A stretch of DNA of 34,316 bases from a virus. The notes beneath the pieces were generated by a model. It was not told the DNA's origin, ran no database searches, and worked only from the letters and a program-made list of their open reading frames with translations. Numbering within the stretch: position 1 is the stretch's first letter; every line of letters begins with the position of its first letter. The stretch spans positions 1 to 34,316 of the IMG/VR virus record IMGVR_UViG_3300005563_000070. One strand, written 5' to 3'. Below are positions 1 through 34,316 of the stretch, piece after piece. A program made the position numbers and the translations under genes.

Positions 1-22
1 CTCCCCGCCTCACTGAGTACCC

Positions 23-223
23 CTAAGCGTAAAGACGCTCTGAGCGCCGGCGCGACTCTTCCAAGCGCCGCTCGGATTCCATAACCTCCTCAAGCGCCTT
101 GAAGGCATTCTCCGGCCGCAGGTCGAATTCGATTGCAGCCGCTATTGCCCCTGTCAGGGTGATGACCAACTTTCGCTTGAGGTAGTCCTGGTTTCGAATG
201 CTATTTCGTTCGAGTTCGTCCAT
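23..223 (-). CDS. Small hypothetical phage protein (66 aa)
   Basis: The function is unknown. The 66-residue product is charged and mostly helical in character: a hydrophobic stretch near residues 18-34 is followed by a Glu/Arg-rich C-terminus (residues 44-66) that could form a coiled coil. The start is well supported, because AAAGGAGG lies just upstream of the ATG. The upstream gene (235-426) stops 11 nt before this start, so the two are probably cotranscribed leftward. No known domain is recognised. Confidence 0.6.
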   Translation of the reverse strand: MDELERNSIRNQDYLKRKLVITLTGAIAAAIEFDLRPENAFKALEEVMESERRLEESRRRSERLYA

Positions 224-234
224 TATGTCCTCCT

Positions 235-426
235 TTATTCCTTCGGCCTGCGCTTGCCGCGGATAGCGCTGGCAGCAGCCTCTTGCAGGTTCTCGTAGGC
301 CATCTCCAGCGCTTCGAGGTATTCTAAACCGAAGACCCGTTCGCTACTGCGACGAAGCTGGCTCGTCGTTTGAGACCCCTTGGCGATGCGCTTCAGACGG
401 TCGTAGTAAATCTGTTCGTTGCTCAT
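235..426 (-). CDS. Small hypothetical phage protein (63 aa)
   Basis: The function is unknown. The product is 63 residues, basic at the C-terminus (GKRRPKE) and probably helical. It starts with MSNEQIYYDRLKRIAKG, and residues 33-50 look amphipathic. The ribosome binding site is weak (AAGGGTTCGGGAAA before the ATG). It precedes the 23-223 gene with an 11-nt gap that holds that gene's Shine-Dalgarno sequence, so the pair looks like an operon. It could be a small regulatory or structural accessory protein, but nothing in the sequence decides this. Confidence 0.5.
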   Translation of the reverse strand: MSNEQIYYDRLKRIAKGSQTTSQLRRSSERVFGLEYLEALEMAYENLQEAAASAIRGKRRPKE

Positions 427-438
427 TTTCCCGAACCC

Positions 439-531
439 TTATGTTGCAGCACCAATAAGTTCCGTCAGCCTCGCGCCATAGTCTGAGGCACCTGCACCGA
501 ACGCCTTTTGGCAGTTGTCGATAATGTTCAG
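439..531 (-). CDS. Possible 30-aa remnant or CTG-started mini gene
   Basis: One frame between 439 and 531 reads as protein-like sequence (NIIDNCQKAFGAGASDYGAR, then LTELIGAAT) and ends in TAA just before the 235-426 gene. It has no ATG, GTG or TTG start; a CTG at 529-531 has GAGG seven bases upstream. It may be the end of a decayed gene or a true mini gene with a rare start. A competing ATG at 536-538 in another frame has a good AGGAGA but reads into the next gene out of frame, so I did not annotate it. Confidence 0.2.
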   Translation of the reverse strand: MNIIDNCQKAFGAGASDYGARLTELIGAAT

Positions 532-556
532 GAGGCATCCTCACTCTCCTAGTCGG

Positions 557-772
557 CTAGGAATCCGGCATGCCTTCGATCATGTGACGCACCATGGCGT
601 CGGCCTGCGCCGCGCCGAGTAGGTTGGTTCCGATGGGCTCGTACTTCGACGGGGTAGGTAGATGGTCGTTGAATGTCTTTTTGAAGCTGACACCGCCGTC
701 CGGATTGAAATTCTCAGGCAGCTTCCAGCTCAGAAAACGATCCACCATGTATTTGATTTGAGCTTCAGTCAT
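557..772 (-). CDS. Conserved phage hypothetical protein (71 aa)
   Basis: I recognise the MTEAQIKYMVDRFLSWKLPE start, followed by NFNPDGG, as a small protein common in phages and prophages of alphaproteobacteria; its function is not known to me. The N-terminal helix (residues 2-16) is followed by a short loop segment and a helical C-terminus ending in MVRHMIEGMPDS. The start is well supported by AAGGAGAG seven bases upstream. Being phage-typical and lying on the far side of the integrase, it suggests that phage DNA continues left of the int gene. Confidence 0.75.
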   Translation of the reverse strand: MTEAQIKYMVDRFLSWKLPENFNPDGGVSFKKTFNDHLPTPSKYEPIGTNLLGAAQADAMVRHMIEGMPDS

Positions 773-965
773 TTGATCTCTCCTTCGTTCATTGGGTTAC
801 TCACTCTCCTCGTCGGTGTGCGGGGCTTCCACCCGCTGCGGCGGCTGCTTTCAGCCTAGGCTGAATCTCGCCGCCTCTGTCGGATCAGAACGTTTCACCG
901 TCCGACCGGCGCCCGGTGCCTGTGCACAGGCATTCGGGGACTTCCTCATTCCTCACATCGGACTG
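773..965. other. Gap with a perfect 16-bp palindrome and an interrupted ORF
   Basis: No convincing gene lies in these 193 bases. On the minus strand one frame runs from ATG at 949 for 32 codons to TGA at 851-853, then continues open for 17 more codons (KQPPQRVEAPHTDEESE) to TAA at 797-799. The acidic tail looks protein-like, so this may be a gene broken by a stop. The TGA lies inside a perfect palindrome, TTCAGCCTAGGCTGAA, at 850-865, which could instead be a protein binding site. Confidence 0.3.
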
Positions 966-1076
966 TCAGGCCTTGACGGCTAAGAAGCCAAGGAAGATCA
1001 GAAACGCGAGCACCATTAGCGTCATTAAGATGGCATTCATTGCTGGGACTCCTGGGCCGGTTTCGTGCTCAGACAT
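966..1076 (-). CDS. Tiny single-pass membrane protein (36 aa)
   Basis: A 36-residue product: a polar N-terminus (MSEHETGPGVPA) followed by one strongly hydrophobic segment (MNAILMTLMVLAFLIFLGFL, then AVKA) long enough to cross a membrane. The ATG at 1074-1076 has AGGAG eight bases upstream. A second in-frame ATG at 1038-1040 also has CAGGAG upstream and would give a 24-residue form, so two starts are possible. Function is unknown. Such short hydrophobic phage proteins can be lysis, superinfection-exclusion or host-takeover peptides, but nothing here chooses among these. Confidence 0.6.
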   Translation of the reverse strand: MSEHETGPGVPAMNAILMTLMVLAFLIFLGFLAVKA

Positions 1077-1116
1077 TCGTCGGGCTCCTACCGCACCATG
1101 CGGCTGTTTGCTTGGA

Positions 1117-1257
1117 GACTGACTGACTTGGCCCAACGATTTCAAATAGTTCTGTTTCTGAGACGCTCACCGCGCAAATTGGAACAAGGTGGTTAAGTCT
1201 TAGAAATCTCTAATCAAAATTTTAGGCCAGTCAGTCAGTCAGTCATTTGTCAGTCAG
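1117..1257. other. attP: Candidate phage attachment site (attP) region
   Basis: Next to the 3' end of the integrase gene, GACT-type repeats form two arms in inverted orientation: GACTGACTGACTTGGCC at 1117-1133, and GGCCAGTCAGTCAGTCAGTC at 1225-1244 followed by a further TCAGTCAG to 1257. About 90 bases of AT-rich sequence lie between them. Arm repeats flanking an AT-rich core beside int are the usual architecture of a tyrosine-recombinase attP. The core is not identified and no tRNA fragment is visible, so the call is inference. The right arm could also act in ending the int transcript. Confidence 0.4.
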
Positions 1258-1264
1258 ATCGTAC

Positions 1265-2545
1265 TTACTCTGTACTCGGCTTCTTCCGGCTCTCGACGCG
1301 AGCCTCCATTGCCCGCCGGGTGGCCTTGGCCTGGATGCGGTCGTATTGCTGGGTCTGAGCGATGTCGCTGTGCGTCGCCGCGTGGCGGACGAACTCCAGC
1401 GGCACGCCGGCCGCGATGGCCTCTGAGATCGCCCCCGAGCGGCTGTCCATATTGAAGACGTTCTTGGGGATGCCGCACTCGTTGGCGACCTTGCGCCACT
1501 TCCTGCGAAATTCGGTCTCGTACCACGGGTAGCAGTGAATCTCGCAGAGGATCACCGGCCCCGTCGCTGGCAACAGATCGCGCCGCGCCATCACCTTCTT
1601 GGTCACAGGATCGGTCGTCACGACCGGCTGGCCGCCGCAGTATTCCTGAAGTTCCTCAAGGACCATAGGCGCTAATTTTAGGTCCACTTCGGTCTCTTTC
1701 TGCTTCTTGCTGGTGACGTGCCGCAGGATCAAGTTGTCGTCGATCTCCTCCCAGCGGATACCGCGAAGCCACTTCCGGCCGCGATAGATCACATCCGAGA
1801 TGCCGGGCTCGTTGAGCGGCACCCACTCGCCAATGACATCCTTCTGGCGCATGGTGCATTCGAACTGGAACGCCTGGACCATGGCAAGGGAATCCCAGCC
1901 GAAGTGCAGGCGGGCTTTGTAGCGGATCGCGTTCGCTTGATCAGCCGACAGGCTGACCTTGCGAGCGCCAGTACCTTCGAAACGCAGATCGTGCATGACC
2001 ATCTTGAGACGCACACAATCCTCGACGGCAAGGATGGATCGGCCGAACGTGAACAGTGTGCGCAACTGGCCGACGAAGGCCGACCCGATCGCAGTTTTCA
2101 CGCCACCGTGTGTCCAGCCCCGATGCCATTCCAGCACCTTGCGCCCGGTGATCTCGCTTAGCGGCATACTGCCGTAGTCGGTCGACAGGCGCCGCAAAAG
2201 GCCATCTGTGCTGCGGCGGACCTTATAGCGTAGCTTGTGGTAACGCGAGTCAGGGTCGGTCTGATAGCACGAGATCAACGAACGGAGCGTACCGTCAAAC
2301 TTGCCGATCTCGGGCAGGCCGCCGCGACCGAACGTCAGCATCTCATCTTGCAGGCGCCGGCAGGTATCCTGGATGTAAGCGATCTCGGTAGAGTTCGGCG
2401 CCTCGCCGACGAAAAGCTGCTTGCTCTTGGGGGTGAAGCCCTTCTCGATCAGATCGGTACGGGCCTGCCAGCGGCACTCCCAGCCTTGGGTCGCGTGCTT
2501 GCGCCAGATATGGCCTGGCGCGTCCTCAATCCTTGCCGGCTTCAT
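1265..2545 (-). CDS. int: Tyrosine-type site-specific integrase
   Basis: A 426-residue tyrosine recombinase that would insert and excise the phage genome. The C-terminal catalytic part shows the first Arg box (ECTMRQKDVIG), the beta-hairpin Lys region (TSKKQKETEVDL), the second Arg near residue 369 (MDSRSGA), a conserved His near 392 (THSD) and the nucleophilic Tyr at about 401 (TQQYDR). The usual His of the HxxR box appears to be Met, a tolerated but uncommon change. The N-terminal 200 residues would carry the arm- and core-binding domains. The start has CGGAGGGA upstream and overlaps the excisionase stop as ATGA, so the two are translationally coupled. Confidence 0.93.
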   Translation of the reverse strand: MKPARIEDAPGHIWRKHATQGWECRWQARTDLIEKGFTPKSKQLFVGEAPNSTEIAYIQDTCRRLQDEMLTFGRGGLPEIGKFDGTLRSLISCYQTDPDSRYHKLRYKVRRSTDGLLRRLSTDYGSMPLSEITGRKVLEWHRGWTHGGVKTAIGSAFVGQLRTLFTFGRSILAVEDCVRLKMVMHDLRFEGTGARKVSLSADQANAIRYKARLHFGWDSLAMVQAFQFECTMRQKDVIGEWVPLNEPGISDVIYRGRKWLRGIRWEEIDDNLILRHVTSKKQKETEVDLKLAPMVLEELQEYCGGQPVVTTDPVTKKVMARRDLLPATGPVILCEIHCYPWYETEFRRKWRKVANECGIPKNVFNMDSRSGAISEAIAAGVPLEFVRHAATHSDIAQTQQYDRIQAKATRRAMEARVESRKKPSTE

Positions 2546-2790
2546 GCGATGTCCCTCCGCTGAGAGACGTTAGCGCCATAGAGGTTGTCGAAATAGGCTT
2601 TGACAGCCGGCCAGTATCTTCTATCCCCCCAAAGTTTTTGCTTCTTCGGGAATCCCGCTCTCGCTTCTGCCATGCGAATTGCCTCTCGTGCTTTCTTTTC
2701 CGGCACGCCAAGGCGGCGGATCAGCTCGGCATCAGTCACCCAAAGGCCCTTCTGATCCGTCCGCTCGGTGATATCTTCTGGCGTGCTCAC
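2542..2790 (-). CDS. xis: Excisionase-like winged-helix DNA-binding protein
   Basis: An 82-residue small DNA-binding protein directly upstream of int. The core GLWVTDAELIRRLGVPEKKA resembles the winged-helix/AlpA-excisionase type, and the later GDRRYWPAVKAYFDNLYG fits the wing and final helix. It probably controls the direction of recombination. The annotated start is GTG at 2788-2790 without a clear Shine-Dalgarno; an internal GTG (LW-V-TD, about codon 18) has AGAAGG before it and is an alternative start. Function is inferred from fold-like pattern and position. Confidence 0.7.
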   Translation of the reverse strand: MSTPEDITERTDQKGLWVTDAELIRRLGVPEKKAREAIRMAEARAGFPKKQKLWGDRRYWPAVKAYFDNLYGANVSQRRDIA

Positions 2791-2822
2791 GAGAGGTAGT
2801 GTTCCCTAACTGACTTGATTTG

Positions 2823-2852
2823 TGAATAGCTGTTCTATTGCCGAAAAATCAA
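2823..2852 (-). promoter_or_regulatory. Possible promoter for xis-int
   Basis: In the 95-base gap upstream of the excisionase, the minus strand has TTGATT (2847-2852) and TATTCA (2823-2828) separated by 18 bases, a plausible sigma-70 promoter. The gap is AT-rich compared with its surroundings. The -10 match is only moderate, so this is a weak call. Confidence 0.3.
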
Positions 2853-2885
2853 TGGCTTACGCGAATTACAACAGCGCGTAACCCA

Positions 2886-3074
2886 TCAGCGATCATTTGT
2901 TGATGGTTCACTGCCATCGGGCAACGGTGGGTTATCGAGTTCTTCGCGGAGACGATCCATGCTGCCGAGAAGCCTGTTGATCCTCGCCTTCGCGAACTCG
3001 TAAGCCTCCGGGCGCTCGCGGATATACTCGCGAATTTCCTCAGCGGACTCGTAGAGCACGTCAGATATTGCCAT
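2886..3074 (-). CDS. Small acidic helical phage protein (62 aa)
   Basis: The function is unknown. The 62-residue product is rich in Glu and Arg (VLYESAEEIREYIRERPEAY) and probably forms two helices, with a Pro-rich acidic tail. The start has TGGAGA six bases upstream of ATG. Its first 14 bases overlap the end of the preceding membrane-protein gene (3061-3285), and it is the last gene of the leftward accessory train before the xis-int gap. Confidence 0.6.
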   Translation of the reverse strand: MAISDVLYESAEEIREYIRERPEAYEFAKARINRLLGSMDRLREELDNPPLPDGSEPSTNDR

Positions 3075-3285
3075 TGGTTTTCTCCATAGTTTCAGTGGGT
3101 GTCTGGTCTGCCGGAGGCAGGTCGGCTGCGTCTAACAGACGATGCGAGAGATCGACAGCCATGGTCGTCGTCTCGTTGCAGGCGCGCATTGTCGTGAGGC
3201 TCGTGTTGATAAACCAACGGAGGACCCACATCTGGAGCGCCAGAATGACGAGCGACACGAGAGAAACGATCTCTGGAAAGCTCAT
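3061..3285 (-). CDS. Small membrane protein (74 aa)
   Basis: The N-terminus contains one strongly hydrophobic segment (residues 5-26, including VSLVSLVILALQMWVLRWFI), followed by a soluble, polar C-terminal half. The protein is probably a single-pass inner membrane protein with the C-terminal part as the working domain. GGGGGAGC precedes the ATG. The start overlaps the stop of the upstream gene as ATGA, so it belongs to the same operon. The overall shape (one TM helix plus a short helix-rich domain) resembles small phage spanin- or holin-sized proteins, but there is no motif to support a lysis role. Confidence 0.6.
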   Translation of the reverse strand: MSFPEIVSLVSLVILALQMWVLRWFINTSLTTMRACNETTTMAVDLSHRLLDAADLPPADQTPTETMEKTNGNI

Positions 3286-3581
3286 GACCGCTCCCCCGGT
3301 GATCCCACAACAGCCTTGATGGCCTCAATGGCGATTGAGGCCATGGGACCGTGATGGTGCATCTTGCCGCCGTCGCTTACGATGGTGTCGAGCGTCGCAA
3401 TCCGTTCCAAAGCTGCCATAGCTTTAGACAAATCGTCGGAAAGTCGCGAATAGTCCTCGTGCGTATGCGACGGATACGACATCACGGCGCAGCGCTCATG
3501 GTAGGCCATGCCGTCAATAATGACACGCTTGGCAGAGAATTGGCCGCCACAGACCTTGCAGCGCGTTGCATCGGTGCTCAT
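3282..3581 (-). CDS. Zinc-finger-like phage protein (99 aa)
   Basis: The N-terminus carries a likely metal site: CKVCGGQF at residues 8-15, then HERC about 13 residues later, giving C-x2-C...H-x2-C as in treble-clef or LIM-like fingers. The remaining part is helical (residues 40-75 and the C-terminal AIEAIKAVVG). The start has AAAGGA upstream. Both ends overlap neighbours by ATGA. It may bind nucleic acid or a host protein; function unknown. Confidence 0.6.
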   Translation of the reverse strand: MSTDATRCKVCGGQFSAKRVIIDGMAYHERCAVMSYPSHTHEDYSRLSDDLSKAMAALERIATLDTIVSDGGKMHHHGPMASIAIEAIKAVVGSPGERS

Positions 3582-3829
3582 GGGTTGCTCTGTCCTTTGA
3601 CATCATCGTGGAGGCCGTCGAGTCCGCCTGATTTGTTGACGGAATGCAGGATCAGTTGAGCAACCATTTCCTGTCGCTGTTCAAGATCGTATTGGTTCTC
3701 TTCGTTGACGCCCCAGTCCTCCAAATCGAGGCGGCAGATAACTTCTCCGGTCGCGTCGTAAATGGTTGTGTACTGCCAACTATTTTGAACCATGGTCCAA
3801 GGCAGAGGCGCGTCTTTGATGCTGGTCAT
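3578..3829 (-). CDS. Small phage hypothetical protein (83 aa)
   Basis: I chose the ATG at 3827-3829 because it has AGGAG eight bases upstream and overlaps the preceding stop as ATGA; a longer reading frame extends upstream without such a site. The protein begins MTSIKDAPLPWTMVQNSWQY and continues with TTIYDATGEVICRLDLEDWG. This is the pattern of small phage proteins with a beta-sheet half (W/Y-rich, reading as two or three strands) and a helical C-terminus containing AQLILHSVN. Role unknown. Confidence 0.6.
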   Translation of the reverse strand: MTSIKDAPLPWTMVQNSWQYTTIYDATGEVICRLDLEDWGVNEENQYDLEQRQEMVAQLILHSVNKSGGLDGLHDDVKGQSNP

Positions 3830-4047
3830 TGCTCGGTCTCCTGGGGAATGCGCTGGGGGTATCGATCGGACAGCCACGCCAGCGCGTGATTGGCTTCAAT
3901 GCGGCAATGCGTAACGAAGTCGCCGTTCCATGCCTTCTTCTTGTCGCCGCGGTAAACCTCGATCTGACCCCAGATCACGCGCAAGGCGCCATCAATGATC
4001 TCGATCGCTTCGGCCTCGCTATTTGGCCGGCGCATTTCGTATTGCAT
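3826..4047 (-). CDS. Small phage hypothetical protein (73 aa)
   Basis: A 73-residue product with a helical N-terminal half (EAEAIEIIDGALRVIWGQIE) and a second helix around RIEANHALAWLSDRYP. No known domain is recognised. AGGGGG precedes the ATG. Its start follows the preceding stop directly (TAG-ATG) and its own stop overlaps the next start as ATGA, so it sits firmly in the leftward operon. Confidence 0.6.
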   Translation of the reverse strand: MQYEMRRPNSEAEAIEIIDGALRVIWGQIEVYRGDKKKAWNGDFVTHCRIEANHALAWLSDRYPQRIPQETEQ

Positions 4048-4281
4048 CTATTCCCCCTGGGTACGTGATTGGTGCGAAGACAATGCCAGTGTGGTGGCGC
4101 GGTCTCGTGCTTTGTTCCAGAACCGCGCGGCTTCGAGCCAACTGGCTTTAGTCTCTGTCTGATAAAGGCAGCGAGAGCAGCGCAGCGAATGCGCGTCGAA
4201 GTGCTTCCGTTCAGTGCGGATCTTGTCCGGCGGCGCCGAATAGCTGCATTGAGGGCAGAGTGAAAATTCCCTGTCTGTCAT
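4048..4281 (-). CDS. Lar-like zinc-ribbon protein (restriction alleviation type)
   Basis: The 77-residue product has CPQC near residue 9 and CSRC near residue 35, followed by ASWLEAARFWNKA. That C-x2-C, C-x2-C, then E-A-xx-WN layout is the pattern of the Lar-type restriction alleviation family found in many phages. The known role is to reduce host type I restriction, but many family members are untested zinc ribbons, so the activity is inference. The ATG at 4279-4281 has a near-perfect GGAGGTGG and overlaps the upstream stop as ATGA; a longer upstream extension is less likely. Confidence 0.6.
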   Translation of the reverse strand: MTDREFSLCPQCSYSAPPDKIRTERKHFDAHSLRCSRCLYQTETKASWLEAARFWNKARDRATTLALSSHQSRTQGE

Positions 4282-5171
4282 GACCCACCTCCGAGCTTCG
4301 GGCGCGGAAGCGCGTATAGGGGCTGGACGGTCCAACTATCCGGGGTCTCGAAAAATCCTTCGTGTTGGGTTGGATCAATCTCTGAAAGCCGCCAAAGATT
4401 GCCCCATCCCTCTTTGCGCTGATAGCGCCACGCGACTGGCTTCAGAGCTTCCTGCGGTAGATCAGCGCTGTCATCCGGCTGCTCGCGACCACATGCCGCG
4501 CAGCACAGCGGCGCGTCGCAGTAGCAACAAACGCCTCCGGCAGTTGGCTGCGGTTTGCCAAGTACGGCGAGAATGTCGCGCGTGATGTTGTAGGCCATCG
4601 TATGATCATGGGTATGTAGCCGAACCGCGCCCATGATCCTGTTGGTGGTCGGAACGCTGAAATCCAGCTCGCCCTCTCTGTCTCTTTCGGCAGAGGAGCA
4701 TTGCGCCACCTTGGCGCCAGTCTCCTTGGCGATGGCGTCAACCATGCGCTCGATGCCGGGGCGTCCCATCGCTAGGGCGGCATCTATTGCCTCGTAACTG
4801 ACGCCGTCCTCGACCGGAGCGGCCGGCGGCTGGGCGGCTAGGGCGCGGAGAACGTCATACATGGCGACGTGCACGTAAGTTCCGTCCGACGTCGTGCATC
4901 CAGCCGCGATCAGTGCTTCACGCATCCCGGCAGCTTGGGCAGGATCGATCAGGGCGTCGCGCGCGACCTCTGCCAAGCCTTCCCAATCGTCAACGTCCAT
5001 TGCGCAGGAATATTCGTAAAGAAAATCCTCCGGCCCGCGTGCGGGTTCACCCTCGTCCGGCATGATCCCCTGACCAGCAGCCCAGATAGCGAACCGCATT
5101 GCGTCGTGGACTAGGGTTGCCAAGAGGGCTCTGTCGCTCCCAGCGGAGGATGGCTGAACGGCTTCGGTCAT
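4278..5171 (-). CDS. Modular phage accessory protein with Cys-rich segment (297 aa)
   Basis: The function is unknown. The start is set at ATG 5169-5171, which has CGGAGC upstream and overlaps the previous stop as ATGA. The N-terminal ~60 residues include LVHDAMRFAIWAAGQG; the middle part is helical. A Cys cluster, CCYCDAPLCCAACG near residue 220, could bind zinc. The C-terminus (LKPVAWRYQRKEGW, then WTVQPLYALP) matches a short beta-rich module that ends many phage accessory proteins of the Ead/Ea22-like kind. The mosaic build suggests exchangeable modules rather than a single enzyme. Confidence 0.6.
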   Translation of the reverse strand: MTEAVQPSSAGSDRALLATLVHDAMRFAIWAAGQGIMPDEGEPARGPEDFLYEYSCAMDVDDWEGLAEVARDALIDPAQAAGMREALIAAGCTTSDGTYVHVAMYDVLRALAAQPPAAPVEDGVSYEAIDAALAMGRPGIERMVDAIAKETGAKVAQCSSAERDREGELDFSVPTTNRIMGAVRLHTHDHTMAYNITRDILAVLGKPQPTAGGVCCYCDAPLCCAACGREQPDDSADLPQEALKPVAWRYQRKEGWGNLWRLSEIDPTQHEGFFETPDSWTVQPLYALPRPKLGGGS

Positions 5172-5266
5172 GAGAATGCTCCGATAAGAAAGGCGGGATA
5201 GCCGAGCACGGCGACCACGAAGGCGCACCAGATGCAGATCCTGGAGAAGCGGTTGGGGCAGGTCAT
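5168..5266 (-). CDS. Tiny membrane protein (32 aa)
   Basis: A 32-residue product starting MTCPNRFSRICIWCAFVV, with one hydrophobic segment (residues 10-30) rich in Cys, Trp and Phe. The start overlaps the upstream stop as ATGA, and its own stop overlaps the next start the same way, which is the main support because the Shine-Dalgarno is weak (TGGAA). Function unknown. Confidence 0.5.
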   Translation of the reverse strand: MTCPNRFSRICIWCAFVVAVLGYPAFLIGAFS

Positions 5267-5481
5267 GCGCGGTTCCATTTCCAGTGGTTGCGACCGTAGA
5301 CGATCCACAGGGCAACATTCATCGGCAGCAGACCCCATGCGCCGACCGTGAATATCCAGAGTAGCCAGAGCGCTTGATTGCCGAGCCCTATCAGCCAGGC
5401 GTTCGGATGCTTGTTGCCCGCTAGCAATGTCATCCAAATTGTGATTGCTGACAGCAGCCACGGAAGGTAGGTGGCGATCAT
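5263..5481 (-). CDS. Small multi-pass membrane protein (72 aa)
   Basis: The protein has two or three hydrophobic helices (residues about 3-20, 29-48 and 50-62) separated by short polar turns such as AGNKHPNAW, and ends in a basic tail, GRNHWKWNRA. I recognise the pattern as a small membrane protein recurring in alphaproteobacterial phages; its role is not known. It sits in the leftward operon between two coupled starts. A holin-like role is conceivable from size and topology, but it is far from any lysis cassette and is likely expressed early, which argues against it. Confidence 0.65.
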   Translation of the reverse strand: MIATYLPWLLSAITIWMTLLAGNKHPNAWLIGLGNQALWLLWIFTVGAWGLLPMNVALWIVYGRNHWKWNRA

Positions 5482-5600
5482 GGGGTGCGATCCTGCTGGA
5501 GAGGGAGCGCGGATGCCGATCGCGCGAAGCGGACGAGGTAGCTCCTCGGCACGCAGACTCGGAGGCGCACCGAGAGAACGAACCTGCGACTATTCCTCAT
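5478..5600 (-). CDS. Possible small basic protein (40 aa)
   Basis: A 40-residue reading frame (MRNSRRFVLSVRLRVCVPRS...) fills the gap between two better genes. It starts inside the end of the upstream gene (5590-5808) and its stop overlaps the next ATG as ATGA, the arrangement used by its neighbours. The ribosome binding site is weak and the sequence is very Arg-rich, as chance reading frames in GC-rich DNA can be. I keep it as a low-confidence gene. Confidence 0.3.
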   Translation of the reverse strand: MRNSRRFVLSVRLRVCVPRSYLVRFARSASALPLQQDRTP

Positions 5601-5808
5601 CGTCGATCTCGTCGCCTGTTTCGCAATTGACAAGGACGACGCCGCTGCCGTGACACTTAGGGCAATCCTCCCCCTTGTCCCAAGGGTCTCCGTTCCGGCC
5701 GGAGCTATGTATTTTGCGGGCTCCCCAGCAAAATTTGCATTCCACATCCATTACAGGGCCGCAGTTCATGTGGCATTCGGTGCCATCGACACAATCAACG
5801 CACTGCAT
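5590..5808 (-). CDS. Cys-rich zinc-binding phage protein (72 aa)
   Basis: The 72-residue product has four Cys pairs or clusters: CVDC (3-6), CHMNC (12-16), CKFC (24-27) and CPKCHGSG (49-56). The last is a DnaJ-type CxxCxGxG zinc motif. The C-terminus is acidic (GDEIDDEE). AAGGAG lies eight bases before the ATG, so the start is good. Such proteins usually bind zinc and act in protein-protein contact; no specific role can be given. Confidence 0.65.
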   Translation of the reverse strand: MQCVDCVDGTECHMNCGPVMDVECKFCWGARKIHSSGRNGDPWDKGEDCPKCHGSGVVLVNCETGDEIDDEE

Positions 5809-5813
5809 TGCGA

Positions 5814-6008
5814 TTACTCCTTGATGCGGATGATGCAGCCGTTGCCGGCGGCGTTGGTGTAGGAAAAGGTGCGGGTGCCTGCGAACACGCCCTTGAACAG
5901 TTCCTCGGCCTCGAAGATCTCGCCGCGAACGACAATGCGGACGGTCTCCGCAACGGAAACGACGGGGATGGAGGCGAAGGAAGCTTCGATTTCAGCAGTG
6001 GTAGCCAT
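5814..6008 (-). CDS. Small beta-rich phage protein (64 aa)
   Basis: The start is placed at ATG 6006-6008, which has CAGGAG eight bases upstream; a longer frame upstream reads as low-complexity Ser/Arg and is not convincing. The protein begins MATTAEIEASFASIPVVSVA and continues with alternating hydrophobic stretches (TVRIVVRGEIFEAEELFKGV, TRTFSYTNAAGNGCIIRIKE) typical of a small beta-sheet domain. Function unknown. The next gene to the left (5590-5808) starts only 5 bases after this stop. Confidence 0.65.
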   Translation of the reverse strand: MATTAEIEASFASIPVVSVAETVRIVVRGEIFEAEELFKGVFAGTRTFSYTNAAGNGCIIRIKE

Positions 6009-6021
6009 TGTCTTTCTCCTG

Positions 6022-6198
6022 TTAGAGGGGGCCGATGCGCTCACCGTCCTCATAAACCACCACGAAGAAGCCGAACTTGCCTTCCTCGACCTTGTATTCC
6101 GCCTCGTCATCGAACTTCTGGTTGGCCTCAGCGAGCTTCGCGGCCTGTTCGTAGGTGGGGAAGAAGTGGAAAGTGTTGGTGGCGATCGAGATGTGCAT
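6022..6198 (-). CDS. Small phage protein (58 aa), first gene of leftward operon
   Basis: A 58-residue product starting MHISIATNTFHFFPTYEQAA and ending VVVYEDGERIGPL. It alternates short beta strands with a central charged helix. CGGAGC lies seven bases before the ATG. It is the first gene after the divergent promoter region at 6213-6269, so it should lead the leftward accessory operon that runs towards xis and int. Function unknown. Confidence 0.65.
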   Translation of the reverse strand: MHISIATNTFHFFPTYEQAAKLAEANQKFDDEAEYKVEEGKFGFFVVVYEDGERIGPL

Positions 6199-6212
6199 TT
6201 GCTTGCTCCGTC

Positions 6213-6269
6213 TTGACTGTGATTACGTATATACGCTATAGTTCTGGCATCGTCAATAGCATATATACG
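6213..6269. promoter_or_regulatory. Overlapping divergent promoters with inverted-repeat operator
   Basis: Rightward: TTGACT (6213-6218), 18-base spacer, TATAGT (6237-6242), leading to the ribbon-helix-helix gene at 6279. Leftward on the minus strand: TTGACG (6251-6256), 17-base spacer, TATATA (6228-6233), leading to 6198. Both -10 boxes lie in the left half-site of an inverted repeat, CGTATATACGCTATAG (6226-6241) and CAATAGCATATATACG (6254-6269). The leftward -35 box falls in the linker between the half-sites and the start of the right one. A protein bound here would block both promoters; the adjacent ribbon-helix-helix protein is the obvious candidate. Confidence 0.7.
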
Positions 6270-6278
6270 AAAAGAGAC

Positions 6279-6431
6279 ATGGGCCGCAAAAAAGAATGGG
6301 ACGAACGGATTCTGCTACCGTTGAAAACTGAAACCCTGGAGCGCATCGACGCCGATCGACAGGAGGGCGAAGATCGGGTGAGCTGGATTCGGGATGCCAT
6401 CGAACGGAAGTTGAAGCGGCGGAAGTCATAG
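6279..6431 (+). CDS. Ribbon-helix-helix transcriptional regulator (50 aa)
   Basis: A 50-residue Arc/CopG/MetJ-type DNA-binding protein. The basic N-terminus and strand (MGRKKEWDERILLPLKTETL) would enter the DNA major groove as an intermolecular beta ribbon, followed by helix A (ETLERIDADRQ) and helix B (RVSWIRDAIERKLKRR). It is the only rightward gene in a long leftward block and starts 9 bases after an inverted repeat that overlaps its own promoter, so self-repression and repression of the leftward operon are likely. The ribosome site is weak (AAGAG). Confidence 0.8.
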   Translation: MGRKKEWDERILLPLKTETLERIDADRQEGEDRVSWIRDAIERKLKRRKS

Positions 6432-6463
6432 GCGCTCCGGAGAGGTGATGGCGGTGCCGGGGT

Positions 6464-6772
6464 TCAGCGCTCTGCGAGTGCCTTACGGGCGCGATCGAGG
6501 GCGGCGCCGAAAGTGTGCGGCGTCCGTTGTGCGATATCGTTGAAGCCAGGAGGGAGTTGGCGGGTTTGGTGGCCCTTGAAGGTTACCGTCCCAATGCCGA
6601 TCATCGTGACTTGGAAACCGTGATCCTCGAAGTACTGCCCGAGATAGCACTCGTTGCACCAGAAATCGTATTCCTTGTCGGCAGGCTGTTTCTCAGCCCA
6701 AGCGATCAAGCTCTCCAGCGAGAACGGATCGGCCTTGATGTGCGTCTTTTCCCAGTCCTTGTTGTAAAGCAT
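6464..6772 (-). CDS. Conserved phage hypothetical protein (102 aa)
   Basis: The start is set at ATG 6770-6772 (MLYNKDWEKTHIKADPFSLE), which has CAGGAG upstream. I recognise the form: a short N-terminus, then LIAWAEKQPADKEYDFWCNE with CYLGQYFEDHGFQVTMIGIG. This is a family frequent in Rhizobiales phages and prophages with no known function. Two Cys (C-NE-C) sit in the centre. It faces the rightward regulator gene tail to tail across 32 bases, with no clear terminator between them. Confidence 0.7.
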   Translation of the reverse strand: MLYNKDWEKTHIKADPFSLESLIAWAEKQPADKEYDFWCNECYLGQYFEDHGFQVTMIGIGTVTFKGHQTRQLPPGFNDIAQRTPHTFGAALDRARKALAER

Positions 6773-6801
6773 TGGTTTCTCCTGCGTTTTTTCGGAATCT
6801 G

Positions 6802-7938
6802 TTACTGAGGCGATGGGAGCGCGGAAGCCATGGCGATCCGTCCGCCGAGCCAACGCATCACGTTGACGGCCATTGAATTGCCGAGCGCCTTGTAGCGCGG
6901 GCCGTCAGCGGCCCTGGGAATTGCGGTGTATCCGCGCTTGAAGCCTTGAAGGCTTTCGCACTCGCCAGGCGTTAGGCGCCGGACAGCGTAGTCTTGGCGA
7001 ACGGCAAAGGCGACCGCTGCTACCTGACTACGAGAGACTGGCGGGGTATGGTCTTCGGAGATGCCTAGGCCATCGTTGGCGTTTCCATAACCACCGCCGT
7101 TCTGCCAGTTGAATGCGACGGGAACAACATAGCCTGCATTGACGAGCTGGCGGTTGATGCCGGACGTCCCGTGACCGTTCGGCGTTCCGCCGCCTTGCAT
7201 GGCCCCGACGACTAAGTTCTCATCAAGTGGGTTGTTCGCATGGCCTCCCGCAAGGAGCGGCTTCGCGATCAATCCGCCATCGCAGTCAAAGTCTGTGCCG
7301 AGGCCCCCACCGCCTGTAGGGCGGCTTGCAATTGTTGGGGCAACTCTTTCCCCCGCTTTCCGGCGCGGCGGAGAATCCCAGAGCAGGCTCTCGCGCTCAA
7401 ATAGTACCGCTGCGGGACGTCGCCAGTCTCCAAGATGTCCGACAACGAACACACGCCTTCGTCGCTGGGGAACTGCTCTGGCAAAGCCGTCCACTCGCAC
7501 GTACTGAGCGTCAAGCACTCGCCAGGACGCATGATACCCGAGTTCTGCCAGCCCTCCGATAAAGGCTCCAAAGTCCCGTCCTCCAGAGCTCGACAGGACG
7601 CCGGGGACGTTCTCCCAAAGGAGCCATTCGGGGCGATAGCGATCAGCGATGGCAAGATAGGTGAGGGCGAGGTTCCCCCTCGGGTCAGCCATTCCCTTGC
7701 GAAGTCCTGCGACCGAAAAACTTTGGCAGGGGGTGCCTCCAACGAGAATATCGATATCTGCATCAGGCCAATCCTTGAACTTGGTCATGTCGCCCAGGTT
7801 CGGGATCGACGGGTAATGGTGCGCCAGGACGGCGCTGGGAAACTTCTCGATCTCGGCAAAGGCAAATGGCTGCCATCCGAGCGGGTGCCAGGCAACCGTC
7901 GCCGCTTCAATGCCACTGCAAACCGAAAGGTATTTCAA
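6802..7938 (-). CDS. DNA (cytosine-5-)-methyltransferase
   Basis: A 378-residue C5-cytosine methyltransferase transferring methyl groups from S-adenosylmethionine to DNA. All landmark motifs are visible: motif I SVCSGIEAATVAW, motif IV GGTPCQSFSVAG with catalytic Cys71, motif VI ENVPG (109-113), motif VIII QRRRRVFVVG, motif IX RRLTPGECESLQGF and motif X YKALGNSMAV. The segment between VIII and IX (about residues 190-310) is the target recognition domain; it is Gly/Asn-rich and does not tell the target. The start is TTG with GAGGA seven bases upstream. No restriction partner is present, so it likely protects phage DNA or alters regulation. Confidence 0.95.
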   Translation of the reverse strand: MKYLSVCSGIEAATVAWHPLGWQPFAFAEIEKFPSAVLAHHYPSIPNLGDMTKFKDWPDADIDILVGGTPCQSFSVAGLRKGMADPRGNLALTYLAIADRYRPEWLLWENVPGVLSSSGGRDFGAFIGGLAELGYHASWRVLDAQYVRVDGFARAVPQRRRRVFVVGHLGDWRRPAAVLFERESLLWDSPPRRKAGERVAPTIASRPTGGGGLGTDFDCDGGLIAKPLLAGGHANNPLDENLVVGAMQGGGTPNGHGTSGINRQLVNAGYVVPVAFNWQNGGGYGNANDGLGISEDHTPPVSRSQVAAVAFAVRQDYAVRRLTPGECESLQGFKRGYTAIPRAADGPRYKALGNSMAVNVMRWLGGRIAMASALPSPQ

Positions 7939-7977
7939 AGGAGCATCCTCATTGTCGTAGCGTCACTACCGAAGCGG

Positions 7978-8058
7978 TCAAATGTCCGCGCCGTTGATGA
8001 ACCAGAGCGCGGCGCCGATCAAAATGACGGCGAGGATCGCGACGATGAGCCAGGTCAT
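7978..8058 (-). CDS. Tiny membrane protein (26 aa)
   Basis: A 26-residue peptide, MTWLIVAILAVILIGAALWF followed by INGADI: one hydrophobic helix with a short polar tail. AAGGA lies seven bases before the ATG, and the start overlaps the stop of the ATPase gene as ATGA, both strong support for translation. Function unknown; similar tiny peptides recur in this genome. Confidence 0.6.
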   Translation of the reverse strand: MTWLIVAILAVILIGAALWFINGADI

Positions 8059-8999
8059 GCGGTTTCCTTCGCTTTGTCAGCCTCTGCGGCGGTTGCTTTG
8101 TGTCGACGATCGAGAGCGGCTTTAAGCGTCGCCTTGTGCTCGCGCGGGACCTTGCCCCATGCCTCGACCAGGGCGACGTTGCCGTGCTTGGCCGCTTCGG
8201 CGAGCTCGAGGTCCCACTCGGCCGCAGTCAATTCGTCAGCGGCACCGGCGGCCGCGGGGCTGGGGTTAGGCGCCGGTGCCGCTGATCCACCTGCCGCCCA
8301 CGTCGCGAACGCGGCGCCCATCTCCTCGCGGAGCGGCTTGCCGGCCTCGATGTGAGGCGCCAGGTAGTTCGGAAGCTTCAGAACAAAATCCTCGCCGATC
8401 TTTTCGGACTTCCAGACCGGCACGCCGTCGGCGCGCGGAGGAAGCAAGCAGGCGAGGTCGAGGGTGTGGACGATCTCGAGCGGCGCGACTGGCTGCCAGC
8501 CGATATTGATGACTTTCTTGCCGTCCTGCTTCGTCTTCTCGCGTGCGCGGAAGGTGAATATCAGCGGCACCTTGATTTTGAGAATGCCGGTGATCAGCTT
8601 CTTGCGCGCTGCTGCTGGCTTCGCCCAGGCTGCCCATTCGTTGCCGCCCATCTTCGGCACCATCTCATCGTGCCACGCGAGATAGGCGTCGTGCTCATCG
8701 GACATTGAATCCACGATGATAGCCGCCGGCTTGGACGGAAGCTGAGCCATGATCGCTTCAAGGAACGCATCGGAGCGCGAGTTCGGCGGCATCTCGACGA
8801 TCTTGAACGGGATCAGGTCGTTATATTTGCGTGATCGACCGCCCTCGGTGTCGAGCACGATGATGTCGCCGCCTCGCATGGACTGGATGCCCTTTGCGAG
8901 TTTGAGAGCCGACAGGGTCTTGCCACCGCCAGGCGGGCCGATGAGTCCGAGCAACAACGGTTCTTCCGAGCGGGTCGCGGGTTGAGCCTGATAGTTCAT
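8055..8999 (-). CDS. RecA-like AAA ATPase, likely phage recombinase (Sak4-like)
   Basis: A 314-residue P-loop ATPase. Walker A is GPPGGGKT (21-28); a conserved acidic site follows the second strand (IIVLDTEGG, 46-54), and Walker B is AAIIVDSMS with Asp97. The C-terminal third contains an Ala/Pro-rich linker (about 235-255) and a charged helical tail. This is the shape of phage AAA_24/Sak4-type ATPases that act with single-strand annealing or RecA-like recombination. It lies 3 bases downstream of the exonuclease gene stop-start junction, so the two form a recombination module. Another role for the ATPase, such as replication loading, is not excluded. Confidence 0.8.
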   Translation of the reverse strand: MNYQAQPATRSEEPLLLGLIGPPGGGKTLSALKLAKGIQSMRGGDIIVLDTEGGRSRKYNDLIPFKIVEMPPNSRSDAFLEAIMAQLPSKPAAIIVDSMSDEHDAYLAWHDEMVPKMGGNEWAAWAKPAAARKKLITGILKIKVPLIFTFRAREKTKQDGKKVINIGWQPVAPLEIVHTLDLACLLPPRADGVPVWKSEKIGEDFVLKLPNYLAPHIEAGKPLREEMGAAFATWAAGGSAAPAPNPSPAAAGAADELTAAEWDLELAEAAKHGNVALVEAWGKVPREHKATLKAALDRRHKATAAEADKAKETA

Positions 9000-9002
9000 G
9001 AT

Positions 9003-9908
9003 CTAGCCTGCAAAAATGAGATCGGGATTGTTGTTCTCGAACTCGCCCGACAACTCCCGTTCCAGCCAGGATTTCTCTTGGTACGCAGGATACTCGGGGG
9101 TCATCGGGCGATTGCCGTAGCCAGCCCAGCGGCTGGTTTTTGTAGCCGCGCGCCAAAGCGTCATCGCGGCCGAAACCTTCTTTGCTCCCATCGTCATCCA
9201 AGGCTTGGTCATGTGCATGACGGCAAGATCGTGCGGAGGATCGGTCTCCTGGGCGATGAAGCGAAACCTGCGGCGACCGGCGCCGGTGGGGTCGAGAACA
9301 TCGAGGCCCCGCGAGATGAACGCGGCCTGCAAATCCCAGCCTCCGTTCAGCGCGCGAAAGCCGATGACGTGCGGCGCGACGGACATGCCCGTCGTCTTAA
9401 AGTCGTCGACCGTGCGTAGATCCTCGTGCAGCCAGTCGATCAGCGCACGGCACCAGATGCCGTCTTCCTGCCATGCGATCATGACTTCTGCATTGCCGCC
9501 GGTGAAGGCGTCGCGGTCTTCGTGCCGGTCAAGCTGCGCGCGAGCCTCGGCCGCCATCACCGCGGCGCGGACGTGCTGCTCGGCGAGGACCGCGATCTTG
9601 CCCTCGGCGGCCGCGGCCTCGCGGGCTTCCTTGGCGGCCTTCGTCTTCCAATCCGGGAAATCGATCGCGACGATATCCTTGCCGCGGCCGAGCAACATCG
9701 TGTGTGCGGTGTTGCCGAGATCAAACTTGGTATCGTCGTCGGGCTCGAAATTCGGATTGAGAGACGGTGAAGCCGTCCGCACGCTGCGCATCGACCGCTC
9801 CAGCGCGATCTTGCACAGCGACTGCGTGAGGCTCGGGACCGGACAGGGGTCCGCGCGATAGTCGGCCTCGCTGATGCCGCAATAGATGCCAGGCTTATCG
9901 ATCCTCAT
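9003..9908 (-). CDS. PD-(D/E)XK exonuclease, RecE/YqaJ-like
   Basis: A 301-residue nuclease of the RecB/YqaJ-like superfamily (DUF3799 type). Landmarks: LGNTAHTMLLG (His near 69), RALIDWL with Asp near 158, the catalytic strand TVDDFKTT with Asp169-x-Lys171, and WDLQAAF with the downstream Gln near 194. It probably degrades one strand of linear DNA to create 3' overhangs, which the neighbouring ATPase would use for recombination or strand annealing. The start ATG overlaps with the upstream gene at 9905-9908. Ala/Glu-rich residues 90-125 form a helix insertion. Confidence 0.85.
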   Translation of the reverse strand: MRIDKPGIYCGISEADYRADPCPVPSLTQSLCKIALERSMRSVRTASPSLNPNFEPDDDTKFDLGNTAHTMLLGRGKDIVAIDFPDWKTKAAKEAREAAAAEGKIAVLAEQHVRAAVMAAEARAQLDRHEDRDAFTGGNAEVMIAWQEDGIWCRALIDWLHEDLRTVDDFKTTGMSVAPHVIGFRALNGGWDLQAAFISRGLDVLDPTGAGRRRFRFIAQETDPPHDLAVMHMTKPWMTMGAKKVSAAMTLWRAATKTSRWAGYGNRPMTPEYPAYQEKSWLERELSGEFENNNPDLIFAG

Positions 9909-10111
9909 GATGCCCTCGCCGAAAGCCGCAGGCCCATCCGGCCGCGGTTGGGGTGATAGGCGCGCAGATGCCCGCTATCGAGCAGCGCGCGCACCGTCTG
10001 AAGCTGGTAGAACGGACCTTGTTTCGACCGGGCGAACCCGCGTCGGAACGCCATCAGCGGCTCGATGGTGGCCTCGATCATGCATTGCCGCTGGGTGTCG
10101 GACAGCTTCAT
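9905..10111 (-). CDS. Small basic phage protein (68 aa)
   Basis: The function is unknown. The product is helical at the N-terminus (MKLSDTQRQCMIEATIEPLM) and basic, and ends with HPNRGRMGLRLSARAS, which looks like a short beta wing. The layout (helix, loop, then QLQTVRALLDSGHLRAYHPN) is reminiscent of small winged-helix DNA-binding proteins. The stop overlaps the exonuclease start as ATGA. The ribosome site is weak (GGACG). Confidence 0.6.
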   Translation of the reverse strand: MKLSDTQRQCMIEATIEPLMAFRRGFARSKQGPFYQLQTVRALLDSGHLRAYHPNRGRMGLRLSARAS

Positions 10112-10245
10112 TGCATCACGTCCGGGATCGGCGTGGCGATGATGATTATGATGCCGAGCACGCAGCCAAGGAAAACCATGACGCCGGCGGCGGTGATGAT
10201 GGCCTGGGGGAGGTCACCGATGATCTCGCGGATCGCTTCACGCAT
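10108..10245 (-). CDS. Tiny membrane protein (45 aa)
   Basis: The start is set at ATG 10243-10245 because CAGGAGG lies seven bases before it. The peptide has an amphipathic N-terminus (MREAIREIIGDLPQAIITAA) and one strong hydrophobic helix (GVMVFLGCVLGIIIIIATPI). Its stop overlaps the next gene start as ATGA. Function unknown. Confidence 0.6.
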   Translation of the reverse strand: MREAIREIIGDLPQAIITAAGVMVFLGCVLGIIIIIATPIPDVMQ

Positions 10246-10459
10246 TGCGCGCCTCCTGTTCCTTTTCGGATGCGCGATCGCGGACGATATCGTTGATGGC
10301 GATAGCGATGCGCGCCGCCAGCGTGGCGTCTTCGACAAAAAGCGAAATGGAATGAGGGGTGAGCCCGCTGCCGGTAATGCTGAGACTAAGGACCGGGATT
10401 TCCGGAGCGCAGCTTGCTGCGATGTGGCGGACGTAATGGATTCCGGTTGAGGTAGTCAT
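10238..10459 (-). CDS. Small phage hypothetical protein (73 aa)
   Basis: A 73-residue product: an N-terminal beta-like half (GIHYVRHIAASCAPEIPVLS, LSITGSGL) followed by a helix (ARIAIAINDIVRDRASEKEQ). GGAGG lies eight bases before the ATG, and the start overlaps the upstream stop as ATGA. It overlaps the start of the next membrane gene by 8 bases. No known domain. Confidence 0.6.
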   Translation of the reverse strand: MTTSTGIHYVRHIAASCAPEIPVLSLSITGSGLTPHSISLFVEDATLAARIAIAINDIVRDRASEKEQEARNA

Positions 10460-10719
10460 GCGCCAACCTCCGCGAGCTCGCGCACGTCGACGTAGAAGCC
10501 GGCTTCCTTCAGCAGCTCGTTGGTGACGTCCTCGACCACGTCATCGTGAACATGGTGGATGAAGGCGATCCGGTCGAACTCGCGGGACTGGATGCGCTCG
10601 ACCACGCCGCGGCGGGTCATCTCGGGGTCGACGACCGCCTCTCGGCCGCGCCGGCCGTAGTCGATCATCACGACGAAATAGGAGTGGCAGACGGGATCGG
10701 GGATGCAGTGGGCTGACAT
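10456..10719 (-). CDS. Phage early protein (87 aa), first gene of PL operon
   Basis: The first gene of the leftward early operon, starting 25 bases after the -10 box of the proposed PL promoter. It begins MSAHCIPDPVCHSYFVVMID and has HHVHD near residue 56. ACGGAG lies eight bases before the ATG. The C-terminus (NELLKEAGFYVDVRELAEVG) is acidic and helical. It is a phage-typical hypothetical; as the first PL product it occupies the place where lambdoid phages keep an antiterminator, but nothing in the sequence supports that activity. Confidence 0.65.
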   Translation of the reverse strand: MSAHCIPDPVCHSYFVVMIDYGRRGREAVVDPEMTRRGVVERIQSREFDRIAFIHHVHDDVVEDVTNELLKEAGFYVDVRELAEVGA

Positions 10720-10743
10720 GCGATGCGCTCCGTTGATGGAGGC

Positions 10744-10797
10744 ACCTTAGTTCGCGTGCTGCGAACTCGTCAAGCCTAAAGTTCGCGGCTTGCGAAT
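10744..10797 (-). promoter_or_regulatory. Leftward early promoter (PL) with two operators
   Basis: Minus-strand -35 TTGACG at 10768-10773 and -10 TAAGGT at 10744-10749, spacer 18 bases. The operator GTTCGC-GTGCT-GCGAAC (10750-10766) fills the spacer exactly. A second operator, GTTCGC-GGCTT-GCGAAT (10781-10797), lies just upstream of the -35 box and abuts the repressor stop codon. The same sequence occurs at PR, so one protein should control both promoters. Confidence 0.8.
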
Positions 10798-11097
10798 TTA
10801 TTTGTTGGTGGCCGTTCCTCGGGCGCGAACCTTTGGCTCTGGTTCCATGCGGATTTTGACGAGGACGTCGGTCCTAACCTGGGGAAGGTCGCCGAAGAAA
10901 AGCCAGTCGACCGGGATGCCAAATTTACGGCGGATCGTGCAAGCAGCCTCAAAAGTGAGCGTTCTTTCGCCCGTTTCGAAGGGATTGTAGGTGCTTTTCG
11001 CCATATTCAATTCGTCGGCGAAGGCCTTCTGGCTCTTGAAGCCGAGTTCCTTGCGAAGGGCGATCAGCCGCTTGGCTATGGTTTCGGTGCTGTCCAT
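10798..11097 (-). CDS. cI: CI-like phage repressor, XRE-family HTH (99 aa)
   Basis: A 99-residue XRE-type regulator: IAKRLIALRKELGFKSQKAF, then ADELNMAKSTYNPFETGERT and FEAACTIRRKFGIPVDWLFF, the five-helix Cro/CI DNA-binding fold. It lacks the LexA-like S24 autoprotease domain of lambda CI, so induction must not depend on RecA-stimulated self-cleavage, or must use an antirepressor. I chose the ATG at 11095-11097; a longer upstream extension lacks HTH-like sequence. The Shine-Dalgarno is poor. It lies between PL and PR operators that it probably binds. The C-terminal tail is basic and short. Confidence 0.85.
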   Translation of the reverse strand: MDSTETIAKRLIALRKELGFKSQKAFADELNMAKSTYNPFETGERTLTFEAACTIRRKFGIPVDWLFFGDLPQVRTDVLVKIRMEPEPKVRARGTATNK

Positions 11098-11134
11098 CTC
11101 GGGTTCGATGACAGCATACCCGCGGGAAAATGTC

Positions 11135-11184
11135 GTTTCGCTCTTTGCGAACGCTTGACTTGTTCGCACGGTGCGAACTATGGT
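11135..11184 (+). promoter_or_regulatory. Rightward early promoter (PR) with two operators
   Basis: TTGACT (11155-11160) and TATGGT (11179-11184), spacer 18 bases. The perfect operator GTTCGC-ACGGT-GCGAAC (11162-11178) fills the spacer; a second copy with one changed base, TTTCGC-TCTTT-GCGAAC (11136-11152), sits just upstream of the -35 box. The layout mirrors PL. The transcription start should fall near 11190-11192, at the ATG of the cro-like gene. Confidence 0.8.
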
Positions 11185-11191
11185 CGGGACC

Positions 11192-11443
11192 ATGACCGAC
11201 GCATCTTGGACCTGGGACTCAATCATAGACGGCCTCGGCGGCACCGGCGAGGCCGCTGAAGGGCTTTCGCAGCTCCGCTCCGTCGTTAGCGGCTGGCGCG
11301 AGCGCGGCATCCCTGCGGCGCACTGGGCCGCAGTGGTGAGGCTGGCTTCCGAAAAGGGAAGGGGCGATATCACGCTTGAGGTGTTGGCTGATCTCGCTGC
11401 GCGCCGGCGCGCTGCTGCTGACTTTTCTGAGGCCCGCGCATGA
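11192..11443 (+). CDS. cro: Cro/YdaS-like regulator (83 aa)
   Basis: An 83-residue HTH protein, first gene of the rightward early operon. The core (SIIDGLGGTGEAAEGLSQLR, then SVVSGWRERGIPAAHWAAVV) matches the YdaS/Cro-like pattern in which a helix-turn-helix is followed by SxWRxRGIPxxHW. It is expected to repress the cI promoter or adjust early transcription. The ATG lies about 8 bases after the PR -10 box, so the mRNA may be leaderless. An upstream in-frame GTG at 11171 lies within the operator and is unlikely to be used. Confidence 0.8.
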   Translation: MTDASWTWDSIIDGLGGTGEAAEGLSQLRSVVSGWRERGIPAAHWAAVVRLASEKGRGDITLEVLADLAARRRAAADFSEARA

Positions 11444-11595
11444 AAACGCGCGTCGAAAATCACATCGCCCATTATGCCCGCCGCCCGGCTGCTGTTGTTG
11501 ATTGTGACCATCGTGCGACGTGCGGGAAGTGTTGGCAACCGGAATCTTTATTCCAGAGTAATCACAACGTCGCGGTGTTCCATGTTGGAACAACG

Positions 11596-11736
11596 CTACC
11601 TCAGCAACACCAAGATCACTGCGAGCAGCGCAATCGCCGACAACGCCGCGCTCACCTTCGCCCATCGCTTCGCCGAGGCGGCTACATCCGCAGCCGCTCG
11701 CACTTCCATCGCGGTATTCCAATCTTGTTCGGTCAT
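11596..11736 (-). CDS. Tiny tail-anchored membrane protein (46 aa)
   Basis: A 46-residue leftward gene between cro and the rightward HTH gene. The N-terminus is polar and helical (MTEQDWNTAMEVRAAADVAA), and the last 18 residues (ALSAIALLAVILVLL) form a hydrophobic anchor. AAGGGG lies 8 bases before the ATG. A reading frame in the opposite direction (from 11440) covers the same DNA but looks like low-complexity shadow. Bases 11444-11595 and 11737-11819 show no other convincing gene. The role is unknown; expression in the lysogen is conceivable because it runs opposite to the early operon. Confidence 0.5.
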   Translation of the reverse strand: MTEQDWNTAMEVRAAADVAASAKRWAKVSAALSAIALLAVILVLLR

Positions 11737-11819
11737 GTCCAGCCCCTTCAATCGGCGGTTGTAGCACGGTCGGCATCTTCGTTTCCAGTTCCAGTTGCGT
11801 GTTGTTGGGGGTTGCGTTC

Positions 11820-12107
11820 ATGCGTTCATCATCAGGGGCGGCGCCCGCGCGCGCCACGGAAAACGACCGACCGAATGGGTCAGCGACCGACCAAATGGTC
11901 GAAGACGTTCTCACCGACATCGCTAAGTCGTTGTGGCGAAAGAACACTGCGGCATCTCTCGCCGCCGAGCTCGGATGCAGCGTTCGCACCGTCGAGCGCT
12001 ACATGGAAGGCTCGCGCGAATGGTCCGGCGAGGCCATCGCAGCAATCGTCCAGGAAATTCTCGTTCGTCACCGCATGCGCAACGTGCGCGTGACTGCTCG
12101 TCAGTAA
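11820..12107 (+). CDS. HTH DNA-binding protein of the early region (95 aa)
   Basis: A 95-residue regulator. The N-terminus is Ser/Ala-rich and disordered; residues about 40-65 (NTAASLAAELGCSVRTVERY) form a clear helix-turn-helix, followed by WSGEAIAAIVQEILVR and a basic end. It may be a CII-like activator by position (cro, then HTH, then replication genes), but there is no CII sequence match, so that is inference. The ribosome site is weak (GGGGG upstream). Two copies of CGACCGACC-R-AATGG lie inside its 5' part at 11864-11878 and 11884-11898. Confidence 0.75.
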   Translation: MRSSSGAAPARATENDRPNGSATDQMVEDVLTDIAKSLWRKNTAASLAAELGCSVRTVERYMEGSREWSGEAIAAIVQEILVRHRMRNVRVTARQ

Positions 12108-12152
12108 ATTTGCGTCGCGCTGCCCAGCGGATGGGCCCGGGCATCACCCGCG

Positions 12153-12554
12153 ATGAGTCGTCGAAAGAACCCCGAACAACAGATCCACCGTGCGGTGGCT
12201 CAGCATCTGCGCACGCGCGCGGTGCCTGGCCTCGTGTGGTGGCACACTCCGAACGGCGGAAGCCGCGGCAAGATCGAGGGCGCGATCCTGAAGGCAATGG
12301 GCGTCCGTGCCGGCGTGTCCGATTTCATCTTCGTGCACGAGGGCAAGATATTTGCGCTTGAGCTCAAGGCAGAAGGCGGCAGGGCCACCGAGGCGCAGCT
12401 CAAGTTCCTCTCAGACATCGACGCGGCCGGCGCATTCACGGCGCTCCCTGTGGGTCTGGACGCGGCCTTGGCAACCATCGAGGCCTGGGGCCTGCTGAAG
12501 CCGAACCTCTCGATGAAGGACATCGCGCGGCATGTCGCGGAGGCTGCGCAGTGA
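12153..12554 (+). CDS. VRR-NUC domain nuclease
   Basis: A 133-residue stand-alone VRR-NUC (PD-(D/E)XK) nuclease. Key features: the N-terminal EQQIHRAVAQHL helix, WWHTPNGGSRGK, then the catalytic GVRAGVSDFIF with Asp and FALELKAEGG with Glu-x-Lys, and a final helix with Gln (EAQLKFL). The family includes Holliday-junction resolvases and structure-specific nucleases of phages. Directly upstream of the replication initiator it could process replication or recombination intermediates. Its stop overlaps the next GTG start as GTGA. Confidence 0.9.
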   Translation: MSRRKNPEQQIHRAVAQHLRTRAVPGLVWWHTPNGGSRGKIEGAILKAMGVRAGVSDFIFVHEGKIFALELKAEGGRATEAQLKFLSDIDAAGAFTALPVGLDAALATIEAWGLLKPNLSMKDIARHVAEAAQ

Positions 12555-13378
12555 GCAGGTGGTTCCGCTTCTACGACGACGCGATCAACGACCCGAAAAT
12601 CCTTCGGCTGAGCGACGCAAACTTCCGCGCGTGGGTCACTTTGCTCTGCCTTGCGTCCAAAAATGACGGCGTGTTGCCCAACACAAACGACATCGCTTTG
12701 GTGCTTCGGATGAAGCCAGCGAAGGTTGCGGAATGGCTGGCGGTGCTGACCGCGGCCGGACTTGTCGACAACGATAACGGCTTGTTTCGCCCGCACAATT
12801 GGAACGCTCGTCAGTTCAAGAGCGACGTCTCAAACGAGCGCGTGAAACAGCACAGGGAACGTAAACGTAACGGTGAGTGTAACGTTACATCAACCGTTAC
12901 TGTAACGGCACCAGAGACAGAACAGAGACAGATAACAGATACAGAGCAGAAAGAAAGAACTCGCGCTGTCGCGCCGAGCGATGATTGGCCGAAGGATTTT
13001 GGCGATCAGTTTTGGCAGGCCTACCCTCGGAAGACCGAGAAGCTCGCCGCGATGAAGAAGCTTGCGGGGATCCGTAAATCAGGCGTCGTCACATTCGCCG
13101 ACTTGATGGCGGGGGTTCTTCGCTACGCCTCGCTGAAAACCGAACCTCAATTCACGAAACATCCCACCACCTGGCTGAATGCCGGCTGCTGGGCCGATGA
13201 AACTCAACCAGGAGCGACCAATGGGCACAGCCATCGCGGTGCGCAACAGCATCGATCTGCAAACTCTGATTTCTTCGCCGGAATTGCTTCAGTTGCGGCG
13301 GATATCGCTGGGCACAGTCCGCCATCCGGGCCAGCGGGTGAGGAAATACCTGTCGGGCGGATTAACATTGACGGCTGA
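12551..13378 (+). CDS. Phage replication initiator (O-like)
   Basis: A 275-residue protein starting at GTG. Residues 1-95 form a winged-helix replication domain (MSRWFRFYDDAINDPKILRL, then LRMKPAKVAEWLAVLTAAGL and GLFRPHNWNARQFKSD). A Thr/Glu/Gln-rich linker spans about 100-140. The C-terminal module FWQAYPRKTEKLAAMKKLAG, then HPTTWLNAGCWADE, is the pattern of many phage initiators and helicase loaders. The linker is encoded by the iteron-like stretch at 12862-12962, so the protein may bind its own gene as lambda O does. The final 53 codons overlap the next gene out of frame. Confidence 0.85.
   Translation: MSRWFRFYDDAINDPKILRLSDANFRAWVTLLCLASKNDGVLPNTNDIALVLRMKPAKVAEWLAVLTAAGLVDNDNGLFRPHNWNARQFKSDVSNERVKQHRERKRNGECNVTSTVTVTAPETEQRQITDTEQKERTRAVAPSDDWPKDFGDQFWQAYPRKTEKLAAMKKLAGIRKSGVVTFADLMAGVLRYASLKTEPQFTKHPTTWLNAGCWADETQPGATNGHSHRGAQQHRSANSDFFAGIASVAADIAGHSPPSGPAGEEIPVGRINIDG
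12862..12962 (+). other. ori: Candidate replication origin inside the initiator gene
   Basis: GTAACG or its complement occurs five times in about 45 bases (12867, 12879, 12883, 12895 and 12902), forming GTAACGTTAC at 12879-12888 and the perfect inverted repeat CCGTTAC-T-GTAACGG at 12894-12908. Directly after it the + strand is almost purely purine/A-rich with few T (12909-12962), a typical DNA-unwinding element. Lambda-type phages place iterons plus an AT-rich stretch in the linker part of the O gene, as here. Confidence 0.6.
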
Positions 13379-13817
13379 TGTTCGTGCTCGCATCGCGTCG
13401 CATCTGTCCGACCTGCGTGCGATCGGGCGATCTGACACGAGCGAGCCGAACCAGAAGGCGCGGCTAGCGACCATCGCAAGCATGCTGATGGCCTATCCGG
13501 TCGCCGGTGGCGGCAGTGAAGCCGCGGGGAAGGCGAGGGCAGAGGCCTATCTATCCGCGCTCGACGATGTGCCGCCCTGGGCGGTGGCTGAAGCCGTGAA
13601 GCGATGGCACAAGGGCCAGTTTTCCGGCGAGCACAACTACCGATTTGCACCGGCGCCGGCCGAGCTGCGCGAGGGCTGCATGGCGGTGCTTCAGCCTGCC
13701 CTGCAGACGATTGCCCACCTCGAGGACGTGCTGAACGCCTGCACGCTTGAGGACGCGATGGATCCTGCTCCGCTCGAGAAGCCCGCGGTCCCGATGCCGA
13801 CGCTGAGGGTGATATGA
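13221..13817 (+). CDS. Early phage protein, possible helicase loader
   Basis: A 198-residue product. I chose the ATG at 13221, which has AGGAG six bases upstream, although this places 158 bases of overlap with the initiator gene. The C-terminal half (AYLSALDDVPPWAVAEAVKR, WHKGQFSGEHNYRFAPAPAE) has the pattern of phage helicase-loader-type proteins (G39P-like: helix, then W..G, then FAP.PAE). By position after the initiator it may load the replicative helicase. This is inference. The N-terminus (GTVRHPGQRVRKYLSGGLTL) is basic. The stop overlaps the next start as ATGA. Confidence 0.65.
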   Translation: MGTAIAVRNSIDLQTLISSPELLQLRRISLGTVRHPGQRVRKYLSGGLTLTADVRARIASHLSDLRAIGRSDTSEPNQKARLATIASMLMAYPVAGGGSEAAGKARAEAYLSALDDVPPWAVAEAVKRWHKGQFSGEHNYRFAPAPAELREGCMAVLQPALQTIAHLEDVLNACTLEDAMDPAPLEKPAVPMPTLRVI

Positions 13818-14071
13818 GCGACAGCTATTCCGCCGCGCGCATCAGCAAGGGCTTTGAGGACCTGCTGAGCATCCTTCGCAAGGAGGACGAGAACGTGAGC
13901 GCGCGCATCAGGGCCAATACGGCGGCCCGTGAGGCGGCTATCGAGCGTGTACGGCGTGAATATGCGGCCTATGGCATCAGGCCACCCAGCGACATCGCGC
14001 TGAGCATGACGGCCCGGAAGGAATGCATGATCGGGATTATCTACGTTCAACCAGAGGAGAATGCAGCATGA
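13814..14071 (+). CDS. Small phage hypothetical protein (85 aa)
   Basis: An 85-residue product, helical and charged in the first half (ISKGFEDLLSILRKEDENVS) with an Arg-rich middle (AAIERVRREYAAYGIRPPSD). It is coupled to both neighbours by ATGA overlaps. There is no known domain. It could be part of the replication region, but this rests only on location. Confidence 0.6.
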   Translation: MSDSYSAARISKGFEDLLSILRKEDENVSARIRANTAAREAAIERVRREYAAYGIRPPSDIALSMTARKECMIGIIYVQPEENAA

Positions 14072-14190
14072 TCGACGTCGCGAAGGAATTCTACATCCGA
14101 CATTTCCGCATGCTCGTTCAACAAGCGATCATCGCGCTCGGCAAGGACGCCGTGCAGAAGATCATCGACGACGCGGAGATCGGCGGATGA
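14068..14190 (+). CDS. Tiny phage protein (40 aa)
   Basis: A 40-residue product starting MIDVAKEFYIRHFRMLVQQA and ending with a helix IIDDAEIGG. GAGGAGA lies seven bases before the ATG, and the start overlaps the upstream stop as ATGA. Its own stop overlaps the next start in the same way. Probably a soluble helical peptide; function unknown. Confidence 0.55.
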   Translation: MIDVAKEFYIRHFRMLVQQAIIALGKDAVQKIIDDAEIGG

Positions 14191-14435
14191 TCATCAGAAG
14201 CATCTTATTTGGCGTCGTCTTGGGCATCACCAATTTCGCCGCTTATCACATCGGCCAGGTCGCCGGGATGGACGTGGCCGCAGAGAGATTTCAGGCGATA
14301 AACCAACGCGGCTATATCCGCTGCGAAAACGGTGCGTGGCAGATCGGAAACATCGATTTTCACAACGAGACCTTCACGCTACCGCCAGACAGCAAGGGGC
14401 TCATCTGGCTCGACAACGCATGGTGCAACAAATGA
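14187..14435 (+). CDS. Small membrane-anchored or secreted protein (82 aa)
   Basis: An 82-residue product with a hydrophobic N-terminus (MIIRSILFGVVLGITNFAAY) that can act as a signal anchor, followed by a polar domain with a Cys pair region (YIRCENGAWQIGN, then LDNAWCNK). The two cysteines could form a disulfide if the domain is periplasmic. It is ATGA-coupled upstream and downstream. The function is unknown. Confidence 0.55.
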   Translation: MIIRSILFGVVLGITNFAAYHIGQVAGMDVAAERFQAINQRGYIRCENGAWQIGNIDFHNETFTLPPDSKGLIWLDNAWCNK

Positions 14436-14530
14436 CAGGGCACGGGGGCGTGAACGCGATCATCTTCGTTTCGTTCGTCATCGGCGCCATGGTCGGCGCG
14501 ATCATCACTGTCGGGATCATGATGGTATGA
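14432..14530 (+). CDS. Tiny membrane protein (32 aa)
   Basis: A 32-residue peptide (MTGHGGVNAIIFVSFVIGAM, then VGAIITVGIMMV) that is hydrophobic over its last 24 residues. The ATG overlaps the upstream stop as ATGA, and its stop overlaps the following 20-residue gene. There is no good Shine-Dalgarno, so translation probably relies on coupling. Confidence 0.5.
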   Translation: MTGHGGVNAIIFVSFVIGAMVGAIITVGIMMV

Positions 14531-14589
14531 AACGCATCATTGGAATCCTGGCGCTTATCTGGATCGCGAGCAGGTGGAGCGAGGCATGA
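14527..14589 (+). CDS. Very short membrane peptide (20 aa)
   Basis: A 20-codon reading frame, MKRIIGILALIWIASRWSEA, with a positive start, a hydrophobic centre and a polar end. It is placed exactly in a chain of ATGA overlaps (stop of the previous gene, start of the next), which is the only strong argument that it is translated. If real, it is one of the shortest genes in the window. Confidence 0.4.
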   Translation: MKRIIGILALIWIASRWSEA

Positions 14590-14789
14590 TCGTCGTCATG
14601 CACCGACCGCCGCTCAAGCGCGTCGACCTCAACCCGGTCAGGCCGCCACGACCCCCGGCGAACCCCGAAACCCTCGCCGAAGCCATGCAACGCGGCATCA
14701 AGCAGGCGAGAGATCAGCGCCTCTGGGACGCCGTCACCGCGACAGCACAGGCATCACAGCAGGGGACGAATCCGGGGAGCGGGGAATGA
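14586..14789 (+). CDS. Small Pro-rich phage protein (67 aa)
   Basis: A 67-residue product. The ATG at 14586 overlaps the preceding stop as ATGA, and GGAG lies upstream; an earlier GTG at 14574 is possible. The N-terminal third is Pro- and Arg-rich (HRPPLKRVDLNPVRPPRPPA), and the middle is a helix (ETLAEAMQRGIKQARDQRLW). No known domain. The stop overlaps the next start as ATGA. Confidence 0.55.
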   Translation: MIVVMHRPPLKRVDLNPVRPPRPPANPETLAEAMQRGIKQARDQRLWDAVTATAQASQQGTNPGSGE

Positions 14790-15004
14790 GCGAGCAAACG
14801 TGGCGCATGGTCCATGACGGAAGCCCAATTCCGTATTTGTCGATCGGCCAGCTGATCGAACAAAACGGATATCGGCACATGCGTAGGGCGGCGCAATACG
14901 CTGTCGCTGGACAATTCGAATACGCTGATGGTTCGGCCGCGAAAGCCAGCCGCAATTTCCTCAAAGCTATCGAGTGGAAACGTTTCTTTGGCGAGGACGC
15001 ATAG
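14786..15004 (+). CDS. Small phage hypothetical protein (72 aa)
   Basis: A 72-residue product beginning MSEQTWRMVHDGSPIPYLSI. GGGGAGCGGGGA precedes the ATG. The protein is Tyr/Phe- and Ala-rich and likely helical (GYRHMRRAAQYAVAGQFEYA). It ends DA-TAG, and the last G of its stop codon is the first base of the next gene's GTG. The function is unknown. Confidence 0.55.
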   Translation: MSEQTWRMVHDGSPIPYLSIGQLIEQNGYRHMRRAAQYAVAGQFEYADGSAAKASRNFLKAIEWKRFFGEDA

Positions 15005-15645
15005 TGAGCGCGCCGATCCGCAACGTCCCACGCGAGGGTGAGCTTCTGGGGACAGTTCGCACGCTCGAGGACGCCGTCGACGTCTTCCGCATGATGAAGG
15101 ACCGCCTGGGCCTCACCAACCAGTTCCTCGAGGACTGCTACGGATTCGCCAAGGGCCATCCGGACAAGGTGCTCGGCCGCAGCGAGCAGAAGCGCCTCGG
15201 CTATGACACCTTCCGCCTATTCTGCGAGGTGTTTGCCGTGGAATTCCGGGTCTACGTCGATCCCGCGCAGATCAAGCGCATGGAGGCAATCTGGGAGGAG
15301 CGCGAGCGGCCCGCCTACAAGCCGGACGCCAAGCCAGGCCGCATCGCCAAGAAGATCTTGGAGGCTGCGAAGCCCATTGTTTACCGTGATGCCGCGCGCA
15401 AGGGAGGGCAAAAAAGGGCTGCTAGCTTGCCTGCTAAGCTACGATCCAAAATTGCCAGGAAGGGAGGCAAATCACGCATGAAGCGCATCAGCAAGGCCGA
15501 GCGCTCCGCAATGAGCCGAAAGGGCTGGGCGACCAGAAAGAGCCGACTCAACGCGCTCGCAACGCCCGCCGCCACTCCCGCGCTATCCGGGCCAGACGAG
15601 CGCGATCGACACTCATTCCGGCCGCTTTGCACCACGCTCGGATAA
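15004..15645 (+). CDS. Hypothetical protein with C-terminal KGG-like repeats (213 aa)
   Basis: The start is taken as GTG at 15004 (GAGGA upstream, one-base overlap with the previous stop). The N-terminal ~100 residues form a helical domain (TLEDAVDVFRMMKDRLGLTN, VLGRSEQKRLGYDTFRLFCE) with no match I recognise. The C-terminal part repeats a basic block three times: ARKGGQKRAASL, IARKGGKSR and MSRKGWATRKSR, resembling the KGG motif of stress-induced DNA-associated proteins. The last 98 bases run antisense to the leftward HTH gene, so the last ~32 residues (from NALATPAATP) may be an accident of the overlap. Confidence 0.6.
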   Translation: MSAPIRNVPREGELLGTVRTLEDAVDVFRMMKDRLGLTNQFLEDCYGFAKGHPDKVLGRSEQKRLGYDTFRLFCEVFAVEFRVYVDPAQIKRMEAIWEERERPAYKPDAKPGRIAKKILEAAKPIVYRDAARKGGQKRAASLPAKLRSKIARKGGKSRMKRISKAERSAMSRKGWATRKSRLNALATPAATPALSGPDERDRHSFRPLCTTLG

Positions 15646-15748
15646 GCTGCCTGCTGACGCCCGCCAGGCGCGATGCCTCGGGCACCGTGACTGCGCCCTG
15701 AGAGATCAGTTTGAGCACCGCACGACGCGCTTCTGGGTCCTTCAACAT
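15548..15748 (-). CDS. Small HTH DNA-binding protein (66 aa)
   Basis: A 66-residue leftward protein with a helix-turn-helix, SQGAVTVPEASRLAGVSRQL followed by IRAWCKAAGM, and a basic Arg-rich C-terminus. It looks like the DNA-binding head of a transposase, resolvase or regulator, used alone. It lies between the rightward early and late blocks and may regulate the transition or its own promoter. The Shine-Dalgarno is poor (TTTGGAAA). Its 3' end overlaps the previous gene tail to tail by 98 bases. Confidence 0.65.
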   Translation of the reverse strand: MLKDPEARRAVLKLISQGAVTVPEASRLAGVSRQLIRAWCKAAGMSVDRARLARIAREWRRALRAR

Positions 15749-15799
15749 TTTCCAAACGTAAAACAGCAGTTTCGCCTCGTCACTGACGATAATCCGAAC

Positions 15800-15828
15800 A
15801 TGCTAGCTTACCCCTACGCACTAAGTAA
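15800..15828 (-). promoter_or_regulatory. Possible promoter of the leftward HTH gene
   Basis: On the minus strand TTACTT (15823-15828) and TAGCAT (15800-15805) are separated by 17 bases, 52 bases upstream of the HTH gene at 15748. The surrounding gap 15749-15973 has no convincing gene and is less GC-rich than its neighbours. The match to consensus is moderate. Confidence 0.3.
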
Positions 15829-15848
15829 TTGATTTTGCTACATATCGC

Positions 15849-15859
15849 GGTACGTTGTT
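15849..15859 (+). repeat. Motif copy E (GGTACGTTGTT, one mismatch)
   Basis: This gap upstream of the 15974 gene holds GGTACGTTGTT, one base different from the motif found at four late-region gaps. It lies between TCGCG and CGCGA, so it sits in the loop of a short possible hairpin (15845-15867). The copy is degenerate and its membership in the set is uncertain. Confidence 0.35.
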
Positions 15860-15973
15860 CAATCGCGAAAATCAGCGCTACGTTTACCCCGCGCGCCGCC
15901 CATCGCGCGCTCGCACTCTTCCTTCCGCAGGGAGCCTTGCGACCGAGGACCACTGAGCGAAGCAAGCTGAGCG

Positions 15974-16156
15974 ATGTACCATCCTCAAATCACGCCAGAC
16001 ATGATCGAACGCGCTGCCAGGGCAATCCGCATGCAAGCCTGCGCACGCTCGACCGGCTTAACACCACGACCATTCGAGCAACTGCCAGCCACGCTGCAGG
16101 CATCATATCGAGCCGAGGCTAAAGCCGCATTGCTTGCTGCCTTGAATGAGGGCTGA
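15974..16156 (+). CDS. Conserved small phage protein (60 aa)
   Basis: A 60-residue protein of a type very common in alphaproteobacterial phages: TPDMIERAARAIRMQACARS, then a short linker (TPRPFEQLPA) and the C-terminal YRAEAKAALLAALNEG. Both ends are helical. The role is not known. A GAG element precedes the ATG. It is the last gene before the long noncoding stretch that leads to the terminase. Confidence 0.7.
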   Translation: MYHPQITPDMIERAARAIRMQACARSTGLTPRPFEQLPATLQASYRAEAKAALLAALNEG

Positions 16157-16503
16157 TAGACCTCGTCATGCCATCAAGAGCCATAACTGTGTGACGTCAC
16201 TCACACTCAGGCGAAATGTTCCATAATGCGCGTTATGCGAACGCTAAGTCATTGATATTGTTGATGTGACGTATTCGCAGTTGGTGCACATCACACTCGC
16301 CATGCTCGACACGCATGCGCAACCGCCTGGCGAAACGGCTGAACCTGCCGAATGCGTGTGATTTCCCCGCAAAAAGACCGGGGTGGGGTGGGGGTGGGGG
16401 CAGATCGAGCCCGTGCTGGTAAATTCGAGGTCCCCCCAATTTTTCGCGCCGCTTCCTGAAAAGCTTCAATGAGTTGCGGTTCGGTCTTTGGCCGGGCGGA
16501 TGG
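16157..16503. other. Noncoding region with inverted repeats; candidate packaging site
   Basis: The longest gene-free stretch (to 16544). It holds GTGTGA-CGTCAC-TCACAC at 16189-16206, CATAA-TGCGCG-TTATG at 16222-16237, TGATGTG/CACATCA at 16262-16268 and 16287-16293, and the 8-base pair ACACGCAT/ATGCGTGT at 16309-16316 and 16352-16359. TGTGACGT occurs twice (16190 and 16265). A G-quadruplex motif follows at 16380-16400. Position just upstream of the small terminase gene is where cos or pac sites usually lie; the call is by position. No clear sigma-70 late promoter was seen. Confidence 0.45.
16380..16400 (+). other. G-quadruplex motif with single-T loops
   Basis: Four G runs of 4, 4, 5 and 5 bases are separated by single T residues. 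One-base loops predict a very stable quadruplex. It lies in the noncoding region 145 bases before the small terminase start, beside the inverted repeats. Confidence 0.7.
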
Positions 16504-16514
16504 GGTGCGTTGTT
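16504..16514 (+). repeat. Late-gap motif copy A (GGTGCGTTGTT)
   Basis: An exact copy of the 11-base motif, 30 bases before the small terminase ATG. That gene has no Shine-Dalgarno next to its start. Unlike the other copies, no strong hairpin follows; only a short GTTAAC palindrome lies between the motif and the ATG. Confidence 0.7.
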
Positions 16515-16544
16515 GGCGGCGGGCGGGTTGTTAACGTCGTTAGT

Positions 16545-17051
16545 ATGAATGAGGAGTTTGAATTCGGGCCGAAGATGCGTGCGCTGACGGAGAAGCAGCG
16601 TGCGTTTGTGATGGTGCTGGTTGAGTTTCCTGGGATGTCTGGGGCTGAAGCGGCGCGGATGGCTGGGTATTCGGATGCGTCCGAGGCTGCGAAGGTCACG
16701 GCGAGCCGGTTGAGGTCGGACCAGCGGATTATCGAGGCGATCCAGGAGCAGGCTGGGAAGAAGCTGTGGGCGATCTCGCTGAAGGCTGCGGGGCGGATTG
16801 AGCAGCTGATCGATAGCGAGGACGACGCGGTGGCGCTGAAGGCGGCCGCGGCGGTGCTGGACCGGACGGGGCTGGCGGCGCAGCAGAACATCAACATCCA
16901 CCAGACGGTATCGGATCAGTCCGGCAAGGCGATCATGGAGCGGATCCGTGCGCTGGCGCAGAAGCATGGGCTGGACGAGCGGAAGCTGCTGGGGCGGCCT
17001 GCACCGGCGCCGGTGGTCGAGGGCGAGTTCAGCGAGGTGAAGGATGGCTGA
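16545..17051 (+). CDS. terS: Terminase small subunit
   Basis: A 168-residue packaging recognition protein. The N-terminal region LTEKQRAFVMVLVEFPGMSG, then AEAARMAGYSDASEAAKVTA, is the helix-turn-helix head of the Terminase_2-like small subunits, followed by a central oligomerisation helix and a C-terminal Pro/Glu-rich tail that would contact the large subunit. The chosen ATG has no Shine-Dalgarno; an internal ATG (KMRAL, codon 11) is possible. The last 8 bases overlap the large subunit gene. It probably recognises a site in the preceding noncoding region. Confidence 0.85.
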   Translation: MNEEFEFGPKMRALTEKQRAFVMVLVEFPGMSGAEAARMAGYSDASEAAKVTASRLRSDQRIIEAIQEQAGKKLWAISLKAAGRIEQLIDSEDDAVALKAAAAVLDRTGLAAQQNINIHQTVSDQSGKAIMERIRALAQKHGLDERKLLGRPAPAPVVEGEFSEVKDG

Positions 17052-18486
17052 GCTGTCCCTATCCGAGCTCCAGGAGACGCTGGCTGGCCTCGAGGCGCTG
17101 GATTACCAGAAGACCTACCGGCAGTTTTTCCAGTTTGAGCCCTATCCGAAGCAGCGCGAGTTCCTGGATGCCGGCGCGACGAAGCGCGAGCGGCTGCTGA
17201 TCGCGGGCAACCAGAACGGCAAGACGCACACAGGGGCGTTCGAGATTGCCTGCCATCTGACCGGGCTTTACCCGGAGTGGTGGCAGGGGCGGCGGTTCGA
17301 CCGGCCCGTGAAGGTCTGGGTCTGCGGCGAGACCTCGCTGGTGGTGCGAGATGTGCAGCAGAAGAAGCTTTGCGGCGAGCCCGGTGTCGACAGCGCGTTC
17401 GGCACTGGCATGATCCCGAAGGACCTGTTCGTCGACAAGCCCTCCCTTGCGCGCGGCATCACGGACGCCTATGACACGATCCAGGTCCGGCATGTGTCGG
17501 GCGGCGTGTCGGTGGCGCGGTTCAAGTCGTACGAGCAGGGCCGAACCAAGTTCCAGGGCGAGAGCATCGACATCGGCTGGGCCGACGAGGAGCCGCCGGA
17601 GGACGTCTACGCAGAGCTCCTGACCCGCACGGTCGCAACCGGCGGCATGGTGTTCGTGACGTTCACGCCGCTCAAGGGCCGCTCGGCCGTGGTGCTGCGG
17701 TTTCTGGACGAGCCGGACGACAACCGCAGCGTGACGTCGATGACGATCGATGATGCGCTGCATATCCCTGCGGAGCAGCGGGCGGCCATCATTGCCGCCT
17801 TCCTGCCGCATGAACGCGAGGCACGCGCCCGCGGCGTGCCGACGCTGGGGTCCGGCCGCATCTTCATGGCGCTGGAGGACTCGGTCACCGAGGCGCCGAT
17901 CGAGTTCATCCCACCGCATTGGGTGAAGCTGTGGGGCATCGACTTCGGCATTGATCACCCGTTCGGCGCGGCGCTGATCTTGTGGGACCGCGACGCCGAC
18001 GTGATCCATGTGCACCACACGCACCGGGTCACGGATGCGCTGCCGATTCAGCATGCCGAGGCGCTGAAGAAGGTTGCGGCCGAGGTGCCGGTGGCCTGGC
18101 CGAACGACGGAAACGTGCGGCGCGATGACGGCAAGCCGATGGCCGACCACTACAAGCGGCACGGCCTGAAGATGCTTCCCTCGCACGCGACCTGGCCGGA
18201 TGGGTCGGTCTCGACGGAGGCCGGCATTCTCGAGATGGACGAGCGCGAGAAGTCTGGCCGGCTCAAATACGCGCGCCACCTGTCCGACCTGCTCGAGGAG
18301 CGGAGGTTCTATCACCGCAAGGATGGGCAGATCGTCAAGCTGAAGGACGACCTGATTTCGGCGCTACGCGTGGCGATCATGACCAAGCGGAGCGCGCGCG
18401 CCGTGCTGCTGGGCAGCAAGAAGGCCGCCAGCGCACCTGCTGACCGCGCCAATGGGACGGATTTCGACCTGTTCACTGGGGCATAA
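17044..18486 (+). CDS. terL: Terminase large subunit (ATPase-nuclease)
   Basis: A 480-residue packaging motor. Walker A: AGNQNGKT (54-61). Walker B: IGWADEEPP with Asp/Glu near 181-183. Coupling motif: FVTFTPLKG. The nuclease domain starts with LWGIDFGIDHPFGAAL (Asp near 300). A second acidic cluster appears further on (DLISALRVAIMTKR region). The start has GAGG and AAGG upstream and overlaps the small subunit by 8 bases. It cuts concatemeric DNA and drives it into the capsid through the portal encoded at 19263. Confidence 0.95.
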   Translation: MAELSLSELQETLAGLEALDYQKTYRQFFQFEPYPKQREFLDAGATKRERLLIAGNQNGKTHTGAFEIACHLTGLYPEWWQGRRFDRPVKVWVCGETSLVVRDVQQKKLCGEPGVDSAFGTGMIPKDLFVDKPSLARGITDAYDTIQVRHVSGGVSVARFKSYEQGRTKFQGESIDIGWADEEPPEDVYAELLTRTVATGGMVFVTFTPLKGRSAVVLRFLDEPDDNRSVTSMTIDDALHIPAEQRAAIIAAFLPHEREARARGVPTLGSGRIFMALEDSVTEAPIEFIPPHWVKLWGIDFGIDHPFGAALILWDRDADVIHVHHTHRVTDALPIQHAEALKKVAAEVPVAWPNDGNVRRDDGKPMADHYKRHGLKMLPSHATWPDGSVSTEAGILEMDEREKSGRLKYARHLSDLLEERRFYHRKDGQIVKLKDDLISALRVAIMTKRSARAVLLGSKKAASAPADRANGTDFDLFTGA

Positions 18487-18491
18487 GGCCG

Positions 18492-18502
18492 GGTGCGTTG
18501 TT
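18492..18502 (+). repeat. Late-gap motif copy B (GGTGCGTTGTT)
   Basis: An exact copy beginning 6 bases after the large terminase stop. It is followed by a small stem-loop, CCTGT-CGCTCCGA-ACAGG, and then by the terminator-like hairpin at 18566-18605. Confidence 0.7.
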
Positions 18503-18565
18503 GGCGCCTGTCGCTCCGAACAGGGTGCGAGCGCGTACCCAGGGATTCCTCCCTTATGACTTGTC

Positions 18566-18605
18566 GGCGGCGGGACCAACCCGCGGCATCCCGCCGCCCC
18601 TTTTC
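18566..18605 (+). terminator. Terminator-like hairpin after large terminase
   Basis: A perfect 10-bp stem (GGCGGCGGGA at 18566-18575 with TCCCGCCGCC at 18589-18598) with a 13-base loop, followed by CCTTTTC. It looks like an intrinsic terminator with a short T run, but only 9 bases then separate it from the ATG of the next gene, so it may be a partial terminator, an attenuator or an mRNA stabilising hairpin. Confidence 0.45.
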
Positions 18606-18614
18606 GGAGCAGAA

Positions 18615-18806
18615 ATGCCACTGAACCGCCTGCCAAATCTGACCGGCGTCGCATCCGCGGATCTCGGCCTCGGCTCCAATCTGCAGCAGCAGGTCCAGGA
18701 CGAAACCGAGGAGGAGCGCAAGAAGCGGCTGATGGGACTGTCGCCGCTGCAATCACCGGCGGCGCAGATGCTGCTTGGAGGGACAAGCGGTGTCGGATCG
18801 TTCTGA
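18615..18806 (+). CDS. Small phage structural-region protein (63 aa)
   Basis: A 63-residue product beginning MPLNRLPNLTGVASADLGLG, followed by LQQQVQDETEEERKKRLMGL and a Gly-rich end. I recognise this layout as a small protein recurring between terminase and portal genes in temperate podovirus genomes; its function is not known. CGGAGC lies seven bases before the ATG. Its end overlaps the next gene by 17 bases. Confidence 0.65.
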   Translation: MPLNRLPNLTGVASADLGLGSNLQQQVQDETEEERKKRLMGLSPLQSPAAQMLLGGTSGVGSF

Positions 18807-19263
18807 CAGCATCAATCCGCGCATGAGCGGCGAGGAGTTGCGCCAGTCCTGGCAGGGCAAGGCGCTGCGTTTTGCGGCCGATAATCCCCAGCTGCGTACC
18901 GCGCTGACGTCGCTGTTCGCCGACAACTACGACGAGACAATGCCGTTCCTGCTCCATGCGGTGAACGGCGATCCCTACATCCGCGCGCCGTTCTACTGCT
19001 CGAATCCGAAGATCGACAAGCGCGGCGCCGTGATCGCGGACATGATCCACCCCGACGGCAGCAAGTACCGCGGCGCGATCATCTTCGCTTCGGAAGATCA
19101 GATGCAGGGTGTTTTCCGCAAGCTGGCCGACCGCCTCAAGCTAGACGATGCCGAGCGCATCGACCTGTTTATCGCCGTCAGGCATTGGGTGAAGGCCGAC
19201 CTCCGGCTCGACCCGGCCATGGATCGCCGCGATCCCGACGCCAGGCGGATGGTGCTGCACTGA
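18790..19263 (+). CDS. Hypothetical head-region protein (157 aa)
   Basis: The function is unknown. The start is GTG at 18790 with GGAGG eight bases upstream (an earlier TTG at 18775 is less likely). The protein begins with a helix-rich part (LRQSWQGKALRFAADNPQLR), has a beta-rich middle (YIRAPFYCSNPKIDKRGAVI) and a basic end. It lies between terminase and portal, a place often holding small head or packaging accessory proteins. The stop TGA shares one base with the portal ATG (TGATG). Confidence 0.65.
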   Translation: MSDRSDSINPRMSGEELRQSWQGKALRFAADNPQLRTALTSLFADNYDETMPFLLHAVNGDPYIRAPFYCSNPKIDKRGAVIADMIHPDGSKYRGAIIFASEDQMQGVFRKLADRLKLDDAERIDLFIAVRHWVKADLRLDPAMDRRDPDARRMVLH

Positions 19264-20999
19264 TGGCGGACACCGCGCGCAAATATCGGATGATCTCCAG
19301 CCAGGAGCAGGCCGTGGTCGCCGAGATCATGGCCGACTTCACCGAGCGCACGATCTGGCGCAACGTGTTCGCCGGCCAGTGGGAGGAGGCGGCGCAGCTC
19401 ATCTGGCCCGAGCAGCGCAATACGTTCTTCTACGGATCATGGAATTGGCCCGGCCAGAAAAAGGCGTTCCAGCAGGTCGACGCCTCCGGCATGCTTGCGT
19501 TGCACCGCTTCGCCGCGATCGCGGATTCGCTGCTGACGCCGGCCAACAGCAAGTGGCACAACCTCGAGGCCAGCAACGAATACCTGATGAAAAACCGCCG
19601 CGTGCGGATGTATTTCGACACGGTCACGCGGTTGCTGTTCAGGTATCGGCGCAATCCGCTCGCCAACTTCCGCGGCCAGAACAATTCCAATTTCCGCTCG
19701 CTCGGCGGCTTCGGCAATGCCTGCATGCTGATCGACGCCTTCGACGGGCGCGACTATCACGGCGCGAAAGGCTTGCGCTATCGGGCCGTGCCACTCGGCG
19801 AATGCTTCTTTGCCGAGAATCATCAGGGCCAGGTCGACAGCAATATCAGGTGGTTCCGCTTTACCGCGCAGCAGGCCGCGCAGAAGTGGGGACACGAGAA
19901 CCTGCCCATCCAGATCGCCACGGCGCTGGAGAAGGGTAGCCAGCAGCCGTTCAACTTCCTGCACTGCGTCAAGCCGCGCCGCGACTACGACCGTGGCCGC
20001 TATGATGCCAAGGGCTTGCCGTTCTCATCGCATTACGTGTCAATCGAGGGAGGTTGCCTGATGCAGGAGGAGGGCGGCTATCGCACCTTCCCCTATGCGG
20101 TGAGCCGTTACGATCAGGCCCCGCGCGAGGTCTACGGCCGCGGGCCGGCGCAGATGGTGCTGCCGGCGCTAAAGACGCTGAACGCGCAAAAGTCGGTGTT
20201 CCTGAAGCAGGCCCACCGCGCCGCGGATCCCGTGCTGCTGATCGCGGACGACGGCATCATCGACCAGGTCAATCTGAAGCCCGGCGCGCAGAACAAGGGC
20301 GGCGTCAATGCCGACGGCAGGTTGATGATCCAGACCCTGCCGACCGGCGATATCCAGATCGCCAAGGAAATGATGCTCGAGGAAAAATCGATCATCGACG
20401 ATATGTTCCTGGTGTCGCTGTTCAAGGTGCTGTCCGAGCACCCGAACATGACCGCGACGCAGGTGATCGAGCTCGTCAACGAGAAGGGAATCCTGATCGC
20501 GCCGACACTCGGAAGGCAGGAGACCGAATATCTCGGCCCCATGATCGAGCGCGAAATCGATGTCCTGAACTCGCTAAGCTTGTTGCCGCCGATGCCGCCG
20601 GAGTTGCGCGAGGCGGCCGGCGAGTACCAGGTCGTCTACACCTCGCCCTTGGCGCTCGCCCAGCGCGCGCAGGAAGCTGCCGGCTTCATCCGCACCGTCG
20701 AGACCGCCAAGGAAGTGGTCAACATCACGCAGGATCCGTCCTATCTCGACCGCTTCGACTTCGATACCGCGCTGCCCGAGATCGCCGCAATCCAGAACGT
20801 GCCCGAGCACTGGATGGCCGATGATGAGATGGTCGCCAAACGCCGCAAGGCGCGCGCGCAGTCGCAGGCCCAACAGGCCCAGATCCAGGCCATGCCGGCC
20901 CAGGCCGCGATGCTCAAGGCGCAGGCCGCGGTCGCCAAGGCCCAGCCTGGCCTCGGCTCGCAGGGCCTCGGTGGCCCGCAGCAGAGGATGCCGGCATGA
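19263..20999 (+). CDS. Portal / head-tail connector protein (T7-type)
   Basis: A 578-residue portal of the Head-tail_con family (T7 gp8-like). Family-like segments: ERTIWRNVFAGQWEEAAQLI, SLLTPANSKWHNLEASNE, VTRLLFRYRRNPLANFRGQN, and the C-terminal core region with FLKQAHRAADPVLLIADD and FLVSLFKVLSEHPNMTATQV. It ends with an Ala/Gln-rich coiled tail (RAQSQAQQAQIQAMPAQAAM). Twelve copies would form the ring through which DNA passes and to which the short tail attaches. The start is set by the TGATG overlap; a longer frame upstream lacks a ribosome site. Confidence 0.93.
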   Translation: MADTARKYRMISSQEQAVVAEIMADFTERTIWRNVFAGQWEEAAQLIWPEQRNTFFYGSWNWPGQKKAFQQVDASGMLALHRFAAIADSLLTPANSKWHNLEASNEYLMKNRRVRMYFDTVTRLLFRYRRNPLANFRGQNNSNFRSLGGFGNACMLIDAFDGRDYHGAKGLRYRAVPLGECFFAENHQGQVDSNIRWFRFTAQQAAQKWGHENLPIQIATALEKGSQQPFNFLHCVKPRRDYDRGRYDAKGLPFSSHYVSIEGGCLMQEEGGYRTFPYAVSRYDQAPREVYGRGPAQMVLPALKTLNAQKSVFLKQAHRAADPVLLIADDGIIDQVNLKPGAQNKGGVNADGRLMIQTLPTGDIQIAKEMMLEEKSIIDDMFLVSLFKVLSEHPNMTATQVIELVNEKGILIAPTLGRQETEYLGPMIEREIDVLNSLSLLPPMPPELREAAGEYQVVYTSPLALAQRAQEAAGFIRTVETAKEVVNITQDPSYLDRFDFDTALPEIAAIQNVPEHWMADDEMVAKRRKARAQSQAQQAQIQAMPAQAAMLKAQAAVAKAQPGLGSQGLGGPQQRMPA

Positions 21000-21226
21000 A
21001 GATCACGGCGCTCACCGTTCACCGCGACGAGAACGCCGGAGATCCGGCACTCGTTTGCACCGTGACGTTCGAAGACGGCTCCCAGAGCTACGGCGCTCAT
21101 CCATGGCGAAACCCGCTAGGCCTCTGGGCCTCTCCTGGCGAGGCGCGCGATCCGGCAGAGATTTCGGCCGTGCTGCGTAATTTTGCGCGCGCGATCGAGG
21201 ACCACGTCAAGAAGGCCGCCGCGTGA
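20996..21226 (+). CDS. Small phage hypothetical protein (76 aa)
   Basis: A 76-residue product coupled to the portal by ATGA. The N-terminus (MKITALTVHRDENAGDPALV) reads as beta strands and the C-terminus (FARAIEDHVKKAAA) as a helix. Its location between portal and scaffold suggests a head-related accessory, but there is no specific match. Confidence 0.6.
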   Translation: MKITALTVHRDENAGDPALVCTVTFEDGSQSYGAHPWRNPLGLWASPGEARDPAEISAVLRNFARAIEDHVKKAAA

Positions 21227-21504
21227 GGGACGAAGATCAGGATCTGGTTCGCGCCTACCGGCTGTTTTTCAGCTCGGCCGACGGCATGGCCGTTGCGATG
21301 GACCTCATGAAGTTCTGCAAGTTTCGCTCGGAGATTTCGAGCGAGAAAGAGGAGGGCATGCGGCAGGTGTTCCTGCGCATTCTCCGCCTCTCCCAACTGT
21401 CCGATGAACAGCTTTTCAGCTTGTTTGCCGGTCGAATGATGATCACACCAACGGAGCCTCACGATGAGCGAGACACCTCCGGCCCTGCGGCCGGCCCCGC
21501 ATAG
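21223..21504 (+). CDS. Bbp19-like structural-region protein (93 aa)
   Basis: A 93-residue product starting at GTG, overlapping the previous stop as GTGA. The core DLVRAYRLFFSSADGMAVAM, then DLMKFCKF, matches the pattern of Bbp19-type proteins of Bordetella phage BPP-1 and other podoviruses, whose role is not established. The C-terminal residues overlap the scaffold start by 41 bases. Confidence 0.65.
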   Translation: MRDEDQDLVRAYRLFFSSADGMAVAMDLMKFCKFRSEISSEKEEGMRQVFLRILRLSQLSDEQLFSLFAGRMMITPTEPHDERDTSGPAAGPA

Positions 21505-22417
21505 TTCCCAATCCTATTTCCGATCCCCCTTTGCGCCGCGCATCCACTTCGACGAAGCTGGAGCGGGCGGCGGAGGTGCTGCTGGCGGTTCTGGCGCTGG
21601 TGATGGCGGCGGTGCTGCTGGTGCTGGCGGCGGCGCGAAGCCGTGGTTCGACGGTCTCGACGCCGAAACTCTCGGCGCATGGGACAACAAGGGCTGGAAG
21701 AAAGACGACCCCAGGGCCCTTGTCGGCGAACTCCACAAGGCATGGAAGGCAGCCGAAAAGTTCGTAGGCGTGCCGGCCGACCAGGTCCTGAAGCTGCCGA
21801 AGGATGCCAGCGACGAAGCCGGGTGGGCCTCGGTGCGCCAGCGTCTCGGCATGCCAGCCGAAGCCAAGGATTACGATTTCACCACGATCAAGCGGGCCGA
21901 TGGCAGCGCGATCGACCAGACGCTAGCCGACAGCCTGCGCGCCGCCATGCACAAGGCTGGCACGCCGAAGGATGCGGCGCCTGAGATCATCAAGGCCGTC
22001 GTCAAAAACATGGACGACGCCGCGGCCGCAACCGCAGCCACGCGCGCCAATACACTCAAGGCCGAGCGCGAAACGTTGACCAAGGAGTGGGGCAACAATT
22101 TCGAGTTCAACCGCCTGACCGCGATGCAAGGCGCCAAGCGGCTCGGCGTCGACGAGGCCACGGTGGCCAAACTCGAATCCGAGATCGGCTATGCCAAGGT
22201 CATGGAGATGTTCCGCAAGATCGGCCAAGGCACCAGCGAGGACACCTTCGTCGAGGCCGGCAGCAGCGGCAACCCGACGACGTTGAACGGCGCCAAGGCC
22301 CGCATCTCCGAACTCAAGTCAGATCCGGAGTTCACGAAGAAATACCTCGCCGGCTCCAAGAAGGAAGTCGACGAGATGAATGCGCTGATCGCGCTCGCCA
22401 ACGGGATCACGGCATGA
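21464..22417 (+). CDS. Scaffolding protein
   Basis: A 317-residue protein just before the major capsid gene. CGGAG lies seven bases before the ATG. Residues ~31-59 are a Gly/Ala linker, followed by AKPWFDGLDAETLGAWDNKG, WKKDDPRALVGELHKAWKAA, VPADQVLKLPKDASDEAGWA (T7 gp9-like/phiKMV-type scaffold pattern), then long charged helices and a helical C-terminus that would touch the capsid. The family directs head assembly and leaves the finished head. The last 4 bases overlap the next start as ATGA. Confidence 0.8.
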   Translation: MSETPPALRPAPHSSQSYFRSPFAPRIHFDEAGAGGGGAAGGSGAGDGGGAAGAGGGAKPWFDGLDAETLGAWDNKGWKKDDPRALVGELHKAWKAAEKFVGVPADQVLKLPKDASDEAGWASVRQRLGMPAEAKDYDFTTIKRADGSAIDQTLADSLRAAMHKAGTPKDAAPEIIKAVVKNMDDAAAATAATRANTLKAERETLTKEWGNNFEFNRLTAMQGAKRLGVDEATVAKLESEIGYAKVMEMFRKIGQGTSEDTFVEAGSSGNPTTLNGAKARISELKSDPEFTKKYLAGSKKEVDEMNALIALANGITA

Positions 22418-22626
22418 GCAAGGCGCCAAAGAAGGCCGATGAGATGGCGGGCCTGAACCGCGCCGACTGCTGCGCCGAATGCCGCGAAGGCTTCTGCGTC
22501 ATCAGTATGAACGAGTTCTGCCATCACCCGTTCAAGGCGTCACATCCCACGGCGACCCCGGAGGTCGTCGCGCGGGTCAATGAGGCCAGGAAGATCATCA
22601 AGCACCAGGCGATCGACCGCGAATAG
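22414..22626 (+). CDS. Small Cys-rich phage protein (70 aa)
   Basis: A 70-residue product with a Cys-rich centre: DCCAECREGFC followed by CHHPF, a plausible zinc site. The C-terminal half is a helix (VVARVNEARKIIKHQAIDRE). It sits between scaffold and major capsid; motif copy C begins 7 bases after its stop. Function unknown. Confidence 0.6.
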   Translation: MSKAPKKADEMAGLNRADCCAECREGFCVISMNEFCHHPFKASHPTATPEVVARVNEARKIIKHQAIDRE

Positions 22627-22632
22627 CACTTC

Positions 22633-22643
22633 GGTGCGTTGTT
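22633..22643 (+). repeat. Late-gap motif copy C (GGTGCGTTGTT)
   Basis: An exact copy 6 bases after the stop of the preceding gene. It is followed by a strong hairpin, GCGCGCGGG at 22653-22661 and CCCGCGTGC at 22668-22676, with a 6-base loop. About 190 bases separate the motif from the capsid ATG; they hold no gene. Confidence 0.7.
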
Positions 22644-22652
22644 GCGCTTGGG

Positions 22653-22676
22653 GCGCGCGGGCAGTTTCCCGCGTGC
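22653..22676 (+). other. Strong hairpin upstream of the major capsid gene
   Basis: A 9-bp stem with one G-U pair and the loop CAGTTT. No U-run follows, so it is not a standard terminator; it may be an RNA-processing or 5' stabilising structure for the capsid mRNA. It belongs to the motif-plus-hairpin arrangement. Confidence 0.6.
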
Positions 22677-22833
22677 CTGGACATGAAGGACCCGCAAGGA
22701 CACTCCTCCCAGGACAGACTTTGAGGCCCCCCGGAAGGGACACGGCCGGATGAATGGCCCCGCAAGGCGTCGCGAGAGCGAACCAGAGCGGCACGGCCGA
22801 CAACCCGTCGTTTCAACCCAACCAGGTAAGGCC

Positions 22834-23751
22834 ATGTCCGAGAACCTGCCGAAACTTGCAGTCGAGACCTTCTCGACCGTCCTCGCTCTGAAACTCCAGC
22901 AGCAGCAGTCGATGCTGCGCGGCCGCGTGATGGAAGGCCAGCACGTCGGCAAGCAGGCATCCCCGATCGATTACATCGGCGCGATCCAGATGAAGGCGCC
23001 GGCCGGCCGCTATGCGCCGACCCAGCCTCAGAATACCGATTTCACCCGCCGCTGGGTGATGCCGGTCGACAAGGAAGCTTTCCAGCTCATCGACAGCTAC
23101 GATAAGCTGCGCCTCCTGATGGACCCGACCTCGCAGTATTCGAGCGTCGCCGCGGCCGCCGTCGCCCGCGAATGGGATGACCGTATCATCGCCGCCGCCT
23201 TCGCCACCGCGACGGTCGGAGACAGCACCGGCATCGGAACCACCACCGAGGCGTGGTCGTCCAACTGGGAAGTCAGCGACACGTTCGCATCGTCCGCATC
23301 GTCCGGCCTGACGGTCGCGAAGATGATCGAAGCCAAGCGCGTCATGCGCAAGGCCCAGGTCCCGGTCGACACCGAGCAGCTGACGTGGGTCACGAACAGC
23401 CAGGGCGAGTCCGATCTGCTCAACCAGGTTCAGGTCGTCTCGACCGACTTCAGCGACAAGCCCATCCTCCAGGATGGCAAGGTCGTGCGCTTCATGGGCT
23501 GGGATATCGTCTACAGCGAGCGCCTGACCTCCTCGTCGAACATCCGCCAGAATATCGCCATGGTGAAATCCGGTGCCTATCTCGGCATCTGGAAAGACAC
23601 CGAGAACGATGTTTCACGCCGCAACGATCTGTCCGGCCTGCCCTGGCAGCTCGCAACCTTGATGTCATCCGGCGCAACCCGCCTCGAGCCCGGTCGGCTC
23701 CTGAAGGTCAAGTGCGCCGACACCTCGGCTGCGGCCGACGTGACCCCGTAA
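22834..23751 (+). CDS. Major capsid protein
   Basis: A 305-residue capsid protein, HK97-fold by likely family (P22/podovirus-type). Typical segments: VETFSTVLALKLQQQQSMLR near the N-terminus, RRWVMPVDKEAFQLIDSYDK, LLMDPTSQYSSVAAAAVARE, and the C-terminal domain with GWDIVYSERL and SGAYLGIWKD. The start ATG has AGGTAAGG upstream and lies 207 bases after the previous gene, after a motif copy and hairpin. It assembles hundreds of copies around the scaffold. An upstream in-frame ATG at 22750 gives a 28-residue extension, which I judge unlikely. Confidence 0.88.
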   Translation: MSENLPKLAVETFSTVLALKLQQQQSMLRGRVMEGQHVGKQASPIDYIGAIQMKAPAGRYAPTQPQNTDFTRRWVMPVDKEAFQLIDSYDKLRLLMDPTSQYSSVAAAAVAREWDDRIIAAAFATATVGDSTGIGTTTEAWSSNWEVSDTFASSASSGLTVAKMIEAKRVMRKAQVPVDTEQLTWVTNSQGESDLLNQVQVVSTDFSDKPILQDGKVVRFMGWDIVYSERLTSSSNIRQNIAMVKSGAYLGIWKDTENDVSRRNDLSGLPWQLATLMSSGATRLEPGRLLKVKCADTSAAADVTP

Positions 23752-23761
23752 GGAGGCCAGA

Positions 23762-24319
23762 ATGGGAACGTCTCACCTCAAATCCACTGCGATCACCAAT
23801 GCCGACGCAAGCCCGGTAGTCGCCAACAGTGCAGGCGCCGGCGCACCCGGCCGCCTCCACTCCATCAGCGGTTTTGTCACCGCTGTCGCCTCGGATGCCG
23901 CTGGATCGACCTATCAGCTGGTCCGCGTGCCTTCGACCGCCATCGTCAAGCAGGTGCTGTTCGCGAGCGAAGCGCAGGGCGCCGGCAAGGTCCAGCTTTC
24001 GGTCTACTACAGCGACAGCACGACCGATGGCACGCAGGCGGCGAACCAGGGCCTTGTGGTCCCAACCACCGGCGCCGGGTTCTTCTCGGACGACATCGAC
24101 TGCACGTCGGCCGTCGCCCAGGCGGACTACACCAGCAACGGCACGTCCGGCACCGGCGCCAACGGCTACACGCTCGACAAGCGCAACAAGCATCTCTGGG
24201 ATGCGCTTGGCCTGACGTCGGATCCCGGCGGCTTCTTCGACATCGTCGCCGTGGTGCACACGACTGCAATCACGACCGGCACCGGAAAACTCGGTGTCTG
24301 CGTCCATTTCGTTGCCTGA
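23762..24319 (+). CDS. Putative head decoration or minor capsid protein (185 aa)
   Basis: A 185-residue beta-rich protein directly after the capsid gene, with one of the best ribosome sites in the window (AAGGAGG before the ATG), as for an abundant virion protein. The sequence is rich in Ser, Thr, Ala and Gly, with alternating hydrophobic residues (STYQLVRVPSTAIVKQVLFA, GKVQLSVYYSDS). Position and composition suggest a decoration protein, but no family is recognised. Confidence 0.6.
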   Translation: MGTSHLKSTAITNADASPVVANSAGAGAPGRLHSISGFVTAVASDAAGSTYQLVRVPSTAIVKQVLFASEAQGAGKVQLSVYYSDSTTDGTQAANQGLVVPTTGAGFFSDDIDCTSAVAQADYTSNGTSGTGANGYTLDKRNKHLWDALGLTSDPGGFFDIVAVVHTTAITTGTGKLGVCVHFVA

Positions 24320-24321
24320 TC

Positions 24322-24645
24322 ATGGCGCTCTCTGCCGTCAAGATCACGGTCGGCCAGGCCCTCGGCGATGGCGGCGAATATGCCGTCACCGTCAAGGGCG
24401 CGGCGGTTCCTGATATCGCGACCGTCGTCACCAACAAGGCGACGCTCGTTTCTGACGGCGCCTCGCCGACGCAAGGTCACGTCAACACGCTCGACACGAA
24501 CGTGACGGCGCTCAATGCGGCGCTCGCCGGTGACGTGGTCGTGATGTGGGACGGATCGAAGGTCTCGAACCGCCGGCAACTCCGCTCGGCGCTGCGGGCC
24601 GTGTTGCATGCAATCGAGGGCGGCCACGGCGGCCTTTCGGCATAG
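24322..24645 (+). CDS. Small head/tail junction candidate (107 aa)
   Basis: A 107-residue product with alternating beta segments (LSAVKITVGQALGDGGEYAV, PDIATVVTNKATLVSDGASP) and a helical C-terminus (NRRQLRSALRAVLHAIEG). No strong Shine-Dalgarno is visible. The gene lies 2 bases after the preceding stop. It could be a structural virion protein; function unknown. Confidence 0.55.
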   Translation: MALSAVKITVGQALGDGGEYAVTVKGAAVPDIATVVTNKATLVSDGASPTQGHVNTLDTNVTALNAALAGDVVVMWDGSKVSNRRQLRSALRAVLHAIEGGHGGLSA

Positions 24646-24654
24646 GAGATTGAA

Positions 24655-24876
24655 ATGGCCGACCATTTTGTGAGTTTGAACCGGGGCGAGGAAGGATCTC
24701 TGTATTCCGACTTCACCACCGGAACGTCTTCGACCTCGACCGACCTGTTTGAGCTTCGGGTCAAGGATGGCGTGACGCCGACGCGCGTCGAGGTCATCAA
24801 GGCGCTAGAGGCTTTCGAGCGGTTCTTCTCGAACCCACAACAGGTATCGGCCGCGGGGTTTGACGTCACCGGGTAG
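24655..24876 (+). CDS. Small phage hypothetical protein (73 aa)
   Basis: A 73-residue product beginning MADHFVSLNRGEEGSLYSDF, with AGGAGATTGAA before the ATG. It is Ser/Thr-rich in the first half and helical in the second (VEVIKALEAFERFFSNPQQV). It precedes motif copy D by 1 base. Function unknown; it could be a head-tail adaptor. Confidence 0.6.
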   Translation: MADHFVSLNRGEEGSLYSDFTTGTSSTSTDLFELRVKDGVTPTRVEVIKALEAFERFFSNPQQVSAAGFDVTG

Positions 24877-24877
24877 C

Positions 24878-24888
24878 GGTGCGTTGTT
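24878..24888 (+). repeat. Late-gap motif copy D (GGTGCGTTGTT)
   Basis: An exact copy starting 1 base after the stop of the preceding gene. It is followed at once by a 7-bp stem-loop (GGTCCGG at 24896-24902 and CCGGACC at 24913-24919) that ends at the ATG of the tail tubular gene. That gene has no visible Shine-Dalgarno. Confidence 0.7.
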
Positions 24889-24895
24889 TCCATGA

Positions 24896-24919
24896 GGTCC
24901 GGGCGGCACCGTCCGGACC
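24896..24919 (+). other. Hairpin abutting the tail tubular A start codon
   Basis: A perfect 7-bp stem with a 10-base loop ends one base before the ATG at 24920. No purine-rich ribosome site is present around it, so the structure may control translation or mark an RNA end. Confidence 0.55.
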
Positions 24920-26065
24920 ATGGGAGCATTCAGATCGCCGGTCGACGTCGGGAATAGGGCGCTGCAGCACTGCGGCGCCGATCGCATTTCCAGCTTCAGC
25001 GACAATTCCAAGCGCGCTTCGGAGGTGTCGTTCGTCTACGACAAGGTCCGCGAGGCCGAGCTCCAGAAGAATACCTGGACATTCGCGACCCGCCGCGCGG
25101 CTCTGCGCGCGATCGACACGACGACCATGCTGCTATCGCCGGCCCTGTTTGCGCCGGCCACGGCCTATTACCAGGGCTCGATCGTCACCGATGCGGTGGG
25201 TAATTTCTGGAAGTCGACCATCCAGAACAACACCGGAAATGACCCGCTGACCACGACGTTCTGGGAACCGTATTTCGGGCCACAGACCGTCTCGCTGTAC
25301 GATTCCACGCAGTCCTACGCCTCCGGCGAGCTCGTCTATACCTATGCGGGCGACGGCACCTCGCGGGTCTATCTGTCACTGATCGACGGCAATACGGACA
25401 ATCCCGCGACCGCGACGGCATGGTCATCCGCGACAACCTATCAGATGGACCAGGTCGTCACCTATAGCAGCGTCGCCTACAAGAGCCTTCTCAACCTCAA
25501 TCTGAACCAGCAGCCGAACACGCATCCTTTGGCGTGGACGTCGACATTTGTCGGCGGTAGCGGCTCGGTGAACTGGCTGCAGATCGGCGGGGCCGAGTTT
25601 CCCAGCGGCGTCGCCCTGTCCGTGCTCAACCTTGTCTACCCGATCGGGGCGGGCCCATCGTCCGATAGCTTCAATCAGAATGTCTTCATGCTGCCGGCCG
25701 GCTTCCTCAAACTGGCGCCGCAGAACCCGAAGGTGCCGGTGCCGATACTCGGTGGCCCGACCGGAAACACGCTCAACGACTGGAACATCGAAAACGGCTG
25801 CATCGTCTCTGCGGAGACCGGCCCGATCACGCTGCGCTTTATCGCCAACGTCACCGACGTGACGCGCATGCACACGATGTTTTGCGAAGCGCTTGCGGCG
25901 CGCATCGGCCTTGAGGTCGCCCAGCCAATCACGCAATCGGACGCGCGGCTTCAGACGATCGCGAGCCTGTACAAGCAATGGCTGGCCGATGCCGGCCGAT
26001 CCAATGCGATCGAGGCGAGCTATGACGATCCGCCGGATGATCCGTTCATCACCGTGAGGGCATGA
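24920..26065 (+). CDS. Tail tubular protein A-like (gatekeeper), enlarged
   Basis: A 381-residue protein whose first ~65 residues (FRSPVDVGNRALQHCGADRI, SSFSDNSKRASEVSFVYDKV, then NTWTFATRRAALR) match the T7 gp11-like gatekeeper family, which seals the portal and connects to the nozzle. The T7 protein has about 196 residues; this one has an insert of about 135 residues (75-210) with three carbohydrate-binding-like repeats (YYQGSIVTDAVGNFWKS, YASGELVYT, YQMDQVVTYSSVAYKSL). The C-terminal part (FLKLAPQNPKVPVPILGGPT, AETGPITLRFIANVTDVTRM) returns to the family pattern. Confidence 0.8.
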   Translation: MGAFRSPVDVGNRALQHCGADRISSFSDNSKRASEVSFVYDKVREAELQKNTWTFATRRAALRAIDTTTMLLSPALFAPATAYYQGSIVTDAVGNFWKSTIQNNTGNDPLTTTFWEPYFGPQTVSLYDSTQSYASGELVYTYAGDGTSRVYLSLIDGNTDNPATATAWSSATTYQMDQVVTYSSVAYKSLLNLNLNQQPNTHPLAWTSTFVGGSGSVNWLQIGGAEFPSGVALSVLNLVYPIGAGPSSDSFNQNVFMLPAGFLKLAPQNPKVPVPILGGPTGNTLNDWNIENGCIVSAETGPITLRFIANVTDVTRMHTMFCEALAARIGLEVAQPITQSDARLQTIASLYKQWLADAGRSNAIEASYDDPPDDPFITVRA

Positions 26066-26066
26066 G

Positions 26067-29000
26067 ATGCCCGCGGCAACGCAGCTCCTGACATCGTTCC
26101 TCGGCGGTGAGATCAGCCCGTATGCACAGGGGCGCTATGATCGTCCGGATTACCGGACCTCGATGCGGACCTGCCTGAACTCGTTCCCTATCGAAATCGG
26201 CGCATGGGCGCGGCGCCCTGGTACGCGGCACGGCGGCCACACCCGTGGCGGCGCTGCCGGCCGGACAATGAAATTCGATTTCGAGCAGTCCTCCTCGGTC
26301 ACGATGGAGTTCACCGACGGCAAGCTGCGGTTCCGTAGCGGGGCGGTGCTCATCACCACGAATGATGCCGTGGCGATCACCTCGATCTCTACCGCAAATC
26401 CTGCCGTCGTTCAGGTCGCAAGTGCGGTGACCTGGGCGACCGGCGATACCGTGCTGACGCCAGGCGCCTCCACGCCGCTGCTGGAGAACCGGCAGTTTAT
26501 TATCACGGTCATCGACAGCACGCATTTCTCAATCAAGGACGCTTTGACCGGCGCCGGGATTGATGGATCGACGCTCGGTGCGCTTGCCATCGGCGCAACG
26601 GTCCAGCGCGTCCATGAACTCTCCACGATCTATCTAGGATCGTCCTGGCAGAACATCCGGACGGTGCAAGCCGAAACCACCGATCTCCTGCTTTGCCCCA
26701 ATCTCAAGCCGCAGATGTTGACGGTCCAAACGCTGCCGTCGACCGGGATCAATCCGCAGTTTTCAATCGCGGATATCGTATTCAACGATGGTCCGTATCT
26801 CGATCCGTTCACCAATGGGGCGGAGGTGACGCCCGATGCTTCCTCGGGCATCGTCACGCTGACCGTGACATTCCCGGCATATAGCGCCACCACGGCCTAT
26901 GCGAAAGGATCGTTCGTCACGTCCAGCAGCGTCAACTATGTCTCGCTGGTCGACCAGAACGTGGGCAACACGCCGGTGTCGAGCCCTTCGTCGTGGCAAG
27001 CGACGACGGCTTCGGCAGCGATCAATGATGGGCGCGGATTCCTCGGGTCCGATGTCGGTCGCCTGGTCCGTCTTTTGTCCGAGCCTCCATACTGGAATTC
27101 TTCGCACAGCTACAGCAGCGGCGACGTCGTGTCCTATAATCCAAGCGGTGTTGCAGGCGCAACGACCTATTGGCAGGCCGCGGCCGGCAATACCGGGCAC
27201 GCTCCCGGAACCGATCTCACGAACTGGACACTTGTCGCCCAGGGCGCCGCGATCTGGACTTGGGGAAAGATCATTGCCCTTTCGAATATCATCGACCGGC
27301 AACTGGCCGGCTCGGTGACGATCGGCAGCATGAGCGGGAGTTCTGCAGCGTTTGACGGCGTATTTTCGAAAGTGTGGTCCTCGTCGGCCGTGCAGTCGGT
27401 GAGCGGCGGCAGTTTCAGTGGATCGATCACGCTCGACGGATATGTCGGCAAGAACTACTCTGGCGCATCGGCACAGAAGATCCAGCAGGTCACGGTTTAT
27501 CCGACGTCAGATGTCGGCTGGGGTCGCGGAAGTTACAACAATGGCGGCGCAGATCAGAGCTTCGCTATTTCGTTCAGCCTGCGTCTGCGCGCTAAAAACT
27601 CGGCGCCATCGTCGCCGAGCGATGGGGTCCTGCTCGGATCGGCCAGCTTTTCCGCAAACAACAGCACGATCACGATCCCCTCAAACGATCAGTCGACGAC
27701 ATGGAATTACGTCTGGGTTGAACTTGTCGCGAGCACGGACCCATCGCTTCATGGGCTCAGCTATAGCCTGATCACAGGCATTGCGCAGATGTCGTTTTAT
27801 AGCCCGACGACGTCATCGTCTGCGAGCACCGGCTGCAAGATTGAATTGCTCGGCCCTTCACTGATCTATTCCGGCCAGGTCATCACCACATGGCGTCTCG
27901 GCGCCTATAGCGACACTACGGGATGGCCGACGTGTGGCACTTATCACGAGGGGCGCATCTGGCTTGCCGGTGCGATCAAAAATCGGTTTGACGCGAGCGT
28001 GTCCAACGGGATCAGCGGCAACAATATCAATTTCTCCCCGACGGATCAGTACGGCGCGGTTGCTGCCAGCAATGCCATGTCGGAGGTGCTGAACTCCGAT
28101 GGCGTCAATCCGATCTTCTGGATGAAGCCGGACCTGCAAGGCGTTGTATTCGGAACGCAGCAAGGCGAGTGGCTGGCCTTGGCCCCGACCAACGGTCCGA
28201 TGTCACCGACCAATATTGCCGCGCGCCGCATGACCAAGCATGGCAGCGAGAACGTCGAGCCGGCGCGGGCCGAGCACGCGAACCTGTTCGTCAAGCGACA
28301 CGGCCGCAAGCTGCTGGAGTATTTCGCGGATGCGTACTCCGGAAAGTTCTCGGCACCAAATCTTGCGGACAGGGCCTCGCATCTCATCAGCGCCGGCATC
28401 ACCGAGCTTGCCTACACCGAGGCGGTCAATCCGATCGTTTGGGGCAGGGATGGCAACAATGCGCTGTTCGGCATGACTTACCGGCGAACCGTGATCTCTA
28501 CGTCGCAGGGGCCGGATTTCTATGGCTGGCACCGCCATGAACTCGGCTCCGGCCGCACGGTTGAAAGCATCTGCGCCGGGCCATCGGTTGGTGGCGATCT
28601 AGACACGCTCACGATGGTCACGGCCGGCGCCACTGGCGACCCGCGCCACGTCGAGGTGATGACCGATGCGGCTGGCGAGAATGACGCATTTGCCGATGCG
28701 TGGTTCTTGGACGATGCGGTGAACCCGACGTCGATCACGACGACCGTCGCACCTTCGACCGGAGCACCATTCGGAGGCATGACGGTCAACGGCTTGTGGC
28801 ACCTCAACGGGAAAACCGTTCAGGTTTTCGCCGGGGGGCTCGATTGCGGCGACCGCGGCGATCTCAACGTGATCACTGATTTCGTTGTGACCAACGGCTC
28901 TTGCTTCGTTCCGTTCGGTGACAGCGTTTCTGCCGGACCCGGCAAGGGGCTATTCACGCTGTCGTTTCTGCACAGTATTTCGCTCACGCAGATTGTCGTC

Positions 29001-29357
29001 GGTTTCACCTATGACAGCGACGGGCAGGCGGTGCGACTTGTGGCCCAGGCCGACACCGGCGCGCGGAACGGGCCTGCGCTTGGTGCACCGAGCCGATCGC
29101 ACCGCGCTGCGCTGAAGCTGGTCAATACCACCGGGTTGTCGATGGGCGGAAACTTTGCTCGGCTTTATCCGTGCGAGCTCAAGGCCGGCACCGACAATGC
29201 GTCGGTCCTGCCGACGCTGTCGCTGTTCTCTGGCATCTTCTACGACCAGAACCACGACGATTTTACCTATGACGACTCGCTATGCTGGCGGGTCTCGCGG
29301 CCGTACCCGGCGACGATAACTGCGGCCGGCGTCAACCTCCGCACGGAGGACATGTAA
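26067..29357 (+). CDS. Tail tubular protein B-like (nozzle), 1096 aa
   Basis: A large beta-rich tail protein of the T7 gp12-type nozzle family. The N-terminus, LTSFLGGEISPYAQGRYDRP, then YRTSMRTCLNSFPIEIGAWA and RRPGTRHGG, is characteristic. Residues about 271-312 and 341-393 contain two more carbohydrate-binding-like repeats (AYSATTAYAKGSFVTSSSVN; SYSSGDVVSYNPSG). The C-terminal half contains beta-propeller-like sequence (TYHEGRIWLAGAIKNRF, WLALAPTNGPMSPTNIAARR). It starts one base after the gatekeeper stop. It should form the tip of the short tail. Confidence 0.85.
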   Translation: MPAATQLLTSFLGGEISPYAQGRYDRPDYRTSMRTCLNSFPIEIGAWARRPGTRHGGHTRGGAAGRTMKFDFEQSSSVTMEFTDGKLRFRSGAVLITTNDAVAITSISTANPAVVQVASAVTWATGDTVLTPGASTPLLENRQFIITVIDSTHFSIKDALTGAGIDGSTLGALAIGATVQRVHELSTIYLGSSWQNIRTVQAETTDLLLCPNLKPQMLTVQTLPSTGINPQFSIADIVFNDGPYLDPFTNGAEVTPDASSGIVTLTVTFPAYSATTAYAKGSFVTSSSVNYVSLVDQNVGNTPVSSPSSWQATTASAAINDGRGFLGSDVGRLVRLLSEPPYWNSSHSYSSGDVVSYNPSGVAGATTYWQAAAGNTGHAPGTDLTNWTLVAQGAAIWTWGKIIALSNIIDRQLAGSVTIGSMSGSSAAFDGVFSKVWSSSAVQSVSGGSFSGSITLDGYVGKNYSGASAQKIQQVTVYPTSDVGWGRGSYNNGGADQSFAISFSLRLRAKNSAPSSPSDGVLLGSASFSANNSTITIPSNDQSTTWNYVWVELVASTDPSLHGLSYSLITGIAQMSFYSPTTSSSASTGCKIELLGPSLIYSGQVITTWRLGAYSDTTGWPTCGTYHEGRIWLAGAIKNRFDASVSNGISGNNINFSPTDQYGAVAASNAMSEVLNSDGVNPIFWMKPDLQGVVFGTQQGEWLALAPTNGPMSPTNIAARRMTKHGSENVEPARAEHANLFVKRHGRKLLEYFADAYSGKFSAPNLADRASHLISAGITELAYTEAVNPIVWGRDGNNALFGMTYRRTVISTSQGPDFYGWHRHELGSGRTVESICAGPSVGGDLDTLTMVTAGATGDPRHVEVMTDAAGENDAFADAWFLDDAVNPTSITTTVAPSTGAPFGGMTVNGLWHLNGKTVQVFAGGLDCGDRGDLNVITDFVVTNGSCFVPFGDSVSAGPGKGLFTLSFLHSISLTQIVVGFTYDSDGQAVRLVAQADTGARNGPALGAPSRSHRAALKLVNTTGLSMGGNFARLYPCELKAGTDNASVLPTLSLFSGIFYDQNHDDFTYDDSLCWRVSRPYPATITAAGVNLRTEDM

Positions 29358-29878
29358 TGCCCTCGATCAAGGATGCGTTCTCCTTTGGCAACACGGCATT
29401 CTCCGATCTGAGCGGAGCGGTCGGCGACCTGTTCGCATCGGAGGGGCACAAGGCGAAGGCCGAAGGCGACCGTCTTGAGGCGAGCAATTACGACCTCGCC
29501 TCAAGCCTTGCGCTGCAAAACGAGAAGTTCACCGAGACATCGACCACAATCAAGCAGGCGCAACTGGACCGGCAGATTTATCAGACCATCGGCGGGCAGC
29601 AGGCAGACGTCGCTGGCGCCGGGTTTGCCGCGTCCGGCAGTGCGCTTGATGTGATGCGGGACAGCGCCTCGCAAGGCGCGCTGACCAAGGCGGTGGCCGG
29701 CCAGCAGGGCCTCATCACCGAGGCCGGGTACAAGGAGCAGGCGCAGTCCTACACGACCATGGCGAATGCCGCGCGCCTTGCCGCCAATGCCGAAGACGAG
29801 GCGGCGACCGGCTCGTTGATCACCGGCGGCATCAAAGGCGTGGCTGCGGCGGTGAACATCGCCGCGCTGTTCGCATAG
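29357..29878 (+). CDS. Internal virion protein (gp14-like size)
   Basis: A 173-residue protein after the nozzle gene, starting at an ATG that shares one base with the previous stop (TAATG) and has GGAGG upstream. It is Ala/Gly-rich with long helices (IYQTIGGQQADVAGAGFAAS) and a hydrophobic end (ITGGIKGVAAAVNIAALFA). Size, location and the glycine-rich helical pattern match the small ejection proteins of T7-like phages, which enter the cell envelope with the DNA. The call rests mainly on order. Confidence 0.65.
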   Translation: MPSIKDAFSFGNTAFSDLSGAVGDLFASEGHKAKAEGDRLEASNYDLASSLALQNEKFTETSTTIKQAQLDRQIYQTIGGQQADVAGAGFAASGSALDVMRDSASQGALTKAVAGQQGLITEAGYKEQAQSYTTMANAARLAANAEDEAATGSLITGGIKGVAAAVNIAALFA

Positions 29879-29887
29879 GAAGGGGCC

Positions 29888-31531
29888 ATGCCAAATATCC
29901 GCGAGTTTGAAGCTCCCCAGGGTCTCGGCCTCACGCCGAGCGACCGCGGAGCAGATGCGACCGCCGCCGCCGCGCGCCGTGTCGGTTCATCCTACCGCGA
30001 GATCGCAGACGCCAAGCAGGATCTGGGCGCCCGCATCGGCTCGACCATCCGGGACGTCGGTGACATCGCGGTCAAATACGAGGACCACCAGCAGATCAGT
30101 GCCGGCGCGGCGCACGGCGCGGAGCTGTTCGACAGCCTGACCACGTCCAAGGACCAGGCGATCAAGGCGATTGATCCGAACGATCCGGCCTATGGCCAGA
30201 AAGTCGAAGTCGCGCTGAAGCAATGGCGCGAGACCGAACTCGAGCCCAAGCTGGAGAAATTCCGCGACGGCTTCACCACCGAAAACTCGCAGGCCTGGGC
30301 CGAGCGCTTTGTCGACAACACGCGCAACCACATGTTCGTCAGCACCGCGGCGGACATGTCGACGGCGGCTGGAATTGGCATCCGCAACAGCGTGCGGACG
30401 GTCGCCAATGTGGCCTCGAACACGGCGCTGAACGATCCGTCCTCCGTGCCGGCCCAGCTCGACCTCGTCGAGCATTCGATCAATGGCATGGTCGATTCCT
30501 CGCCGATCCGCGGCACTGCTGGCGCGCAGGTCAAGACCGACGTGTTGGAGCGGACCAAGGAACAGATCGTCAAGGCCGGCGCGATCGGCGCAATCCAGAA
30601 GTCGAACGACCCGGAGAACACCGCCGCCGAATGGACGGCCAAATATCCGCAGTACATCAACGGCGCGGAAGCCACGACGCTCGCCGGCAACGCCCGGCAG
30701 CAGATCCGCGCTCGGAATTACGATTACGAAACTGACCGTCGCCGGGCCAAGGAAGTCGCGCAGGACAAGTCGACGGAAGCATCGAACCAATACCTGATCG
30801 ATGTCCGCTCGCGCGATCCCCGCATTGCCGGCGATCCGACGGCGGTCAAGATCTTGAACGACCCGAACCTGACCAAGACCGACAAGAACAACCTGCTGAA
30901 CTATGTCGACCGGACCCTGAAGCCGGAGACGGATAGCCGCCTGTCCCAGCAGACTTTCGTCGGCCTGCTGCGCGACCTGCGCGCGCCCGATGCTGACCCC
31001 GACAAGGTGATGCAGAAGGCTTGGGATGCGCGGCTGATGGACCCCGGCAAGGCCGGGAGCCTGACCGAGCACGATTTCGAGCAGTTTCGGCAGGAGGTCG
31101 TCGCGCGCAAGACGCCGGAGGGCGCCGCGCTCGAGCGGGACCGGAACCTGTTCTTCAAGCAATACGCCGGCGCGATCGCGGGGGCATCCTACAATCCGTC
31201 GATCGGCGACCCCAAGCTCTACAACGCCGAGGCCGACGCACGCCGCATGGAAGGCTTCTTGAAGGCCAAAGGGCTCGACCCGCATCTCGCCTATGACCCG
31301 GCCTCGGAATACTTCCTGGGCCGCACTGAGCGGCTGTCGAAGTGGCAGCAGTCGATGCAGGTCGACCTGCAGACCCGCGCCGAGGGGACGGCTGCGGCGA
31401 CTGCGACGCGCCCGGAGGTGCCGTTCGAGCTCCGCGGTATTGCGGACCTGTCCTATAGCGCGAGCCGGAAGATGTGGCGGGATAACGTCTCCGGCAAGCT
31501 CTACGACACCGCCGGCAAGGAAGCGCGCTGA
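29888..31531 (+). CDS. Internal virion protein (547 aa)
   Basis: A 547-residue, highly charged, helical protein of the internal-virion/ejection class (comparable to T7 gp15 in position). GGAAGGGG lies just before the ATG. It opens with MPNIREFEAPQGLGLTPSDR and contains long amphipathic helices (AQVKTDVLERTKEQIVKAGA, KQWRETELEPKLEKF). No enzymatic motif is visible. The last base of its stop is the first base of the next ATG (TGATG). Confidence 0.7.
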   Translation: MPNIREFEAPQGLGLTPSDRGADATAAAARRVGSSYREIADAKQDLGARIGSTIRDVGDIAVKYEDHQQISAGAAHGAELFDSLTTSKDQAIKAIDPNDPAYGQKVEVALKQWRETELEPKLEKFRDGFTTENSQAWAERFVDNTRNHMFVSTAADMSTAAGIGIRNSVRTVANVASNTALNDPSSVPAQLDLVEHSINGMVDSSPIRGTAGAQVKTDVLERTKEQIVKAGAIGAIQKSNDPENTAAEWTAKYPQYINGAEATTLAGNARQQIRARNYDYETDRRRAKEVAQDKSTEASNQYLIDVRSRDPRIAGDPTAVKILNDPNLTKTDKNNLLNYVDRTLKPETDSRLSQQTFVGLLRDLRAPDADPDKVMQKAWDARLMDPGKAGSLTEHDFEQFRQEVVARKTPEGAALERDRNLFFKQYAGAIAGASYNPSIGDPKLYNAEADARRMEGFLKAKGLDPHLAYDPASEYFLGRTERLSKWQQSMQVDLQTRAEGTAAATATRPEVPFELRGIADLSYSASRKMWRDNVSGKLYDTAGKEAR

Positions 31532-34316
31532 TGGCCGACGATTGGGAGAAGGTCTCGACCGGCCCGGAAGACGATTGGGCCCCGGTGAAGGCTGCCGAGC
31601 GGCCTGCGCCCGTGGTCGGCGAGGCTTTGCCAGAGGCGTTCATGGCCCGCGTGAGCACCGGCCAGGCGCTGGACCGCGTGATAGTGGCGGCCGGCAAAGG
31701 CGCGGCAGAAGGCGCTGGCACGGGCACGCCGACGGGCTTTGAGGACGACGTTTTGGCCCATTTGATCGAGAAGGGGGTTTTCCACGACCCGTCGACGGGC
31801 CGAGGTGGGCCCCTCCAGATGGCGAACGAGGCCGTCATGATCCCGGCGGCCAAGCTCTGGGAGACCATCAACCGCGGGTTCTCCGGGGCGCTCCACGGTG
31901 CCGGCGGAGCGCTGGAGCAGCTGGTCACCGAGTTTGGCGGCTCGTCCGGTGAGGCGGCTCGCGCCCGTCGCGAGGTCATCAATCTCGGCAATTGGGCCAT
32001 GATCGAGTCCGGCATGGGCCGGTTCTCGCGGCCGACTGTGGAAAGCCTGTCCCGCGATGCGGTGAATTCCGAGGCACCGAAGCAGATCATGGACCGGCCT
32101 GTCGGCGGCCTGCCGACGCCGGAGGACTTCACCACGGCCGGCAAGGTGATGGACAGCCCGCACGCCGAGGTCAACCTGCGCCGGATGTGGTCCGAGGACG
32201 GCATCCACCCGGCCGAGGCCGTGCACGATGCGGAGGCCGACGCCTTCGTGAAGCACGAGATCACGGCGCCGCGGGAGGAGATCAAGCCCGACCCTGAGAC
32301 CGAGGCTGTGCTCGAGGAGACCGGCGGCAAGCCCGGCAGCTTGTCTGCGGCGGTCACTGAGCCCGGTGACGTTCCGCTGGACGTGCAGCCAGCCCGGCCG
32401 CCCGGAAGCCTCACGGCGGCCGCGACAGCCGCCCTGGACAAGCTGTTCGACGTCGGCCGGGACGTGCAGATGAAGCTGGCCCCGATGGCGCGCGGCTCCG
32501 TCGAGAGCATGGCGACCGTCAAGGACTACATGAACGCGATGCGGCGCAATGCCTGGGATTCGTCCCGGATTGATACCGATCTGGCGAAGCGGTTCGACCC
32601 GGCCCAGCGGGAGCGCATGGCGCGCGCGATGGAGGAGGAGAGCCTGTCGCTGCGGCTGGGCGAGCCGGAGAGCGCTCGCGCGCACCAGGGTCTCGCCACA
32701 CTGGAGCCAGAGGAGCGGGCCGCGGTGCTGGAGCTCGACCGCGCCCAGCAACTGGCGTGGCTCCGCGTACGCGACGCCGGGGTGGTGGAGGGCGACGGTA
32801 TTCCGATGCACTTCCCGCGCATGGCGATCGGCGCCAAGGGTGACACCGAGATCGGCAAGCCGCCGTCGCTGACCCAGATGTACGGCATCCGCAAGAACAG
32901 CCCGTACACCCGGCAGCGGCAGTACATGGAGGCCGAGGAGACCGAGCGCGCGCTCAAGGCCAAATACGGCGATCAGGCGACGATCGCCTGGGACATCCGG
33001 GCGGTGAACCTCGCGACCAAGATGCTCGAGGATGCGACCGCCGGCCGGTCGCTCATCAACAACATCGAGGAGGTCGGCAAGCGCACGGGTGACGAGACGG
33101 TCGCGGTTGGCTTCAAGCCCGGCGACGGCTGGTTCACGGTTGACCATCCGGCCTTCCAGAAATGGCGGCCGAAGCTGGAAGACGGCGGCGTAGTCAAGGA
33201 CGAGGCCGGTAATCCGGTGTTCGAATCCGTCCCGATTTATGTCCGCGGCGATTTCGAGGGTCCGATCCGGGCCGCGCTGTGGGGCAAATCCGGCGAAGCC
33301 TATCAGGCGATGATGGCGCTCAAGGGCAAAACCATGGGCCTGATCATGTACTCGCCCATGATCCATAATGGCGTGGAGTGGGGACGTGCAGTCTTCGCCA
33401 TGCCGGGCAAGGTTGCCACGTTCAAGGTCTACTTTGAGGGCAACCGGGCAAAGCACGACATCGGGACAATGCACGAGGCAATCTCTGCCGGGTTGGTGCC
33501 GATCGGCAAGCGGTTCTTTAATCAGGACATCGACTCCATTATGGAGGCACCAGACCTGACGCCGGGCCGCTCCCTGACGGCCAAAGCGTTGGCTTTGGTA
33601 CCGGGCCTGTTCGATGAAGGTGCCGGCGTTGCCGTCAAGCGCGCGATCGATAAGGCCGGCGATTTCTGGCACAACACCCTGCTTTGGGATCGCGTCGCTG
33701 ACCTTCAAGCTGGACTCTATGTCAATTTCCGCGACAGCCTTCTGGCTAAAGGGACGGATCGCGACGTCGCAACAAAGTTGGCGGCTCATTGGGCCAATCG
33801 ATATGCTGGCGCTTTGCCGAAAGAGGCGATGAGCGAGGCGGCAACAAAGTGGGCAAACGCCCTAACCTTTTCTCGCTCATTTACGTTTGGCAACATGGGC
33901 GTCTTGAAGGATACGCTGACGGGCCTGCCAAAGGATGTGCTGGCACAGATCGAGCGCGATGCCGGTTTTAAGGCCGGATCGATTGAGGCTGGCATTGAAG
34001 CAGCAAACGCCGCTGCGAGCGAATCCAAGGCTATGGCGAGCAGGGCGGCAGCCGGGACTGCACTTAGGAAATCGATTTCTGTAGTCGTTTTGGACGTCGT
34101 CGGCATGTACGTCATGAACTCTCTGCTGCAGAGCATGGCGAATGTGATGAGCGGCGATCACACGATCGATCAAGAGTTGCACGGATATTCCCTCCGCCTA
34201 AAGGAGGCCCTAAGCGAGCGCGCTGAGAATCCGATGAAGCTTTTGCAGCCGTTCGATTTTCTGGAGCATGTTAGTTCGACCTCAGAAAATGAGCCAGGAA
34301 AGCGGGATCGCGTTCG
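31531..34316 (+). CDS. Very large internal virion/ejection protein, partial
   Basis: The gene starts at ATG 31531 (shared base with the preceding stop) and stays open to the window end: at least 928 codons. The N-terminus is acidic (MADDWEKVSTGPEDDWAPVK). The centre has long charged helices and a W/H-rich region (SPMIHNGVEWGRAVFAMPGK, RRNAWDSSRIDTDLAKRFDP). Near residue 855 there is a hydrophobic stretch (VVVLDVVGMYVMNSLLQSMA). Size and position suit the large ejection protein that spans the envelope (T7 gp16-like); no lytic transglycosylase motif was seen in this part. Codon use becomes noticeably less GC-rich after about 33400. Confidence 0.65.
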   Translation, partial: MADDWEKVSTGPEDDWAPVKAAERPAPVVGEALPEAFMARVSTGQALDRVIVAAGKGAAEGAGTGTPTGFEDDVLAHLIEKGVFHDPSTGRGGPLQMANEAVMIPAAKLWETINRGFSGALHGAGGALEQLVTEFGGSSGEAARARREVINLGNWAMIESGMGRFSRPTVESLSRDAVNSEAPKQIMDRPVGGLPTPEDFTTAGKVMDSPHAEVNLRRMWSEDGIHPAEAVHDAEADAFVKHEITAPREEIKPDPETEAVLEETGGKPGSLSAAVTEPGDVPLDVQPARPPGSLTAAATAALDKLFDVGRDVQMKLAPMARGSVESMATVKDYMNAMRRNAWDSSRIDTDLAKRFDPAQRERMARAMEEESLSLRLGEPESARAHQGLATLEPEERAAVLELDRAQQLAWLRVRDAGVVEGDGIPMHFPRMAIGAKGDTEIGKPPSLTQMYGIRKNSPYTRQRQYMEAEETERALKAKYGDQATIAWDIRAVNLATKMLEDATAGRSLINNIEEVGKRTGDETVAVGFKPGDGWFTVDHPAFQKWRPKLEDGGVVKDEAGNPVFESVPIYVRGDFEGPIRAALWGKSGEAYQAMMALKGKTMGLIMYSPMIHNGVEWGRAVFAMPGKVATFKVYFEGNRAKHDIGTMHEAISAGLVPIGKRFFNQDIDSIMEAPDLTPGRSLTAKALALVPGLFDEGAGVAVKRAIDKAGDFWHNTLLWDRVADLQAGLYVNFRDSLLAKGTDRDVATKLAAHWANRYAGALPKEAMSEAATKWANALTFSRSFTFGNMGVLKDTLTGLPKDVLAQIERDAGFKAGSIEAGIEAANAAASESKAMASRAAAGTALRKSISVVVLDVVGMYVMNSLLQSMANVMSGDHTIDQELHGYSLRLKEALSERAENPMKLLQPFDFLEHVSSTSENEPGKRDRV

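Follow-up and report, generated by a model that had tools for sequence, protein, structure and literature searches.

The late genes of the phage represented by the window (the whole stretch of DNA analyzed, 34,316 bases) carry a short motif in their gaps, and this raises the question of what function the motif serves. A preliminary description had proposed three readings: a phage-specific late promoter element, an antitermination site composed of a boxA-like sequence and a hairpin, or an RNA-processing signal. Among these options, the first is supported by the analysis reported here. As judged from sequence comparison, the motif very probably forms the upstream part (-44 to -31) of a set of late promoters.

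Exact copies of GGTGCGTTGTT are located at positions 16504, 18492, 22633 and 24878 (hereafter A to D) and a near copy, GGTACGTTGTT, at 15849, all on the plus strand. An exact-match scan of the whole window bore out these previously reported positions, and no copy beyond these five was found in its 34,316 bases. When scored with a PWM trained without the window, the five sites occupied the top plus-strand ranks (17.4-31.1 bits), versus 14.9 for the next-best plus-strand position and maxima of 4.9-12.4 in shuffled windows. The short distances from preceding stop codons were likewise confirmed, at 5, 6 and 1 bases for B, C and D, respectively. The conserved core of the motif is GTGCGTTG, and the full GGTGCGTTGTT is the version proper to the window phage. 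This phage is of the temperate type, with a tyrosine integrase, a CI-like repressor HTH and a C-5 cytosine methylase, the gene for the latter being located at 6802-7938 on the minus strand, in the early region.

The distribution of the motif was analyzed further in a set of 97 non-redundant contigs, comprising the window and related uncultured phages. The discovery set was derived from a capsid-protein search of viral contigs, which yielded 52 related loci (near-duplicates were removed, and the window was added for the counts), and the held-out set from a portal-based search, which yielded 52 non-redundant contigs. In the discovery set together with the window, GTGCGTTG was detected 84 times in the forward and 4 times in the reverse orientation (shuffle mean, 13.6), and the bias was replicated in the 52 held-out contigs (97 forward, 8 reverse). 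Across all 97 contigs the core was almost confined to the late strand and occurred mostly in gaps, with five late-strand sites in the window and several in each relative. Four gaps share the motif across many phages, i.e., those preceding the TerS-like gene, the capsid gene and a gene encoding 381 aa, and the one that follows the TerL-like gene. Two outcomes had been named in advance as arguing against a role for the motif, namely equal frequency inside genes and absence from these gaps in related phages. Neither was observed: among 11 contigs, 58 forward copies were located in gaps versus 6 inside genes, and the motif is kept at the same gaps in the relatives. The gap at D and the motif go together, and in several motif-less relatives the 381-aa gene directly adjoins the preceding gene. 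At the capsid gap of the motif-less loci L037, L041, L049, L052 and L056, sigma-70-like promoters were read by eye, consisting of TTGCAA or TTGACA with TAAGGT, TAGAGT, TATATA and similar hexamers. The nearest annotated phages, most of which are HTVC010P-type Pelagibacter phages, share at most 41% capsid identity. Scans of genome contigs revealed no sequenced hosts or prophages, and literature searches on the motif or on leaderless late promoters of such phages returned nothing relevant.

Downstream of the core, a second information peak was apparent in both the discovery and the held-out sets, with C/T and A at +28/29 and T at +33. The corresponding hexamer, YANNNT, was found 19-21 nt past the core in 133 of 200 sites (20 nt in 79, 19 nt in 35 and 21 nt in 19), versus 4-6 at upstream control spacings; about one-third of the sites lacked it at the expected spacing. 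The combined pattern, TTGNNN-N16-18-YANNNT, has a sigma-70-type layout, in which the TTG of the core takes the place of the -35, followed by a spacer of 16-18 bp and a -10 in which positions -11 and -7 are A and T, respectively. At -12, the commonest base is C, not T, and none of the five window sites was recovered by a consensus promoter scan for good TTGACA/TATAAT matches. The preliminary description had found no consistent -10 box, but the hexamers in question (Table 1) had been overlooked. Its view that the motif is not an ordinary sigma-70 promoter stands in part: the spacing is sigma-70-like, but the -10 matches poorly and the phage-specific part lies in the extended -35 region. Several predicted late promoters share one common activator-type site. 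Intrinsic terminators were detected at most 60 nt upstream of 11 out of 199 sites (versus 14 of 3000 random positions) and, where present, they sit just before the box. The hairpin described after some copies is not a general companion of the motif. No conserved RNA hairpin of the nut/put kind was found beside the box, since arms around the -10 were barely above shuffles at leaderless sites and in mild excess at sites with leaders.

The position of the start codons is also informative. In 85 of 198 sites, the ATG of an ORF of at least 50 aa is located 30-36 nt past the core, with a sharp peak at 31-33 nt (expected, 1.7 per position). The ATG is thereby placed 6-8 nt beyond the -10, where transcription would be expected to start. 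An SD-like tetramer was present at only 1 of 84 such starts, the corresponding figures being 90 of 188 for other genes of the family and 8.5% for random windows. Many of the late promoters thus seem to direct transcription from the first codon itself, without a ribosome-binding site. In the window, transcription from A and D would begin at the ATG or within about one base of it, giving predicted leaderless mRNAs, while the transcripts from B and C are predicted to carry untranslated leaders. The genes after A and D had been reported to lack a Shine-Dalgarno sequence; this is correct, is general across the family sites, and would follow from their predicted leaderless starts. Such use of leaderless mRNA, as predicted here for phage structural gene clusters, would be unusually systematic. 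Additional sites outside the four structural gaps were observed at G003:2732 and 5656, G006:10941, 11259 and 14034, and G008:344, 2952 and 5778 (late-strand orientation), and several of these have an ATG at the leaderless distance.

The sites of a given phage resemble one another beyond the core. Within-phage identity was raised at -4 to -1 (z 4.6-8.8) and at +8 and +9 (z 12.9 and 13.3), and no comparable rise was detected at the other spacer or -10 positions (z at most 2.7). This pattern fits recognition of 14 bp over the -35 by a phage-specific protein, with the -10 left to a common, host-type polymerase. The versions of the box differ from phage to phage, and include GTGCGTTGTT, GTGCGTTGC, GTACGTTG and ATACGTTG.

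The late promoters are probably switched on by a small DNA-binding protein of the phage itself, and the best candidate is the product of the window gene at 14974-15645, a short way upstream of them. Among the protein clusters of 19 contigs, its cluster (cluster 22) was present in 12 of 13 contigs with the motif, the thirteenth of which begins downstream of the expected place of the gene, and in none of the 6 without it; it was the only cluster present in at least 8 motif-bearing contigs yet absent from every motif-less one. These co-occurrences rest on few independent events, because the two kinds of contig are largely separate clades. The regulator profile also matched the held-out motif-bearing loci L120, L123, L131, L133, L146 and L173. 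The gene is located 0.6-3 kb upstream of the TerS-like gene, in a position like that of lambda Q. The predicted structure contains an XRE/HipB-like domain (pLDDT ~90 at residues 31-110) with an XRE-type HTH fold; the predicted model matched HipB with a Z score of 9.1 over 71 residues at 1.9 A, and C.Esp1396I chains were also among its structural matches (Z 7.7). By sequence, no Pfam HTH model matched the candidate, and neither Pfam nor PHROG offers a family name for it. The regulator family has diverged widely, its members being 20-32% identical to the window copy, and a viral contig search with one regulator as the query retrieved its own source contig only. In L105, whose portal is 81% identical to that of the window, the regulator is divergent, the box version is GTGTGTTG, and four copies of CGGTGTGTTG (at 6769, 8813, 13419 and 17967) replace the usual motif. 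Short repeats were also seen in L105, GGCGAAACG at 6569-6591 and ACCGTTACG at 2375-2533. Two loci depart from the pairing: L135 has the motif and no regulator detectable within 6 kb upstream, and L163 has a member of the regulator family (4347-4895) and no recognizable motif copy, a check by eye for a changed motif having given no clear answer. L119 is a truncated contig, for which no call on the pairing was made.

Table 1. Predicted late promoters of the window and the genes and leader associated with them.
Feature	Position	Strand	Remarks
Gene for the candidate late activator (223 aa; HTH domain of XRE/HipB type, with a basic, helical C-terminal part)	14974..15645	+	
Promoter-0 box (near copy GGTACGTTGTT)	15846..15859	+	Predicted -10 TACGTT, 15879-15884; PWM 17.4; spacing 21; after regulator gene
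Promoter A box	16501..16514	+	Predicted -10 TAACGT, 16532-16537; PWM 23.5; spacing 19; ATG of TerS-like gene at 16545, 32 nt past core; predicted leaderless
Small-terminase-like gene, first of transcript A	16545..17051	+	Named by position and conservation
Large-terminase-like gene	17044..18486	+	Named by position and conservation
Promoter B box, after TerL-like stop	18489..18502	+	Predicted -10 CAGGGT, 18521-18526; PWM 26.2; predicted leader
Promoter C box	22630..22643	+	Predicted -10 CAGTTT, 22662-22667; PWM 31.1; predicted leader of ~160 nt to capsid gene
Structured capsid-gene leader, bulged GNRA-type hairpin units, 3' of promoter C	22690..22833	+	
Major capsid protein gene, first of transcript C	22834..23751	+	Homologous to annotated HTVC010P-type phage major capsid proteins
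Promoter D box	24875..24888	+	Predicted -10 CACCGT, 24907-24912; PWM 26.4; ATG at 24920, 33 nt past core; predicted leaderless
First gene past D, 381 aa	24920..26065	+	Predicted leaderless

From these observations we infer that transcription starts at the sites and that the candidate protein binds the box as an activator, not as a repressor. The promoters would each consist of a phage-specific flank, GTGCGTTG and two further phage-specific bases, with the TTG at -35, a spacer of 16-18 bp and a degenerate YANNNT -10. Bound to the 14-bp box that covers the -35, the XRE-type HTH protein would assist the host RNA polymerase, with its sigma of housekeeping type, in using the poor -10, in the manner of a recruiting or stabilizing activator of class-II type. 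The late units opened would be those for packaging (A), the post-terminase genes (B), the capsid (C) and the 381-aa structural gene (D), together with further units in longer relatives. Activation by an XRE-type phage protein is the most likely basis for late promoters that combine such a box with a poor -10.

The other explanations of the motif differ in which of these features they leave without a role. In an antitermination system, the box would be bound as RNA (nut/put) or as DNA (Q-like), and polymerase that started upstream would pass the late terminators. The regulator gene in the lambda Q position and the intrinsic terminators beside some sites would suit such a system, which is nevertheless unlikely. 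Against the nut/put form stand the unconserved hairpin, the fixed spacing of the -10, the fixed register of the ATG at the expected start without a Shine-Dalgarno sequence, and the terminators, which precede the box rather than follow it. Lambda Q binds a DNA site embedded in a promoter, and Q-like action could therefore add to promoter function; an extra antitermination step is possible and unneeded. The same fixed spacing, ATG position, preceding terminators and unconserved hairpin disfavor an RNA-processing or mRNA-stability signal within a polycistronic late transcript. The location of the sites between genes of a co-oriented operon is compatible with such a signal, but most sites lack conserved RNA structure, a terminator directly precedes some of them, and the -10-like block and the ATG register would have no role, all of which makes this reading barely credible.

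Two further alternatives accept that the sites are promoters. The extended, strongly conserved upstream block and the weak -10 could indicate the -35 of a phage-encoded sigma factor or the promoter of a phage RNA polymerase. This is highly improbable, given that no Sigma70_r2 or r4_2 match was found in ten contigs (positive controls worked), that no single-subunit RNAP was matched, in a search whose positive control stayed silent, and that the -10 bases are not phage-specific. It is somewhat less improbable, although still doubtful, that the promoters are as described and the XRE protein is a repressor, or that activation is due to some other protein, of phage or host origin. Repression is a frequent role of XRE proteins, the co-occurrence is confounded by clade, and L135 and L163 do not fit the pairing. 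Under a shared repressor, however, good consensus -10s would be expected, and those found here are poor; as for another activator, no other cluster showed the distribution of cluster 22, and in L105 the motif and the regulator changed together.

A separate feature was observed in the capsid-gene leader, where tandem bulged hairpins with a GNRA-type tetraloop (unit approximately GGYCCCCGCAAGGACAAGRCC) occur in the window and in relatives, e.g., at G008 32550-32590 (late-strand orientation) and L173 13093-13129. The strict pattern was matched 101 times in the forward and never in the reverse orientation (overlapping matches counted), and the outer stem shows compensatory changes. These hairpins are present in motif-less relatives as well. 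Rfam gave no match anywhere in the window, the capsid leader included.

The motif family very probably represents late promoters of uncultured soil phages. It allows promoters to be mapped in the many uncultured podoviruses that are distant relatives of the HTVC010P group and names a candidate regulator, while the paired variants of protein and site (GTGCGTTGTT, GTGCGTTGC, GTACGTTG, ATACGTTG and GTGTGTTG) constitute a natural series on how a small HTH protein reads DNA. There is a reasonable likelihood that the system constitutes an undescribed class of late control in widespread uncultured phages, in which a fast-evolving XRE-type activator and a 14-bp -35 box co-evolve phage by phage and many packaging and tail mRNAs are leaderless.

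Among the known systems, lambda Q is similar in that the regulator gene of a temperate phage is located between the replication and terminase genes; in contrast to the single pR' of lambda, several promoters are predicted here, with no sign of antitermination. The 11 late promoters of phage P1 share a conserved inverted repeat of 9 bp as the Lpa site, and P1 thus also combines many dispersed late promoters, one short activator site and the host polymerase (PMC10695390). Unlike P1, the phages described here are uncultured podoviruses with an asymmetric 14-bp box over the -35, an XRE-type candidate and frequent predicted leaderless starts. In phage Mu, the C protein bound next to the -35 drives the late promoters lys, I, P and mom, which have non-consensus elements (PMC4461284). 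Several non-consensus late promoters with an activator-type site by the -35 are common to both, the activator here being a candidate; the site itself differs, and Mu has four such promoters. We know of no leaderless rule for the Mu late promoters. The C proteins of restriction-modification systems already offer an example of XRE-type activation combined with a leaderless transcript (PMC2997769). C.PvuII, C.Esp1396I and C.AhdI are XRE-fold activators that act at C boxes by the promoter, and the candidate is predicted to share their fold. C proteins, however, act on their own operon, whereas the window candidate is larger, has a basic C-terminal part, and would have several phage late units as its targets.
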